A stretch of DNA of 64,000 nucleotides from Salinivibrio sp. ES.052. Lineage in GTDB: Bacteria > Pseudomonadota > Gammaproteobacteria > Enterobacterales > Vibrionaceae. Numbering within the stretch: position 1 is the first letter of the stretch; each line of letters opens with the position of its first letter. The notes beneath the pieces were generated by a model. That model did not search any database, had not been told where the DNA came from, and worked only from the letters and a program-made list of their open reading frames with translations. The position numbers and the translations under genes were made by a program. This document shows positions 1 through 64,000 of this stretch, in pieces. Where the stretch lies: contig NZ_FSRI01000003.1 in the NCBI RefSeq assembly GCF_900141775.1, positions 62,001 through 126,000 of the forward strand. Reading direction: 5' to 3'.

Positions 1-905
1 TACAAGCTAGTTAACGCATTGAGGTGTTGTTTGGCAGAGACTTTCGCCGCTTCAACCGATTGCGCCATCTCCTGCTCGACCGCGTCAGTGTATAAAGGAA
101 TAAATTGTGGCTCCCAACGCGACAACGTTGCCGGCGAATACTGCTTGGAGAACACACTCAGCACTTGAGCGTTGTTAAGGGAAGGCTGTGACGTATCCAC
201 TTTATACGGGGTTTGAAAATAGGGAATATGTGGGTAGCCCAACCAGGCGATCGCCACTAAGCCAGCACCTACAATCCCTGCCAATAAACTGCGAAGTCGG
301 CTTTTTTTAACCGTGATCGTAGGGTTAAGGCTCTCGTTTTTCTGCTGTTGTTTTATCACGCTATGAAAACGCGTTTCTATACGATCAATATGCTCAAACA
401 AAACATACGCGAGTCCCTCATAATCAACCACATGCTTTGGTTGCTGCTGTTCGAACACATGATACAGGGTATCGCAGAGCTTTTCACAACGGTACAACTC
501 ACGTAATGCTTGTTGATCTGGTTTTATCTGATTAAGCTCCCCCAATACGCGAGCATTCACCCACTCCAGCGCCTCTTTACGCGCCCGGGCCCATTTTTCA
601 GACACCTCTTCCTCGTTATTCAAACAAGCAAGGATCAATTCCAACCCATTTGCAAATCCTGCTAGGCCGCCAATTTTTAACGCCGCGACGGTATAGTAGC
701 CACTGAGCAGTAAATCAATGCCCTGCTCACTGGCGAGCGCTTGACAGTTATCTTTTACAAACTGCCAATCGGTTCCCCCAGATAATGGCGAGTGTCGCTT
801 ATTAATTTGATCTCTAATTGCTTGATAACGCTCGTCATCACGCAAGGGTTGAACATCTTGGATAATACGAAAAGGCTGGTTATCAATCGAGAGTATAAAA
901 GACAT
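1..905 (-). CDS. vasL: T6SS accessory protein VasL (ImpA N-terminal domain), partial
   Basis: This minus-strand frame opens with ATG at 905 and stays open to the left edge, so the first 301 codons are visible and the C-terminus is missing. The N-terminal half looks like the ImpA N-terminal domain of TssA/VasL proteins. A hydrophobic segment at about residues 203-225 (LLAGIVGAGLVAIAWLGY) would be a single membrane helix. It is the gene immediately downstream of tssM in a cluster with V. cholerae gene order, where VasL occupies this place. A GGA-containing ribosome site precedes the ATG, 47 bp after the tssM stop. The exact function of VasL is poorly known; it is thought to be a TssA-like accessory factor. 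The family call is an inference from position and domain type. Confidence 0.8.
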   Translation of the reverse strand, partial: MSFILSIDNQPFRIIQDVQPLRDDERYQAIRDQINKRHSPLSGGTDWQFVKDNCQALASEQGIDLLLSGYYTVAALKIGGLAGFANGLELILACLNNEEEVSEKWARARKEALEWVNARVLGELNQIKPDQQALRELYRCEKLCDTLYHVFEQQQPKHVVDYEGLAYVLFEHIDRIETRFHSVIKQQQKNESLNPTITVKKSRLRSLLAGIVGAGLVAIAWLGYPHIPYFQTPYKVDTSQPSLNNAQVLSVFSKQYSPATLSRWEPQFIPLYTDAVEQEMAQSVEAAKVSAKQHLNALTSL

Positions 906-952
906 TTAGCATTCCTGATAAAGCAAGGGCGAGACACTCGCCCCATGATCAG

Positions 953-3900
953 TTAGTAGAGGTTTCGTGACAGCTTGAACGATTTGAACAAGCGCTGCGT
1001 GAATGGATTAGTGGCAGCCTGAGCATTAACACGATAGATCATTCCACCGCCATCAACATTGAATTGATAATCAACCGAGGTCGTGCTTGCAGATACCACT
1101 GCACCTCGATCTAACAAACGGAACAGAGCCCACGGGCCTCGGATTACAACGCTACGTGGTGACAAATTGGTTTTGGTGGGAACCAAGGTTAATTTAGACG
1201 TCGCCGAATCACGAAGCGTATTTGGCCAAATTAACTCAATACTGTCTCGTGGCCCGTGACTATATGTTACATACTGACCATCAACATTGAGGACACTGCG
1301 TCGCTTGTTACTACTTAAGCGCAGAGGCTCTACTGAGAAGCTCACATCCAAAATACCTTTACGATTAAAGAAAGCTTCGCGGATTTTTTGTGCTTTTTGG
1401 ATCTGCGCTAGCAAATCGGGACGAATCAGAGAACCATTTCCCCCCTGCGCACCCACCGAGATATTTTCATCAATGAACATTTTCAGCTGACTATTGTAGA
1501 AGTTATCCAGGGTTCCTTCCGGCGCAAAGAAGCTTTCAAAGTCGCTAAGTGATGCATCTTTACTGGCATTCGGGTTAAATGGATATCGATTCGCCAACTT
1601 TTGTTGATAAGGGCGGTATACATCTTGATACCAACGAGTTTCAAGGTGCTTAATCGCCGCTTGCTTTACGACATGCCAACTTTCATCAGCCAATGTATCA
1701 ACCATGCCGTCAAGCGGTTCAGGTAATCCTGTCGCAATACGTTTAAGCGTATAAATGGGGTCAGTATTGACGAGCTTGACACGTGCTTTAGTTGCATCCA
1801 GTGCTGCCGTTCCGACATCGGGGGCATCTTGGATAGATTTAAGGTAGTTTTTTAAATCTTGCACCGACGCCAATACTTCATTCAGATAAGCCGGTTTATC
1901 ATTCACGGCTTTAACAAGGTTATTTAGATCCGAAAAAGGCGCTTGTATTTGTGACGCAACTTCATACTTCGGATTTTCTGCAATTGCCTCTTGGGCATCT
2001 TCATCCAACCCAAGTCCCGACGCAAGTTGAGTATTGGTCTCAAGTGTACGCAGTAAACGCTGTAAGGGGCCGACATGACCTGTAAAATTATCCAGAACTG
2101 TTACAGCATCATTGATATCACTGAAAAATTTAATATTAATTTCGTTGAGCGCAGTGCGCCACGTATTGGTGTAATCTGCAACGTAAAGGTCACGTATTTT
2201 ATTTCTTAGCGCTTTTTTATCCGCCTCACTGAACTCCGCCGTCTCGGTCTCACCTAACACCCAGCTATCGATTAACGCCAAGTCAGAAACCGATTGCAGC
2301 TTAGGAATAAAATAGTCTTCAAAGCCACTCTTCGTGAGCATTTGAGAAATATATAAGTTGTCGCTATCGACTTCCCGCTCATCAAAAACGACGTCAAAGA
2401 CGGGCCCTACCTCGTTACGTAGATTCATTCCCGTACCCAGAATCGTCTCCGCATCTAACTTTAAGTTCCGGTACACGCGTTGATCCGTTGGCATAGTCCG
2501 TAAATACGCTTGCGTACGAGCGATAGTAAAATCGTAAGGGCGCATTACTCGATCAGAGATTCTATCACCTCTTATGCGCTCGCCAGTCAAATCAGTATGG
2601 CGCATAGCGTAATCAAGGTGGTCGAGCAAACGCTCTTGAATCGTTTTTTGGCCTGCAAACTCTTGCTGCCATTGCTGGCTAAAATAGTCCATTACATAAT
2701 CATGGTAGCGGCCGCTCTTATCAACCATCATCCGGTAAACACGTAACGCAACTAGCTGCTCCTGATCCGTCTCAGCTTGGTTAATATCGACTACAGTATC
2801 TGCCATTAAGAGTGGTAAGAATCGGCTCTTTAGTAAATTGAGATAGGTTTGTTCGACTTTCGGCCCAATCACATGACCTTGATACAACCCAAACTCTGAA
2901 ATATATTTAGGTTTTTTTCGGAAAAAACCGAATTCCAGCGTCGCCTGACGGATCTGATTGAGTGGTTTAAGCACTTCTCGTTGAGATGCACTACTCGTAT
3001 TACTTGAGAATTGAGCTTTATACTGATCGACCTTTGTCAAAACAGCATCCGCATGCTCCACGTTAGTAACATAATAACGATGCCACGTGCCCACTAATAA
3101 AAGAGTAGCAATAGAACAAGCCAATACCGACATTCCCATTAAGCGCCGTTTGTGTTTTTCCACACGAAAGTTATCTGAGGCGAGCCCTGCTTCTGGATAA
3201 ATAATGTTGCTAAACAGTTTTTGGGTAAAGAAAACCGTTGAGTTCTTAGATTTTTGAGCGTGGTTGACCGCATGTGATAAGCCATAACGACGAGAAGCAG
3301 CATCATCAAACGCATTCGTTGGCACCCCTTGTTGATATACAGAGGTGAAATAGGCGCCCCTAACCAATGCCGATGTCGAGAATTGATCACTGGCCAATGC
3401 TTCATTAAAAAATGTCGCCAGAATATCTTTAAGGCCGGCGACTTGACGTGAGAAGCTATAAATCGCTTTACGATCTTCAAAATCAAGTGGGGCAGCAAGC
3501 GCATGAGGAACAATGGCATTGATGCGATCAATAAACGCAGAGTAATCGTCATCGAACTCTTTCAGCCATGAGTCCAAGTCATCCACCGAGTTTAAAGAAA
3601 AGGTAAAGCCAAGCACCTCATCGCGTTGCTGTTTGGAATAATGTTTAAAAAACGGTTCGAAACCATACAACAAATCTAGCTTAGTCAGTGCGATATACAC
3701 AGGTAGTCTGGTGGATAACGTCTCCATCAGCTCACGTAATCTCGCACGCAACAAATTCGCATACGCTTTGCGTTCTGATGCAGTAGCAGTCGCTAAATGT
3801 GACGCATCCAACGTTAAAACAATACCGTTCAGAGGGCGACGACTGCGAGTTTGCTCAAGCCACTCAACAAAATGCAACCACAAACGACGCTCAAGCTCGC

Positions 3901-4498
3901 CATCATTGTTTTCATCTTTATTGCCTTGCGTCAGCAACTCACCATCCGGATCGATAAGTACAGACTCATCTCCGATCCACCAGTCAAATGAGTAAGGATT
4001 TTCGCTCTTTTTTCCCGATGCACGCATCACAGACGAAAAAACAAAGTTTTGGCCTGACCGATTAATCAGGCTGGTTTTCCCAGCGTTTTCAAGCCCTAGA
4101 ACAAGATACCAAGGCAGGGCGTACAGATGGTTACGTTTATTCAGATTTTGCTTCATGTTAGCAATCACCTGATTCAACTCTTTTTCCTGACGCTCTTCGT
4201 ATATCTGAATCGGGTCTTCACGCAGTCGCTCAGTGTGCGCTTGCTCTGCCTGGAAACTTTGCAGCTTACGCCATTGCCAAACACCCCAAATGGCTAATGC
4301 CCCCAAGGTAATAAAGCCACTGAATATCGCACGCGCCATCACAGATGCCAACGGTGTCTGTTCGCCAATCGTTAACCAAGGGCCGGCCCACCAGATGGCG
4401 ACATTAACGAGAATAAATATCGCTGCTAATAAAATAGGAAAGGCTGCGACCATGCCAGGTTTAAGCTTTTTCGCTATTTTGAAAAGATGTTTCCACAT
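953..4498 (-). CDS. tssM: T6SS inner-membrane protein TssM (IcmF/VasK)
   Basis: This 1181-residue protein is the large inner-membrane ring component of the T6SS membrane complex with TssL and TssJ. Two hydrophobic helices at about residues 16-40 and 55-76 are followed by a Walker A motif GLENAGKT at 135-142, as in IcmF proteins. A third membrane segment (about 450-475) leads into a long periplasmic part that should reach TssJ at the outer membrane. Length and domain order are normal for VasK. The ATG at 4498 has AAGGGCG about 7 bases upstream. It is next to last in the visible operon, 16 bases after the vasJ stop and before vasL. I see no frameshift or damage. Confidence 0.97.
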   Translation of the reverse strand: MWKHLFKIAKKLKPGMVAAFPILLAAIFILVNVAIWWAGPWLTIGEQTPLASVMARAIFSGFITLGALAIWGVWQWRKLQSFQAEQAHTERLREDPIQIYEERQEKELNQVIANMKQNLNKRNHLYALPWYLVLGLENAGKTSLINRSGQNFVFSSVMRASGKKSENPYSFDWWIGDESVLIDPDGELLTQGNKDENNDGELERRLWLHFVEWLEQTRSRRPLNGIVLTLDASHLATATASERKAYANLLRARLRELMETLSTRLPVYIALTKLDLLYGFEPFFKHYSKQQRDEVLGFTFSLNSVDDLDSWLKEFDDDYSAFIDRINAIVPHALAAPLDFEDRKAIYSFSRQVAGLKDILATFFNEALASDQFSTSALVRGAYFTSVYQQGVPTNAFDDAASRRYGLSHAVNHAQKSKNSTVFFTQKLFSNIIYPEAGLASDNFRVEKHKRRLMGMSVLACSIATLLLVGTWHRYYVTNVEHADAVLTKVDQYKAQFSSNTSSASQREVLKPLNQIRQATLEFGFFRKKPKYISEFGLYQGHVIGPKVEQTYLNLLKSRFLPLLMADTVVDINQAETDQEQLVALRVYRMMVDKSGRYHDYVMDYFSQQWQQEFAGQKTIQERLLDHLDYAMRHTDLTGERIRGDRISDRVMRPYDFTIARTQAYLRTMPTDQRVYRNLKLDAETILGTGMNLRNEVGPVFDVVFDEREVDSDNLYISQMLTKSGFEDYFIPKLQSVSDLALIDSWVLGETETAEFSEADKKALRNKIRDLYVADYTNTWRTALNEINIKFFSDINDAVTVLDNFTGHVGPLQRLLRTLETNTQLASGLGLDEDAQEAIAENPKYEVASQIQAPFSDLNNLVKAVNDKPAYLNEVLASVQDLKNYLKSIQDAPDVGTAALDATKARVKLVNTDPIYTLKRIATGLPEPLDGMVDTLADESWHVVKQAAIKHLETRWYQDVYRPYQQKLANRYPFNPNASKDASLSDFESFFAPEGTLDNFYNSQLKMFIDENISVGAQGGNGSLIRPDLLAQIQKAQKIREAFFNRKGILDVSFSVEPLRLSSNKRRSVLNVDGQYVTYSHGPRDSIELIWPNTLRDSATSKLTLVPTKTNLSPRSVVIRGPWALFRLLDRGAVVSASTTSVDYQFNVDGGGMIYRVNAQAATNPFTQRLFKSFKLSRNLY

Positions 4499-4514
4499 GA
4501 ATTTTCGCCCTTAA

Positions 4515-5924
4515 TCACTCTGACGTTGTATTGCGTTCAAGTTGTTCAACCAAGCTGGGTTCCCAGTCGGTGACGCTCATGGTTTTAATTTCTTGATTTA
4601 GTGTTTGATACTGCTCCTGAGCCATGCTATTGAGCTGATTAGCTTGCATTAAATCCGCTGAAATCATCCGCCAATAGAAGTGCTCGCGAGGCTCTCTTGA
4701 CGCCTGTAGCCCATCGTTAAGCATGGATAGAGCCACCGCGATACCACCCTCTTTTGCCAGCGATAACGCTTCTTTTCTCTTTTCCTGCCAATCACCGTTG
4801 GTCGTTTGCCCACCCGCTTGGCTGGCAGTGCTATTGGCCAACCAGTCTTTTACGGCATCAGAGACAAACGGCTCTCCACCCTTAAATTGTAAGTCTTTTA
4901 GCCCAGGAAGACGCTCGAGGAATTGACTAACTTCGGACTGAATCGCTTCGCACCAGCTTTCATGTCCAAGCTTTTGTGCAATGGTATAGCTCATTAAATG
5001 GCCATCAAACCAATAAGGAGCCATCGTGAGACTTTGTTCGACTTGCCGCCATAAGGCCAGGTCAGGGTGCCGGATTTTGTCTTGGTAATCCTTGACACGA
5101 TCTTGTTGCATACCTCGCAACTGAGTCTCGCCACCTGGTTTATGATCAGGCAGAGCCGTAATGCTATACCAGACAGCATAACGACGAAGCCGAATAGCAA
5201 GCGCCATACCATCATCTTGCTCAGCCAAGAACGAGGCAATTTTAAGTAGTGTTTGTTTTGTTGCCTTGTCGCTAGAGTGGTCAACATCCAATCCTGAAGA
5301 TGCCGTCGTTGTCGCTGCACGTGATGATGTTTGCGATTTTTCTTTAGGCGTTTGATTAGCCCGTTGACGCTCCTCGGCTTTTCGACATTCCGCACGGATA
5401 TTAACGATGACGCTATTCACCACATCGTTCGCTAACCCTTTCTCTTCGATCGCCTGCTCCCACGCTTCCACCGCTTGGGTAAGTGATTCCCGATCTTGCG
5501 CATCGAATTGACCAAAGTCTGTTTTGTCTACCGCGATGGAGAATCGCTGAGCCATTTGGCTGAAAAATTTTCGACGGGGTAAGTGACCACGCTTTCCAGG
5601 CGCAGGAAAACTTTCCTCCCAGAATTGAGACATGAAATCTGCCATCACTTCAAACGCCAGGATAAAACGCGCTGGAGAGGCCTGGTTATGTAAGCACTGA
5701 AGCAGATAGGTCAACAACTTAATGTCTTTACTCTTCTCTGCCAACAGTGTCACGACACTGTGCTCTACTTCATCCCATTGCACATCAGCATGGGACAGCG
5801 AACCCACCTTCATCATTTGATCTTCAACAAAGTCAAACAACGGATCGTCCACTAACCGCTCGCCCACGGCGCTGTTCTCGGAGACTGGTTGCGAAATACA
5901 GCGCTTATATTCTTTCAATTCCAT
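4515..5924 (-). CDS. tssA: T6SS protein TssA-like (VasJ)
   Basis: A 469-residue ImpA/TssA-family protein. The N-terminal part carries the ImpA_N region (about residues 5-130), including DDPLFDFVEDQMMKVGSL, and the C-terminal part is the VasJ-type extension. TssA proteins act in the cytoplasm and cap or prime sheath and tube assembly at the baseplate. I chose the ATG at 5924 (MELKEYKRC) rather than the TTG at 5939, because 5924 lies just 2 bp beyond the vasI stop and fits tight operon spacing. A low-complexity linker rich in T, A and S near residues 195-225 separates the two domains. The position between vasI and tssM matches V. cholerae VCA0119. Confidence 0.92.
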   Translation of the reverse strand: MELKEYKRCISQPVSENSAVGERLVDDPLFDFVEDQMMKVGSLSHADVQWDEVEHSVVTLLAEKSKDIKLLTYLLQCLHNQASPARFILAFEVMADFMSQFWEESFPAPGKRGHLPRRKFFSQMAQRFSIAVDKTDFGQFDAQDRESLTQAVEAWEQAIEEKGLANDVVNSVIVNIRAECRKAEERQRANQTPKEKSQTSSRAATTTASSGLDVDHSSDKATKQTLLKIASFLAEQDDGMALAIRLRRYAVWYSITALPDHKPGGETQLRGMQQDRVKDYQDKIRHPDLALWRQVEQSLTMAPYWFDGHLMSYTIAQKLGHESWCEAIQSEVSQFLERLPGLKDLQFKGGEPFVSDAVKDWLANSTASQAGGQTTNGDWQEKRKEALSLAKEGGIAVALSMLNDGLQASREPREHFYWRMISADLMQANQLNSMAQEQYQTLNQEIKTMSVTDWEPSLVEQLERNTTSE

Positions 5925-5926
5925 GT

Positions 5927-6601
5927 TTACCAACCACAACGAGAACGAAGCGCACCCAGTGTCTCAGGCAACGGCTGGGTGTCAAAAGTTAAACCATCAA
6001 CGTATTGGGAATTTGAACGAATGGTTAAGCGATCTTCTGTAGACAATGCCTTCATCAACCGAATAGCAGGTAATCCCCGCGACGAGGAAAGCACGACCCC
6101 TAAATCGCCATTGCGCCAGTATTGCGTCTGACCATTTGGGAAAGTCAATTTCATTCTCCCATCCTCGATAGGCTCGGGAAGCATCAGTTCAACGCGGCTT
6201 AAATTATCGATACAACTGAGCATTAACAGCGGCTGTTCACCGCCTCGGAAACTAGTTGAAATGTTACTCGCCCGCAATGTAATCCATGCACTGCTACCTC
6301 GACCCTCGCCTTTCTCTGTCAACGACCAAGACTGGGGAGCGCTTTGTTGTGCTGCTATCATCGCTCGTCGCCATTGCAACGGCTTTTGCGATTGATTGTC
6401 TCTTGCTTCAACCGGTACCACTTGGGTGTTAAATACACGATCAAAGCAGGCAAGACGATCGAGTCGTGAAGTCACCGCGCGGCATTGATTGGCCTGTTCA
6501 ACTTGTTGCTGAGTAGATACGAGAGTGCTCCCTATCGCGGATGGCGCCAATATGGACGCCAGCATGACCCCTGCCAGGACAAAGTAGTTTTGTTTATTCA
6601 T
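5927..6601 (-). CDS. vasI: T6SS-associated protein VasI (TagO-like)
   Basis: A 224-residue protein with an N-terminal hydrophobic stretch (VLAGVMLASILAPSAIG) typical of a signal peptide, so it is probably periplasmic. After it comes QCRAVTSRLDRLACFDRVF, the conserved Cys-containing start of the VasI/TagO minor T6SS protein family. The ATG at 6601 overlaps the vasH stop by the ATGA arrangement; the longer frame reaching 6628 would overlap vasH more and is less likely. Its role is not well defined. In other systems this family is an accessory, non-structural component. Position after vasH and before vasJ agrees with V. cholerae. Confidence 0.9.
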   Translation of the reverse strand: MNKQNYFVLAGVMLASILAPSAIGSTLVSTQQQVEQANQCRAVTSRLDRLACFDRVFNTQVVPVEARDNQSQKPLQWRRAMIAAQQSAPQSWSLTEKGEGRGSSAWITLRASNISTSFRGGEQPLLMLSCIDNLSRVELMLPEPIEDGRMKLTFPNGQTQYWRNGDLGVVLSSSRGLPAIRLMKALSTEDRLTIRSNSQYVDGLTFDTQPLPETLGALRSRCGW

Positions 6602-8178
6602 GAGGCTTTGATCTCTAGTTTTCGGCACTTATAGGTCAAGGTACGTTTCGGTATTCCTAAACTTTCTGCAGCTTTACTTTTATCGCCATCGAACTGCGAC
6701 AATCGATCCACGATGATCCGTTGTTCAAAATCAAGCAATGCTTGTTTTAAATCGGCAATGGATGCTGCATCAATATTCAGTACGTTGTTAGCCATCGATG
6801 CTCCATTCGCATACCCAGCAGGTAATTCTGCACTTTTGGTCAGCGCGAGCGGAGTATGCCCGCTATTGATACACCCACTGAAAGTTGTCGTACCAATTGA
6901 TTCACCGTCAGACGTTTGCGCACAAGCATATTCAATGAGATGCTTCAACTCTCGCACATTACCCGGAAAGGTATAGCCCAAAAGAATATCTAGCGCTTGA
7001 GACTCAAGATCACGAATTCTTGTCCCATGTCGCTGATTGAACTTAGCTATAAAATGGTAGCTAAGCTGGCGCACATCCTCTTTACGTTGAGCAAGCGAAG
7101 GCACATGGATCGGATACTGTAATAAGCGGTAGTAAAGGTCTTGACGAAATGAACCTGATTTCACTTTTTCAAGTAGATGAACATGCGTTGCAGACACGAG
7201 GCGAAAATCAGATTGACGTTCTCGATACCCACCTACCGGCCGAAACGATCCTAATTCCAGTACACGAAGAAGCTTGGCTTGCAAAGTCATAGGCATATCA
7301 CCTATTTCATCAAGAAATAGTGTGCCGCCATCTGCTTGCGCAATCAGGCCCTCTTTGTCTGTGATCGCCCCAGAAAAGGCACCTTTTTCATAGCCAAATA
7401 GCTCACTCTCCAATAAGTGCTCTGGAATTGCAGCACAATTAATGGGAATGAACGGTTGATGCTGACGAGGTGATAAATCATGCACTGCACGTGCTACCAA
7501 TTCTTTACCACTACCGGTTTCTCCCTGAACAAGTACCGATAGCTGCGATGAAGCAGCATTGGCGATTTGATCACGGAGCCGGCCCATGAGGGCACTGTCT
7601 CCAATTAAAATCGGCGCCAAGCTCGCCGCCCGCTCTTGCTGACGAGTTTGTTTCTCTATGTCGGTCAAAGACGCTTTCAACGCACGTCGAGTGCTTTCTT
7701 CCCCTTCCATCTCACTTAATAGTGACCACTGATGTTCAAATACATCCAATACTTGTAAAAATGACGCATCCTTCCAGAGTCTAGATAACGCTTGACTATC
7801 GCCCACAAGGCAAAGAAGGAGCTTCACGCTCTTGTTATCATGGATCAATGGCTGAATTGATACCGCCTCAAATAAGCCGAGCTCTCCAATAGTTCGAGAA
7901 AAGGCACGGTTGGACTGCCAAAAAACGATGTCTTCTGCCGCTAAGTGCTTGGGCATCACGTTTTGCAATACATGTGCAAATGGCGTGTCAAAATCGGTTA
8001 CAGACCAAGATTCCCCACTGGCATGGCAGACAAGTTGCCTGCCATCACAACTAGGAACCAGCAGCATTCCTTTGCGCAGCTTGAGCTCGCTGACCAAAAT
8101 CTGGATAAAGCGAGACTGCAAATCTGTTGTTCGCCTTTCCCGAGCTAAGTCAGTAACATAAGCTAGCCAGTTATGCAT
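6598..8178 (-). CDS. vasH: Sigma-54-dependent T6SS activator VasH
   Basis: A 526-residue bacterial enhancer-binding protein. Residues 1 to about 160 form a GAF-like sensory region. The AAA+ domain has Walker A GETGSGKE (219-226), a GAFSGA loop (266-271; the usual form is GAFTGA) and Walker B GGTLFLDE (284-291). The C-terminus holds a Fis-type helix-turn-helix ([22 protein letters not shown]). VasH drives sigma-54 transcription of hcp/vgrG operons in vibrios. Those target operons are not in this window, so it should act in trans. The gene is inside the structural operon, 2 bp after the clpV stop, so its own expression follows that operon. The Ser for Thr change in the sigma-54 contact loop is conservative but worth noting. 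Confidence 0.96.
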
Positions 8179-8180
8179 TC

Positions 8181-10826
8181 TTACTCTACCTCGCCTTTGA
8201 ATTCGCCATTTTCTGCAAACAGGCGAACACCCGTGATTTGCGCCTTATCGGCCAACTTGTTTAATAGCGCCAATGACACCGGCGGTAACAGCTGCCCTTC
8301 GATAATCGCCTCAAGCATTCGTGCACCATTTTCACTTCGCGTTGCACGTTTCAAAATCTCTTCGATAAGGCTGTCATCGATATCAACAGTTGCGCCATAA
8401 CGCTGGGCGAACGTGTTCTCAAGATGCGTTAACTTGCCACGTACGATTTCTGCTAAGACATCACGTTCAAGCGGAACATAAGGCACCACTTCCATTCGAG
8501 CCAATAAAGCAGGCTTAAAGAACGCTGCTAATTCTGGATATAGAGCATCATCGATGCTGGCTTTGTCATGGGCATGGTCAACAATCGTCTGATAACCCAA
8601 ATTTGACGTAAGGAAAAACACGGTGTTTTGGCAGTCGATCATGCGCCCTTCACCATCAGCCAGCTCTCCTTTATCAAAGGCCTGGTAGAAGATGTTGAGC
8701 ACCTCAGGATGAGCCTTTTCCACTTCATCAAGAAGCACCACGGAATAAGGCATTTTACGGATCGCTTCAGTGAGGACACCCCCTTCACCATAACCAACAT
8801 AGCCAGGAGGAGAGCCGATGAGGCGTGAAACCGTATGTTTTTCTTGGTATTCAGACATATTGATGGTGGTTAAAAATTGCTTACCCCCATAGAGTTGCTG
8901 AGCGAGCTGAACCACCGTTTCTGTTTTTCCGACACCACTTGGGCCAACCAATAAAAACGCCCCCTTAGGACGGCCAGAGCGTCGTAAGTCAGCACGTGCA
9001 GTCAGTAAATGCCGATGTACGCGCTCAATAGCGATGTCTTGCCCTTTAATCGCCTTACCCAGTAGCGTTGTCAGATTGGTGATTTTATAGAGCTCATCGC
9101 TGTTCATCTGATCGATAGGTACACCTGTCCAATCCGAGATGACTTCTGCCACCTGCTCAGCATCAACATGGGGGTGCATCAAGCGTTGATCGTGAGGGAT
9201 CGCATTCAGTGCATCATATTTTTCTGCTAACGTCTTAGCCAGATCGGCACGTTCTTCCTCTAGCGTGCCTTGTTGCTCTTCAGTGAGCACAGACGCTTGG
9301 TCATCATCGGATGGAGGGGTTAGCAACGCCGCTCGTCGTTCAATAATGTCCTCAATGAGGCGTCGCTGTTCATTCCAGCGAACCTGTAAGTCTTGCTTTT
9401 CAGCTTCATCGGCTTGCTCTTGTGTCTCCAACTCATCCAAGCGCACTTGATCAATAGACTGACCAATATATTGTGCACGCTTTAGCATCTCTATTTCTTG
9501 CTGACGTTGGTGGCAGAGTGTCTCTAATAGCGCTAGACGCTTGGGAGGCGTAGTCAGGTTAATAGCAATCCGTGCGCAAGCAGTGTCGAGCACATCAATG
9601 GCTTTATCAGGTAGTTGACGCCCAGATAAGTAACGTGCAGACAGCTCAGCCGCCGCTTTTAGCGCATCATCGGCAATCAGAACCCCATGCGCTTTTTCGT
9701 AGACACTTCCAAGTCCTCGCATAATGTCAACAGCTTGGTCGACAGACGGCTCTTCAAGCTTAACAAGCTGGAAGCGACGAGTCAGTGCGGGGTCTTTTTC
9801 AAAGTATTTTTTGTACTCTTTCCAGGTCGTCGCTGCGATAGTACTCAATTCACCACGTGCAAGTGCAGGCTTGAGCAAGTTTGCTGCATCGCTACCTCCT
9901 TCCTGGTTTCCTGAGCCAATGAGCGTATGAGCTTCATCAATAAAGAGAATGACCGGGTTCGGCGCACTCTTTATTCCGTCAATGACGCCTTTCAAGCGTT
10001 TCTCAAATTCTCCTTTAACCGAAGCACCTGCTTGCAGTAACCCTAAATCAAGACAAAAGAGCTCAACGTTTTGCAGGCGATCGGGCACATGCCCTGCGGC
10101 AATACGCAGCGCAAGCCCTTCAACCATGGCACTTTTACCGACCCCAGCATCACCCACCACGATAGGGTTATTTTTGCGACGACGGCAAAGAATATCGACC
10201 ATCAAATTGAGCTCTTCTTCGCGACAGAGCACTGGGTCAAGCTCACCATTTTTAGCTTGTGCGGTAATATTGGAGCAATACTTATAAAGTGGGGAGTCAC
10301 TCCCTTCAGCCACTGGTGCTTTTTTTCCTTTCTCACCCTTATCCATCACCGCCGTCTCAGCGGAGTCTGCCACGATTGCCGAAAAATGCGTTTTTAAGCT
10401 TTCTCGATTAATACTCGCCAATAATTTAGAGGCCGGGCGAGACAAGTAGCGATCTGCACGGTTCAGAACAGCGAAGAAAACGCTGCCAGAACGTAACTCC
10501 GATTGATTGAGTTCAGTGGTCGATAAAAGCCATGCTTCCTGTAGTCCCTCGACCAATAATGGGGAAAACGCCGGATAAGTATCCAGTGTGTTATCACGCT
10601 CATAGTTACCAGCAAGGGCTTGTTTAAACAGCTCAATATCAATATTCGCTTGTTTAGTAATAAGTCGAATATCAGACAACGGATTATCTAATAGAACCTC
10701 AAGGAAGTGCTCGATCAACACTTCAGGGTGATGGCGCTCGATACATAATGAAGCGGCTTGTTCGAGCGCTAATTTACTTTGCGCATTCAACTTAGAGATG
10801 AGGGTGGATAATTCAATTCGAATCAC
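8181..10826 (-). CDS. clpV: T6SS sheath-disassembly ATPase ClpV (VasG)
   Basis: This 881-residue AAA+ protein of the ClpB/Hsp100 class recycles contracted VipA/VipB sheath. The N-domain with two Clp repeats covers about residues 1-150. The first ATPase module has Walker A GDAGVGKS at 225-232 and Walker B LFIDEAH near 294-300. A coiled-coil middle region runs about 430-540. The second ATPase module has Walker A GPSGVGKT at 628-635 and a VVLLDEVEKAH Walker B. The start is GTG at 10826 (MIRIELSTL), 38 bp after tssL. Length and architecture are normal for the family, with both ATP sites intact. Confidence 0.97.
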   Translation of the reverse strand: MIRIELSTLISKLNAQSKLALEQAASLCIERHHPEVLIEHFLEVLLDNPLSDIRLITKQANIDIELFKQALAGNYERDNTLDTYPAFSPLLVEGLQEAWLLSTTELNQSELRSGSVFFAVLNRADRYLSRPASKLLASINRESLKTHFSAIVADSAETAVMDKGEKGKKAPVAEGSDSPLYKYCSNITAQAKNGELDPVLCREEELNLMVDILCRRRKNNPIVVGDAGVGKSAMVEGLALRIAAGHVPDRLQNVELFCLDLGLLQAGASVKGEFEKRLKGVIDGIKSAPNPVILFIDEAHTLIGSGNQEGGSDAANLLKPALARGELSTIAATTWKEYKKYFEKDPALTRRFQLVKLEEPSVDQAVDIMRGLGSVYEKAHGVLIADDALKAAAELSARYLSGRQLPDKAIDVLDTACARIAINLTTPPKRLALLETLCHQRQQEIEMLKRAQYIGQSIDQVRLDELETQEQADEAEKQDLQVRWNEQRRLIEDIIERRAALLTPPSDDDQASVLTEEQQGTLEEERADLAKTLAEKYDALNAIPHDQRLMHPHVDAEQVAEVISDWTGVPIDQMNSDELYKITNLTTLLGKAIKGQDIAIERVHRHLLTARADLRRSGRPKGAFLLVGPSGVGKTETVVQLAQQLYGGKQFLTTINMSEYQEKHTVSRLIGSPPGYVGYGEGGVLTEAIRKMPYSVVLLDEVEKAHPEVLNIFYQAFDKGELADGEGRMIDCQNTVFFLTSNLGYQTIVDHAHDKASIDDALYPELAAFFKPALLARMEVVPYVPLERDVLAEIVRGKLTHLENTFAQRYGATVDIDDSLIEEILKRATRSENGARMLEAIIEGQLLPPVSLALLNKLADKAQITGVRLFAENGEFKGEVE

Positions 10827-10864
10827 AGGGACACCTAGTTCTAATCAATATAATGTTGTTCGGC

Positions 10865-11635
10865 TTACAGCAACTGGTTAAGTTGGCTAAGTACGCTTTC
10901 GGACTTTTCATGAAGAAAATATGAATAACCGGCGAAAATACTGGTCCATAAGACGATAAACCCAACAAAAACGGACCAAAGGGGGACTTGACGGCTGAGT
11001 GCATATCGAGTGCTTACGACATGATCACTACCCTCACTCAGTTGTTTTGGTTGCTTTTCGTCATCGAGAAACTGGTCGTATAGTCTTTTTATGACCTTTT
11101 CTCGTTGCGCATGTCCACCATCAATCACTCTATATTTGCCTTCAAAACCCAAACACAAGCAGTGGTAAATAAAGACCAGTAATGGCTGATACCTTTCTGG
11201 CTCACTTTCCAAGCGACCTAAGATGGTAAAGACTTTCTCACCGCCCCATGTTTCATTGTGAAAACGTGAAAGCATCGAATGTTCAGCCCAACACGTTGAA
11301 GCGCCCCATGGCGTCCCCATCACGGCTTCGTCGAGAAAGGTGCACAATATATAGCGATAAGCCATTAAAACGGCATGCTCATAACCTTGCTCGGATAGCT
11401 CGATTTCAATCGCTTTTATTTCTTCGATGGTTTGATGGTAAATCTGCTCAATGTTTTCACAACTAGATAATGAGCGCACCCGCAGTGCAAGACCAAACAA
11501 TGGCGTGGCTGCATCAACCAGCGCGTTAGCGTTATGACCACGTAGCTGAAACCAGTAATCTTGGTCATTATTAATTTTCTCAACGTCATCAAATAGAAGA
11601 TCGTTAAACACACTTTCGTCAGTCGCTGCCATCAT
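10865..11635 (-). CDS. tssL: T6SS inner-membrane protein TssL (DotU/VasF)
   Basis: A 256-residue DotU-family protein. A cytoplasmic helical domain fills residues 1 to about 215, and one C-terminal membrane helix (PLWSVFVGFIVLWTSIFAGY) is followed by a short tail. There is no OmpA-like peptidoglycan-binding extension. It pairs with TssM in the membrane complex. The ATG at 11635 overlaps the tssK stop as TGATG. A second ATG follows directly and a TTG lies one codon upstream, so the exact start is uncertain by one codon. The conserved centre CTFLDEAVMGTPWG is typical of DotU. Confidence 0.95.
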   Translation of the reverse strand: MMAATDESVFNDLLFDDVEKINNDQDYWFQLRGHNANALVDAATPLFGLALRVRSLSSCENIEQIYHQTIEEIKAIEIELSEQGYEHAVLMAYRYILCTFLDEAVMGTPWGASTCWAEHSMLSRFHNETWGGEKVFTILGRLESEPERYQPLLVFIYHCLCLGFEGKYRVIDGGHAQREKVIKRLYDQFLDDEKQPKQLSEGSDHVVSTRYALSRQVPLWSVFVGFIVLWTSIFAGYSYFLHEKSESVLSQLNQLL

Positions 11636-12969
11636 CAATCTCTTATTGCCCAGAATTGAATATCAAGATCGTCAAATGCTGCCGCTACATGGAACGCAAA
11701 ACCACTAGAGTTTGCTAACATTGACCAAGCGGCGCTTTCTTTATCCAGCTGATAATAGGTATAACCTGCATGATAGGGCAGCTGACGCGGCGCAACCGGT
11801 AGAGGGATAAGCGGGATACCCGGCAGTTGCAAAGAGATCAGTTCGCGAATTTTCTCAACAGAAGAAACCTTGGTTTGCTGAGTGAACAATCGTCGTAATT
11901 CGTCTAACGGCATGCGTGCCTTCACGGCAACAATAAACTCAGCCGACTCCATTAATTGCGGATCTTGAACTGGTGCCACCATCAGGCCGTAGCTACGCTT
12001 ATCGAGCTGAATAGATACTGCACGAGGCTCTAATACCACACTGAGACTCTGGCGTAAGAAACGAATGACTGGCCAAAATGCATCACCAGGCATATCGTGA
12101 TTATAAGCGGGCATCGCTGGAGCAAGTCGGCTTTCATCGGTAAAGGTTGCCAATTCTCCACAAATTGACGATAAACACTCATACAGGCGTTCAGGGTGCA
12201 AGCTGCCTAACGATGCAAGGTGTTTCATTTGCGGATAAAGGCGGTTTAGCGAGTGCAATAACATAAAGTCTGATACATCCGCGACACCGCCTTGAGAAGG
12301 GGAGCTAATACGTTGAGCGATGTTTTTGGCGCGTTCCTGCATCAATCCGGCCATTTCGTTGATAAAGCGGTGCAGTGTTGCATTGCCCGCCACATTGAAA
12401 TGACAAGGAATAAAGTCTTGATCCAGAACCACACTGCCGTCGGGACGCTTTTCAGAAATACGCGCGATAGGGATCGCCGCATAAGCGCTGCGATCTTCTT
12501 TCTCCAGCATCAACTGCAAGTGCACTGGTGACACGTCTAACGTGGTCGTATCGCCCTGAATACTTTGCACATCACGCACATCAATACGACGACTTTCATA
12601 GCGACCTGAACCTTTTTCTTCTGGCCAGTTTACTTCCATAATCGATTCACTACGTAAAGGAATCGCGAGGTATATTAGCTGGTTAGAGAGAGAGCCATCT
12701 TCTATCTCAAGCGCGTCAGGCATAACATCTTCTTGAGGAATGCGGAATGCCGTTCCATCTGGCATCACGCCCACCGCTCTCTCTATCGCAATTCGACCAA
12801 ACGCTAGATACTCTGGATTTAGTGACAATTCAGCAATGCCATACAAATATTTGCTTATTGAAGTTAATCGCTCTTCCAATAAGTATTCACTGTAACGTTG
12901 GTGCTGCTGAAAGTGCTGAGGCTTAATAAAGAGTCCTTCGCTCCATATCACCCGGTTACGTGCAAACAT
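11635..12969 (-). CDS. tssK: T6SS baseplate protein TssK (VasE)
   Basis: A 444-residue TssK protein, the baseplate adaptor that links TssF/TssG wedges to the TssM-TssL membrane complex. The N-terminus VIWSEGLFIKPQHFQQHQRY is a clear family signature, with the conserved WxEGxFxxPQHFQQ pattern. Length is standard. The ATG at 12969 lies 5 bp after the tssJ stop, and the stop overlaps the start of tssL, so translation of the J-K-L trio is probably coupled. Confidence 0.97.
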   Translation of the reverse strand: MFARNRVIWSEGLFIKPQHFQQHQRYSEYLLEERLTSISKYLYGIAELSLNPEYLAFGRIAIERAVGVMPDGTAFRIPQEDVMPDALEIEDGSLSNQLIYLAIPLRSESIMEVNWPEEKGSGRYESRRIDVRDVQSIQGDTTTLDVSPVHLQLMLEKEDRSAYAAIPIARISEKRPDGSVVLDQDFIPCHFNVAGNATLHRFINEMAGLMQERAKNIAQRISSPSQGGVADVSDFMLLHSLNRLYPQMKHLASLGSLHPERLYECLSSICGELATFTDESRLAPAMPAYNHDMPGDAFWPVIRFLRQSLSVVLEPRAVSIQLDKRSYGLMVAPVQDPQLMESAEFIVAVKARMPLDELRRLFTQQTKVSSVEKIRELISLQLPGIPLIPLPVAPRQLPYHAGYTYYQLDKESAAWSMLANSSGFAFHVAAAFDDLDIQFWAIRD

Positions 12970-12974
12970 TAGTT

Positions 12975-13451
12975 TTACTCTACCTTTTCTAATTTCACGT
13001 CATAATCTTTGAAGAGCATAAGCAAATGATACTCTCGGCCTTTATTTAATACTTTGACGACTTTCTTCCACTCGCCCAAGTTAGGCTCAGAAAAATACGC
13101 CATGACACCGATGTAATTTGTGTCTTCATTGATCTCAAATGCATTGACAAACTTGAATTGACCTGGTGTCAGCACATAATCATAGTTATTAATAAAATTA
13201 CTACTAATCGCATCTTCATAATCCGTTCGTAATTGGTCAAACCCCGCAGACATGAACATAGAGTCATCTTCCAGTTCAAACACCTGTACTTCTATTGGCA
13301 CCGAGTCACCCGTGATATTTGGGTTAACTCCCTCATCGCTCACTAAGCTAAATGTTACAGTTGTTGGTCGCTCTTCAGGTTGATATTCATCTGAAGAACT
13401 ACACGCTGTTAATACCAAAATTACGCACAAGATACCTAATTTCTTAAGCAT
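12975..13451 (-). CDS. tssJ: T6SS outer-membrane lipoprotein TssJ (VasD)
   Basis: A 158-residue lipoprotein with a signal peptide ending in the lipobox LTAC at residues 14-17, followed by SSS. The residue after the lipid Cys is Ser, so outer-membrane sorting is expected. The mature part is the compact beta-sandwich of TssJ/VasD, which docks on the periplasmic end of TssM. The ATG at 13451 is 2 bp after the fha stop, and tssK begins 5 bp after its own stop. Confidence 0.93.
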   Translation of the reverse strand: MLKKLGILCVILVLTACSSSDEYQPEERPTTVTFSLVSDEGVNPNITGDSVPIEVQVFELEDDSMFMSAGFDQLRTDYEDAISSNFINNYDYVLTPGQFKFVNAFEINEDTNYIGVMAYFSEPNLGEWKKVVKVLNKGREYHLLMLFKDYDVKLEKVE

Positions 13452-13453
13452 GA

Positions 13454-14920
13454 TTATCTCTCCAGTTGTTTTTCACGAATACGCTTGTCATACACCTGCT
13501 CAAATATTTCCCAAAAGAGCTTAGAAAACCCTTGCTGACGGTTAGAGGTTAGCTCTCGGTAGTAATTGCAGTACATTTCCCATGCCCACGCGGATTCACC
13601 CTCTTCATGGGCATCCGTATTACGTCGGCAATGCTGGAAACGTCGTAATAGCACGTCAGGAGAGAATGCATTGAGAATTTGATCAAGGGCTTCTGATATT
13701 GCATCCTGCGTTGCTTCATTATGATCTCTTACATTTTTTAAACTTTCAGCAATTGCCGCAGGGGCTGAAAGATGTACTAGACTTTTATCTGCGTCATACA
13801 TCGTTCCAACTGTCTCTTCATAAGAGAGCCCAAGCCGTAGTGGGTTATCTTCAATAGGCTGTAGGTTACGGTTCATCGTACCAAAGCGTCCCTCTGCTGC
13901 TTGTTCGTGCAAAGCCAATAGGCCTTTTAAACATGCCTGAAGAGACTGTCCCATCTCCTGTGAGAGGAAATGCATCCTTTGAACATCTTGTTCATTGCTC
14001 ACTCGAACCCCGAGGCCCTCTAGCATCGGACCCGTTAATAAATGCTTGCCATGTCCGGCACTTTCATTTGACGGGGACGGATCATTGTTCAAACTCTTAG
14101 CCACTTCTTGCTCGAGAAGTCCTAGCTCTTTTTCATCCATTGGCTTCGTCTCACTTTCTGTCAACGTGGAAGGCATATGATGGGCTGCCGTTTCAATTGA
14201 TTGTGCATCCAATACCTTTTCATGTGTTTTGTGGCTGGTGTTCTGCTGCTTTCTCTGACCAAAACCAAAAATACGTTTCAACCGAACAGACGCAGACATG
14301 GTATCTTCGCTATCCGCTTGTGGCGTAAAAGATGGACCTTTTCCTGTAAGGTTTTTCTTTGAGATAAGGCCGCTATCATTCGCGTTCTCTGATAGATCAT
14401 TACCCAACAGCCAGTTTGTACCCTGCGCTTCTACTTTTGCTTCTAATTCGACCAGAGGATCAATGGGGGCTGATGCATCCTCAAGCTCTAGCTCGTGGTC
14501 AACAGGCTCATGTCCATTGGCCAGTAAGTCGGTATGGTGACCATCAAAAAGCGTATCAATATGGCCGGTATCTATCTCACCATCCTCTCCAGTCAACACA
14601 CGTATTTCATACGGGCCTATTTGCATTTCATCTTTGTGTGCTAAGCGTGCTAGTTGGCCCTTACCAAGCGGCATATCAGCACCATTAACAAACGTTTGTC
14701 CACATCCATCCCGCACGCAGAAAGCACCGTCTACGACCAAAATTTCACAGTGCAAATCATGGACTCGACCCAACCGATCTTTCAATCGCCAACTGGCTGA
14801 AGGCGATGAACCAATAGTCCCACCAGATTCCACAAAACGAATCTGAGCGGATAAGCCTGATTCCAACGTTTGAGCATTGGCAATCACAAGTACTATGCCA
14901 TTTTGATGTTGCGAGACCAT
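13454..14920 (-). CDS. fha: T6SS FHA-domain protein (Fha/TagH)
   Basis: A 488-residue protein with an N-terminal forkhead-associated domain (about residues 25-110; see GSSPSASWRLKDRLGRVHDLHCEI) that recognises phosphothreonine. A long low-complexity acidic linker covers about 110-270, and the C-terminal TagH-type helical domain covers about 300-488. FHA proteins act in post-translational control of T6SS, often with a PpkA/PppA kinase-phosphatase pair; no such pair is in this window. The start ATG is 2 bp after the tssG stop. The linker will be the most variable part between strains. Confidence 0.93.
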   Translation of the reverse strand: MVSQHQNGIVLVIANAQTLESGLSAQIRFVESGGTIGSSPSASWRLKDRLGRVHDLHCEILVVDGAFCVRDGCGQTFVNGADMPLGKGQLARLAHKDEMQIGPYEIRVLTGEDGEIDTGHIDTLFDGHHTDLLANGHEPVDHELELEDASAPIDPLVELEAKVEAQGTNWLLGNDLSENANDSGLISKKNLTGKGPSFTPQADSEDTMSASVRLKRIFGFGQRKQQNTSHKTHEKVLDAQSIETAAHHMPSTLTESETKPMDEKELGLLEQEVAKSLNNDPSPSNESAGHGKHLLTGPMLEGLGVRVSNEQDVQRMHFLSQEMGQSLQACLKGLLALHEQAAEGRFGTMNRNLQPIEDNPLRLGLSYEETVGTMYDADKSLVHLSAPAAIAESLKNVRDHNEATQDAISEALDQILNAFSPDVLLRRFQHCRRNTDAHEEGESAWAWEMYCNYYRELTSNRQQGFSKLFWEIFEQVYDKRIREKQLER

Positions 14921-14922
14921 GT

Positions 14923-15924
14923 CTATTGCCTTACTTGAATTAATACACGCTTATCTTGCAAATCTTCACCGAGAAAAGATGTCCACCCCAGCGCGACTTT
15001 TTTCCCTAACTGAAGCGCGGGCGTCTCTTCATCCATCATCGACAACTCTAAATCGAATGCCATCTGCTCTCGCAAAATGAATTCAACTAATTTACATAAA
15101 GGCTGATACTCTTTACCTACTGGTAAAAAGTCGTCAAAACGCTCCCTAGTTAACTCTTTGATACAAATGATAAATTTTCCATTACAGTCAAAAACTGTCT
15201 CACCAATCACAGTATCTTCACCTAACCGACCATTCATACAGCCAAGAGACATTTGCTGATCTTTCGCAATCTTTACTTTGCGCGTGACCCATTGACGAAT
15301 TTCTACCTGCTCAAGATCGAAACAATGAGCGATAATGCCAGCAACTACTGTAGGTGAACGGCTTCGCCCCGCTAACGTGCCAGCATACGCCAGCATCTTG
15401 CACCAGTTAATCGGCGTCTCACCACGCAGCTGCGTATCACCAAGGCCCACTAAAGCAAATAGCTGTGCTGAGAATTGGTCCTCAGCACCAGGCTGAAATC
15501 TCACGTAGTAACGGTATTTGCGCCAGATCCGATACACCAAAGCGATCAATCGGTTGTTAAAAAAGTCCAAAAATGGTCTTTTAATTCCGCCAGGCTCTTC
15601 ATGGAGAAGTTGCTCAGTGATAAATGCTGGTAAAGGCGACTGTGATCCTGCAAGACCTAAGAAATTCGTAAGCACTACCGTGTGATCATTGACTTGATCA
15701 AGCGATGCTATATCTGACGCAGCAAACCCAAGGCTTGGGTTGGCACTGAACACCAACTGGCATTCACGCTCCCACTCTTCTTCCTCTGGATTAAGCCCTT
15801 TGTACTTTTGTAAAAGCTCAACTAATTGGAAAAAGCTATACACTCTCGCATCTTGAACAAGATCAGCCGCACTGGGTGCCAACTCATCTAGATGAGTGGT
15901 TGCATCCCGACTCTCGTCTGCCAT
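14923..15924 (-). CDS. tssG: T6SS baseplate protein TssG (VasB)
   Basis: A 333-residue TssG/ImpH protein, a baseplate wedge subunit that binds TssF and TssK. The conserved motif FLGLAGSQSPLPAFITEQLL is the TssG hallmark. The ATG at 15924 lies inside the end of tssF, an overlap of 37 bp in another frame, consistent with translational coupling. Length and composition are normal for the family. Confidence 0.95.
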   Translation of the reverse strand: MADESRDATTHLDELAPSAADLVQDARVYSFFQLVELLQKYKGLNPEEEEWERECQLVFSANPSLGFAASDIASLDQVNDHTVVLTNFLGLAGSQSPLPAFITEQLLHEEPGGIKRPFLDFFNNRLIALVYRIWRKYRYYVRFQPGAEDQFSAQLFALVGLGDTQLRGETPINWCKMLAYAGTLAGRSRSPTVVAGIIAHCFDLEQVEIRQWVTRKVKIAKDQQMSLGCMNGRLGEDTVIGETVFDCNGKFIICIKELTRERFDDFLPVGKEYQPLCKLVEFILREQMAFDLELSMMDEETPALQLGKKVALGWTSFLGEDLQDKRVLIQVRQ

Positions 15925-17657
15925 GTATAGGTCTCGTTATTCGTTGTGTTGATAACGGTAAGCTCATGAAAAGAATTAATACTCGCGTATAACGAGAAAA
16001 AGTGGCTGAGCACCGTTCCAAATAAATATAAATCGCCTTCCGAGCCAAAACCGTCTTGATTGAGATAAATCGTGGACTGCAAACCTCGAACCGGCATGCC
16101 ACGTAATAACTTATCCATGGGCTTGGATTGAATATCTTCAATCGCGTCTAGGCGTTTCTTACCCACTCGCTCTGCTTGACGATCCACCAACGCACGAAAA
16201 TCATAAGCGGTTAATACACAGCTCAATGCGTCTTTTGACAGGAGCGACAAGTAATTCAACGATAAATTAGAAATCAACATCCATAGCAAGCTGCCATCCA
16301 GCACAGGCCTCAATGCTTGCGTTGGGATTGTAATATTTTCGAACTCTGCAAATGGCGGTGAACTGTCCGTTGGATAGCAAATATCTCCGACACCTAAGTC
16401 CAATGGAAGTTGACGATTTGTGCAGGTCAGCTTAATTGACACCGCCTCATCGACATCGACGGATGCTGACTCATCCCCGCGAATAAACGAGATAAAAGAA
16501 TCAAAACCATCCCCGCGAATGCTGTTTTTCACCCGTGAGCGGTAATAAAGGGTTTCTCGATTACGCACCCGCTCTACTTCATGTTGAAAGCTCTCAAACG
16601 GGGTATAAACCCGCTTTTGACCACGTACCGGTTTACCATCAATGACTTTGTCTTGCCGACCCGTGACGCTATCAATACTGAACACTTCATAATGGGCTGG
16701 CTTACCGCTTGATGGAATAACTTTGTATTCAGTGCTCTTTCCGGTGAGATCGATCGGGTCTGCGTCATGATCAAACAAGTTAATGACGGGGGTGCAATAG
16801 AGCTGAAAGCTCTCTGATCTCACTCTGACATCTGACGGCAACGTTTTAGACAAATGTAACTGCACCGTAAACTGGCCGTAGACATTGTTCGGTATTGCCT
16901 TATCTAAACCGCTAATATCAAAGAAATGAAACGCTTCAGGAAATGACAAATATTCCTGCAAAACACGATAACCGTCGTAAACATTTTGTGGATAGGGCAA
17001 TAGACCATCGCCAGGATTAAATCCAACCGATGAAAACGCATCTCTTGGTAGCGAGAACTCAGTGCCATCGACGTGTACCGTGAGTTTTTCGAGATGATGA
17101 CTCAGCCACAAATAGATCATTTGTGCGCTATATTTATCACCACCAATGTAAAAACGCAGCGTGTTGATATTGGCATCTCTTACCGACATATCACCGTCTA
17201 AGGTCATTTGCAGCTGAATTGTCGTCGCTTCACGTGTGTGTTCAGCGTGAACGTTAGAGCAATACAGAGGGTACAACTCAACCTCTCGGCAAGTTTGAAA
17301 GCGACACTGGGTTTCCATAACAGGCTTACTGTCAAGCTCCGTCCCCTTAGCAACAACTTGCTTTTCGCTCAAACTCCCTTCTGGCTTAAATTGTGCGATG
17401 CACATACTCGGTACTGGGCGCAAATAGTTGGGCCAGAGCATATTGATAATCGAGTGAGTAAGCTCAGGAAAATCATCATCTACTTTTTCACGCAATTTAC
17501 CGGTTAAAAACGCGAACCCTTCCAACAAACGCTCTACGTCTGGATCTGTGTGTCGACCATGTAAGAAACGTGCGAGTTGAGGATGCAGCTCAGTAAAAGC
17601 TTTACCTTGCTCTTTTAAAAACGCGAGCTCTTCTCGAAAATACTTGTCTTGCGTCAT
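15888..17657 (-). CDS. tssF: T6SS baseplate protein TssF (VasA)
   Basis: A 589-residue TssF/ImpG protein. The N-terminus is the family signature (YFREELAFLKEQGKAF, then DPDVERLLEGFAFLTGKLREK). Two TssF per TssG form the baseplate wedge. The ATG at 17657 is 5 bp after the tssE stop; the 3' end overlaps tssG by 37 bp. No damage seen. Confidence 0.96.
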   Translation of the reverse strand: MTQDKYFREELAFLKEQGKAFTELHPQLARFLHGRHTDPDVERLLEGFAFLTGKLREKVDDDFPELTHSIINMLWPNYLRPVPSMCIAQFKPEGSLSEKQVVAKGTELDSKPVMETQCRFQTCREVELYPLYCSNVHAEHTREATTIQLQMTLDGDMSVRDANINTLRFYIGGDKYSAQMIYLWLSHHLEKLTVHVDGTEFSLPRDAFSSVGFNPGDGLLPYPQNVYDGYRVLQEYLSFPEAFHFFDISGLDKAIPNNVYGQFTVQLHLSKTLPSDVRVRSESFQLYCTPVINLFDHDADPIDLTGKSTEYKVIPSSGKPAHYEVFSIDSVTGRQDKVIDGKPVRGQKRVYTPFESFQHEVERVRNRETLYYRSRVKNSIRGDGFDSFISFIRGDESASVDVDEAVSIKLTCTNRQLPLDLGVGDICYPTDSSPPFAEFENITIPTQALRPVLDGSLLWMLISNLSLNYLSLLSKDALSCVLTAYDFRALVDRQAERVGKKRLDAIEDIQSKPMDKLLRGMPVRGLQSTIYLNQDGFGSEGDLYLFGTVLSHFFSLYASINSFHELTVINTTNNETYTWQTRVGMQPLI

Positions 17658-17662
17658 GCGGT

Positions 17663-18100
17663 TTACAACACTCGATATTGGCGGTTCTGGTCTAAAAGCA
17701 AGCTAAGTTGAACTTTCTCGTGGAGCGCTTCGCTATTAACGGTGGCAACAATGTTGAACCGCAGCATGAGTGGTGAGTGCGGATCAAAATCTGATGTCAC
17801 TAAAATATTGGTAAGCCGCGGCTCATATTTTTCCAAACACTCTTTAATTGCGAGTTTCACCCTCAACGATAAGTCTAAACTTTCGAGCGTGGCATCATTG
17901 AAGTCAATTAAACCTAAACCCGGTGAGCTTTGGGCGCCACCCACGCGAGTATTCAACACATTTGCAATGTTGCGTTTAATCGATCTCACGACATCTGGAC
18001 TACTCGGGCCTTGAGTTATAGACACGGGTTTGGCGTCGGCTTCAAGGCGCTCCAAGAAACCGACACCAAATGCACTGTCTTCTAGCGCAACGTATGCCAT
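17663..18100 (-). CDS. tssE: T6SS baseplate protein TssE (gp25-like)
   Basis: A 145-residue gp25-like protein, the small baseplate component that starts sheath polymerisation. The core RSIKRNIANVLNTRVGG plus the following Glu-rich and DF region correspond to the T4 gp25 lysozyme-like fold. The ATG at 18100 is 2 bp from the vipB stop, so vipB-tssE-tssF form a tight unit. Confidence 0.94.
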   Translation of the reverse strand: MAYVALEDSAFGVGFLERLEADAKPVSITQGPSSPDVVRSIKRNIANVLNTRVGGAQSSPGLGLIDFNDATLESLDLSLRVKLAIKECLEKYEPRLTNILVTSDFDPHSPLMLRFNIVATVNSEALHEKVQLSLLLDQNRQYRVL

Positions 18101-18102
18101 GA

Positions 18103-19575
18103 TTACTGATCAAGCCTACCAACAAGAGACAGTTCGAAGTTCGCACCCATATATTTAAAATGAGGGCGAACAGACAAAGATACCTGATACCAACCAGGGT
18201 TACCTTCCACATCACTCACTTCGATTTTGGCGGCACGAAGTGGTCGACGGCTACGCACGTCTGCTGGTGGGTTTTCTTGATCAGCAACATATTGCTTAAG
18301 CCAAGTGTTTAGCTCGCGCTCAAGGTCTTGTCGCTCTTTCCAAGAACCAATTTGCTCACGTTGCAGCACCTTGATGTAATGCGCGAGGCGATTAATAATC
18401 ATCATGTAAGGAAGCTGTGTACCAAGCTTGTAGTTCGTCTCTGCTTCTTTACCTTCTTTGGTATTTGGGAATACCTTAGGCTTCTGAATGGAGTTAGCAG
18501 AGAAGAACGCAGCATTATCACTGCCTTTTCGCATGGTCAGACCAATAAAACCTTCTTCCGCAAGTTCGAATTCTTTGCGATCAGTGATCAATACTTCAGT
18601 CGGGATCTTAGACTGTAGCGCCCCCATTGACTCATAAACATGAACTGGTAGATCTTCTACGGCACCTCCGCTTTGTGGGCCAATGATATTTGGACACCAA
18701 CGATACTTTGCAAAGCTATCAGTAAGACGCGTTGCAAACGCAAAAGCCGTGTTACCCCAGAGATAATGCTCGTGATCTTGACTAACATTCTCGTGATAAG
18801 TGAAAGACTTGATTGGGTTTTCTGTCGGGTCATATGGCACACGCAACAAGAAACGTGGCGCTGCTAGGCCAAGATAACGCGCATCTTCAGACTCACGCAG
18901 TGAGCGCCATTTAGTATATTTAGGGCTCTCGAAGATAGACTTAACATCTTTGATATTTGGAAGCTCTTCAAACGACTCAATACCGAAGAACTCAGGCCCT
19001 ACACTCGAGATAAATGGCGCATGTGCCATTGCCCCCAACGCACCCATATATTGCAGCAATTTCATATCTGGGGTAGAGGGTGTAAAGGCATAGTTACCGA
19101 TAATAGCGCCTGTTGGCTCACCACCAAATTGACCGTAACCTGACGAGTATACGTGCTTGTACAGACCTGATTGCGTTGTTTCTGGCGCGAATTCAAAGTC
19201 GTCTAACAACTCTTCTTTAGTTACGTGTAAGACATCAACTTTGTTGTTCTCGCGGAAGTCAGTGCGATCGACAAAAAGTTTAAGTCCACGCCATGCTGAT
19301 TCCATCTCCTGGAAAGAAGAGTCGTGCAAAACCTCATCCATTTGAGCACTGATCTTTTTATCAAGCTCAACAAGCATCTGATCAACAAGCGCTTTGTTGA
19401 CAGGTTCTTCGGTTTGGTTGTTACCAACTAGATTTTCAATAAAGGCTGCAACACCTTTCTTCGCGACATCATAGCCCTCTTCGCTAGGCTCAATACGCGT
19501 TTGCGCCATGATTTCGTCAAGTAAGCCACCTTCCTTGACTTCAGGAGACTCTACTACTGATTCACTTGTAGACAT
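18103..19575 (-). CDS. tssC: T6SS contractile sheath large subunit VipB (TssC)
   Basis: A 490-residue TssC/VipB protein that forms the contractile sheath with VipA. The region ESAWRGLKLFVDRTDF and the stretch PTGAIIGNYAFTPSTPDMKLLQ are typical. Family length is about 490, so it is complete. The ATG at 19575 follows the vipA stop by 43 bp. The highly conserved sequence makes this a very safe call. Confidence 0.98.
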   Translation of the reverse strand: MSTSESVVESPEVKEGGLLDEIMAQTRIEPSEEGYDVAKKGVAAFIENLVGNNQTEEPVNKALVDQMLVELDKKISAQMDEVLHDSSFQEMESAWRGLKLFVDRTDFRENNKVDVLHVTKEELLDDFEFAPETTQSGLYKHVYSSGYGQFGGEPTGAIIGNYAFTPSTPDMKLLQYMGALGAMAHAPFISSVGPEFFGIESFEELPNIKDVKSIFESPKYTKWRSLRESEDARYLGLAAPRFLLRVPYDPTENPIKSFTYHENVSQDHEHYLWGNTAFAFATRLTDSFAKYRWCPNIIGPQSGGAVEDLPVHVYESMGALQSKIPTEVLITDRKEFELAEEGFIGLTMRKGSDNAAFFSANSIQKPKVFPNTKEGKEAETNYKLGTQLPYMMIINRLAHYIKVLQREQIGSWKERQDLERELNTWLKQYVADQENPPADVRSRRPLRAAKIEVSDVEGNPGWYQVSLSVRPHFKYMGANFELSLVGRLDQ

Positions 19576-19618
19576 GTTTCTATTTCCTAAGGCTTAATTT
19601 ACTACTGGTTTGAATCAA

Positions 19619-20128
19619 TTACTCTTTCGGAGCATCGTCGTCACTACTGACCACATTCAGTTCAGCAAGCAGTTTTTCGCGCGATTCTTCAGAGTTAAGC
19701 AGCTCCTGCAGACGATCACGAAACGCAGGAATATTACCAAGAGGTCCTTTCAACGCGACAAGCGCTTCCCGAAGCTCTATCAATTTTTTCAGCTCTGGAA
19801 CTTGGGCAGCAATAGAATCGGGGGCAAAATCATTCATTGATTTAAAAGACAACTCCACAGGGAGCTCTGCATCTTCATCATCGGCAAGTCGATTTTTTAC
19901 AGTGGTGGAAAGACGTAAATTGCTTTCACGCATTACATCTTCAAAATTGTTTTTATCTACCGAAACTGTTGCACGCTCCTCTACAGGCGTATCTTCTGTA
20001 TGCCCCTTAAAGTCACCAACAACCAAAGTTTTTAGTGGGAGCTCTACTTCTGCTTGCTGATCACCCGTCGCGGGGACGTACTTGATATTAATGCGCTCTT
20101 TAGGCGCTACGCTTCCTTCTTTGGACAC
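19619..20128 (-). CDS. tssB: T6SS contractile sheath small subunit VipA (TssB)
   Basis: A 169-residue VipA/TssB protein. The start is GTG at 20128 (MSKEGSVAPKERINIKY), and this N-terminus agrees with my recollection of V. cholerae VipA almost residue by residue. A GAGGG sequence lies about 8 bases upstream. It is the first gene of the minus-strand T6SS operon, which then runs without interruption to the left edge. VipA wraps with VipB into the sheath and carries the ClpV-interacting surface. No hcp gene precedes it in this window. Confidence 0.97.
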   Translation of the reverse strand: MSKEGSVAPKERINIKYVPATGDQQAEVELPLKTLVVGDFKGHTEDTPVEERATVSVDKNNFEDVMRESNLRLSTTVKNRLADDEDAELPVELSFKSMNDFAPDSIAAQVPELKKLIELREALVALKGPLGNIPAFRDRLQELLNSEESREKLLAELNVVSSDDDAPKE

Positions 20129-20730
20129 TTTGAACCCTCGATACCTTCACCAAAATGACAGCACAGCCAGGAGTGACCCTGTCACGCTGAACTGCGTTAA
20201 CATCTTAAAAACATCAATGACTCGCTGTGCTGCTATCACTGACGGTGCGCCAGCATACATAACGAAAAATTAGACATTAATTAAAATTACACAATTTTGG
20301 AGCAATGCCTCATATTTGTATTTTATGTTCAAAATCCCACGAAGAATTGACACTTTGACATTTTCATGACATACGAAGTGTAATGATTATTTTAGTGAGC
20401 AATAACTCTAAAACTAGAGTAAACATGCTAATTTTAATTGAGAAAAAAATGACAAGACAAGCGGTTGAATCGTTAAAATACCAACATATTATTAATAGAT
20501 AAGCATGAGTCAATGCGTAGAACTGGTAGCACATCCGCTGATATGTAACCTCATCCACCTCGCTACGCCCTTCTTACTTACTAACAGAAGTGTGAATAAG
20601 AATAAATTAAGAGGAAGCAAATAAGGACACGGTGTGATCCTCGCAGCATTACTGCATCGGCATGGATAATGTTATGTGCGCAGGATCATTTTAATCTTAT
20701 CCGTCGAGTTCGTCCTTCCCCCTATTGCTC
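20129..20730. other. AT-rich intergenic region upstream of the T6SS operon
   Basis: This stretch separates the start of the T6SS operon from the chemoreceptor promoter. It is clearly AT-rich between about 20270 and 20480 and has no convincing gene on either strand. It must contain the T6SS operon promoter, but I cannot assign -35/-10 boxes with confidence and see no good sigma-54 element. Silencing by H-NS-type proteins would fit the AT content but is only a guess. Confidence 0.5.
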
Positions 20731-20787
20731 TCCTCCTTATAATCCCCCACTAAGGAGGATGTGCCCTTTTCTTAATTAAGTAACACT
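20731..20787 (+). promoter_or_regulatory. Predicted MalT-dependent promoter of the chemoreceptor gene
   Basis: Two inverted GGAGGA cores, TCCTCC at 20731-20736 and GGAGGA at 20754-20759, stand 17 bp apart. GGAGGA fits the MalT box core GGA(T/G)GA. The downstream copy reads GGAGGATGTGCC, exactly the 12-mer also found in front of malK (32955-32966). The hexamer AACACT at 20782-20787 could be the -10; its centre is 28 bp from the box centre, placing the box at about -37.5, the usual MalT position. The same inverted layout recurs upstream of malP. Sequence pattern is seen; MalT control is inferred. Confidence 0.65.
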
Positions 20788-20914
20788 AGTGTCACTTATC
20801 GTCTCTGTCGGCGCGCTACCGGTTGTGCCATCACTCTTCGCACGACGCCATTGTCTCGCCACTCGACGACTCAGAGTATTTCTTTGTGCGGTTTTCTTTG
20901 TGCGGATAGTGATT

Positions 20915-23002
20915 ATGAAAAAGTTGCGTACCCTTTCTATAAGTCAACGGATAAGCTTAGCTGCCTCATCCATCGTCCTGATCGGTCTTGGAGCAGTGAG
21001 TGCCGTTTCCTTGTCAACGCTGAATAGCAGTCAGTCAGCAATGTCATCCCAGGTCACTGAAAACGTAAAGCGTGATCAAGTGATTAAGATGCAAAATCGC
21101 GCGACCGCGATTAGCGAGGAGATCCATGCGTATATTGCCTCTCCTCTCGACACGGTGCGAACTATCGCTCAGATTTATACCTCCGAAGCGGAAAAAAATA
21201 AGTCAGCACGGATCCTCGACCGAGATGATATACCTCGGATCATGTATTCGATTTTGAAACGCCAACCTGAATGGCACAACATCTACACCGAGTGGCAAAA
21301 AAACGTGTTGGGCGCCGATGCTTTTTACTACGGCGACCCAACAAGCGCTGTAGATGGCCGCTATGTGCCGTCGGTGTCGGTAGATGAGAGCGGGGAAATG
21401 CGCCTTACCGCTGCGCAAAATTTCTCTGAAACCAATCCTTGGTATCAATGTCCGGTGAACACACAAAAAGATTGTATCACCGACCCGAGAACCGCTGAGA
21501 TTAATGGCAAAACCCAAACGGTGTTTGATGTGACAACCCCCGTTTTCCGTTTCGATAAAACCGTTGCCATGGTGGGTAGTACATTGACTACAGCACAAAT
21601 CCAGTCCATTCTGGCTAAACGTGCCGACAGTAACGGTAAGCTGTTTGTTGTCAGTCAAAATGGCCGAATCGTTGCTAGCACCGATCAACAAGTCCAGCAT
21701 GGTGCCGCGGTCTCCAAACTATCCTCTCCCGCGTATCACTCTCTTGCCAAGCTTCAAAAGCAAAGCCATAAAAGCCAATTCAAACAAACCGATTCGCACT
21801 TTTATGTGTCGCAACCGATCGAATTTGGCAATATGTCTCAGACGTGGTCAGTGATGATTGTGACCCCCAAGCAGGCCGCGATGGCCCCCGTCACACAGCT
21901 GAATCAAATGATGACAGACGCCGAAAGCGATATTCAAAACACCATATATTGGGTGAGTGGCCTCGTGCTTCTGCTGGCCTTTGTGATCATTCAAATCGTT
22001 ATCAAACGTCAATTAGCACCGTTGAGTAGCGTCGAGCAATCGATTCAAGCGATAGCCCAAGGTGGTGGCGATTTAACGCAGCGTTTGTCGGTTAATGGTA
22101 AGACAGAGATTGATCGTATTAAACACTCAGTCAATCATATGTTGGATGCGCTGCAATCGATGGTGGGACAAATTCAACAAGCAGGTGGGCGCTTATCCGA
22201 CACATCAACGACAGCCAATAACGCCATCACCGATGCCCACCAAGCCCTGTCTGATAATACCGAGACACTACACCAAGCCGCGACCGCGATGGAACAACTG
22301 ACCGCGACCTCAAAAGATGTGGCAACCAACTCTGAAGCCTCAAAAGAGAAAAATACCGCAGTGGTTTCATCGCTGAATCAATGCATGGAGAATGTGGCTA
22401 ACAATGTGGCACGTAACCAAACCGCCAACACAGATCTGCAAAAAGCCAACAGTTTTGTCAGCGAAGTCAAAGCCAGTGGTAGCGATATTGCCTCTCTACT
22501 CGACGACATTCGCGGCATTTCAGATCAAACCAACTTGCTAGCGCTCAATGCCGCGATTGAGTCGGCACGCGCCGGTGAGGCTGGCCGAGGGTTTGCGGTC
22601 GTCGCTGACGAGGTACGTGCCTTGGCCCAGCACTCACAAAAATCTGTCGACCAAATCGTATCGACGCTTGAAACCTTCAACCAACTCCTTACCGATATTG
22701 AAGCTGTCATCCAACAAGGTGAGCGTGGTGCGGCGGAGGGTTATCAAGCGAGTGTTTCCGTGCAGGAGACCTTAACCGAGATTGTTGATTTGGTGCAGCA
22801 GCTAGGCGATATCAATTACCAAACCGCAGGCGCGGCGGAAGAGCAAAGTGCAGTCTCTCGGCAGGTGGCTGAAAACATCCAGGCACTGTCACAACGCATA
22901 GAACAAACCTTGTCACTCAGTGAGCAAGCGCAAGGCGCAAACCAAACCCTCAACCACGAGGCCAAAACGATTCGCCAACTGGTCGATACGTTTACGGTCT
23001 AG
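20915..23002 (+). CDS. Methyl-accepting chemotaxis protein (dCACHE-type sensor)
   Basis: A 695-residue chemoreceptor counted from the ATG at 20915 ([15 protein letters not shown]); the open frame continues upstream but that part looks non-coding. Membrane helix 1 covers about residues 12-32, a large periplasmic sensor of Cache type about 35-340, helix 2 about 345-366, then HAMP and a long signalling coiled coil. The kinase-contacting tip ([20 protein letters not shown]) lies near residues 535-560. The C-terminus ends LVDTFTV, without a CheR-binding NWETF-type pentapeptide. The gene faces malM across a shared terminator and has MalT-like boxes 150 bp upstream, so maltodextrin sensing is a reasonable but untested role. 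Confidence 0.95.
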
Positions 23003-23027
23003 TTTCCAGCCTTACCTCTCATACTAA

Positions 23028-23053
23028 AAAAGGGCAACCAACGTTGCCCTTTT
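23028..23053. terminator. Bidirectional terminator between chemoreceptor and malM
   Basis: An 11-bp inverted repeat, with cores AAAGGGCAAC and GTTGCCCTTT around a 4-base loop, has A-rich sequence on the left and T-rich on the right. It lies 26 bp after the chemoreceptor stop and 53 bp past the malM stop, so it can serve both convergent genes. Confidence 0.85.
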
Positions 23054-23105
23054 GAGGTTATGTCTTGTTGAAGACGCGATGTAAAACGTAGCTTAAATGG
23101 TGAGA

Positions 23106-23933
23106 TTACTTCTTGTCTAATTGTGCTTTCATCGCGTCACGAAAGACTTGGTCAGCGTCAGTAATACCCAATTGCTCCGCATCACGCAGCAATCCCATTG
23201 CTTTGTCGACATCATTGTCTGCAATGGCGGCCCGAATAGCCTGGTGATAAAAACTAACGCTTTCTTGTTGCGGGCGTTCAGTGGCGGAGAGCGCTGGTAG
23301 GATTGTAGACTGAGCCTTGTTACGTGCGCCCAATGCGGTTGCTTCGATGGAAAACGTGCCAGTCAACGCGCGCGGCACTTGAATATCGCCTACTTCGGGT
23401 AAGTAGTTACCTCTTCCCTCTGCGTCCAATTTCGCTGGGTGGCTAACCGCCACCGTTTCATTAAGTTTATCTTTATCGGTAAAAATAACCAAATAGAGCG
23501 AACTGTCGCCAATTTGTGGATGGACTTTAATATTCCCTTGCAAACGGTTTCCATCGGCTAGACGGGGCTTTAGATAGACCAACCCCTCATCATCAAGCTC
23601 AGCACGAATATCGCCAGACTGGTTAATGACTTTAGCACTTGGGACAAAAACACTATCGTTGACTTCTGCCTCAATATTGATAGCTAATCCATTTTTTACC
23701 ATAGGCAAGTCGAAAATGACGCCAGGGCTATCAATGCTATAGATATCGAGGACTTGTGTTTGCGCGGTGACCGCTATTTTTATCTCTTTGTCCATTTTTA
23801 TCGGCAGTTGTTTCGCTTTTTCAATCTGCGTCACTGCCTTTCCTGTCGGTGCAACCTTATATTGGTTATCAACGAACGTCGAGCACCCACTAAGTAATAA
23901 TAGCCCAGAAACAAATAACACTTTCTTATTCAT
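23106..23933 (-). CDS. malM: Maltose regulon periplasmic/lipoprotein MalM
   Basis: A 275-residue protein with a lipoprotein signal (KKVLFVSGLLLLSGCS, lipobox LSGC). MalM is a maltose-regulon protein of unclear function, conserved downstream of lamB in enterobacteria and vibrios. I chose the ATG at 23933 (MNKKVLF) because AGGTG lies about 8 bases upstream; the frame could extend to a GTG at 23942. The C-terminal third contains a repeat-like helical segment (DNDVDKAMGLLRDAEQLG). It follows lamB by 63 bp, with an attenuator-like hairpin in between. Confidence 0.9.
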   Translation of the reverse strand: MNKKVLFVSGLLLLSGCSTFVDNQYKVAPTGKAVTQIEKAKQLPIKMDKEIKIAVTAQTQVLDIYSIDSPGVIFDLPMVKNGLAINIEAEVNDSVFVPSAKVINQSGDIRAELDDEGLVYLKPRLADGNRLQGNIKVHPQIGDSSLYLVIFTDKDKLNETVAVSHPAKLDAEGRGNYLPEVGDIQVPRALTGTFSIEATALGARNKAQSTILPALSATERPQQESVSFYHQAIRAAIADNDVDKAMGLLRDAEQLGITDADQVFRDAMKAQLDKK

Positions 23934-23943
23934 GTAAAACACC

Positions 23944-23979
23944 TAAAAAAATAGCCGACAATTGTCGGCTATGAAAAAA
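23944..23979 (-). terminator. Attenuator/terminator hairpin between lamB and malM
   Basis: A perfect 22-bp palindrome (23951-23972, half-site ATAGCCGACAA) is followed on the minus strand by a run of seven T. It probably ends many lamB transcripts and lowers malM expression, since no separate malM promoter is obvious. Confidence 0.8.
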
Positions 23980-23996
23980 GACAGTTTAAAAAAGAC

Positions 23997-25172
23997 TTAC
24001 CACCAAGCTTCCAATTGCACACCCGTTACGAACTCTGAGTCACCCTTGTCACCAAACGTATCTCCTTCTTCATCCGTAATATACGTGCCGTAGAAGCGAA
24101 TTTCAGGACGCGACCAGAAGCTGTCACCCATTGCCCATGCTTGAGCTAGAGTAAACTTGTGGCCTCCTTGGTCTGTTCCTTGATTTTCGCCATCAAAGAA
24201 GCCGACCTCACCAATGGTGCGCATCGTATCGTTCCACTTATAAACAGGGCGCACAACTGCAGTGAACATATCAGAGTCACCCTCACCATCGGTCAAATCC
24301 GACCCATTGTGATAAGAAAGCTGATGTCCGAGTTCCATTGACGACCCAACATTCATCACACCCCAGTTGATAATACGATAGCCTTGCGCATCGTTTTTAT
24401 CGTCTGAACCACGGTTGTACCATGCACCAGACCCAAAGCCAGCAATCTGATCACCGTACCCTGCAGAGCCATATTGCAAGATTGTTTGGTTGAAGCCATT
24501 GTCCATATTCTGATGCACAATACCGGTTAGCATAATACCATCATCAGCGGCTTCGGTTTGGTCATCTTTTTCTGTTGCAAAGTTATAGGCCGTGGCAAGC
24601 TCTAAGCTAGCGTCTTCCCACAAGCCAATATTGGCTAAACGTGCATCAAAAATATAGCCTGAAGACTGATCATTTTCTCCATCTTGAACAAACGCTAAAG
24701 AAAGCTTTTGGTCGCCCAATGAAATATTTTCGATACCACCACCGGTACCTGACGTATTCAAGAAATAGAAGTCAGTAATGTGGATGTCTTTACGTTGATA
24801 ATAACGCTTACCCGCCCAGATAACGGCTTCAGGGTCAGATGCAATCACACCTTTGGCTTGGACATTAAATTGCGCGACATTAATCTCGCTATCTTCCCAA
24901 CCATTTTGACCTTTGTCGCTAGAGGCAATCATCGATTCCAGCTTCCATGATTGCTCTCCGGTTTGAAGCTCCTCTGAAAAACCGAACTCGTAGTAGTTAT
25001 CGTCTTCGTTACCCAAACGACCAACTTTATTCTTTTCAAAAGCACTATCACCTGCACCATCACCACCGATCGCAGCACCCGCACGAGCATAACCATTAAA
25101 ATCGACAGCGAACGCTGAGGTGGCAGTGACAGCAGCTGCGACAGCCGCCGCAATTAAACTTACTTTTCTCAT
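23997..25172 (-). CDS. lamB: Maltoporin LamB
   Basis: A 391-residue outer-membrane porin with a signal peptide (MRKVSLIAAAVAAAVTATSAFA) and mature start VDFNGYARAG, which is the family beginning. The C-terminus QLEAWW ends in an aromatic residue, as outer-membrane barrels do. Acidic loops rich in D, E and G suit a halophilic or marine lifestyle. It is shorter than E. coli LamB, as is common in vibrios. LamB admits maltodextrins through the outer membrane to MalE. The promoter region carries several MalT-type boxes; the nearest (GGATGA) sits about 37.5 bp before the predicted start of transcription. Confidence 0.95.
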   Translation of the reverse strand: MRKVSLIAAAVAAAVTATSAFAVDFNGYARAGAAIGGDGAGDSAFEKNKVGRLGNEDDNYYEFGFSEELQTGEQSWKLESMIASSDKGQNGWEDSEINVAQFNVQAKGVIASDPEAVIWAGKRYYQRKDIHITDFYFLNTSGTGGGIENISLGDQKLSLAFVQDGENDQSSGYIFDARLANIGLWEDASLELATAYNFATEKDDQTEAADDGIMLTGIVHQNMDNGFNQTILQYGSAGYGDQIAGFGSGAWYNRGSDDKNDAQGYRIINWGVMNVGSSMELGHQLSYHNGSDLTDGEGDSDMFTAVVRPVYKWNDTMRTIGEVGFFDGENQGTDQGGHKFTLAQAWAMGDSFWSRPEIRFYGTYITDEEGDTFGDKGDSEFVTGVQLEAWW

Positions 25173-25278
25173 ACCTTACTCCATAATGCGCCTTTTTTAC
25201 GTGTCTCTTCACACCGGCAGTGGGTAGTGGAAAAAGACAGTGTGTCCAAGGCTTAGCTTTCTTCGTTATCCTGGAAAT

Positions 25279-25367
25279 ATCCTATCCCTGCACACTAAAG
25301 TGCGCGTCATCCAGGGATGTGGTTGAAGGGGGAGGAGGAGTAAGGAGGAGCTAAGGCGGATTATCCT
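25279..25367. promoter_or_regulatory. MalT-box array between lamB and glgX
   Basis: On the minus strand GGATGA occurs at 25307-25312, and TAGGAT at 25279-25284 (four of six to TATAAT) lies 28 bp away centre to centre: a good lamB promoter. On the plus strand GGAGGA occurs at 25331-25336, 25334-25339 and 25344-25349; TATCCT at 25362-25367 is 28 bp from the second copy and could start glgX transcription. The rest of the 412-bp intergenic stretch (25173-25584) is AT-rich toward glgX and includes a weak CRP-like half site (TGTGA near 25514). Confidence 0.65.
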
Positions 25368-25584
25368 AACTTGTCGACATCGATCACTGAACCAAGGCGT
25401 AATTGGTAATTGGGTTTCTTTTTTACCCCCTACAAAACGTCGAACAGATCACTATTAATAATTTTATTCATAGCGATATGAAACTTTATTACATGAGGGG
25501 CAATGATCATAAATGTGACGTCAGATTGAATTATTTATAGTTAACCGCTCTAATAGCGACTCGTCTCATTTAACGGTGTTAGTT

Positions 25585-27549
25585 ATGTCGGTTTGTTTCC
25601 CATCTCCTTATGTATTAGGGGCGCAATTACACCCATCAGGCTGTCGGTTTACACTGTATGCGCCAGACCAGGACGGCGTACATTTACTATTGTGGCATCA
25701 AGCGCACCAACCTCAGCGGATCGCTATGCACGAATATAAGCGTGGCTACTGGACACAAGATGTTGCTGATGTCGTTGCAGGGCAAGAATACAGCTTTGAG
25801 GTCTCACATGATGGTCAAATCTGGTGTGTGGCTGACCCTTATGCTCAGGCCATTACCGGCCCTTTAACCTATCAGCCTCCCTATACATCATCGCAAAGCA
25901 CACAGGTTGCGCGCTGCCAAGTCGTCGATCACGACTTATTTGATTGGCAAGGCGTGTCATCGCCCCAACGCTCAATGTGCGATACCGTTATTTTCGAAAC
26001 CCATGTTAAAGGGCTAACTCAACAGCACCCAGATGTCGCGCCAACACAGCAAGGACGTTATTTAGGCTTGGTGTCACCAGCGATGTTGGCGTTCTATCAA
26101 CAACATCAGATTAATTGCCTGCAACTGCTGCCGATTGCCTGTTGCTTACCGGAGCCGCATTTACTCAGCCAGCAAAAAACCAACTACTGGGGCTACAACC
26201 CATACGTTTGGATGGCTCCGGATCCACGCTACGCGGAAAAAAATGCGGTTGACGAGCTGAAAACGGCAATACGCGAACTACACCGCCACGACATCGAAGT
26301 CATTTTAGACGTGGTGTTTAATCACACGGCGGAAGGCGGAGAAGGTGGGCCGATTCTTCATTATAAAGCGCTTGATCATGCCATGTACTTACATGATGGC
26401 CAACGGCTGCGCAACCATACCGGCTGTGGCAATACCATTGATATACGCCATTCTGCTGCAATGAAGCAGGTGCTCGACACCTTACGGATGTGGGTCACCG
26501 ACTATCACGTGGATGGGTTTCGGTTCGATCTCGCCGCCACCTTAGGGCGAGACGGCGATACCTTTGATCCCCATAATGCCTTTTTTCTGGCCATCGCCCA
26601 AGATCCGATCCTTTCTAAGGTCAAATTGATTGCGGAACCATGGGATATAGGCCCCGATGGGTATCAGCTAGGACAATTTCCGGTTAACTGGGCCGAATGT
26701 AACGATAAAATCCGCGACATCACGCGCAGTTTATGGCGAGGAGAGCCAGGTATGCTACAGGATTTCGCCACGCGGTTGATGGGGTCACGCGACTTTTTCA
26801 GCGCAGCGTATTGGCCGGATCACCTGCCCATCAACTACATCACCTACCATGATGGCTTTACCCTGCAGGATGTGGTCAGTTATGCCAAGCGGCATAATCA
26901 CGCCAATGGCGAGAACAACCGAGATGGCCATGGCGATAATCGCTCCGCCAACTATGGTGTTGAAGGATCCACAAACAATACTGATATTATTGAGATAAGA
27001 ACTCGGCAAAAAAGGAATATGATGGCGAGCACCCTCTTCTCGCTGGGGACGCCGCACATTCTAATGGCCGATGTTTTAGGGCACTCGCAACAGGGAAACA
27101 ACAATGCCTATTGCCAAGACAACCCCATCAGTTGGTTAAATTGGCAAACGCAGGATCATGTTTGGTCAAACTGGCTTGCCACCATGATTGCACGTCGCAA
27201 TGCTATCATACCGCGCTTTATTGATGCGTTGAGTGGCACACAGCGCCATTGCAATCAGATTGAGTGGCGACATCCGAATGGCGATCCTATTCACGATCAT
27301 CAATGGCCAAGCCTGCAAGCACTCAGCTGTCAGATCACACTCGGTGCGCATCATTCTGACGCGGGTCAATCGCTGCTCATTGCCATTAACAGCGGCGACA
27401 CCGCGCACAACCTACGGCTTCCACCAAATCATCAGTGGCGTATTGTCTGTGACAGCGCAACCAATGAAACAACCATCACCACACCCGAGCCATCTCTGAT
27501 ATTGGCAGGCAAGCGCTTTGTAGTCTGCATTGACGGTGACTGGCTGTAG
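25585..27549 (+). CDS. glgX: GlgX-type glycogen/maltodextrin debranching enzyme
   Basis: A 654-residue GH13 enzyme of the isoamylase/GlgX group that hydrolyses alpha-1,6 branches of limit dextrins. An N-terminal CBM48 region spans about residues 8-95. The catalytic barrel has the nucleophile Asp315 (DGFRFDLA), acid Glu351 (LIAEPWDIG) and Asp423 (TYHDGFTLQDVVSY, followed by the GlgX-typical NGENNRDG). The ATG at 25585 is preferred over the GTG at 25576. It lies among mal genes with a MalT-box array upstream, so it probably trims branched dextrins for MalP and MalQ. An IS3-family element now follows its stop by 13 bp. Confidence 0.9.
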   Translation: MSVCFPSPYVLGAQLHPSGCRFTLYAPDQDGVHLLLWHQAHQPQRIAMHEYKRGYWTQDVADVVAGQEYSFEVSHDGQIWCVADPYAQAITGPLTYQPPYTSSQSTQVARCQVVDHDLFDWQGVSSPQRSMCDTVIFETHVKGLTQQHPDVAPTQQGRYLGLVSPAMLAFYQQHQINCLQLLPIACCLPEPHLLSQQKTNYWGYNPYVWMAPDPRYAEKNAVDELKTAIRELHRHDIEVILDVVFNHTAEGGEGGPILHYKALDHAMYLHDGQRLRNHTGCGNTIDIRHSAAMKQVLDTLRMWVTDYHVDGFRFDLAATLGRDGDTFDPHNAFFLAIAQDPILSKVKLIAEPWDIGPDGYQLGQFPVNWAECNDKIRDITRSLWRGEPGMLQDFATRLMGSRDFFSAAYWPDHLPINYITYHDGFTLQDVVSYAKRHNHANGENNRDGHGDNRSANYGVEGSTNNTDIIEIRTRQKRNMMASTLFSLGTPHILMADVLGHSQQGNNNAYCQDNPISWLNWQTQDHVWSNWLATMIARRNAIIPRFIDALSGTQRHCNQIEWRHPNGDPIHDHQWPSLQALSCQITLGAHHSDAGQSLLIAINSGDTAHNLRLPPNHQWRIVCDSATNETTITTPEPSLILAGKRFVVCIDGDWL

Positions 27550-27591
27550 CCCAATATTACCCTGTCCCGTCCTAATATAGGTTGACAGTTT

Positions 27592-28359
27592 TTAGGCCAG
27601 CTCCAGTAGCTGGCCTTTTTTATTATGCACCTGATTGGGGGTTGCCATACTTAAACTTAGGTGCGGTCTCATTTCGTTGTATATCGCTATCGATTCTTTT
27701 ACCAGTATTTTAAGCTCTGTCAGTGTCTTACACCGGTACAGTAAAAACTCATGCTTCAGTATGCCATTGACTCTTTCCGCTAACGCGTTTTGGTAGCAAT
27801 CATAACCATCCGTCATCGACGGCTGGATTTGACTCTCCTGTAGCGCACTCTGATAAACGGCTGAGCAGTATTGCGAACCTCGGTCTGAGTGATGTACCGC
27901 ATTGCCGATATAGCGCTTATCTTTGACGGCCATTTTCAGCGCTTTCACTACATTGTCGACTTTCATATCTTCGCTAACGTGATGACCCACTATCTTGCGT
28001 GAGTTGGCATCGGTCACCAGTGACAGATAGTGCACACCTTGGTCTGATTCAACATAAGTGATGTCGCTGACCAGTACATGCGCAGCATCATGCAGTCCGT
28101 CTTCTTTTAGCAGGTTAGGATGCTTCTTCATCCAGTGCTTACTACACGTAGTTTTTGTGTAGCTTTTCTTGGGTTTAACCAGTAAGCCTTCGCTTCTCAG
28201 ATAGCTAAAAAACCCGTCTCGCCCTAGCTTAATTTCGTGTTCAACTAGCTTGGGCTTTACCAACGCGTAGAGCTTACGCGCCCCTAACCTCGGCATATAC
28301 TTACGCCAGTATTGGACCCAGTCTCTGATGATTGATAGTTCAGCTCTTCGGCTTTCCAT
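27592..28359 (-). CDS. IS3-family transposase OrfB (DDE catalytic subunit)
   Basis: The ATG-started frame gives 255 residues with the integrase core: Asp in VSDITYVE, Asp in HHSDRGSQY and Glu in QNALAERVNG. The same frame is open further upstream, overlapping the end of orfA, so the natural product is most likely an OrfAB fusion made by -1 frameshifting at A_AAA_G (28433-28437). The upstream residues in that frame continue as a HTH_21-like stretch (CRATGISRQGVYQAV). No internal stop or frameshift was seen. Confidence 0.93.
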   Translation of the reverse strand: MESRRAELSIIRDWVQYWRKYMPRLGARKLYALVKPKLVEHEIKLGRDGFFSYLRSEGLLVKPKKSYTKTTCSKHWMKKHPNLLKEDGLHDAAHVLVSDITYVESDQGVHYLSLVTDANSRKIVGHHVSEDMKVDNVVKALKMAVKDKRYIGNAVHHSDRGSQYCSAVYQSALQESQIQPSMTDGYDCYQNALAERVNGILKHEFLLYRCKTLTELKILVKESIAIYNEMRPHLSLSMATPNQVHNKKGQLLELA

Positions 28360-28424
28360 TCGAGCAACGGCTTGATAGACACCTTGCCGAGAAATGCCTG
28401 TGGCACGACATGCCGCCGCTAACT

Positions 28425-28820
28425 TTATTTTACTTTTGGCTTTGGCTTGCCAGATGTACCGGATAAGTACTTTTTTCTGAGGCCGGCTCCGTACTCATTG
28501 TCCATGATATCGACCATACCATTGAGGATTTGGTTACGCAGTTTCTCTTCGGCTAACTCACGCTCAAGGCGCTTGATAGTTTCGGATGGGGTTTCTTTTG
28601 AATGTGGCATAAGGGGATGCTGAAATGGCTTCGACCAATCGAGTCTACCATGTTTTCTGAGCCAGACGAGTACCGTTGAGCGGCCCTGAATGCCAAAACG
28701 GGCTTGAGCTTGTTTGTACGTCATTTCGCCTTTTTCAACACGCTCTACAACGCCTAATTTAAAGGCTAAGGTGTAATCACGTTGCGTGCGCTTACGGCTT
28801 GAATTACTTGATGTTGTCAT
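28425..28820 (-). CDS. IS3-family OrfA (DNA-binding subunit)
   Basis: A 131-residue OrfA with a helix-turn-helix of the HTH_28/transposase_8 type (YTLAFKLGVVERVEKGEMTY, then AQARFGIQGRSTVLVWLRKHG) and a leucine-zipper-like segment (ETIKRLERELAEEKLRNQIL). It binds the IS ends and forms multimers with OrfAB. The A4G slippery tract lies just before its stop codon. Confidence 0.92.
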   Translation of the reverse strand: MTTSSNSSRKRTQRDYTLAFKLGVVERVEKGEMTYKQAQARFGIQGRSTVLVWLRKHGRLDWSKPFQHPLMPHSKETPSETIKRLERELAEEKLRNQILNGMVDIMDNEYGAGLRKKYLSGTSGKPKPKVK

Positions 28821-28871
28821 AAAGAAGTCCTCTTTATGTCAACGTATTTCAGGACGGGACACCCGCATCAA

Positions 28872-28902
28872 AAAAGGCAGCTAATGTTAGCTGCCTTTAC
28901 TT
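28872..28902. terminator. Terminator shared by malG and glgX
   Basis: An inverted repeat AAAGGCAGCT / AGCTGCCTTT around a 6-base loop, with A-run left and T-rich right, lies 33 bp beyond the malG stop. It would also have terminated glgX, but the IS element now lies between glgX and this hairpin. Confidence 0.8.
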
Positions 28903-28935
28903 TAGCGTTCTTGCTTCGCCTGAGGGCGTAACGCC

Positions 28936-29826
28936 TTAGCCTTTCACACCACCTGCGGTCAAGCCACCCACTAACCAACGTTGGGCCAGTAAGAAGACAC
29001 CGGTAATCGGCACAGCTGACAAGACTGCTGCCGCCGCGAAGTCGCCCCACAGATAGTTCTGAGGATACAAGTACTGCTGCATGCCGACCGCCAAGGTATA
29101 CGAATCAACATCCGACAACAGAATCGAAGCAACCGGTACCTCACCCACGGCCATAATAAACGATAATATAAAGACCACCGCTAGGATGGGCACTGACAGT
29201 GGCAGCAACACCAGCCTAAAGGCTTGCCATGGCGTTGCACCATCCAGTGCCGCGGCTTCTTCCAATGAGCCATCAACACTTTCAAAGTAGCCTTTAATCG
29301 TCCATACGTGGAGCGCTATGCCCCCCAAATAAGCGAAGATCAAACCACCATGGGTATTCAACCCCAAAAACGGGATGTACTGACCCAGCTTATCAAATAG
29401 CGCGTAGATAGCGACCAACGCCAACACCGCTGGGAACATTTGGAAGATCATCATCGCATTCAAGATGGTTTGCTTGCCTTTAAACCGCATACGGGCAAAG
29501 GCATACGCCGAAGTAGTAGAGAGTACCACGATAAACAGCGAGGTGATCCCAGCCACTTTTACCGAATTCCAAAGCCACAATAGAACGGGGAATGGCGGTG
29601 GTGTGACCGAACCATCCGGATTAGTTACCGGGAAGCCCAATGCTAATTTCCAATGTTCAAGTGATGGATTTTTCGGGATCAAGCTCCCAGTGGCGAAATT
29701 CCCCTCACGGAATGAAATCGCAATAATCATTAACAGCGGGAATAGGATCAGCGCCAAAAATAAGCACAAGCCAATATGGGTTGCCCAGACGCGATATTTT
29801 AAGGATTTACCTTGTACCATTGCCAT
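28936..29826 (-). CDS. malG: Maltose ABC transporter permease MalG
   Basis: A 296-residue inner-membrane permease that pairs with MalF around MalK2. Six helices are expected; the first follows [17 protein letters not shown]. The EAA loop ([20 protein letters not shown]), which contacts MalK, is intact, and the C-terminus ends in GLTAGGVKG as in E. coli MalG. It starts 11 bp after the malF stop. Read order malE-malF-malG is the classical one. Confidence 0.97.
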
Positions 29827-29837
29827 ATTTACGTCCC

Positions 29838-31412
29838 TCAGTGCTCGTTTTTCTGCGTCATGCGGAGGTTGATTAACGCCAATGCCCCGACAATCAAGAA
29901 GATCAGTGTTGCGATGGCACTTGCCAAGCCAAAGTCTTGACCACCACTGCCTTCAAAGGCGATGCGATAGGTGTAGCTGACCAGCAAGTCGGTATAACCG
30001 GCCGGCTCCGTGGTGCCAATACGGTTTGGTCCACCTTCTGTTAACAGCATAATCATCACAAAGTTATTGAAGTTAAAGGCAAAAGCAGCAATCAGCAACG
30101 GTGTTAATGGTTTAATCATCATCGGCAGCGTAATACGGGTGAAGTTCTGAATGAAATTCGCGCCGTCAATCGCTGATGCCTCGTAGAGATCATCGGGGAT
30201 CGCTTTAAGCAAGCCCATACAGAGGATCATCATATAAGGGAAACCAAGCCAGGTATTGACAGTTAGCACCATGCTCCGCGCCAAGAACGGGTCAGAGAAC
30301 CAATTCGGACTGATGCCAAACAGGGCTTCCAATACCATGTTGATTTCACCAAAGCTTTGGTTAAACAAACCGCGGAAAATCAGAATCGAAATAAAAGCTG
30401 GCACCGCATAAGGCAGGATCAATAACAAGCGGTAGATCGATTTGCCTTTCAGCTCTTCCCACTGCACCAAGCTCGCCAATATCAAACCGATAAAGAGGGT
30501 AAACACAACGGTGAGTACAGAAAAAACAATCGTCCAAATAAAGATGCCAATAAAGGGCTCTTTAATCCCATCATCGGTCCAGACACGCTCAAAGTTATCG
30601 GTGCCAATTTGCACCACATAGCCAGGCGACACTGTGTCACCGATAAATTCATCTGACGCATTAACAGGTTGGTAATACCCTATCTCATCATTGGGCTTGA
30701 GTGTCTCACCCGTCTTATTATTGATCAGCGTGCGTCCATCCTCCTGCTCACTATACAAAGGCTGAATGGCGGCGAACTTACGTAAACCACTCATGCGAAT
30801 GGTTTGATCACCTGACAGTTGCAAATCTAGATTACCGAGTGCCTCTCGGTTTTGAATCACATCGCGGAGTGACGCTTTTTGTCCCTCAACACTGTCAATC
30901 GGGTTAAGTGATAAGTTTTCATCGGCCAGTGTTGCAAATTCAAATGGCTTGGTGGCATAACGTGTGTTTTCACCCTCCACCACAATACGAACGCCTTGAT
31001 CCGTTTGATACAAAGAGAAAGGATAACTGTCGCCACTTTGAAAGGTTTGCTCTAGCAATACCGACTGGGCACGCTCGAAAGAGAGCTGGTTCTTGGCGCT
31101 ATAGTTAGTTAGTGACAGCCCGACGGTATAAACCAAAGGAAAAATAATGAAGAGGATCATCCCCGCGATACCTGGATAGATATAGCGATGGGCGTATGTT
31201 TTTTTACTGCCAAAAATGTACAGGGCTAGTGCGGTTAATACCACAGTTAACAGGGCAAAGGCGGTTTCACCACGCGAATACATCAAGACGGTGGCATAGC
31301 CATTGATGATGGCCACAGTAGCCAGTAACGCCCACTTTATGAACGCTTTTGTGCTACTGGGCAAAGAAGAGCCTGACGTTGTCATAGCTTGGGAACCTTG
31401 GACTGACTGCAT
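29838..31412 (-). CDS. malF: Maltose ABC transporter permease MalF
   Basis: A 524-residue permease with the eight-helix MalF plan: N-terminal helices, a large periplasmic P2 loop (about residues 110-290) that contacts MalE, and the EAA loop [20 protein letters not shown] near residue 420. Size is close to E. coli MalF (514). The ATG at 31412 is 62 bp after malE, with a GC-rich hairpin in the gap. Confidence 0.97.
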
Positions 31413-31442
31413 AAGGAACGCTACTCACATAGTTTTAAAAAA

Positions 31443-31466
31443 TGCAGGGAGGCAAGCCCCCCTGCA
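31443..31466 (-). other. Hairpin in the malE-malF intercistronic gap
   Basis: TGCAGGG (31443-31449) pairs with CCCTGCA (31460-31466) and no T-run follows on the minus strand. In E. coli a REP hairpin at the same place protects malE mRNA and makes MalE more abundant than MalF. This single hairpin could play the same part, though it is not a REP sequence. Confidence 0.6.
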
Positions 31467-31474
31467 GATAGAGC

Positions 31475-32656
31475 TTATTTGACCATTTGCGTTTCCGCAT
31501 CGTCGAGGGCTTCCTCAACGCTTTGGCGGCCATCGACCACATTGATGATGGCGTTTTTGGCAGCGGCCCAGAACCCATTCATTTGTGGAATGTTTGGCAT
31601 CACTTCGCCATGTTTGGCGTTTTCCATCGTTGCCGCAATGCGCGGATCTTTCGCCAGCTCCGCTTGATAGGCATTCAGTGCCACCGCACCTAAGGGCTTA
31701 TCAGCATTGACCGTCGAAAGGCCTTCTTTAGTCAGCAGGTAGTTTTCAAGGAACTCAACCGCCAGTGCTTTATTTGGTGATGCGGTGCTGATACCGGCAC
31801 TCAACACACCAACAAAGGGTTTAGACGCTTCATCTTGGAAGGTGGGTAAGGTGGTCACACCATAGTTGATACCCGACTTTTCGATGTTGCCCCACGACCA
31901 TGGGCCATTGATGGTCATCGCTGTGTCACCTTGGTTGAAAGAAGACTCAGAAACCGAGTAGTCCATGTCAGATGAAATCACGCCATCTTTGACCATCTGC
32001 TTCATGAAATGTAGCGCGTCATGCACACCTTGATTATTAATGCCTGCATCTTTGACATCATAGCCAGTGGCCGTTTGTTTAAACGCATAACCGCCATCAG
32101 CCGCCATCAGTGGCCAAGTAAAATACGGTTCTTTTAAGTTCCACATGATGGCTGATTTGCCCTGCTCTTTGAGCTTGGCATCCACGGCAACCACGTCTTG
32201 CCACGTTTCTGGTGGGTTGGGCACCAAATCTTTGTTGTAGATAAGGGAAAGTGATTCCACTGCCACTGGATAACCGACGTATTTGCCCTTATATTTCACC
32301 GCATCCCAGGCAAAATCGACCATACCCTCTTTTAAACGATCCGACGGACGTATCTCTGCCAGTAAGCCTGACTCGGCATAGCCACCAAAACGGTCATGCG
32401 CCCAAAAAACAATATCTGGGCCATCGCCCGTTGACGCCGTTTGCGGGAATTTGTCCTGCAAACCATCAGGGTGAACCACGGTGACAGGAATACCTGTATC
32501 TTGCTCAAAGCGGTCACCCACTTCCGCAAGACCGTTATAACCTTTGTCACCGTTAATCCAAATCGTCAGTTGACCTTCTTCGATATTGGCGTTTGCGCCA
32601 AATGAACCCAGTGCAATTAGGGTACCGAGAGCAACAGCGCTAAGTGATTTTTTCAT
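31475..32656 (-). CDS. malE: Periplasmic maltose/maltodextrin-binding protein MalE
   Basis: A 393-residue solute-binding protein with signal peptide [23 protein letters not shown] and mature start [20 protein letters not shown], which parallels E. coli MalE. It captures maltodextrins and delivers them to MalFGK2; in E. coli it also presents maltose to a chemoreceptor. The ATG at 32656 is followed leftward by malF and malG. The divergent malK promoter region with MalT-type boxes lies upstream. Confidence 0.97.
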
Positions 32657-32699
32657 CTTTCTATCCTTCTTCTACTGAGGTGTAGCACGATTCCATCGA

Positions 32700-32988
32700 G
32701 GATGAGCTGTATTTCACGGTCTATCATGGGTAATTCCCGTGCATTCCTCATCATCCTGGCTTCTACGCCCTACGCCTGTGCGAGCGAATTCGTGATCCAT
32801 ATCGCTCGTCGCTAATGATGCGGTTCACAAAAATAAACGGTACGTGATCAACTTCAACTAATTTGCTGGTAATTTTGTGATGTACGCCCTCAAATGAGAT
32901 CAAGGTGAAGATTATCCTCCTCCCCGCCTACTCCCCCCGTAATAATTTTACCCGGGAGGATGTGCCGATTGCACAGATACGCGACACT
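32700..32988. promoter_or_regulatory. malE-malK divergent control region with MalT boxes
   Basis: Within the 500-bp gap 32657-33156, minus-strand GGATGA at 32751-32756 pairs with CATGAT (32723-32728) as a malE -10, centres 28 bp apart. For malK, plus-strand GGAGGA at 32955-32960 (in GGAGGATGTGCC) pairs with GACACT at 32983-32988, again 28 bp. Further boxes are GGATGA on plus at 32700-32705 and two overlapping GGAGGA on minus at 32915-32923. A possible weak CRP site (AATGA-N6-TCACA) lies at 32814-32829. The layout resembles the cooperative MalT/CRP region of E. coli malEp/malKp. Confidence 0.65.
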
Positions 32989-33156
32989 GCCTGTCATCAA
33001 AAAAGCATCGGGTGGAAGTTATCCAATGTGCTTAATCAATGACCAAATAGCGTTCAACAAAAACGATAACGCTCAAAAATGGCCGATATTGAATAACACA
33101 GCCACCTATAATGCGTATTGAGCCGAATTAATGAAAAGCGATTGAGGGCGAGCGAC

Positions 33157-34296
33157 ATGGCAAGTGTCACGTTTAAAAACGTTTGTAAAGCGTATGACAA
33201 CGATGTAATGATTTCAAAAAACGTTGACCTAGAGATTAAAGATAGCGAATTTGTTGTCTTTGTCGGTCCATCTGGTTGCGGTAAATCCACCTTATTGCGC
33301 TGCGTGGCTGGATTAGAAGATATTACCTCAGGCGATCTCTATATTGATGATCAGCGCGTGAATGATATTGAGCCTTCGAAGCGCGGCGTCGGTATGGTAT
33401 TTCAATCTTATGCGTTATACCCCCACCTAAACCTTTACGACAATATGTCGTTTGGCTTAAAACTGGCCAAAACCAATAAAGCAGAAGTCGATAAGCGCGT
33501 CCATCAAGCGGCGGAGATCTTACAACTCGGCCACTTACTCGACAGACAACCCAAGTCTTTGTCCGGGGGACAACGTCAGCGTGTCGCGATTGGCCGCACC
33601 CTGGTGTCTCAACCTCGTGTCTTCCTCCTCGATGAGCCACTTTCCAACCTCGATGCTGGCCTACGCGTACAAATGCGCGCGCAAATCACCAAACTGCAAC
33701 GCCAACTTGGCTGTACCATGATTTACGTCACCCACGATCAGATCGAAGCCATGACCATGGCAGATAAAATCGTGGTACTGGATGAAGGCCGTGTGGCGCA
33801 GGTTGGCAAACCGCTAGAGCTTTATCATTACCCACAAAACCGCTTTGTTGCATCGTTTATCGGCTCACCCAAAATGAATTTTATGAGCGTATTCATAGCA
33901 GATGTTGAGCCGACTCGGGTCAAAGTGCAGCTCAGTGAAGGGGCGAGCTTCTGGATACCGGTCGATGGCAAAACCGTCACCCGCGGTGATCGTATGTCCC
34001 TCGGGATTCGCCCAGAGCATTTAATCGCCGCCAAAGACGGTGATGCCAAAATCGAAGGGGAAGCGACCATCGTTGAGAAGTTGGGCAACGAGACGCAAAT
34101 CTATCTCAACCTTGAAAGCGCAGACGCAGATGTCATCTATCGCCAACTCGATACCGTTGAGATTGAACCTGGTGAGAAGTACGCCATTGGTATTCCAGCC
34201 CATCGCTGCCATTTATTCCACAGCGACGGTCGAGCGTGCAAACGTCTACATCGTGAAAATGGTGTCACCTTCATTGATGAAGAAGATGCTGCGTAA
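33157..34296 (+). CDS. malK: Maltose ABC transporter ATPase MalK
   Basis: A 379-residue ATPase. Walker [10 protein letters not shown] is at residues 37-45, Q-loop FQSYALYPH near 82-90, signature LSGGQ at 135-139, Walker B FLLDE at 156-160, then the C-terminal TOBE-type regulatory domain that in E. coli binds MalT and EIIA-Glc. The ATG at 33157 (MASVTFKNV) has GAGGGCGAG upstream; the longer frame from 33118 is unlikely. It stands alone here, divergent from malEFG, not followed by lamB as in E. coli. Confidence 0.97.
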
Positions 34297-34320
34297 CACC
34301 ACTTCGAAAAAGACAACGAC

Positions 34321-34346
34321 TAGGCCGCATTCGCGGCCTTTTTTTG
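34321..34346 (+). terminator. Terminator after malK
   Basis: AGGCCGC / GCGGCCT with a 4-base loop is followed directly by seven T, 25 bp past the malK stop: a classical rho-independent terminator. Confidence 0.9.
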
Positions 34347-34388
34347 TTGCTTCAATCTCAGGGAAAAGGAGATATTGAGCACGATGCC

Positions 34389-34430
34389 AAAAACAAACGC
34401 GCCAAGGGTTAACTTGGCGCGTTTGTTTTT
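34389..34430. terminator. Bidirectional terminator between malK and glgB
   Basis: A perfect 18-bp stem (34389-34406 with 34413-34430, core GCGCCAAG / CTTGGCGC) has A5 on the left and T5 on the right. It lies 39 bp past the glgB stop on the minus strand and behind malK on the plus strand. Confidence 0.9.
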
Positions 34431-34468
34431 GTGGCGTTTTGTTTGTGGCGTCGAGTCGACTATGTTTT

Positions 34469-36394
34469 TCACCCTTGCCAGCGATAAAACACGGTGGCTA
34501 ATGGGGGGAGATTGAGTGTCAACGAATGGGGTTGATCGTGTACCGCGCTTTTATCGGTGCTAAGCACTGTGTAAACCGGATAGCCACTGCCCCAAAATGC
34601 CTCATCATCGGCGTTTAATACCAGTTGGTAGTCGCCACTCATCGGCACACCCAGCTGAAAACCATCCCGGGGGACAGGGGTGAAGTTACTCACCACCAGC
34701 ATCCGCGAGCCGTCATCGCCAAGCCGCTCATGGGCTATCACGCTAATATCTGCAGCGTCTTTTAATCGCCACTCAAATCCTGCCGGATCGCAGTCGAGGC
34801 GATGCAGCGCCGGCGTTGAGACATACAGGTGGTTCAGCGCTTTCACCCATGCTTGGATACCTTGATGGCGGCCGTATTGCAGCCAATGCCATTCAAGCTG
34901 GCTGTCATGGTTCCACTCTGCGGTCTGGCCCATCTCCGTGCCCATAAAATTGAGTTTTTTCCCCGGCTGGCCATACATGTAGCCCAAATAGGCACGTAAG
35001 TTCGCCGTTTGCTGCCACTCGTCACCGGGCATTTTACCGATCAACGAGCCTTTCCCATACACCACCTCATCATGAGACAGAGGCAGTACATAGTTCTCGC
35101 CAAACGCATAAACCAATGGAAACGTCAGCGTGTCGTGGTGATAGCATCGATACACCGGCTCTTCACGGATATAACGTAAACTGTCATTCATCCAACCCAT
35201 GTTCCATTTAAACCCGAAACCCAGGCCTCCCGCATAAATTGGCGCAGAGACGCTGGGAAACGTGGTGGATTCTTCGGCAATCGTCATCGCATTGGGAAAA
35301 TAGTGATAAACAGACTCGTTCATCCATTTTAACGTGGCAATGGCATCGTAATTCTCATTGCCGCCATCTACGTTGGGCAGCCACTGATCCGGCTCACGCG
35401 AGTAATCGAGATAAAGCATCGACGCGACGGCATCGACACGCAGGCCATCGATGTGAAACTGATCGAGCCAATACAGCGCATTATTCACCAAAAAGCGGCG
35501 CACATGATCTTTACTCATATCGTAGAGATGACAATGCCAATCGTTGTGCCAACCACGCCGTGGATCGGGGTCATGATATAAGGGCGTACCATCGAAATAG
35601 GCCAGACCATGATCGTCAGTAGGGAAATGCCCCGGCACCCAGTCGAGAATGACGCCAATGCCCGCTTGGTGGCAACAATCCACCAAGTACTTAAAATCAT
35701 CTGGCGAGCCATAGCGGCTCGTCGGCGCGAAAAGCCCCACTGGCTGATAGCCCCAAGAACCATAAAAAGGATGCTCACTGACTGGCATCAGCTCTACATG
35801 GGTATAACCCATTTCCACCAAGTAAGGGACTAAACGGTTAGCAAGCTCACGATAGCCCAGACACTGACCCGATGCATCTCGCTGCCACGAACCAAGGTGA
35901 AGCTCATAAAAAGAGAGCGCTTGCGTATGTTTTTCAGTCACGGGGCGGTCTTGCCACTGCTGATCGTGCCATTGATAAGCATGTTGATCATAGGTCAGAG
36001 AAGCAAATGACGGGTATTGCTCAGCATACGCACCATAAGGATCGGCTTTGTGCGGTAAACATTGTCCATCGGGACCCGTTAACGCATATTTGTAGCGTTG
36101 ATTGAGGCCAAGATGAGCGACAAACCCCACCCAAAATCCATCTTCGATGGCAATAAGGCTTCCAGCCTCTGCCTGCCATTGGTTCCAATCGCCAATCACA
36201 CTCACCGATTGCGCGTGCGGCGCAAAAACCACAAACCGAACACCTTCCGTCGGTTTTCCTTCGACAGGGAGGGCAAGAAGGTGAGCGCCCATATACTGGT
36301 GTGCGGTTCTGGGATGATGTAAAGCGGCCATATCAAGCGCATAGTGATCAGGCTGAACGGACTGCGGTGTTATCCATGTTGATGAATTTGGCAC
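34469..36394 (-). CDS. glgB: 1,4-alpha-glucan branching enzyme GlgB
   Basis: A 641-residue GH13 branching enzyme that makes alpha-1,6 links in glycogen. CBM48 occupies about residues 36-125. The barrel has catalytic Asp321 (GLRVDAV), Glu374 (TIAEE) and Asp442 ([14 protein letters not shown]). It is shorter than E. coli GlgB (about 730) because it lacks the extra N-terminal N1 domain; a short form of this kind is known. The start is GTG at 36394 with AAGGAG six bases upstream, which supports it. It follows malQ across a hairpin terminator, so it may be partly uncoupled from malPQ. Confidence 0.95.
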
Positions 36395-36408
36395 GGGACG
36401 CTCCTTAT

Positions 36409-36458
36409 AAAAAACGCCCCATCCTATGTGTGTTGACTGGCACTAAGGATAGAGCGTT
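36409..36458 (-). terminator. Terminator between malQ and glgB
   Basis: On the minus strand a 12-pair stem with three G-U pairs (36447-36458 with 36413-36424) encloses a 22-base loop and is followed by a run of about six T. It lies 18 bp past the malQ stop and 15 bp before the glgB start region, so it may be an attenuator allowing some read-through. Confidence 0.6.
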
Positions 36459-36475
36459 AAAGTATGGTGAGTAGG

Positions 36476-38662
36476 TTAAACAGTCTGGCGACTCGCTTGC
36501 ATGCGCACCCGAGATAAGTCTCTGGCAAGTTGATTCAACTCTTCACGACTAAAGAGCGTTTCCAAACTGGCCGAAAGTTTACGCCGCCAGTTGGGGTATT
36601 CGTCTACCGTACCGGGGATATTGACGGGTTTGTCCATCTCTAACCAGTCTTCCAACTGGACGCTTAATAGCGCCGATTTGCCGGCGGAAACATGCAATTG
36701 CAACGCGCGGCACAAGTGGCCATCCATCGGCACATAGCGCGCATCATCTCCAACCCCATCCGGTAGCATGCCATGCCAGCGCACACTGTCTAAAATGCCC
36801 TGCTTGGCTTTCAAACGATCATCAAATAATTGTTGAAGTTGCGCTTCATCTGGGTATAAGCCGAGCTCTTGACCCAGTTTTAAATCGTCGCAATGCCAAA
36901 AGCCACGAATGGTTGGCATATCATGGGTGGAAAGCGTCGCCATCGCCTGCTCGGTATAATGCGCCGGAGAAATAAAGCCACCGTCCTCTTCTGATGTTTC
37001 AAAGAAAAACACCTTGTACGAGTGCACTCCCGCTTCCGCAAGCAACGCACCAATTTCGTCAGGAACCGTCCCCAAGTCCTCACCAATCACACTGCATTGA
37101 TGACGGTGCGACTCAAGCGCTAAAATCGCGAGCATGTCTTTAACGGGATAGTACAAGTAAGCGCCCTCGGTGGCATTTTTCCCTTTAGGGATCCACCATA
37201 AGCGCAGCAAGCCCAGCACATGATCGATACGCAAAGCACCGCAATGACGCATGTTGGCCCGCAACAACTCAACGTAGGCATGATAGCCAGTGTGTTTCAG
37301 TGCTTGCGGATCAAATGGCGGTAAGCCCCAGTTTTGCCCCCGAGGTCCCAACACATCCGGCGGCGCACCAATACTGGCATCCAGTACTAAGGGCGAGTTG
37401 TCCGACCAGGTTTCGCTTCCCGCATCAGACACGCCAACGGCGAGATCACGGTACAAGCCCAGCGACATCCCCTGCTCTTCAGCAATGGCTTGTACCTCTT
37501 CCATTTGACCTTCGGCAATCCACTGTAAATACATGTACAGTTGAATGTCGTCGCTGTGCTGCTCGATAAATGTTTGCGTCGCCGCGTTCTCATAGCGACG
37601 ATATTTTTCAGGGAAAACGGGCCAGCCCCAAGTATGAGGGTCTTCCACGCGTAAATGTTGATGCAAGGCATCAAAGGTAGCTTGCTGTTTTAAGCTCTCT
37701 CCGCCTTTTTCAATAAAGTCTAAAAACGCACGACCACGTCGTGTCTGTTGCAGCAGCTCGCGTTGCTTAAATTCTTGAAATAACAAAGGCAGCACGGTCA
37801 TCTTTAAGGCGGCGACTTCGCTATAATCCACCCAGTGCGTGTCGCGCACTGCTTGCAGGCGACGCTGAAACTCGGCACTGCCCACTAATTGCTGCGCATG
37901 GGCACTCAAACAAAACTCACGAACGTTGCTTACATCAATGTACAAAAGATTAAGCCAGCGCCGGGAGGACGGGCTATAGGGGCTCGCAGCTTCTGGATTA
38001 GCAGGAAACAACGCATGAATGGGGTTAAGGCCAACAAAGTCCGCGCCGCGCGAGGCGAGCTCACTGACCAATTGCTTTAGGTCGCCAAAATCACCGATCC
38101 CCCAGTTATGCGGGGTACGGAGTGTATAGAGCTGAATACTCGGCCCCCACATTTTTTTGTGCGCATCCAGTTCCGGTTGTTTATAGCACTGAGTAGGCGC
38201 CATGATGAGCGTCATCTGATAGGGCGATTTGCGGCGCTTTCGGTTCACAAAGAGACGGTGGTAGCCCCACGGTAAAGCGCACGGTAGGCTAAACACTAAT
38301 GGGCCGCCATTACTGCGCTCATCGCGAACGATTTGTGACTGTAAGTAACCCTCAAAGCATTCGCCCTGTTCGGTTTCCAAACGCCAACTAAAATCACTTT
38401 CTCGCGCACTGGTCCCTAAATGAAGCGCAATTTCGACTGGCTCATTCTCCTGTACCACTTGCACTGGCGCGAGCACATCCGCTTTATGTTTCTTCGCCGC
38501 CGATGCCAATAACGCCTCGTCATTTCGTGTGTCATAGCCAAGTGACGTTAGTAAGTCATGTAAGGTACTGTCCGGCACGGCCGCTTCTGACCCCCATGCA
38601 CTGATATAGCGATCAGCGAGGTTGGCCATTTGTGCGACTGTCTTCAATGCAGATTCTTTCAT
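36476..38662 (-). CDS. malQ: 4-alpha-glucanotransferase MalQ (amylomaltase)
   Basis: A 728-residue GH77 enzyme that shuffles maltodextrin units, producing glucose and longer chains for MalP. An N-terminal extension (about 1-150) like that of enterobacterial MalQ precedes the barrel. The nucleophile is Asp480 in ALRIDHV; the acid lies in VIGEDLGTVP and the third carboxylate in STHDMPTIRG. The ATG at 38662 has a GGAG-type site just upstream. It follows malP by 116 bp; that gap contains an imperfect 8-bp hairpin (about 38726-38747) but no clear terminator, so malPQ is probably one transcript. Confidence 0.96.
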   Translation of the reverse strand: MKESALKTVAQMANLADRYISAWGSEAAVPDSTLHDLLTSLGYDTRNDEALLASAAKKHKADVLAPVQVVQENEPVEIALHLGTSARESDFSWRLETEQGECFEGYLQSQIVRDERSNGGPLVFSLPCALPWGYHRLFVNRKRRKSPYQMTLIMAPTQCYKQPELDAHKKMWGPSIQLYTLRTPHNWGIGDFGDLKQLVSELASRGADFVGLNPIHALFPANPEAASPYSPSSRRWLNLLYIDVSNVREFCLSAHAQQLVGSAEFQRRLQAVRDTHWVDYSEVAALKMTVLPLLFQEFKQRELLQQTRRGRAFLDFIEKGGESLKQQATFDALHQHLRVEDPHTWGWPVFPEKYRRYENAATQTFIEQHSDDIQLYMYLQWIAEGQMEEVQAIAEEQGMSLGLYRDLAVGVSDAGSETWSDNSPLVLDASIGAPPDVLGPRGQNWGLPPFDPQALKHTGYHAYVELLRANMRHCGALRIDHVLGLLRLWWIPKGKNATEGAYLYYPVKDMLAILALESHRHQCSVIGEDLGTVPDEIGALLAEAGVHSYKVFFFETSEEDGGFISPAHYTEQAMATLSTHDMPTIRGFWHCDDLKLGQELGLYPDEAQLQQLFDDRLKAKQGILDSVRWHGMLPDGVGDDARYVPMDGHLCRALQLHVSAGKSALLSVQLEDWLEMDKPVNIPGTVDEYPNWRRKLSASLETLFSREELNQLARDLSRVRMQASRQTV

Positions 38663-38778
38663 CGCTTTCTCCGAGGGGTCTGCCCCCTTCTTTTATTGGG
38701 CAATATTGTTGTCATTATTGTTAGATGGCAAGGCTCATTCCCTGCCACCTATGAGGTTGTTAACCCATTATTTTGCAA

Positions 38779-41229
38779 TTAGCGCTTAATCGCTTCTAAC
38801 TGCCAAATATTATTAACATAATCACGAATCGAGCGGTCTGAGCTAAATTTGCCCACTAACGCGGTATTCAAAATCGCTTTGCGTGCCCACTGAGACGCGT
38901 CACGGTAATCACGGTCAATGTCATTGTGTGCGCGCACATAATCCGCGAAGTCAGCCAAACACAGGTACGGGTCACCGCTACCCATGACACTGTCAAAGAC
39001 AGGACGCAACGCCCCAGGCTGACCTGGCGTAAACGTCTCATCCAACAGACTATCCAAAGCGGCCTTCAATAGAGGCTGGCTGTGATAGACCGCTTCAGGC
39101 TGATAGCCTTTTTTGCGCAACGCCGTGACCCCATCGACATCAAGACCAAAGATATAGATGTTGTCGTCACCCACTTCTTCACGGATTTCCACGTTCGCGC
39201 CATCCATGGTGCCAATGGTGAGCGCGCCGTTGAGTGCCATTTTCATGTTACCCGTGCCAGACGCTTCTTTACCGGCCATAGAAATCTGCTCAGACACATC
39301 GGCAGCAGGAATAATGATTTCCGCCATACTGACACGATAATCAGGAATAAATACCACTTTGAGCTTGTCACCGACCCGTGGATCACTATTAATGGTTTCA
39401 GCCACCTTATTAATCGCATAGATGATCGATTTTGCTAATTCATAGCCAGGTGCCGCTTTCGCAGCAAAAAAGACCACACGCGGCGCCATATCGAAATTCG
39501 GCTCATTGATGAGGCGCTGGTACAGTGAAATGACGTGTAATAGATTAAGGTGCTGGCGCTTATATTCATGCAAGCGTTTAATTTGTACATCAAAAATCGC
39601 ATCGGTATTTAGGGTGATATCGAGGTGCTCTTTGACCCATCCCGCCAAACGCTGCTTGTTGCGCTTTTTGACATCCATAAATGTCTTTTGAAACGCAGTG
39701 TCATCCGCGTATTGTGCAATCTGCTCGAGTTGCTCCAATTGCGCTGGCCACTGCTCACCGATTTTCTCACTGATCAAGTGGGACAAATCAGGATTACAGA
39801 ACTTCAACCAACGACGCGGTGTGATGCCATTGGTCACATTTTGAATGCGGCCTGGGTATAGCGCGTCAAATTCTGGGAATAAATCACGCTTAACCAACTG
39901 AGAATGCAAGGCGGCAACGCCATTCACCGCATAAGAGCCAACGACACATAAATTAGCCATGCGCACCATGCGCTCACCTTTATCGTCAATCACTGACAAC
40001 ACCTGCTTTTTGGCCACTTCGCCCGGCCACTTCGCTTCTACCTCTTGCATGAAGCGATGGTTGATCTCAAAAATGATCTCCATATGACGCGGCAGCAAAC
40101 TGGCAATCAACGCCTCACTCCAGGTTTCCAGCGCTTCCGGCAGTAAGGTGTGGTTGGTGTAAGCAAAGGTACGACTGGCGATGGACCAAGCCTCATCCCA
40201 GCCCAGACGATAATCATCCAGCAATACGCGCATCAGCTCAGGAATAGCGATGGTGGGGTGAGTATCGTTCAACTGAATGGTTTCGTAGTCTGGCAATGCG
40301 GCCAATGCATGCCCTGCCTCTAGATGACGACGGAGAATGTCTGCTACAGAAGCTGCACTGTGGAAATACTGCTGCATTAAGCGCAATGTTTTACCCGCAT
40401 CGTGGTTATCGTTGGGGTACAAGACTTTGGTCAAATTCCCTGCATCGATGGCGGATTGCTGAGCCTGGGTATAGTCACCGTCATTAAAGGCATCCAGCGC
40501 GAACGGCGTTAACGCCCGTCCTTCCCACAGGCGCAATGGGTACACAGTATTGCTTTGATAGCCAACAATCGGCAGATCCCAAGGCATGGCTTGAATTTTC
40601 ATGCCCGGCACCCACTGACGATACGTGTGTCCTGAGTCTTCTATCACCTCTACATGGCCATAAAAGCCAATCGTTTGGGCAAGGTCAGGACGCACCACTT
40701 CCCATGGGTAGCCTTCAGGCTCACGCCAGGCATCAGGCGCCTCTTGCTGCGCCCCTTCATCAAACGACTGGCGGAAAAGCCCATATTCATAATGTAAGCC
40801 GTAACCTACCGCGGGATACTGTTGTGCCGCTAATGAATCCATAAAACAGGCGGCGAGACGCCCCAAACCACCATTGCCCAGAGATGGGTCACGCTCTTGT
40901 TCGAGTAAATCCGTTAACCCGAGGCCAAGTTCACTCACGGCATCGGCAATCGCATCGTACAAGCCCATGCTAATTAAATTGTTCCCGGTTAACCGACCAA
41001 TCAAAAACTCGAGGGATAAATAGTTAACACTTTTAGCTTGTTTAATTGTTTGGTCGTTTTCAGTGGCCACCAAGTCACTCGTCGTGTGTTCGGCCAATGC
41101 ACGACCCAATGCGAGGTACCAGTCGCGTAACTGCGCGGTATCGGGTGCGTGACCTAGCTGGGTTAAATGCTGGACCATACTGATTTTAAACGCACTTTTA
41201 TCAAACGCATGTTGCTGTTTTGGTGTCAT
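38779..41229 (-). CDS. malP: Maltodextrin phosphorylase MalP
   Basis: An 816-residue glycogen phosphorylase family enzyme that releases glucose-1-phosphate from maltodextrins. The pyridoxal-phosphate lysine is in GTGNMKMALNGALTIGTMDG. The nucleotide-proximal glycine loop (SLGNGGLGRLAACF) is intact. Length is close to E. coli MalP (797). It is the first gene of the minus-strand malP-malQ(-glgB) unit, divergent from malT as in E. coli, and has MalT-type boxes about 70 bp upstream of its ATG. Confidence 0.97.
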   Translation of the reverse strand: MTPKQQHAFDKSAFKISMVQHLTQLGHAPDTAQLRDWYLALGRALAEHTTSDLVATENDQTIKQAKSVNYLSLEFLIGRLTGNNLISMGLYDAIADAVSELGLGLTDLLEQERDPSLGNGGLGRLAACFMDSLAAQQYPAVGYGLHYEYGLFRQSFDEGAQQEAPDAWREPEGYPWEVVRPDLAQTIGFYGHVEVIEDSGHTYRQWVPGMKIQAMPWDLPIVGYQSNTVYPLRLWEGRALTPFALDAFNDGDYTQAQQSAIDAGNLTKVLYPNDNHDAGKTLRLMQQYFHSAASVADILRRHLEAGHALAALPDYETIQLNDTHPTIAIPELMRVLLDDYRLGWDEAWSIASRTFAYTNHTLLPEALETWSEALIASLLPRHMEIIFEINHRFMQEVEAKWPGEVAKKQVLSVIDDKGERMVRMANLCVVGSYAVNGVAALHSQLVKRDLFPEFDALYPGRIQNVTNGITPRRWLKFCNPDLSHLISEKIGEQWPAQLEQLEQIAQYADDTAFQKTFMDVKKRNKQRLAGWVKEHLDITLNTDAIFDVQIKRLHEYKRQHLNLLHVISLYQRLINEPNFDMAPRVVFFAAKAAPGYELAKSIIYAINKVAETINSDPRVGDKLKVVFIPDYRVSMAEIIIPAADVSEQISMAGKEASGTGNMKMALNGALTIGTMDGANVEIREEVGDDNIYIFGLDVDGVTALRKKGYQPEAVYHSQPLLKAALDSLLDETFTPGQPGALRPVFDSVMGSGDPYLCLADFADYVRAHNDIDRDYRDASQWARKAILNTALVGKFSSDRSIRDYVNNIWQLEAIKR

Positions 41230-41270
41230 GTCGTAACTCTCGATAATGGAATGAAACCTGATGGTTATTC

Positions 41271-41328
41271 ATCCTGCCCAACCCGCGCACGGCAAACATC
41301 CTCCTACCCCATTCCCATCAAAGGAGGA
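41271..41328 (-). promoter_or_regulatory. Predicted MalT-dependent malP promoter
   Basis: Minus-strand GGAGGA at 41299-41304 (within AGGAGGATGTTTGCC) and plus-strand GGAGGA at 41323-41328 form an inverted pair 18 bp apart, the same arrangement as before the chemoreceptor gene. CAGGAT (41271-41276, minus) is 28 bp from the proximal box centre and would be a weak -10 with the key A2 and T6. Confidence 0.65.
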
Positions 41329-41563
41329 GACCGCAGGGCGTAGAGAGTGAGGTCACATGGCAATAGTGAGGCGCCTCTCACCAAAATAAAGAACTGCCCT
41401 CTACCTGGTGATCTTCATCACGCTATGAAACAAAAAAGCATCCACACCGGCGATGAAAAGCTTATTCATTCTTTTGTAATTTTTGTGCACTAGCGCAAGT
41501 TAAGTGCCTATAAGCCGGCCTGTATGTGTAAATCGAATATAAAATCAAACCAGCAAACATCAT

Positions 41564-41608
41564 TTAAGTGACAAATATCACATTTAAAAGGCGTAGGCGC
41601 ACCATATT
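41564..41608 (+). promoter_or_regulatory. CRP site and -10 of malT
   Basis: AGTGA-N6-TCACA with flanking TTA and TTT (41564-41585) matches the CRP consensus in nine of ten core bases. CATATT at 41603-41608 (four of six) is placed so that CRP would sit near -41, a class II arrangement. E. coli malT is also CRP-activated, but from further upstream. The rest of the malP-malT gap (41230-41734) shows no gene. Confidence 0.7.
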
Positions 41609-41734
41609 AGGGCAAACAATCAGAGATCTGGGATAGATCATAGTTTGTGCGTGATGAGTTACATACACTACAACCAGGATAAAGGGTGCGCTCCGGTGAA
41701 GACGCACCACATTTGCAGTGAAGGACAGTGTCTT

Positions 41735-44443
41735 ATGTGGATCCCATCAAAGCTGACTCGGCCTGGGCGGCTCTATAACGCAATATTACGCCCGCGGGTA
41801 CTCGATATTTTACAACAAGCCCCCCACTATAAACTGGTACTGTTTCGCTCCCCGGCCGGCTACGGCAAGACCACCATGGCCGCACAATGGTTGGCCGATC
41901 AGCCCAATGTTGGTTGGTTTAGCATTGATGACAGTGATAACGACAGCTTTCGCTTCATTAACTACTTACTGCAAGCCTTGCACCAAGCGACCCAAGAGGG
42001 TTGCGCCAACACGATAAAACTGGCGGAAAAACGCCAATTCTCGTCGCTTCGTGCGCTCTTGTCTGATGTCTTTGCTGAACTGACTGGGTTTCATGCCACT
42101 AGCTATTTGGTTCTGGATGACTATCAGCTGATTGATAACGAAGAGATCCATGAGGCGATGCGCTTTTTCATTAAGCATATGCCAGATAATCTCACTTTGG
42201 TGGTCACCTCACGCGCCAACCCTCCACTCGGTACCGCGAATTTACGCGTACGCGATTTGATGATCGAGATAGGTAATCAGCTTCTCGCCTTCGATAACGA
42301 AGAAACGACCCGCTTTTTCAATCAGCGCGTCGACGATGGCGTGGATAAATCCACGGCTAACGCCTTATGCACCTACGTTGAAGGTTGGCCCTCTGCCTTA
42401 CAGCTGATTGCGATTCAAGCTCAGCACCAAAAGCGCACGCTGATGCAAAGCGCAACATCTTGTGAAAAGTTTAACCATGCCCACCTTTGGGACTATTTAG
42501 CCGAAGAAGTCTTCGATTTGCTTGACACTGAGACGCGTCAGTTTCTGATGAAAGTTTCTGTGTTAGAGATGTTCAATGATGAACTGGTTTTCGCATTGAC
42601 TGAGAGAGAAGATGCACTGGGCATGCTTGAGTCACTGAATCGTTATGGCTTGTTTATTTACCCGCTTGAAGGTGATAACAACTGGTATCGATTCCACCAT
42701 CTATTCGCGGAGTTTTTGGCTCATGAGCGCCAAGCACGGATACCTCACCAACAACAGCCCTTGCACCGACAAGCCGCACTGGCATGGTTGAAGTTACAAT
42801 CCCCTCATCAAGCGTTACGTCATGCAGGCTACGCCAAAGACGATACATTGCTAGCCGATATCCTCAATCAACACGGCTGGCGTATGTTTAATCGTGGTGA
42901 ACTCTCGACGCTAGAAGCCGCGATGACCAAGCTCACTGACGAACTTTTATACCCATACCCCAATTTAAGCCTACTGCGTGCTTGGTTGGCACAAAGCCAG
43001 CACAGGTATCATGAAGTCGGCGAACTGTTAGCCAACGCAGAAAAAGCCTATCAATCCCGTCAAATCCCGCTCGATATCGATTACCAAGGCAATGCCAATG
43101 CTCTGCTTGCCCAAGTGGCCATTAATGCGAATGAGCCGGAACAAGCGATGCGGCTAGCAGAAAAAGCGCTCGAACAACTCGATAGTGCCAATTACCGCGG
43201 GCGTATAGTCGCTACCTCGGTCGTGGGTGAAGTGAATCATGTGCTCGGTGAGCTGGATCGCGCCCTGTCCATGATGCAGCAGACTGAAAAGCTGGCGCGG
43301 CAGCATCAAGTTTATCACCAAGCACTTTGGGCGATTTTACAACAAAGTGAGATATTGCTAGCACAAGGCTACGTGCAAGCTGCGTTTGAATTGCTGGATA
43401 ACGCCGATCAGCTCATTGAAGATCAACAACTGCATCAGGTTCCCCTCCATGAGTTCGCTTTGCGCCTTCGTGCACAAATCTTGTGGTGCTGGAACCGGCT
43501 TGAGGAAGCCGAAGCCTGTGCTTACAAAGGGCTACAGGTTCTGGAAAATCAACCACCAAGCAAGCATTTGCATAGCTATTCGATGCTCGCACGTGTCGCT
43601 GTTAGCCGCGGTGAGTTAGATAAAGCGGCGAAAAGCATTGAGCACATTGAGCACCTTTTGCGCGAGTCGGTTTACCATGTTGATTGGACCGCCCACGCAT
43701 CATTGTCGCTGTTGCTCTATTGGCAAGCCAAACATGAACTCACCAACATGGATGAGTGGCTACATCAAGCTGTTCGCCCTGTCACCGCCTGCAATCACTT
43801 CAGCCAGCTTCAATGGCGAAATATTGCCCGCGCCCACCTGCATTTGGGTCAGTATGACCAAGCACGTCAAGCGGTTGATTTTCTGCGCCGCGAAGCGAAC
43901 AGAGCCAATTTGGTGACGGATAAAAACCGCAATTTGATTGTTGAAGCCGTCCTTGCCAGCAAAGAACAAGAGACAGAATACGCCAAAAGCCTCTTGCAAG
44001 ATGCGCTGATCCTCACCAATCAAACTGGGATGATGGGGAACTTTTTAATCGAAGGTGATGCGCTCTCATCCTTGCTGCATGCGCTGATTGAACAACAAGC
44101 CCTCGGCGCATTGGAACGCCATCGGGCACAACAGCTATTGAAGGAAATTGCCAGCCATCAACGCTCTCGTTCAACGCACTTTGATGAAGCCTTTGTCGAA
44201 AAGCTGGTCAACCACCCTAACGTGCCAGAGCTCGTGCGAACCAGCTCATTGACACAACGCGAGTGGCAAGTGCTCGGCTTAATTTATTCAGGCTTCAGTA
44301 ACGAGCAAATTGCTCATGAACTTGATGTTGCCGGCACCACTATCAAAACGCACATCCGTAACCTTTACCAAAAGCTGAATATTGCGAACCGTAAAGAAGC
44401 CGTTATCACCGCTGAAAACCTACTGCAGCTAATGGGTGGTTAG
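41735..44443 (+). CDS. malT: Maltose regulon activator MalT
   Basis: A 902-residue LuxR/STAND ATP-dependent activator, nearly the length of E. coli MalT (901). The ATG at 41735 gives [13 protein letters not shown], close to the E. coli start MLIPSKLSRP; AAGGA lies 9 bases upstream. The longer frame from 41645 is rejected. Walker [10 protein letters not shown] is at residues 39-47, Walker B in [11 protein letters not shown], then the helical-repeat (MalT TPR) sensor domain and a C-terminal LuxR helix-turn-helix ([20 protein letters not shown]). It is activated by maltotriose and ATP in known relatives and binds GGA(T/G)GA boxes, which abound in this locus. Confidence 0.97.
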
Positions 44444-44454
44444 TTAGTCAATCA

Positions 44455-44490
44455 TACCTACGCCCCCAGACTTTCATGGGGGCGTAGGTA
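44455..44490. terminator. Strong hairpin after malT
   Basis: TACCTACGCCCCCA (44455-44468) pairs perfectly with 44477-44490 around an 8-base loop, 12 bp past the malT stop. There is no T-run on the plus strand, so it may stabilise the 3' end rather than be a simple intrinsic terminator. Confidence 0.6.
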
Positions 44491-44638
44491 CCTTACCCTC
44501 TCCGCCTACCTTCCGTGATATTTTGCTGAATTTCATCAGCTTTTTTTAAATGACATCTTGATTTTTAACTGGATCACGCATGGTAGATGCCACCCTTGAG
44601 TATGCTGCGCCTCAGTATTGATACACGAGGAAAAATCA

Positions 44639-47515
44639 ATGAAGCGCACTCACTTTTTGCAACCTCTCAGCGCATCTGTTGCCTTCGCAACTATCATCGC
44701 GTTAACGGGTTGTAATACCGATAAAGAAACCAACCTCCCCCCCAGAGATACGGGCACCAATAATGCCAGTGTGCTATTTGCTGACGCCGATACCCTGCTC
44801 ACTCATCAAACCAACGCCACCTCGCTCACCTTGTATTACTCCGCTGATGGCACGATGCGCTATAACCCGGACACGCAGCAAGTGGAAAACGCCACTGCGA
44901 GTGTCGAATCTACCCTTGCTACGAGCGATCATTGGCAACTATCGTTCCCCTATTTGCAAGGAGACGTCAAAGGGTTCGATTTTGATTTTGTTAGCGCCAA
45001 TATTGCCCTGAAGCAATGGCTCAAAGGGCAACTTCTCGCTATCGCCAAAGACGGTGATACCGTATTAACCGCCACCGATGTGCAACCGGCCCGGGCGCTC
45101 GATGCCTTGTATGCTGAACACGCCGAAAAACTTACCTATGGTGCCATCCCTGACGGTGGACACACTGAGTTTCGTTTATGGGCACCCACCGCACAGCAAG
45201 TCTCGCTGGTGCCCTATCAATCGGCGAGCACACAAAACGCGTCAAAGCAGCGCCAGACGCCAATTAAAATGGACTTCGACGCCGACTCAGGAAGCTGGCA
45301 TGTTGCCACCACTGCGCTGAATCATGGCGACTATTACCGCTATCAACTATCGGTCTATCACCCTGAAACACATCGCATCGAGCGCCTTGAAGTCACCGAC
45401 CCTTACTCACACAGTTTGTCGACCAACTCCAACTACTCACAGGTGGTGGATCTGGATGCGCCAGCACTTAAACCCAGTGGCTGGGATACGCTGAGTGCAC
45501 CTCATTCGCAGCAAAACCCTGCCAACAGCGTGATTTATGAGGCGCATGTGCGTGACTTTTCCGCGCTCGATCAATCCACACCAGACAATCTACGCGGTAA
45601 GTATCTGGCTTTTACCCAAAATAGCATCGCCCCGGTCAATCACTTAAAAGCGCTTTCTCAATCCGGCGTCACCCACTTACACCTGCTCCCCGTGTTTGAT
45701 ATTGCCTCCATCAACGAAGACACGGCGCAACGTATCGATTTAACCGACCGTTTCTCCACGCTATGTGACAAAGCACCTTCGCTGAAAGAGACGCCAAGGC
45801 TGGCGAGTGAGTGTGACAACAACCAAACCATCCAAGCGGCCTTGACGGATTTAGCCACCCAAGACAGTGCGGATACCCCCTATGTGCAAACCGTGATGGC
45901 GGCGATGCGTCAGTACGACAGCTTTAACTGGGGTTACGATCCTTTCCATTACACCGTGCCCGAAGGCAGTTATGCGACCGAGCCTGAAGGCACCGCGCGT
46001 ATCCTCGAGTTTCGTAAAATGGTCATGGCAATTAAACAGAATATCGGCATGAATGTGGTGATGGACGTGGTCTACAACCACACCCACCAAGCAGGCTTAG
46101 GGCCCTATTCTGTGCTGGATAAAGTCGTGCCTTGGTATTATCAGCGCCTTAACCCCGTCACTGGGGACGTTGAGCAATCCACTTGCTGCTCCAATACCGC
46201 GCCTGAGCATCGGATGTTTGCCAAACTGATTGATGACTCGATTGCGACTTGGGTGAAAAACTACAAAATCGATGCCTTCCGTTGGGATTTGATGGGTCAT
46301 CATCCGCTGGCCCAGATCGAGCACACACTTGACGTTGCCCGCGATATCAACCCAGATGTGTATTTCTATGGTGAAGGTTGGAACTTCGGTGAAGTCGCCA
46401 ACGATCGCCAGTTTGTCCAAGCCACCCAAGCAAACCTTGCAGGCACCGGCATTGGCTCGTTTTCTGACCGACTTCGTGATGCGGTTCGCGGCGGCGGTCC
46501 ATTCGATGGCGGCGAGTACCTACGCATAAACCAAGGCTTTGGTAATGGTCAATGGGTCGCTCCCAATGATTTACAACAGCAAAACAGCGGGGAAAGAGCC
46601 AGTGCCCTGCATAATGCCGATCTAGTTCGTTTGGGTATGGCGGGTAACTTAAAAGATTTTCAGTTACAGATTGCCAATGGTGATGTCGTGCGCGGTGACG
46701 AGGTCGATTACAACGGTCAGCCGGCTGGCTACGCGCAAGATGCTTGGGAGGTTCAAAACTATGTCTCCAAGCACGACAACCAAACCTTGTGGGATAACCA
46801 TCAATACAAATTCCCTTACGCCATGCCGCTCGAGACACGCGTGCGTGCCCAAGCCGTGTCACTCTCAACGGCACTGCTGGGACAAGGGATGCCTTTTGTT
46901 CACATGGGCAGCGAACTGCTTCGTTCAAAATCCATGCAGCGTGACTCCTACGACTCAGGCGATTGGTATAACCGCGTCGACTTTACTCAACAAACCACGC
47001 AGTGGGATCAAGGGCTGCCGCGTGAAGATAAAGACGGCGACAACTGGCCAATGATTGAAACCGTGATTGCCAACCACAACAGCGAGGCCAAACCAACACC
47101 GCAGGCAATCAGCAACATGGACAGTTACTTTAATGAGCTGGTGGCGCTGCGCACTTCATCTGGGCTGTTCCACTTAGGCCAAGGCAGCGTGATCAACCAA
47201 CGTGTCAGCTTTCACAACACGGGCGCCTCACAAATCCCAGGGCTAATTGTGATGCTTCTTGATAACAGTGGCAGTCTGCACGACAGCACAATTGATGCAA
47301 CGCGTGACGGGATTATCGTCGCGATCAATGCCTCAGGCACGGCCGTCAATGACTTTGCCAGCATCAACGCCAGCGGTTATCAACTTCACAGCTTGCAAGC
47401 CAATGCGGGCAACGGCTCGATCGCTTATAACCAACAGGCCGCTCACGTAACCAACGGCAAACTCACCGTACCCGCTTGGTCCGTCGCGGTGTTCGAGAAA
47501 CCTCATCAACCTTAA
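44639..47515 (+). CDS. pulA: Lipoprotein pullulanase (GH13)
   Basis: A 958-residue pullulanase cleaving alpha-1,6 bonds of pullulan and branched dextrins. A lipoprotein signal ends in ALTGC with Asn at +2, so outer-membrane anchoring or surface display is likely. After an N-terminal pullulanase-type region and CBM48 (about residues 165-260) the catalytic barrel has Asp550 (AFRWDLMG), Glu579 (FYGEGWNFGE) and Asp713 (SKHDNQTLWD). The ATG at 44639 has GAGGAAA upstream. It would supply linear dextrins outside the cell for LamB. I see no clear MalT box in the 150 bp upstream, only a degenerate GGATCA at 44571. Confidence 0.95.
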   Translation: MKRTHFLQPLSASVAFATIIALTGCNTDKETNLPPRDTGTNNASVLFADADTLLTHQTNATSLTLYYSADGTMRYNPDTQQVENATASVESTLATSDHWQLSFPYLQGDVKGFDFDFVSANIALKQWLKGQLLAIAKDGDTVLTATDVQPARALDALYAEHAEKLTYGAIPDGGHTEFRLWAPTAQQVSLVPYQSASTQNASKQRQTPIKMDFDADSGSWHVATTALNHGDYYRYQLSVYHPETHRIERLEVTDPYSHSLSTNSNYSQVVDLDAPALKPSGWDTLSAPHSQQNPANSVIYEAHVRDFSALDQSTPDNLRGKYLAFTQNSIAPVNHLKALSQSGVTHLHLLPVFDIASINEDTAQRIDLTDRFSTLCDKAPSLKETPRLASECDNNQTIQAALTDLATQDSADTPYVQTVMAAMRQYDSFNWGYDPFHYTVPEGSYATEPEGTARILEFRKMVMAIKQNIGMNVVMDVVYNHTHQAGLGPYSVLDKVVPWYYQRLNPVTGDVEQSTCCSNTAPEHRMFAKLIDDSIATWVKNYKIDAFRWDLMGHHPLAQIEHTLDVARDINPDVYFYGEGWNFGEVANDRQFVQATQANLAGTGIGSFSDRLRDAVRGGGPFDGGEYLRINQGFGNGQWVAPNDLQQQNSGERASALHNADLVRLGMAGNLKDFQLQIANGDVVRGDEVDYNGQPAGYAQDAWEVQNYVSKHDNQTLWDNHQYKFPYAMPLETRVRAQAVSLSTALLGQGMPFVHMGSELLRSKSMQRDSYDSGDWYNRVDFTQQTTQWDQGLPREDKDGDNWPMIETVIANHNSEAKPTPQAISNMDSYFNELVALRTSSGLFHLGQGSVINQRVSFHNTGASQIPGLIVMLLDNSGSLHDSTIDATRDGIIVAINASGTAVNDFASINASGYQLHSLQANAGNGSIAYNQQAAHVTNGKLTVPAWSVAVFEKPHQP

Positions 47516-47524
47516 CTATTATTT

Positions 47525-47548
47525 GGGGGAGTGCTGCTCCCCCTTTTA
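47525..47548 (+). terminator. Terminator after pulA
   Basis: GGGGGAG / CTCCCCC with a 5-base loop and a following TTTT, 10 bp after the pulA stop. Confidence 0.85.
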
Positions 47549-47578
47549 ATCTCCCCTAGCCCACAGGATGAATGTCGG

Positions 47579-47584
47579 TATAAT
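47579..47584 (+). promoter_or_regulatory. -10 element of the DUF368 gene
   Basis: A perfect TATAAT lies 33 bp before the chosen start codon. No good -35 is found at 16-18 bp spacing. Confidence 0.45.
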
Positions 47585-47616
47585 GCGCGTCTCAGCTTTT
47601 ATCGATGAATAGCATT

Positions 47617-48546
47617 ATGATCAAGAACCTGATCTCAACTTACCTCAAAGGCATGGCGATGGGCGCTGCGGATGTGGTTCCTGGTGTCTCTGGCGGCACG
47701 ATCGCATTTATTACTGGCATTTACACGCAGCTATTGGAGAGTATTCGGCGTATCACGCCGCGCCTTTTTGCACTGTGGCGCAAGGAAGGCTTCAAGGCGG
47801 TCTGGCAACATGTCAACGGCACCTTTCTTTGTGTACTCTTAGCTGGCATTCTGACCAGCATTGCCAGTTTGGCAAAAGGGATCAGTTGGACCCTCACCCA
47901 TCATCCGATCCCGCTCTGGTCGTTTTTCTTTGGCTTGATCATCGCTTCAGCGTTGCATATTGCCAAACAGTTGCCCGCCCCCAAGGTTCGGCCTAAAACG
48001 GTTCTCGCCGTACTGTTAGGGATCGGGTTTGCCTACTGGATTACCATTGCTAACCCGTTGCAGCTCACCGCGGGCCCGCTCACCGTCTTTCTCGCTGGCG
48101 CCATAGCGATTTGCGCCATGATTTTACCGGGGATCTCTGGCAGTTTTATTCTGCTGTTGCTGGGGATGTACAGTCCGATCCTTGATGCGGTTCATCAAAC
48201 ACAGTTTGGCTTATTGGGATTGTTCGCTGTCGGCGCAGTAACCGGCTTACTGACGTTTTCGCACCTATTGTCCTGGCTGCTGCGCCGCTATTATGCACTG
48301 ACGCTCGCGTTTCTCACCGGTCTGATGTTGGGCACATTGGGCAAAATTTGGCCTTGGAAACACACACTCACATGGCGTACAAATTCATCCGGTGAACAAG
48401 TCCCCCTCGTGCAAGATAACCTTTTACCCGGCGCCTACGAGGCAATCGTGGGACACTCGGCACAAGTTGGCTTGGCCATCGTTGCCATGATAGGCGGCTT
48501 TGTGCTGGTATTATTGCTGGAGCGTTTCTCGCCTGAGCAGGAATAG
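47617..48546 (+). CDS. DUF368 polytopic membrane protein
   Basis: About 309 residues with eight or more hydrophobic helices. The N-terminal signature GMAMGAADVVPGVSGGTIAF identifies DUF368, and the half-repeat ICAMILPGISGSFILLLLGMY near the middle is the second family motif, which suggests an internal duplication. Recent work links DUF368 proteins to undecaprenyl-phosphate recycling; that role here is by family only. Two starts are possible (47605 and 47617); I prefer 47617 because the -10 at 47579 leaves a reasonable leader. It is probably separate from the copper genes that follow, although the next ATG directly abuts its stop. Confidence 0.88.
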   Translation: MIKNLISTYLKGMAMGAADVVPGVSGGTIAFITGIYTQLLESIRRITPRLFALWRKEGFKAVWQHVNGTFLCVLLAGILTSIASLAKGISWTLTHHPIPLWSFFFGLIIASALHIAKQLPAPKVRPKTVLAVLLGIGFAYWITIANPLQLTAGPLTVFLAGAIAICAMILPGISGSFILLLLGMYSPILDAVHQTQFGLLGLFAVGAVTGLLTFSHLLSWLLRRYYALTLAFLTGLMLGTLGKIWPWKHTLTWRTNSSGEQVPLVQDNLLPGAYEAIVGHSAQVGLAIVAMIGGFVLVLLLERFSPEQE

Positions 48547-49029
48547 ATGATGAATGAACCCTCCTCACGGCTCGCCGTGAGTCACCCCTTAATAATCACC
48601 GCCAGTATTGCGATGCTGGCAGTGATGGCTTTTTTTCTCCCCTCGTGGCTGTCTGGCTTTTTCTCGACCGCCTCGAGTACAACTATCGCACCAGCCGCCT
48701 ACTGTTCGCTCAATCAGCGAACGTGCCAATACCAAGGTTATCAAGCGACCTTAGCTGACCCGCTTGTGCATCCATTACATGCTAATACACTGACAGTGAT
48801 CGCTCCCCAAGCGCTGAACACGGAGACCTTGTTGGTAAAACTGAAAGGCGTCGAAATGAACATGGGTGAATATCGGCTGGCGCTCACACAAACCGGCAAG
48901 CTGACTTACCAAGGAGAGTTGATGCTGCCTGTTTGCACCGAAGATAGCATGACATGGGCAGGTTCGATTACGCTTGATCATGAAGCAAAGAAACATTTCC
49001 CTATCAAAGTACGCATGGAGCGACTATGA
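48547..49029 (+). CDS. Membrane-anchored protein of unknown function, in copper-delivery operon
   Basis: A 160-residue protein with one N-terminal membrane helix (about 20-38, IAMLAVMAFFLPSWLSGFF) and an exported domain with two Cys pairs at YCSLNQRTCQYQ and a third Cys (PVCTEDSMTW). I do not recognise a named family. The domain includes several Met and His residues (ELMLPVCTEDSM). Its stop overlaps the start of the SCO gene as ATGA, so the two are translationally coupled, and a part in copper handling or oxidase assembly is likely. It could also be called from the second ATG at 48550. Confidence 0.85.
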   Translation: MMNEPSSRLAVSHPLIITASIAMLAVMAFFLPSWLSGFFSTASSTTIAPAAYCSLNQRTCQYQGYQATLADPLVHPLHANTLTVIAPQALNTETLLVKLKGVEMNMGEYRLALTQTGKLTYQGELMLPVCTEDSMTWAGSITLDHEAKKHFPIKVRMERL

Positions 49030-49613
49030 GTAAGAAAGCTTGGCTTGTCGCCATTATTGCCGTTTGTTTTGGCTTAGGTGGTCGCGCGCTATTTGATAAC
49101 TATCAAACGTCACAAAAGCAGGCTCAGGCAGGGGCATTACAATCACAAGGGCAACCGTTTAATCTTTACAATACCGATGACCCACGTCCGCGCATTGTTT
49201 ATTTCGGCTATACCCATTGTCCTGATGTTTGTCCCACTTCGCTCGCCGTGTTATCTGCCGCGTTAAAATCGCTCCCTGAATCGACACGAAACGCGGTGGC
49301 GCCAGTCTTTATCACCCTCGACCCAAAGCGTGACACCAGCGAAAAAGCAGCCGAGTACGCGCATTTTTTCCACCCCAGCATCACTGGCGTCAGTGGTTCA
49401 GAAACACAAATCGCACAGCTGGCAAAGCGCTACGGTGTTTTATATCGCATCACCGAGCTAGAAGACTCTGCGATGGACTATGCCGTTGACCATAGCTCCT
49501 TTTTTTATTTTCTCTCGCCTAACGGTGAGCTTTTAGAGAAAGTGCCTCACACCTTAAACCCTGAGATTCTGGTCGCAGCGATTGAACGGGTGACTGATCA
49601 AAATAAGGAATAA
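49026..49613 (+). CDS. SCO1/SenC family copper chaperone
   Basis: A 195-residue thioredoxin-fold protein anchored by one N-terminal helix (AWLVAIIAVCFGLGG). The copper ligands are Cys65 and Cys69 (GYTHCPDVCPTS) and His156 (AVDHSSFFYF). SCO proteins metallate or reduce the CuA site of cytochrome oxidases. It is coupled to the upstream unknown membrane protein and followed 2 bp later by a PCuAC gene, a typical partner. Confidence 0.95.
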   Translation: MSKKAWLVAIIAVCFGLGGRALFDNYQTSQKQAQAGALQSQGQPFNLYNTDDPRPRIVYFGYTHCPDVCPTSLAVLSAALKSLPESTRNAVAPVFITLDPKRDTSEKAAEYAHFFHPSITGVSGSETQIAQLAKRYGVLYRITELEDSAMDYAVDHSSFFYFLSPNGELLEKVPHTLNPEILVAAIERVTDQNKE

Positions 49614-49615
49614 CA

Positions 49616-50092
49616 ATGACATCATTCAAATCTTTTGTTGCCGCTATCGCCTTTATGGTTGCACCATTCGTGCATGCCCATGGTGAGTTTTTTATTCATG
49701 ATGCCTATGCGCGTGCCACTGCACCTGGCGCACCAAACAGCGCCGCTTTCATGGTAATCGATAATCAAAGTAAGGTGCTAAAACGGGTGGTAAGTGCCAG
49801 CACACCTGCGGCAAAACGGGTAGAGTTGCATGAGCATGCCATGGTAGATGGCATGATGGAAATGCGACAGATTGCGCAAATCCTGGTGCCTAAAGGCGAG
49901 CAAGTCACACTTAAGCCAGGTGGCCTACATGTGATGCTGTTTGATCTTACCCAGCCACTCAAAGTAGGCGAGCACATTTCATTGACATTAAACACCGCGG
50001 ACGGTCATTCACTCACCAAGAAGATCCCGGTGAAGTCAGTCATGGCGGGTATGAAACATCACGGCAAAGAGATGCATGCTAACCACGAATAA
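49616..50092 (+). CDS. Periplasmic copper chaperone PCu(A)C
   Basis: A 158-residue protein with a signal peptide (to about residue 21, VHA). The exact PCuAC Cu(I) motif is present: His72-X10-Met83-X21-His105-X-Met107. A C-terminal tail rich in His and Met (MAGMKHHGKEMHANH) adds possible copper ligands. It hands Cu(I) to SCO or directly to cytochrome oxidase. Third gene of the copper unit. Confidence 0.95.
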   Translation: MTSFKSFVAAIAFMVAPFVHAHGEFFIHDAYARATAPGAPNSAAFMVIDNQSKVLKRVVSASTPAAKRVELHEHAMVDGMMEMRQIAQILVPKGEQVTLKPGGLHVMLFDLTQPLKVGEHISLTLNTADGHSLTKKIPVKSVMAGMKHHGKEMHANHE

Positions 50093-50267
50093 CCGCGATA
50101 CCGGGTTGCTCTCACCTCGCTAAATGTTAACTGGGTCAAGCTCTGCTATTTAAGTAAAGGATTATCCAGCAAAAATGCGTTTAAGCGTCTAAGGTTGACA
50201 ATAGTCGCGTGTGTGCGTGACCCTAATGACGCGATTGCTATGACAAACAACAATAGCGAGGTTATTT

Positions 50268-50513
50268 ATGAAAATCCGTCCAATGGCGCTAGCCGCTGTC
50301 GCATCGAGCATGTTGCTCGTTGGCTGTACCAGCAACACAGCGTTACAGCAAAGCGTTGATGATTTATCAGCGAAAGTCGATGCATTATCGAACGATGTAT
50401 CCATGATGAAAAACGACGTGAGTGATACCAAAGATACCTCTCAAATGGCATATGACGAAGCAAAACGTGCCAATAAGCGCATTGATAACATGGCGCAGTC
50501 GTACACGAAGTAA
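50268..50513 (+). CDS. Lpp/OprI-like alanine-zipper lipoprotein
   Basis: An 81-residue lipoprotein with lipobox LVGC (Cys20) and a coiled-coil of heptads (LQQSVDDLSAKVDALSNDV). It ends QSYTK; the terminal Lys is the residue that Braun's lipoprotein uses for attachment to peptidoglycan (E. coli ends YRK). A strong GAGG-like site precedes the ATG and a good terminator follows. The upstream gap has a TTGACA at 50195 but no well-spaced -10. The convergent neighbour is an L,D-transpeptidase, the enzyme class that makes this link. Confidence 0.88.
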   Translation: MKIRPMALAAVASSMLLVGCTSNTALQQSVDDLSAKVDALSNDVSMMKNDVSDTKDTSQMAYDEAKRANKRIDNMAQSYTK

Positions 50514-50560
50514 AAACAGCGCCGATACGGTCAATCGGTCGCTCACGGAATAAACGATGA

Positions 50561-50588
50561 AAAACGGCGTATTATGCGCCGTTTTTTT
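50561..50588. terminator. Terminator of the Lpp-like gene
   Basis: AAAACGGCG / CGCCGTTTT with a 7-base loop and seven T following on the plus strand; the A-run on the other side lets it also end the convergent transpeptidase transcript. Confidence 0.9.
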
Positions 50589-50605
50589 ATATTGCTTAGC
50601 ATGCT

Positions 50606-51625
50606 TTACTCCTTTTTTTCTAACGCCGCTTGCGCTAAACGCTGCCACGCTTTTCGCTGCGCTGGTGTCAGTGCTACGACCTCAATCGGTGTTCCTTCCT
50701 GCACAGATAACGCGGCTCGATAGCGCCGTGGCGACAATTCCAACCGTTCGAAAATAGCCAAGATCTGAGGATCGGGATCAATAGACAGACGCGCTTTGGT
50801 CTCTCTCTCGTTTTTTGACAAAGGGCGGTGCGCTTCGACCATCACGCGCCCATCAGGCTCAACGCTTAGCTTCGCGGGTTGATTGATAATTCTAACCGGG
50901 GTGTGAACGTCCACTTGCTCAAACAGCCATCCCACATCATCAGGACGGAGACGAATGCAGCCCGCGCTGACTCGCAGCCCAATACCAAACGACTTGTTGG
51001 TACCATGAATCAAATACTCACCGTTGCCATAGCCCAGCCGTAACGCATGATCGCCTAACGGATTGTTCGGCCCCGCCGGCACCACATCAGGTAAAGAGAT
51101 GCCGCGCTGTTTTTTGTACTCATCACGAATACTCTGTGGTGGTGTCCAAGTGGGATGTTCGCGCTTTTGACTAATATAAGTATTCATAGTCGGGGTTTCG
51201 CGACCCACTCTACCGATCCCGATGGGAAATACATGAACATCACGTTGAGCGTCCGCCTTTTCTCCCGTTACCTTAGCGTCTGGTTCAGGAAAATAATACA
51301 GGCGTAATTCAGCAAGGTTGATCACTATCCCTGAGTGAGGTGGTGAGGGCAACAAGAGCTGGTTGGGTAAGCGCACCAGAGAGCCAGGCTCAGGCAAGTA
51401 AGGATCAATCCCTGGATTGAGCGCTAAAAGCGCTAGAAACCCCATATCATAGTGTTTGGCTATAGCTTCTAAGTGCTCGCCCTTTTTGACGATGTGCGCC
51501 TCTGGATAGCCAACAAGTCGACTGCCGTCGGTGGGTAACGGATACGGGGTGGCAAACGCTGTCGGCACAGCTAACGCCCAAAGTACCACACAGGCTAAGA
51601 ATCTCTGGATAGCGGCTTTGCACAT
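50606..51625 (-). CDS. L,D-transpeptidase with LysM domain (ErfK/YbiS type)
   Basis: A 339-residue exported enzyme. The signal peptide ends near AFA-TP (residue 25). A LysM-like domain at about 42-87 (HIVKKGEHLEAIAKHYDM) binds peptidoglycan, and the YkuD domain at about 98-235 has catalytic His207 and Cys223 (RVSAGCIRL). This is the domain plan of E. coli LdtA-C, which tether Lpp to the wall. I set the start at ATG 51625 because the longer frame up to 51751 overlaps the upstream gene. It probably forms an operon with the small outer-membrane protein upstream (16-bp gap). Confidence 0.93.
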   Translation of the reverse strand: MCKAAIQRFLACVVLWALAVPTAFATPYPLPTDGSRLVGYPEAHIVKKGEHLEAIAKHYDMGFLALLALNPGIDPYLPEPGSLVRLPNQLLLPSPPHSGIVINLAELRLYYFPEPDAKVTGEKADAQRDVHVFPIGIGRVGRETPTMNTYISQKREHPTWTPPQSIRDEYKKQRGISLPDVVPAGPNNPLGDHALRLGYGNGEYLIHGTNKSFGIGLRVSAGCIRLRPDDVGWLFEQVDVHTPVRIINQPAKLSVEPDGRVMVEAHRPLSKNERETKARLSIDPDPQILAIFERLELSPRRYRAALSVQEGTPIEVVALTPAQRKAWQRLAQAALEKKE

Positions 51626-51641
51626 CACCGACCAAAAGAAG

Positions 51642-52070
51642 TTAGAAATAAACGCGCGCCCCAGCGGCTCCCTCAAATTCAATATCGCCTTTCTCCTCCC
51701 AGTACCAAGTCGTGCCCGCTTCGGCGAATAGTTCCACATCTCCAGTACCAACGGGCAATGTCACGCCTAAGCCTGCTCGGGGTCCCCATTGGTGCGTGGA
51801 GTCATCGACCCACTGGCCGCCTGCGTAAACGTACATGGGCGCATATTCCATCCTGCCTAACCATTCGCCCAAGTTCCAGGTACCATCAACAGCAACGCCA
51901 AACTTATCGATTCCTGCCTGAATCTTAAATTGGTTTTGTTTTAGCGTCACCCCTGACATGGGTGATCCCAGAAAAACACCTGCTGCAAAACCATCTGCCG
52001 CACGAGCAGAAACAGGAACAGAAAAGGAAATAACCCATGCTAGGGTCCAAAGCCAAGTGCTTATCTTCAT
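51642..52070 (-). CDS. Small predicted outer-membrane beta-barrel protein
   Basis: A 142-residue protein with signal peptide (MKISTWLWTLAWVISFSVPVSARA). The mature part alternates polar and hydrophobic residues, is rich in Gly and aromatics, and ends GARVYF with a C-terminal Phe, as outer-membrane barrels do. I do not recognise a named family. The ATG at 52070 has GGAAG four bases upstream; the frame continues to 52103 but without a ribosome site. It is followed closely by the L,D-transpeptidase, so a cell-envelope role is likely. Confidence 0.75.
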   Translation of the reverse strand: MKISTWLWTLAWVISFSVPVSARAADGFAAGVFLGSPMSGVTLKQNQFKIQAGIDKFGVAVDGTWNLGEWLGRMEYAPMYVYAGGQWVDDSTHQWGPRAGLGVTLPVGTGDVELFAEAGTTWYWEEKGDIEFEGAAGARVYF

Positions 52071-52462
52071 TGTCTTCCGTTGTATCATAGTCACAAAAAA
52101 CAACTTAAAAGCAAATTTAGTGCCAAGTCTCTTTTAGAATAAACATCCATCACATTGAGCAATCGGCGTACAAGCACAATGTCATCAACGGCAAAGTGAT
52201 GTCATGTCACCCTGACTGGACCGGGTTAAGAGGCAATATTATGCCTTTATTGGGGTTCAGTCATAAGCAAGTTGACCGATAACATCACGACGCAAGAGAG
52301 ATAAAATTGCCCCCGCCCCGACCGAATGCGATGAGAAAGTGCGCACAAAGTAGCGTTTCTCTCTGATTTATTGGGCGATTTAAGTGATATACTGCATACT
52401 TTGATCGGGTGCCGCTTGGTCACGTTCGTTTTCTAGATGTTTTTGGTAGGAGTAACGCGTTT
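52071..52462. other. Intergenic region, no gene recognised
   Basis: The divergent gap between the small outer-membrane protein and the unknown gene at 52463. It must hold both promoters. I found no clear operator, hairpin or small ORF. Confidence 0.4.
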
Positions 52463-53116
52463 TTGTTAGATGATCTGGTCTCGCTGGCACTGCGCCAGTT
52501 TCAGCAAGATTGTGTCAAACTGTGCGAGCATCACTACCCCACGGTTCACAACCGGGGAATGCGTGATCCCCACATGGGCAAAGCACTCGCACGTCGACTC
52601 ATGCGGGTTCTCGAGGCACATGACAAACCCGCAACGTTTAATTTGCTCGACGATACCCGACCACATAGCCAAACCGTTTATCAGCTACAACTCGACGGCA
52701 GCGCCATATACATACTCGCTCATCGCCTACTCAGCGGCAATAACGCCTGTCGTGATTCACTGGTGCGTGATGTTGCCTGGCTACTTAATCATGGAATAAC
52801 GAACCCTGCCGAACCTGGGCGCGTGATTGTGGTCAGTGATCACTGGATTGATCGTACCAACGCCAGTAAGAGCGTTCCTTCGTGGTGGTTGGGCCACCAG
52901 CCTATTCACGCAGACGCCTATCGCGCGCAAGGAATACGCCTGACCAGCGCGACGTCGAGCCTGGCTGAATCCATCGCGCCTCTCGGCTTAACTGAGGGAC
53001 GATATCGTATCTTTCATCCATTGTTCCGCAAAAAAGATGGCTTGCCTTTGCACAAATACCTTTTGCTTACCGCTACGTTTCCGTTCGGCGTTGAAGAAGA
53101 TAATAACACCCTTTAA
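52463..53116 (+). CDS. Protein of unknown function
   Basis: About 217 residues if started at TTG 52463 (AGGAG lies 10 bases upstream); a GTG at 52409 would give 235. No signal peptide or membrane helix is evident, so it is probably cytoplasmic. The N-terminal half is helical (LDDLVSLALRQFQQDCVKLC) and the middle has a YQLQLDGSAIYILAHRLL segment. I cannot place it in a family. Its TAA overlaps by 3 bp the TAA of the SgrR-like gene on the other strand. Confidence 0.7.
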   Translation: MLDDLVSLALRQFQQDCVKLCEHHYPTVHNRGMRDPHMGKALARRLMRVLEAHDKPATFNLLDDTRPHSQTVYQLQLDGSAIYILAHRLLSGNNACRDSLVRDVAWLLNHGITNPAEPGRVIVVSDHWIDRTNASKSVPSWWLGHQPIHADAYRAQGIRLTSATSSLAESIAPLGLTEGRYRIFHPLFRKKDGLPLHKYLLLTATFPFGVEEDNNTL

Positions 53117-54810
53117 TGTGGCTTATGCCACACAGACTTAAAATCAAACCAGCCCACGGCATTCGATGCCACATCTTGGAGATCTGGCGTCGCCATGACC
53201 CCCATCCAAATATGAAATAAAGGGATCACCTGGTGCTCGACAAGACCACGAGCCAACATCTCTGCACAATGATCATCTTGCGTTTCACGCCAGCGCTGAG
53301 TTTCCACCTCAATCGTCGTCAACAAGCGATCCGTGCAGGCATTCAACACCAGATCATGAGTGCCAAGCCAGTTGAATAACCCCGCCTGTCCTCGCTCACC
53401 AAAGCTCATCGCTCCCAGCCATATATCAATTTTTTGACTATAACCACCACGGAAGTAATCGGTTGGAGATAAAGCTAAAGTCTTAACTTTAATCCCCTCT
53501 TCACCCAAATGTGTGGCCATTGCCTGAGCGATCAGCGGGTATAAAGGGTGATCGGATAAATACGCGACGGTTAATGATGTGGGACCCGGTGCTTCGGGTC
53601 GTTTATACGGCTCAACGTGATGCATCCATCCTGGCATCAATCCATAGGCATTGAACAGTCTATACTCCCCCATGCCATTGGCAGCCAAACGGGGCAGGAG
53701 TTGCAGTGAAGATAACTTCGCGTGTAAGTACGCTCGCCAAGCAGGCTGGTTAGCCAGCCCGTCACGGCAATTCAACCACAGATAGCCGGCGCCCTGATCC
53801 ATTTCGAGCTTTTGACTCAACGATGTTTGATGACTTGCCAGTCTTTCAGGAGTAAGCGAGGTACTCGGAGTGAGGTAACACATCGCCGCCTCGTCAAAGA
53901 CCATAATGTGGATCTCATCCGTTAAAGCGCGATAGCCAAAATAATCATCAAAGGCTTCAAGCACCAACCGATGCGCTTGTCGCTCGATAACCCGGTAGGG
54001 GCCGGTTCCTATCGGTTGATAAGCCGATAGCTTACGATGATCACACTCAGCAGGGCGAATAACGGCCTCAGGCAGGGTGAGTGCATGGTCGAAAAGCGCG
54101 TCCGGGGAGGATAGATGAACATCAATAATGCGTGGCCCTGGAGATTCCACCCGCAATACGTGTGCGAAAAAACGACGTGCCGCAAGCGGCGACAGGCTAG
54201 CGATGACATCCTGCTCGGTCATCAAACGCCCATCATGAAAGCGAACGCCTGGGCGTAAATAAAAACGCCACTGTGTGGTGGATACCGCCTCCCAGTGATG
54301 GGCTAAATCAGCAACCACAATGCGATCATTGCCGCGATAACGCACTAAGCCGTTAAAAAGTTGCCCCACCAGATGCTGCTCGGATCGGCGGAGTGGCTCA
54401 CGCGGATCAAGGTTTTCTAATTGACGATAGTAAGGGAGGCGAACAATTTGGCGGCCATTTTGCGTGCTGGGCCCCATTTGCTTTTGGATCAGAGTCGCAA
54501 GTTTCGTGGAATCATTATCGAGGCAAGCCAAAGCTTGATCCATCTTACCTTGCGTGAGCCATTGCGCGGCTTGCTCTTCCCGGAGGGAAACCTCACTACG
54601 CAAGAACATTAACCGGGATAATTTTCCCCGCCCCACTGATGGTTGCCAAGTCAGCCAATGCTGCTCTTCTAATTTATTCAGCACCATACGCGCATTACGC
54701 CGCGTACACACTAAAATGTCGGCAATCGCCTGTAACGTGGTGTCGGAATCTTCGCCATTGAAGTGATGATAAAGGCGGGTGAATTGTGCGCGCAGTCGCT
54801 GACCTGACAT
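53113..54810 (-). CDS. SgrR-family transcriptional regulator
   Basis: A 565-residue protein of the SgrR type: an N-terminal winged helix-turn-helix (about residues 15-110, TTLQAIADILVCTRRNARMV) joined to a solute-binding protein family 5 domain (about 155-540, see VGQLFNGLVRYRGNDRIVVA). No signal peptide is present, so the binding domain senses a cytoplasmic ligand. The ATG at 54810 (MSGQRLR) is preferred over TTG 54825. E. coli SgrR controls the SgrS RNA and setA under sugar-phosphate stress, but neither is seen here, so the target is unknown. Confidence 0.9.
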   Translation of the reverse strand: MSGQRLRAQFTRLYHHFNGEDSDTTLQAIADILVCTRRNARMVLNKLEEQHWLTWQPSVGRGKLSRLMFLRSEVSLREEQAAQWLTQGKMDQALACLDNDSTKLATLIQKQMGPSTQNGRQIVRLPYYRQLENLDPREPLRRSEQHLVGQLFNGLVRYRGNDRIVVADLAHHWEAVSTTQWRFYLRPGVRFHDGRLMTEQDVIASLSPLAARRFFAHVLRVESPGPRIIDVHLSSPDALFDHALTLPEAVIRPAECDHRKLSAYQPIGTGPYRVIERQAHRLVLEAFDDYFGYRALTDEIHIMVFDEAAMCYLTPSTSLTPERLASHQTSLSQKLEMDQGAGYLWLNCRDGLANQPAWRAYLHAKLSSLQLLPRLAANGMGEYRLFNAYGLMPGWMHHVEPYKRPEAPGPTSLTVAYLSDHPLYPLIAQAMATHLGEEGIKVKTLALSPTDYFRGGYSQKIDIWLGAMSFGERGQAGLFNWLGTHDLVLNACTDRLLTTIEVETQRWRETQDDHCAEMLARGLVEHQVIPLFHIWMGVMATPDLQDVASNAVGWFDFKSVWHKPH

Positions 54811-55019
54811 AAAAGAGGAACCCAATAATCACGATAAGTGGTTTTTACACTTCCTATTTTACGCAACACAAAGCATGCCGTCTGCTCATATATGCGTCAC
54901 TTACACTCAGGCTGTGATCTCTGACAGGCTATAATCGCGGGCATTAGTGAGGAGGCGTTTGTTCTCACGCCTGACTCAGTTATGATGCCTTTTCTTTGTC
55001 AATCATGAATAGGGTGTCT

Positions 55020-55535
55020 ATGATCGCGCCGGCTGTTATTTCCCATTTTGATATCAAACAACGCTGGATGGCTTGCCACGTTAAAAAAGCACAGTTCCCC
55101 ACTGAAGAAAGCCTGGCTGGATTTGATATCTATGATGCCGCTGCTTATCCCCCACAACCTTTTGACAAACCTGACGCACCGAATCATCAGCCACTCACAC
55201 TGTATTGGGTCAACAACCACCCGCTCATGATTCAGTATGCCAAGCTCCAGGCTCAACAGTGGCCAGAATCAGATCGCGCCAATATGCTCGCCTACTTTGC
55301 CCAGCTTGCGCTTGAAGATGGCGTAGAAATTGCCGAAGCTACGGTCTCTTTGTGCATTGGCACCCAACACGGCGAAACCTGCGCTGCCGCCATGCGAGTC
55401 GACACCCAAGAAAACGGTCAGCCAATCAGCGGTATTTATGATCTGATTGCACCCAGTGACGACGCCCGCGCACAACTTCTGCGCGCAATGATGGAGGCGA
55501 CTGACAACAACCGCCAATGGGTAATTGCCCGTTAA
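55020..55535 (+). CDS. Protein of unknown function
   Basis: About 171 residues from ATG 55020 (AGGGTG just upstream); ATG 55005 would add five. No membrane helix or signal. The sequence has a mixed alpha/beta look with PLTLYWVNNHPLMIQYAKLQ and a Cys-containing stretch (SLCIGTQHGETCAAAM). No family recognised. It stands alone between the SgrR-like regulator and the LysE exporter. Confidence 0.75.
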   Translation: MIAPAVISHFDIKQRWMACHVKKAQFPTEESLAGFDIYDAAAYPPQPFDKPDAPNHQPLTLYWVNNHPLMIQYAKLQAQQWPESDRANMLAYFAQLALEDGVEIAEATVSLCIGTQHGETCAAAMRVDTQENGQPISGIYDLIAPSDDARAQLLRAMMEATDNNRQWVIAR

Positions 55536-55712
55536 TCCTGATACTTAAACGGTTTGATGCCGCTCTTCAACGTTTAGCACAATAACCGCCATTCAACGAG
55601 CGCTTTACGGGAAAGATTGTGTTGAGTTTGGGAGACGAAAGCGAGATTTTCTGTGGCTCGTAATTGGACAGTTTCGTGTTAGATCATTTGCTCCACTTTT
55701 TGCTTTTAGATC

Positions 55713-55740
55713 AGTTCTGGTAATGCAACTTACCAGAACT
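55713..55740. repeat. Perfect 11-bp inverted repeat in an intergenic gap
   Basis: AGTTCTGGTAA and TTACCAGAACT are separated by 6 bases. It lies in the 294-bp gap 55536-55829, not next to a T-run, although TTTTTTT occurs about 22 bases further on. It may be an RNA hairpin or a protein-binding site. Nothing else is recognisable in this gap. Confidence 0.6.
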
Positions 55741-55829
55741 CGTTGCTGAGACTGAGAGCTTTTTTTGCTTGCTATCGGGAAGAAGCGAGCGTCACTAACC
55801 TAAGAACGTTAAGTATTCAAGAAAGGACG

Positions 55830-56459
55830 CTATCCATTTATCGCTAGATAAGAGCCTGCTGCTATCATAATCCCCCCCGCACTTTGATTTAATCTCTTAT
55901 GTGCAAGTGGTGTCTTCAGCATATTTACCATTCGACTTGCCCCAAAAGAAATTAGCATTAGTCCAGTCATCAAAGCAACAAATGAAAGTATTGAAAAAAT
56001 AACAATATCTTGAGCTTGCAAAACTGTCAGATCAATGAACGTCGGTAAAAACGAGATGTAAAAAAGGATTACTTTAGGGTTTGACGCTGAAATCAGAAAG
56101 CCTTGAGTAAAACTAGCCAATATCGCATTTTTTTTCTGCTCTTCTGATTCGGCCTGAATCGTGTCCTTAACACGAGGCAAAGCTTTAAACATTTTATAAC
56201 CAAGATAAATCAAATATGCTGCGCCTAAATAACGAATAACAACAAATACTACCGACCAATTCTCAGCAATGGTAGCGAGACCAAAACATGCAAAAATCAG
56301 GTAAATAAGATCACTACTAACCATGCCCATTGCTAGCATGAAGCATTTCTGCGGTCCATACACCATGGCGCGAGCCAAAATGGCAAAAACGCCCGGTCCA
56401 GGAGTAATACCAAATATAAACATAGCTATAAAAAATGTAGCCGCCCCTTCTAGTGACAT
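55830..56459 (-). CDS. LysE/RhtB family amino-acid exporter
   Basis: A 209-residue inner-membrane protein with five to six hydrophobic helices. The N-terminus TPGPGVFAILARAMVYGPQK is the LysE/RhtB signature. Substrate cannot be named from sequence; homoserine, threonine or leucine exporters belong to this family. The ATG at 56459 has AAGGA upstream. It stands as a single gene and the surrounding DNA is more AT-rich than the mal region. Confidence 0.92.
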   Translation of the reverse strand: MSLEGAATFFIAMFIFGITPGPGVFAILARAMVYGPQKCFMLAMGMVSSDLIYLIFACFGLATIAENWSVVFVVIRYLGAAYLIYLGYKMFKALPRVKDTIQAESEEQKKNAILASFTQGFLISASNPKVILFYISFLPTFIDLTVLQAQDIVIFSILSFVALMTGLMLISFGASRMVNMLKTPLAHKRLNQSAGGIMIAAGSYLAING

Positions 56460-56912
56460 TTTATCTGTCCTTAAAAATCAATCAATGTGATGGCTATACC
56501 ACAGAGCATCAGCATAGCTATAGATGGCTTAAACGATGTTTGTAGCCCAAAAAATGACATTCACAAGATTCATATTCAGCTACTAACTTAGCAGCTAATG
56601 GAGAACTTATAGTATTTCTAGGTAGCTTGGACTTATACCATTAATCGTAGTAAATAACTGCTCATTCTAGCTTTTTAAAATACTCGATAACTGCGTTAAC
56701 TTTTCGTTTAAAAGTAAGTTGATTATAGAATAACCACTTATCGAAAATTTCGCCTTATTCTCAAGAATTTTTTCTACGCGATTTCTGACCATTTACTTTC
56801 TGATATTAATGGAACAATAGCAAAAGCAGGTTCTATTTAAAAACGAGCAATATCGCTACATTTTCAAATAGCCTGAGACGGTATCTATAGGGGTGCATGC
56901 CTGTCTACAAGA
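56460..56912. other. AT-rich intergenic region
   Basis: About 450 bp of AT-rich DNA between the LysE-type exporter and the cytochrome b561 gene. No plausible gene is present on either strand. A stretch near 56628-56665 (TTGGACTTATACCATTAATC) has the look of a worn repeat, with an ATTAATGGA echo near 56804-56812, but I cannot name it. No terminator found. Confidence 0.4.
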
Positions 56913-57431
56913 TTATCGTTTCCCAAACCACATACGTGAGACTAGGCGATCTTTTAGTATTAGTTGGTTATATAGTGCCGCCAGGATATGAATGCTTATC
57001 GCTACCATCAGTAGTCTGGTTAATAACTCATGCAGTTGTCTCGACACAAAAAAGGTAAGCTCCTGTGGTATTGTGTCTCCTTGCGCTACAATACTTAGGA
57101 AGTCGACTTCAATCGACATTGCGATACCGCTAGTGACGACACTCAGTATTAGAACGTATAGCCCTGCATAATAGGCTTCGGCTAACCACCCTGCCAAAGA
57201 GTGGTTGGTTTGGCTCGGTGCGTTGCTTGGTTGTAGCGATTTGATGGCCAACCTGAGCAAAAACGCGAAGCCAATAAGAACTCCTGCAATGATATGGATG
57301 ACCAAACGATCCACCTTGAGATCAAGTTCGTGGGAAAGTGACGCAATATCAAATCCCATAAACAGAGCAATCATAACAAATAGGACTAATACCCAATGCA
57401 GCACCACCAAAACTGTAGAATAGCATTTCAT
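56913..57431 (-). CDS. Cytochrome b561 family protein
   Basis: A 172-residue membrane protein with four helices. Haem-ligand candidates are His12 (VVLHWVLVLF), the His in RLVIHIIAGV, the one in RQLHELLTRL and the one in AISIHILAAL, which match the family pattern. Such proteins move electrons between quinol or superoxide and small carriers at the inner membrane. It starts 19 bp after the end of the interrupted cytochrome c, and both belong to the set divergent from the MarR gene. Confidence 0.92.
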   Translation of the reverse strand: MKCYSTVLVVLHWVLVLFVMIALFMGFDIASLSHELDLKVDRLVIHIIAGVLIGFAFLLRLAIKSLQPSNAPSQTNHSLAGWLAEAYYAGLYVLILSVVTSGIAMSIEVDFLSIVAQGDTIPQELTFFVSRQLHELLTRLLMVAISIHILAALYNQLILKDRLVSRMWFGKR

Positions 57432-57450
57432 CCTAGATCCTTGTTATTAT

Positions 57451-57786
57451 TCATTTAGTATTTGTAAATATAAAATCCAGAGCTACGTTGATCTCATCAT
57501 TAGAACAGTTTTTGCAACCACCTTTTATCTTGTGATCATAAAATACATTCATTACGATGGCTCTCATCTCCTCTTCATTATGGCGCTGATGATACTCAGC
57601 CTACTCTTGCGCTTTATTCACATTCGGTGCGCCAGACATCGAACCTTTAACTCCTCCAGAGTGGCAGGAGCTGCATACTTTTTTAAATGCTGCTTCATCT
57701 GCAAATGCAGTAGCACTAGGAATGAGCAACAGTTTTAACAACGCTATAATTTGGGTTACTTGACCAAAATTAATCTCATATTTCAT
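57451..57786 (-). pseudogene. c5-like cytochrome c interrupted by an amber stop
   Basis: From ATG 57786 the frame encodes a signal-peptide-like start and the haem motif CSSCH, then meets TAG at 57601-57603 after 61 codons. The same frame continues for 49 sense codons to TGA at 57451 with a recognisable c5-type tail (KGGCKNCSNDEI). A TGG to TAG change would explain it. The usual MPPKGGC stretch that supplies the axial Met reads HKIKGGC here, so the Met ligand also seems lost. Either a decaying gene, or a sequencing error at one base plus a divergent cytochrome. Confidence 0.75.
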
Positions 57787-57797
57787 GAGCTTACCTC

Positions 57798-58229
57798 TTA
57801 TGACGAATAAATTTTTTTACCGTCGATGATGTTCATTGTCATGAGTACCAGGTTAACTGCGCCAGCTATCAGTTCGGCTGCTTGAAGTAAGTAGAACTGA
57901 GTATCCAAATTTCCTTCAGTTGCCCATTGATTAAGGAAAATAGCGGCAGGGATTAGGATGAAAACGCCATTCATAGCAATGAAAGGCATGCGTTTTTTCT
58001 TTCTATTGATTATTCCCCCTGAGCGTTTTTTTGCCAAAGAGAACCCTGTAGCTCCCGTTAAGGCAATAGCAGGGGCCAAAATAAATAAACCTGGAAAAAC
58101 GATAAGGGACTTAACTTGCCTGATCGCTTCAATCGAACCAAACAGTTCAGCCAACAAGGTGCTGCTAAAGAAAGTAGCGACGCATAAAGTTGCCGTTATT
58201 GCGGCGGCTCGGTGGATTATCTGTTTCAT
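57798..58229 (-). CDS. Four-helix membrane protein of unknown function
   Basis: A 143-residue protein with four predicted helices (about 8-28, 40-62, 82-100, 112-135) and a basic loop (KKRSGGIINRKKKR). No haem or metal motif stands out. It is the first gene of the set with the cytochrome c remnant and cytochrome b561, and its ATG lies 22 bp from the nearer palindrome of the MarR operator region. Confidence 0.85.
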   Translation of the reverse strand: MKQIIHRAAAITATLCVATFFSSTLLAELFGSIEAIRQVKSLIVFPGLFILAPAIALTGATGFSLAKKRSGGIINRKKKRMPFIAMNGVFILIPAAIFLNQWATEGNLDTQFYLLQAAELIAGAVNLVLMTMNIIDGKKIYSS

Positions 58230-58251
58230 ATTCTCGACCTACGGAGTATAA

Positions 58252-58296
58252 TTGACAATATGTTGTCAACATAACTCAAATGACAACATGTTGTCA
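58252..58296. promoter_or_regulatory. Twin palindromic operators of the MarR-type regulator
   Basis: TTGACAATATGTTGTCAA (58252-58269, one mismatched pair) and TGACAACATGTTGTCA (58281-58296, perfect) share the half-site TGACAA and have centres 28 bp apart. They fill the 89-bp gap between the divergent regulator and membrane-protein genes, so they should control both. Confidence 0.85.
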
Positions 58297-58318
58297 ACTT
58301 TAAGTGGGAGATAGTTTT

Positions 58319-58756
58319 ATGGATTCAGATGGCGAAGCCTTCACTAAGGTCGTTCTGGCGATATTTAAAGTAAGCGGCCTACTAAACACGGAAGGCGATC
58401 GAATTAGTGAAGAATTCGGTTTAAGCAGTGCTCGCTGGAAAATTATGGGCGCAATAGAAAAGTCAGATGTGCGGCTCACCGTGCCGGAAATAGGTAGAGC
58501 AATGGGGCAAAGCCGACAGGCTAGCCAAAGAATTGTCGATGTGATGGCAAAAGATGGTCTAATCGAGTTTGTTGATAACCCAAGCCACAAACGGGCGAAG
58601 CACGTCACTCTGACTGCTGAAGGTAAACGCATTTATGATTTTCTCGATAAAAAACAAGCATTATGGGCAGCGGAAGCGGCGATAGAACTCACTCGAGAAG
58701 AGTTGGATATTACGTTTAATACCATCCAGAAAATGGTCAAATATTTTGACAAGTAG
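58319..58756 (+). CDS. MarR family transcriptional regulator
   Basis: A 145-residue winged-helix protein. The recognition region (LTVPEIGRAMGQSRQASQRI) and the following wing (DNPSHKRAKHVTLTAEGKRI) are typical MarR features. The ATG at 58319 has GGGAG 9 bases upstream; the GTG at 58304 is less likely. It lies next to two palindromes and is divergent from a redox membrane gene set, so autoregulation and control of that set are likely. The inducing signal is unknown. Confidence 0.93.
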   Translation: MDSDGEAFTKVVLAIFKVSGLLNTEGDRISEEFGLSSARWKIMGAIEKSDVRLTVPEIGRAMGQSRQASQRIVDVMAKDGLIEFVDNPSHKRAKHVTLTAEGKRIYDFLDKKQALWAAEAAIELTREELDITFNTIQKMVKYFDK

Positions 58757-58994
58757 CATCCCCGTGGAAAGCCATACACCTTAATTACAGCGTGGGAATA
58801 TTTTTACTTATTATTTTAGGCATTCAGATATTTAATTTTTATAATATTATATTGCCTAATTTATTATTAGCTTGGTCAAACTCACTTTGGGGCAAAAACA
58901 ATTTAAGTAACCGAGAGAGCTTCCTTCTCGTTACCAGCTTGAGATGAGGGAAAATCAGCCAGGCTGATGGCCTGACTGTTTTGGTCGGGACAGG

Positions 58995-59210
58995 TTACAC
59001 CCGCTTCAAAGGCTTAACCACGCTTTCTAAGCCTTCAACTTTTAATGCCAAGCACAGTTGCATCAGATCACCGAGCTCGCCGTCGGGGAATTCCGCTTTG
59101 TTTTGAAACCATAGTAAGTATTCTTCAGGCAGATCAATCAATACACGGCCTGCGTACTTGCCAAATGGCATGCGCATGTTGGCCAATTTAATCAGTTGCG
59201 CTTTGTCCAT
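58995..59210 (-). CDS. DUF3820 family protein
   Basis: A 71-residue small protein. The pattern MRMPFGKYAGRVLIDLPEEY followed by LLWF is the DUF3820 signature, a family sometimes called quorum-sensing-regulated virulence factor. Its biochemical role is not clear to me. It follows the NUDIX gene by 17 bp on the same strand, so the two probably share a transcript. Confidence 0.9.
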   Translation of the reverse strand: MDKAQLIKLANMRMPFGKYAGRVLIDLPEEYLLWFQNKAEFPDGELGDLMQLCLALKVEGLESVVKPLKRV

Positions 59211-59227
59211 GAAGCATTCCTTGTCGA

Positions 59228-59767
59228 TTACGCCGTGGCTTGTTGGGTGTTCTCACGCTGCTGAGCAATCATTTCGAGCAACATGGTTTCACGTACCAGC
59301 GATTGTCCTGCTTTGTCACTGTTTGCCATCACCGCTTTGTTGTGCGCGATCGCGTGAGACAGATTCACCCATACAGGCCGCATGCCGTTATGGATCTCGT
59401 AGTGTTCGAACGTGGGGGTGCCGAGTTCTCGATCGACTTGGCAGTAGAAGCAGTAAGAAAACATGTGCATCACATCGGCGCCGTCACGATACCAAGGGCG
59501 GTATTCTTCAAAGCAGCCAAACGGGCGAATATCACGAATATGTTGTGCACCCGTTTCTTCTTGTAGCTCGCGGATCATCCCCTGCTCTGCGGTTTCACCC
59601 TCGTCAATACCGCCACCGGGTAACGAATAATCATCATAGCGTGCGGTGTACATCAAAAGGATCTCATCCCCTTGCAGCGCAATCGCGCGGGCCGCATGGC
59701 GTGTGATAATGGTTTTGTTGTCGAGCGGTAACACGCGCTCATCGGTATGTTTGGCAATGATTTGCAT
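59228..59767 (-). CDS. NUDIX hydrolase
   Basis: A 179-residue NUDIX protein. The full Nudix box is visible (GGGIDEGETAEQGMIRELQE followed by ETGA), so Mg-dependent pyrophosphohydrolase activity is expected; the substrate is not predictable. I start at ATG 59767 (MQIIAKHTDE), which fits the family; the frame also reaches ATG 59806. Two residues before the box, SLPGGG is conserved. Confidence 0.92.
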   Translation of the reverse strand: MQIIAKHTDERVLPLDNKTIITRHAARAIALQGDEILLMYTARYDDYSLPGGGIDEGETAEQGMIRELQEETGAQHIRDIRPFGCFEEYRPWYRDGADVMHMFSYCFYCQVDRELGTPTFEHYEIHNGMRPVWVNLSHAIAHNKAVMANSDKAGQSLVRETMLLEMIAQQRENTQQATA

Positions 59768-60036
59768 CGGTCGCTCAAGTAACAGAAAAACGAAGCGAGG
59801 AATCATAGCATACGAGTCTAGAAAATCTCAGATCTCCGCGAACGCCTAAACTACGACAAAAAGTCATTCTAGCGCTTATTACGGCTATTTACTTAAGCCC
59901 GAGAGAAGAGTCCACACCATGCACCACGGGAAAATAAAGGCTTAACGCTTCGAAATCAATGCAATTTATATTTACAGTTAAGTAAACTACGTGATATCAA
60001 ATCAATCATTGGTCGTTGATGTAAAGGGCCGTAATT

Positions 60037-61185
60037 TTGCAAAGAATTAGTATCCAGCAACTGACGCTTGGAATGTACGTTGAGCAAATCGAAACAGAAC
60101 ACTCACGCACTCGGATGGCGAAACCTGGTTACGTCCGCCGACCCGAGACAATCCAGAAGCTTCGTCAAAACGGCATTAAATACGTATGGATAGATGCTGA
60201 CCAACTTCTAAGCGCTGAGGAAATACACTATAAAGGCCCTTTAAATAAAGGGAAATATGCATCAACAGGCGCAGACATCGACCAGGCCCGCACACTGATT
60301 GACACCTCTAAGCAACAACTTAGCCGTCTGCTTAATGATATCTACGACAACAAGCCAATTGATGTTTCTCCCATCGAGGATCTGGCGGGTGGAATTGTAG
60401 ATAACATATTTAAACGGCAACATGCCGTGGCTTGGATCAGTGGTATTCGCGACAAGAGTGCCTACCTGATGGAACACTCACTTAATGTCGCCTTTCTGCT
60501 CGTCAACTTTGGTCGATACCTCGGGTTTGACCATGCCACACTTCAGGAACTCGCGGTGGGTGGGCTTGTCCACGACATTGGCAAAGTATTAGTTGCTGAT
60601 GAAATACTTAATAAACCAGGAAAACTGACAGCAGAAGAGTTTGATCACATGAAACTCCATCAAGTGTTCTCTCAGCCTGTGTTAGATAGCATTCCCGATT
60701 TGTCGCAAATCGCACGTGATGTCAGTTTGATGCATCATGAGAAGCTGGACGGCAACGGTTATCCTAACGGATTACAAGGCGAAGCATTGCACACTATTGG
60801 GAGAATGAGTGGGATTGTCGACATTTATGATGCGCTTACCGCCGATCGCTGCTATAAGCGCGCCATGTCACCCTCGGAGGCTTTTAAAATCATGATGGGC
60901 TTGACGCCGTTTCACCTAGATCCCACGTTATTGCGATCTTTTATTCAATGTATCGGCTTTTACCCTATTGGCTCACTGGTGGAACTTGAGGACGGGCGTG
61001 TTGGCTTAGTTTGGCAAGAAAATCTCGACGATATCACACGTCCCGTGGTGAAGATTTTCTATTCGGTACGCAGCAACCAATTCCGCGAAGTCGAGTATAT
61101 CGATCTTAACAGACGTCATGATATTCGCATTGCTCGCGCCACCAGCGAAATGGCGCTCGATATCCATGTCGATGCATTTCGTTAA
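60037..61185 (+). CDS. HD-GYP domain cyclic-di-GMP phosphodiesterase
   Basis: A 382-residue protein with an N-terminal DUF3391 domain (about 1-120) and an HD-GYP domain. Catalytic residues are visible: His179-Asp180 (LVHDIGK), His233-His234 and the GYP triad at 241-243 (HHEKLDGNGYP). It should degrade c-di-GMP and so favour motility over biofilm. The start is TTG at 60037 with AAAGGG about 8 bases upstream and no ATG nearby that would keep the conserved N-terminus (RISIQQLTLGMYV). Confidence 0.95.
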   Translation: MQRISIQQLTLGMYVEQIETEHSRTRMAKPGYVRRPETIQKLRQNGIKYVWIDADQLLSAEEIHYKGPLNKGKYASTGADIDQARTLIDTSKQQLSRLLNDIYDNKPIDVSPIEDLAGGIVDNIFKRQHAVAWISGIRDKSAYLMEHSLNVAFLLVNFGRYLGFDHATLQELAVGGLVHDIGKVLVADEILNKPGKLTAEEFDHMKLHQVFSQPVLDSIPDLSQIARDVSLMHHEKLDGNGYPNGLQGEALHTIGRMSGIVDIYDALTADRCYKRAMSPSEAFKIMMGLTPFHLDPTLLRSFIQCIGFYPIGSLVELEDGRVGLVWQENLDDITRPVVKIFYSVRSNQFREVEYIDLNRRHDIRIARATSEMALDIHVDAFR

Positions 61186-61285
61186 TCCTGTGACGTCACG
61201 AGGGCTTTTGCGTATACTGCCCGCCCTCGGTAACCATGTTTTGCTAAACACTGTAGCCTTTGCCAAATAAGATAGAGAGAAAAAG

Positions 61286-61717
61286 ATGAGAGTATGCGCG
61301 GTTGATTTAAAAGCCAACGAAGCCAACCTGGTACTGCTAGATAGTAATGACGGCCTATTTTCGGTGCCTGATTGTCGAGCGAAAAAAATCAGTGTGTCAT
61401 CACCAGAATCGCAAGAGAGTATTCAACATTTCCACCGTACTATGAGCAAACTCATCGAAGATTATCAGGTGGAAAAAATTGTGATCCGCGAGCGCCCAAC
61501 CAAAGGCAAATTTGCCGGTAGCAGTGCCGGGTTCAAGCTAGAAGCCGCGTTGCAACTGATTGAGGGCATTGACGCCGAAGTACTGCCAAGTAGCGTGATG
61601 AAGCAAACCCTAAAACGTCATCCGGTTGATGTGAACTTAAAAGAGCTCGGCCTCAAACAGTTCCAAGAACAAGCGTTTTTAACCGCTTGCGCCTATTGTA
61701 ATCAACACACCAACTAG
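61286..61717 (+). CDS. DUF3010 family protein
   Basis: A 143-residue protein with MRVCAVDLKANEANLVLL at its start, a pattern like RuvC/RNase H-fold nucleases, and IVIRERPTKGKFAGSSAGFK in the middle. DUF3010 is widespread in Vibrio and Shewanella, with function unproven. A good -10 (TATACT) lies at 61213 and an inverted repeat CGAGGGC/GCCCTCG surrounds it (61199-61229). Ogt follows 26 bp later on the same strand. Confidence 0.9.
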   Translation: MRVCAVDLKANEANLVLLDSNDGLFSVPDCRAKKISVSSPESQESIQHFHRTMSKLIEDYQVEKIVIRERPTKGKFAGSSAGFKLEAALQLIEGIDAEVLPSSVMKQTLKRHPVDVNLKELGLKQFQEQAFLTACAYCNQHTN

Positions 61718-61743
61718 TGAAGTGACAGCCACAAGGATGTGTT

Positions 61744-62268
61744 ATGACCCAAATCACTTATGCATCACCGCTCGGTGAGTTAACGTTAACCGCAAACAGC
61801 GACGGACTCACTGGGCTGTATTTACCCAAGCGCGCGCCACAGCCGGTCAATACATCATGCCACTCAGCCCAACGCATTCTGGATGATGCATGTCGCCAGC
61901 TGGATGGTTACTTCAATGGCTCGCGCCAGCAGTTCTCTTTGCCCCTCTCCCCGCAAGGCACGGCGTTTCAGCAACAGGTGTGGCAAGCGCTGCAAGACAT
62001 TCCGTATGGGCAAACCGCCAGTTATCAAACCATCTCTAACACCATTGGTAACCCTAAAGCGAACCAAGCCGTTGGGGGCGCAAATGGTAAAAACCCCATT
62101 TCAATTATCATCCCCTGCCATCGTATTATCGGGCGCAATGGGCAATTGGTAGGCTACGGGGGCGGTCTTGCGGCCAAACAAGCCTTGTTGATGTGGGAAG
62201 CAACCGGCGAATGGCCAACCACGCTCCCCAGCCCGCAAAGTGGTAAAGAAAAAGCCTTTGTCGCTTAG
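61744..62268 (+). CDS. ogt: Methylated-DNA--protein-cysteine methyltransferase
   Basis: A 174-residue O6-alkylguanine repair protein. The acceptor Cys125 is in IIPCHRIIG, preceded by the DNA-binding helix (AVGGANGKNPISI), as in Ogt/Ada-C. The N-terminal subdomain is short. It removes alkyl groups from guanine in a suicide reaction. The stop directly abuts the stop of the convergent GNAT gene. Confidence 0.95.
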   Translation: MTQITYASPLGELTLTANSDGLTGLYLPKRAPQPVNTSCHSAQRILDDACRQLDGYFNGSRQQFSLPLSPQGTAFQQQVWQALQDIPYGQTASYQTISNTIGNPKANQAVGGANGKNPISIIIPCHRIIGRNGQLVGYGGGLAAKQALLMWEATGEWPTTLPSPQSGKEKAFVA

Positions 62269-62697
62269 CTACGCTGCTAACGCTTTTATCAGTCGCTCTG
62301 GGGTGAGTTTAAAACCGCAGTGCAGGTAAAAGCTTTGCGCATCGGCTTTGTGATAGCTCGGGACCACTTCAATATGATCACACCCTCTTGCCAATAAACA
62401 GGTCTCCGCAGCACTGAGCAACTGGCGGCCGAGGGTCATGTCCCGAAAGTGTTCATCCACCATAATGGTGCTGATGCGCCCGACATGGTTGGATTTATCC
62501 AGTTGTAAGATCACGTTGAATGCCACCACGCCTGCCACCAACCCACAAAGCTCGGCGACTAGCACGTTGGCATCCTCTGCATTAATCAAATCGGTGAGCG
62601 TTTTCTTCATTTGACGCCACGGAAGTGGGTCAGGCTGACAGCGCTCACACAAGGCGCAAATGGCATCGATATCGTGAAGGGTTGCCTGTCGAATCAT
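62269..62697 (-). CDS. GNAT family N-acetyltransferase
   Basis: A 142-residue acetyltransferase. The acetyl-CoA loop appears as RDMTLGRQLL after the strand VGRISTIMVDEHF, and the C-terminal QSFYLHCGFKLTPERL is typical. Substrate unknown. Convergent with ogt, with no space between the stops. Confidence 0.92.
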   Translation of the reverse strand: MIRQATLHDIDAICALCERCQPDPLPWRQMKKTLTDLINAEDANVLVAELCGLVAGVVAFNVILQLDKSNHVGRISTIMVDEHFRDMTLGRQLLSAAETCLLARGCDHIEVVPSYHKADAQSFYLHCGFKLTPERLIKALAA

Positions 62698-62773
62698 GGT
62701 GTCTTCCTTGGTTGCCGAAGATAAGTCTCTAACATTTGCTATGGGCTAGGCCATTGTGTGGCAGCCCAGCCCC

Positions 62774-62805
62774 AAAGCGATAAAGCGATAAAGCGATAAA
62801 GCGAC
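62774..62805. repeat. Four tandem copies of an 8-bp unit
   Basis: AAAGCGAT occurs three times in a row followed by AAAGCGAC. It lies just beyond the pdsO stop codon at 62808, so its copy number would not alter a protein. Confidence 0.9.
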
Positions 62806-62807
62806 GA

Positions 62808-63527
62808 CTACTGTGCCTGTGCCATTTGCCCGCCTTTGACGCGTGAAAGGGTAACGCGACGGTCAAAGAAAAAGCCTTCATTGTCGGCTTGGTCGGCCAA
62901 TGGCTGGCTGTCTCCATACGCAACCGTATCTAGCTGCGCCGGATCGACCCCAACCGAGATCAAGTAGTCATAAACCGCTTGCACACGTTGCTCTGACAGC
63001 GCTTGGTTGTAGGCTTTGCGACCCCGTGGGTCGGCATACCCAGCCAATTGCCATTGCGCATCCGGCATTTGCTGAATAAAGCCTGCTAGCTCATCGAGCT
63101 GAATCATAAAGTGGGGTTCAATGTCGGCCGAGCTGGTTCGAAACTGAATATTCATCGCTAAGTCGATATCCTCGATAGAATGTTGCTCGGAGCGCAAGCG
63201 GGCAAGCTCTAATTGAGCTTCGTTATATTTTTGCGTAACAAGACTCAGCTGCTCATTTTTCGCATTCATGGTTTCAATCGTATCTTGCTGCTCCGTCGCA
63301 AGAGTTTCAAAACTCGCGTTCTGGCCCATCACGGTGCCGATAATCGCCCCCGCGACTGCGCCGACCGGTCCTGCCACTAACGCGCCGGCCACCGCGCCGC
63401 TGCCCATCCCGATCAGTTCTGGTTTTTTGTCTCGCTCAACATGTGTGGCGGCCATCCCTTGTGGGGTTGCCACGACAAACATAGAAACCGCGAATACAGA
63501 GTGTGTGAGTGCTTTTTTGATATCCAT
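62808..63527 (-). CDS. pdsO: Sortase-associated OmpA-like protein PdsO
   Basis: A 239-residue exported protein: signal peptide, a Gly/Ala-rich segment (about 42-68, SGAVAGALVAGPVGAVAGAI), a coiled coil (about 75-115, TEQQDTIETMNAKNEQLSLV) and a C-terminal OmpA-like peptidoglycan-binding domain (about 130-225) with YADPRGRKAYNQALSEQRVQ. The start ATG 63527 has GAGGAC five bases upstream. PdsO accompanies the proteobacterial dedicated sortase system of Vibrio and Shewanella, and the divergent neighbour is a PdsR-like regulator. Confidence 0.88.
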   Translation of the reverse strand: MDIKKALTHSVFAVSMFVVATPQGMAATHVERDKKPELIGMGSGAVAGALVAGPVGAVAGAIIGTVMGQNASFETLATEQQDTIETMNAKNEQLSLVTQKYNEAQLELARLRSEQHSIEDIDLAMNIQFRTSSADIEPHFMIQLDELAGFIQQMPDAQWQLAGYADPRGRKAYNQALSEQRVQAVYDYLISVGVDPAQLDTVAYGDSQPLADQADNEGFFFDRRVTLSRVKGGQMAQAQ

Positions 63528-63732
63528 AATGTCCTCGAAAATATGCTTGTTGTGCCGTGCTGGCGATGAGGACATTAAAACAAGCCGATCAGGCATTTTG
63601 CGGGAGCAAAAATGGCAATGTGGCGATCAATTGTGGCAAAAAAATGGCAATTGCGCGGAATCCGGCAAAAGGGGTTTTCTATGCGCTGAGTTTGGGTATA
63701 GTCACTGCAACACTCGTTACCTATCCCGTACC

Positions 63733-64000
63733 ATGAAGCAGATAGCAATTGTTGAAGATGAAGCCGCCATTCGCGATAACTATGCCGATGTGATTCGTCG
63801 CCAAGGCTATCAGGTCAATACCTACGCCGATCGTCCATCCGCCCAAACCGCTTTTGAGCAACGTCTACCCGATTTAGCCATTATCGACATTGGTCTGGGG
63901 AATGAAATTGACGGCGGCTTTGCGCTATGCCAAGCCCTGCGTGCGATGTCTGCAACAGTGCCGATTATCTTCTTAACCGCTCGGGATAGTGACATTGACA
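63733..64000 (+). CDS. pdsR: Response regulator PdsR, partial
   Basis: The first 89 codons of a response regulator, cut by the right edge. The receiver domain has acidic pocket Glu8-Asp9 (VEDE), phospho-acceptor Asp52 (IIDIGLG) and the Thr of FLTARD. The sequence AIVEDEAAIRDNYADVIRRQ with GLGNEIDGGF matches what I know of the dedicated sortase system response regulator. The gene is divergent from pdsO; the sensor kinase and sortase should lie just to the right. Confidence 0.85.
   Translation, partial: MKQIAIVEDEAAIRDNYADVIRRQGYQVNTYADRPSAQTAFEQRLPDLAIIDIGLGNEIDGGFALCQALRAMSATVPIIFLTARDSDID

Follow-up and report, generated by a model that had tools for sequence, protein, structure and literature searches.

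A double-Cache chemoreceptor gene of the Salinivibrio maltose cluster with a probable MalT-activated promoter

In Escherichia coli, maltose uptake is linked to chemotaxis through the receptor Tar, which works through the maltose-binding protein MalE, has a four-helix sensor and is not itself known to belong to the MalT regulon; maltose chemotaxis depends on that regulon only via MalE. Promoters of the regulon usually have a MalT box centred near -37.5. The activator MalT is switched on by maltotriose (PMC4381067), and in Vibrio tasmaniensis measured expression of malK, which has a putative MalT box at its promoter, is dependent on both maltose and MalT (PMC8265627). A loose parallel for a chemoreceptor gene going with a sugar-use pathway is mcpNag of Shewanella, listed in the GlcNAc/chitin pathway with nagR as regulator (PMC2996990), which differs from the present case in both sugar and regulator. 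Among the matches listed from literature searches for a receptor linked to MalT or maltose, none described a chemoreceptor within the MalT regulon. The locus described below resembles the MalT regulon of E. coli and the P1 promoter of Vibrio malK in the presence of an activator gene in the locus, the GGAKGA boxes, the spacing from box to -10 element and the extended GGAGGATGT form of the box, and differs from them in that the MalT-type promoter precedes a chemoreceptor gene. Likewise, it is reminiscent of the Tar/MalE system in its link between maltose uptake and chemotaxis, but its sensor is of the double-Cache type and its promoter of the MalT type, in contrast to Tar, which has a four-helix sensor and is not known to be under MalT control.

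The window (the whole 64-kb stretch of DNA that was analysed, from the salt-loving bacterium Salinivibrio sp. ES.052) contains a maltose cluster with malM, lamB, a glgX-type debranching gene, malG, malF, malE, malK, glgB, malQ, malP, malT and a pullulanase gene. The names malF, malG, glgB and malQ were assigned by eye, and that of malE, coding for a solute-binding protein, from its place; for malP and the glgX-type gene, the score with the best equivalog model falls just short of its cut-off. The coordinates of the principal genes confirm the gene order reported in the first-pass annotation, namely a receptor followed by malM-lamB:

20915..23002, + strand: methyl-accepting chemotaxis protein, 695 aa, at one end of the maltose cluster and convergent with malM
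23106..23936, - strand: malM (PF07148), convergent neighbour of the chemoreceptor gene
23997..25172, - strand: lamB maltoporin (PF02264; NF006860 above cut-off)
41735..44443, + strand: malT, presumed activator (NF003420 MalT equivalog, 1342.9 bits against a cut-off of 537)

Thus, the genome possesses a MalT gene, as identified by the equivalog model, as would be expected for a MalT-activated promoter. Other elements of the neighborhood, recognized by eye, are a type VI secretion cluster upstream of the chemoreceptor gene (6598-20128) and an IS3-like transposase pair (27592-28820) between the glgX-type gene and malG; the distance between these two genes is about 90 bp in three further Salinivibrio genomes (G009, G033 and G043).

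The region upstream of the chemoreceptor gene and the reference sites in the same cluster have the following elements:

20731..20736, - strand: distal MalT-type box GGAGGA, inverted, kept in all seven congeners having the gene
20754..20765, + strand: proximal MalT-type box GGAGGATGTGCC, with GGAGGA at 20754-20759; its exact genome copies are this one and that of malK
20781..20787, + strand: likely -10 element TAACACT, assigned by sequence, with AACACTAG invariant in seven species
20794..20914, + strand: predicted 5' untranslated region, its start near 20794 placed from a box centred at -37.5
32955..32966, + strand: malK proximal box GGAGGATGTGCC, reference site, with the same 12 letters as the chemoreceptor proximal box
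41293..41304, - strand: malP proximal box GGAGGATGTTTG, reference site, with GGAGGA at 41299-41304
41323..41328, + strand: malP distal inverted box, reference site, at a gap of 18 from the malP proximal box

The inverted GGAGGA pair described in the first-pass annotation is indeed present before the chemoreceptor gene, and the gap between its two boxes is 17 bp; the layout said to be the same as that of malP is therefore matched to within 1 bp and not exactly (17 versus 18). Two further likenesses claimed there, to malK, were recovered without any deviation: the 12-mer is identical in the two proximal boxes, and ACACT starts 29 bases past the start of the box at both the chemoreceptor (20783) and malK (32984). 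Centre to centre, the proximal box is 27-28 nt from the likely -10 element, depending on whether this is read as TAACAC or AACACT, a distance that fits a box centred near -37.5. By sequence, the promoter thus combines a proximal GGAKGA box with a -10 element about 27-28 nt downstream, and has more than one MalT box, the inverted pair being found in all seven species having the gene. No ordinary sigma-70 match was recovered at this promoter, and its GTAACACTAG is in register (as counted by hand) with GTAAGAATAG of a malK promoter from another member of the Vibrionaceae (locus L086). The predicted 5' untranslated region is strongly conserved across species, yet contains frame-breaking indels, and its consensus fold showed no compensatory changes among 25 predicted pairs; a search for Rfam families gave no match across the whole window. 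Elsewhere in the cluster, the malK leader is roughly 160 nt long (32995-33156, from a predicted start), and the malK leader of Vibrio gives rise to the small RNA Vsr217 (PMC8265627). A weak CRP-like TGTGC-N6-TCATT is also found upstream of the distal box, at 20675-20690, and by eye is only loosely kept in relatives.

The window contains 67 GGAKGA strings where 50.2 +/- 7.2 would be expected, and a lone box is uninformative. The extended 12-mer GGAGGATGTGYC, expected about 0.74 times per genome from the base composition of the window, has two copies in the 3.57-Mb genome, those of the chemoreceptor and malK, which are 12.2 kb apart and both in the mal cluster. Inverted pairs with a gap of 11-26 were found at 21 places genome-wide, compared with 2 places when the control pattern, a reversed one, was used. 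Nine of these places are one identical 23-bp repeat, presumably from rRNA, and the remaining 11, counting two overlapping hits as one, comprise 3 inside the mal cluster and 8 at other sites; the pair alone is therefore not proof of MalT control. By a comparison of positions by eye, none of these 8 has a signalling domain of a receptor closer than 8 kb.

A weight matrix was built from 20 boxes, 14 of them preceding malK-like genes and 6 preceding malP genes, with chemoreceptor promoters excluded from the training. The boxes came from 101 loci centred on malM and at most about 20 kb long (L077, from the divergent congener G023, and L081-L180, from other Vibrionaceae genera), 19 being from three other genera and one from G023. 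In the window the chemoreceptor site ranks second, between malP and malK, both with the box alone (malP 18.9, chemoreceptor 15.8, malK 15.3, next 13.2) and with the box plus the -10 element (malP 25.4, chemoreceptor 20.2, malK 14.4, next 11.9), in a matrix whose sites were chosen by the pattern GGAKGATG, which confers a gain in score on any such string, and in which some of the malK-like genes may be paralogues. As a positive control, GGAKGATGT was sought within 350 bp upstream of those genes in the 101 loci that satisfied the thresholds for identity, coverage and length of upstream DNA: it precedes malK in 9 of 14 cases, malP in 5 of 6 and malE in 7 of 30, along with 1 of 47 lamB, 0 of 80 glgX and 0 of 21 pulA genes.

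Orthologues of the chemoreceptor are present in seven of eight Salinivibrio genomes, including the named species S. siamensis, S. sharmensis, S. socompensis and S. costicola, with the other six showing 86-99% identity in the sensor; the eighth genome (G023) is without the receptor and has lamB and a divergent malM (28% identical). The survey of the promoter in close relatives that the first-pass annotation had called for recovered the boxes in every species keeping the gene: the proximal box, AACACTAG and the distal inverted GGAGGA are retained in 7/7. The proximal box is separated from the closest inverted box by gaps of 17, 19, 18, 18, 17, 28 and 28, the last two being those of S. socompensis and S. 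costicola, and the spacings thus form two groups that differ by roughly one helical turn. Between species, turnover has affected the sequence on the upstream side of the proximal box, where the distal box lies. Thus, in S. siamensis the receptor is 99% identical and the promoter almost unchanged downstream from the box, while the DNA upstream differs, and despite this change inverted boxes are kept at gaps of 19 and 33. Shuffles of the upstream stretches gave P values of 0.007-0.041 per species for the distal box, values which are not independent as the species are related; taken by itself, this box is not rare.

The receptor gene directly adjoins malM in five of the seven species and is separated from it by inserted DNA in the other two. 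The insert of S. sharmensis carries a 1670-aa amylase-plus-pullulanase-like gene (L078:12043-17055), and that of S. costicola, roughly 10 kb long (L079:7700-16300), contains ORFs that by eye resemble integrases and helicases and is a likely integrase island. The lamB gene beside malM is 94-99% identical to that of the window in three genomes (G009, G033 and G043), with values of 62% in S. siamensis, 45% in S. sharmensis and 58% in S. costicola, and malM is steadier across species, at 79-96%. This sharp divergence of lamB beside a stable malM looks like maltoporin exchange (loci L039, L040 and L044); maltoporins are a known type of phage receptor. In two draft genomes malM is split into pieces (G038:C50:26680-27503 and G043:C86:2742-3573), through either sequencing error or decay.

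A search of the 101 malM-centred loci with a receptor profile built from six sequences, which may have missed some, recovered 19 receptor ORFs, 14 of them with 350 bp of upstream sequence. No GGAKGA was found within 350 bp upstream of 13 of these 14 receptors near malM in other Vibrionaceae, and the remaining one (in L110) has two GGATGA, at -280 and -6, which are not placed like promoter boxes. Given that such receptors elsewhere are without promoter-like boxes, closeness to malM alone means little; within this sample of receptors near malM, the predicted control by a MalT box is seen only in Salinivibrio. Likewise, phmmer recovered no match to the Salinivibrio sensor among the 19 ORFs. The receptors of L110 and L171 lie just downstream of malM, in an arrangement that at first sight suggests lamB-malM-receptor operons, and were ruled out as parallels because by eye they have other sensor types, along with no phmmer match and no promoter-like MalT box.

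The MalT control proposed in the first-pass annotation is thus well supported by a matrix trained free of receptors, by the genome-wide rarity of the 12-mer and by conservation in 7/7 species, and MalT control of the chemoreceptor gene appears likely, with high confidence. It would be set aside if the GGAGGA pair were there by chance and the receptor a constitutively expressed, mere neighbour of the cluster, as might be argued from the commonness of lone GGAKGA boxes, the inverted pairs at 8 additional genomic sites outside the repeat and the malM-near receptors elsewhere that are without promoter-like boxes. The rank of the site by the matrix, the rarity of the 12-mer and the retention of the boxes in all seven species despite turnover around the distal box argue against such a coincidence, and it is judged quite improbable. 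A different objection comes from the location of the distal box, which points leftward within an intergenic region shared with the type VI secretion genes that run divergently from the receptor (tssB side, start 20128), so that the boxes could serve these genes and not the receptor. However, the extended-match box and the -10 element point to the receptor, and tblastn searches of the six species with at least 3 kb of sequence upstream of the receptor recovered tssB/tssC-like genes there in two, the window and S. siamensis, and none in the other four (G018, G009, G033 and G038), in which both boxes are kept. Hence, the boxes travel with the receptor, and service to the secretion genes is judged very improbable.

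Turning to the protein itself, the chemoreceptor contains a HAMP domain (aa 362-414; PF00672, 2.3e-12) and an MCPsignal domain (aa 495-660; PF00015, 1.4e-33), both above cut-off, and hence the combination of HAMP and MCP signalling domains typical of methyl-accepting chemotaxis proteins. It is one of 39 places in the genome with a signalling domain over the family cut-off. It also has a large periplasmic sensor:

21014..21925, + strand: periplasmic double-Cache sensor region, approximately aa 34-337, limits estimated by eye

Comparison with solved double-Cache structures recovered 7prq as the best match, with a profile value of 3.8e-71 over the length of the sensor; by single sequence, aa 100-336 match 7prq with 4.4e-18 across both modules, indicating a double-Cache domain. 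The large Cache-type sensor of the first-pass annotation is thereby borne out, the Pfam match to PF22673 (PDC) being just below cut-off (24.3 versus 27). An AlphaFold model of the sensor made from five close sequences had a mean pLDDT of 54.4, with residues 46-195 of 316 under 50, a quality too low for comparing folds. Relatives at E 0.001 (20-31% identity) are distributed in 137 of 197 Vibrionaceae genomes, own genus included. At E 1e-22, among the first few candidates scored per genome, wider relatives were found in a single other genome among 394 of the order (25% identity) and, among 369 of the class, in none besides that of the window, and one genome of the family at 1.1e-23 is absent from the result for the order.

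The nearest solved relatives of the sensor are the amine receptors PctD, TlpQ and McpU (7prq, 6fu4 and 6f9g, of which we take 7prq to be PctD and 6fu4 to be TlpQ), which belong to the same sensor family. PctD residue numbers fit 7prq with a constant offset. In PctD, replacement by alanine of W155, F188, M215, D235 or R103 lowers choline binding 58- to 373-fold, and that of S217 lowers it 5-fold (PMC10104139). The Salinivibrio equivalents of W155, F188, M215, S217, D235 and R103 are S153, W176, V203, D205, T223 and R103, respectively, and the place of D133 is a gap in the alignment, so the sensor does not conform to the dCache_1AM amine motif formed by these seven residues. The changed residues T223, S153 and D205 are present in all seven Salinivibrio orthologues. 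Among 23 distant relatives, which are the best distant matches with loci given and not the full family, the T223 place is Asp in 23/23, the S153 place is Tyr in 22/23 and His in 1/23, and the D205 place is Ser, Thr or Asn in 23/23; given the Tyr instead of Trp, those relatives need not be amine receptors. The dCache_1AA amino-acid signature, with a positive residue two before the central W (in what we assume to be its exact position) and a final Asp, is likewise broken, with N174 and T223 at these places. Thus, the breaking of the amine motif in a receptor linked to maltose genes fits a change of ligand, without naming the new one. Judged from these residues, amines are unlikely as the ligand of the Salinivibrio sensor. 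A maltodextrin is plausible, with no evidence of sugar binding being found in the sensor sequence; that a maltodextrin binds the sensor directly, and that the receptor is dedicated to maltodextrins as put forward in the first-pass annotation, are tentative proposals.

Taking the promoter and the sensor together, the reading favored here is that of a MalT-activated chemoreceptor, which probably guides cells up gradients of starch-breakdown products. As the switch sequence is common to the receptor and the maltose-uptake genes, the sensor is probably made while the cell is using starch sugars. In such a scheme, intracellular maltotriose would cause MalT multimers to bind the inverted GGAGGA pair, with the proximal box standing in for a -35 element, and RNA polymerase would start near 20794 from TAACACT. 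The double-Cache receptor would then enter the chemotaxis arrays together with the induction of LamB, MalEFGK and the maltodextrin enzymes, and could lead cells up the gradient either by direct binding of maltodextrins or by docking of a sugar-loaded periplasmic protein.

Accounts of the input differ in how far they depart from known receptors. It is possible, if less than probable, that MalT sets only the timing, with the receptor sensing another signal, for instance one found with starch or an algal polymer; this would agree with the amine receptors being the nearest solved relatives and with the lack of a sugar-site mark in the sequence. The replacement of D235 by T, W155 by S and S217 by D at the equivalent positions in 7/7 orthologues speaks against an amine in this role, but leaves other ligands unaffected. 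Alternatively, the receptor might act through the maltose-binding protein in the manner of Tar, but using a Cache domain where Tar has a four-helix bundle, in which case co-regulation with malE could keep receptor and binding protein in step; this is regarded as rather doubtful. The first-pass view that the system differs from the Tar/MalE route therefore stands as far as the sensor is concerned, this being a double-Cache domain and not a four-helix bundle, and is less secure for the input, which may run by way of MalE. Equally speculative is the most far-reaching version of the ligand change, wherein a double-Cache receptor from a lineage related to amine sensors, having lost the amine-binding aspartate and a residue of the aromatic cage, turned into a receptor that is induced by MalT and senses maltodextrins directly. 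This would create a self-reinforcing loop in which the uptake of starch sugars installs a receptor that leads to more starch.

If the favored reading of a MalT-activated receptor guiding cells toward starch products is true, the placing of this receptor within the MalT regulon would make taxis toward these products inducible by sugar. It would also provide a concrete hypothesis about the ligand of a Cache receptor lacking one, and a clean test of ligand change in this sensor family.
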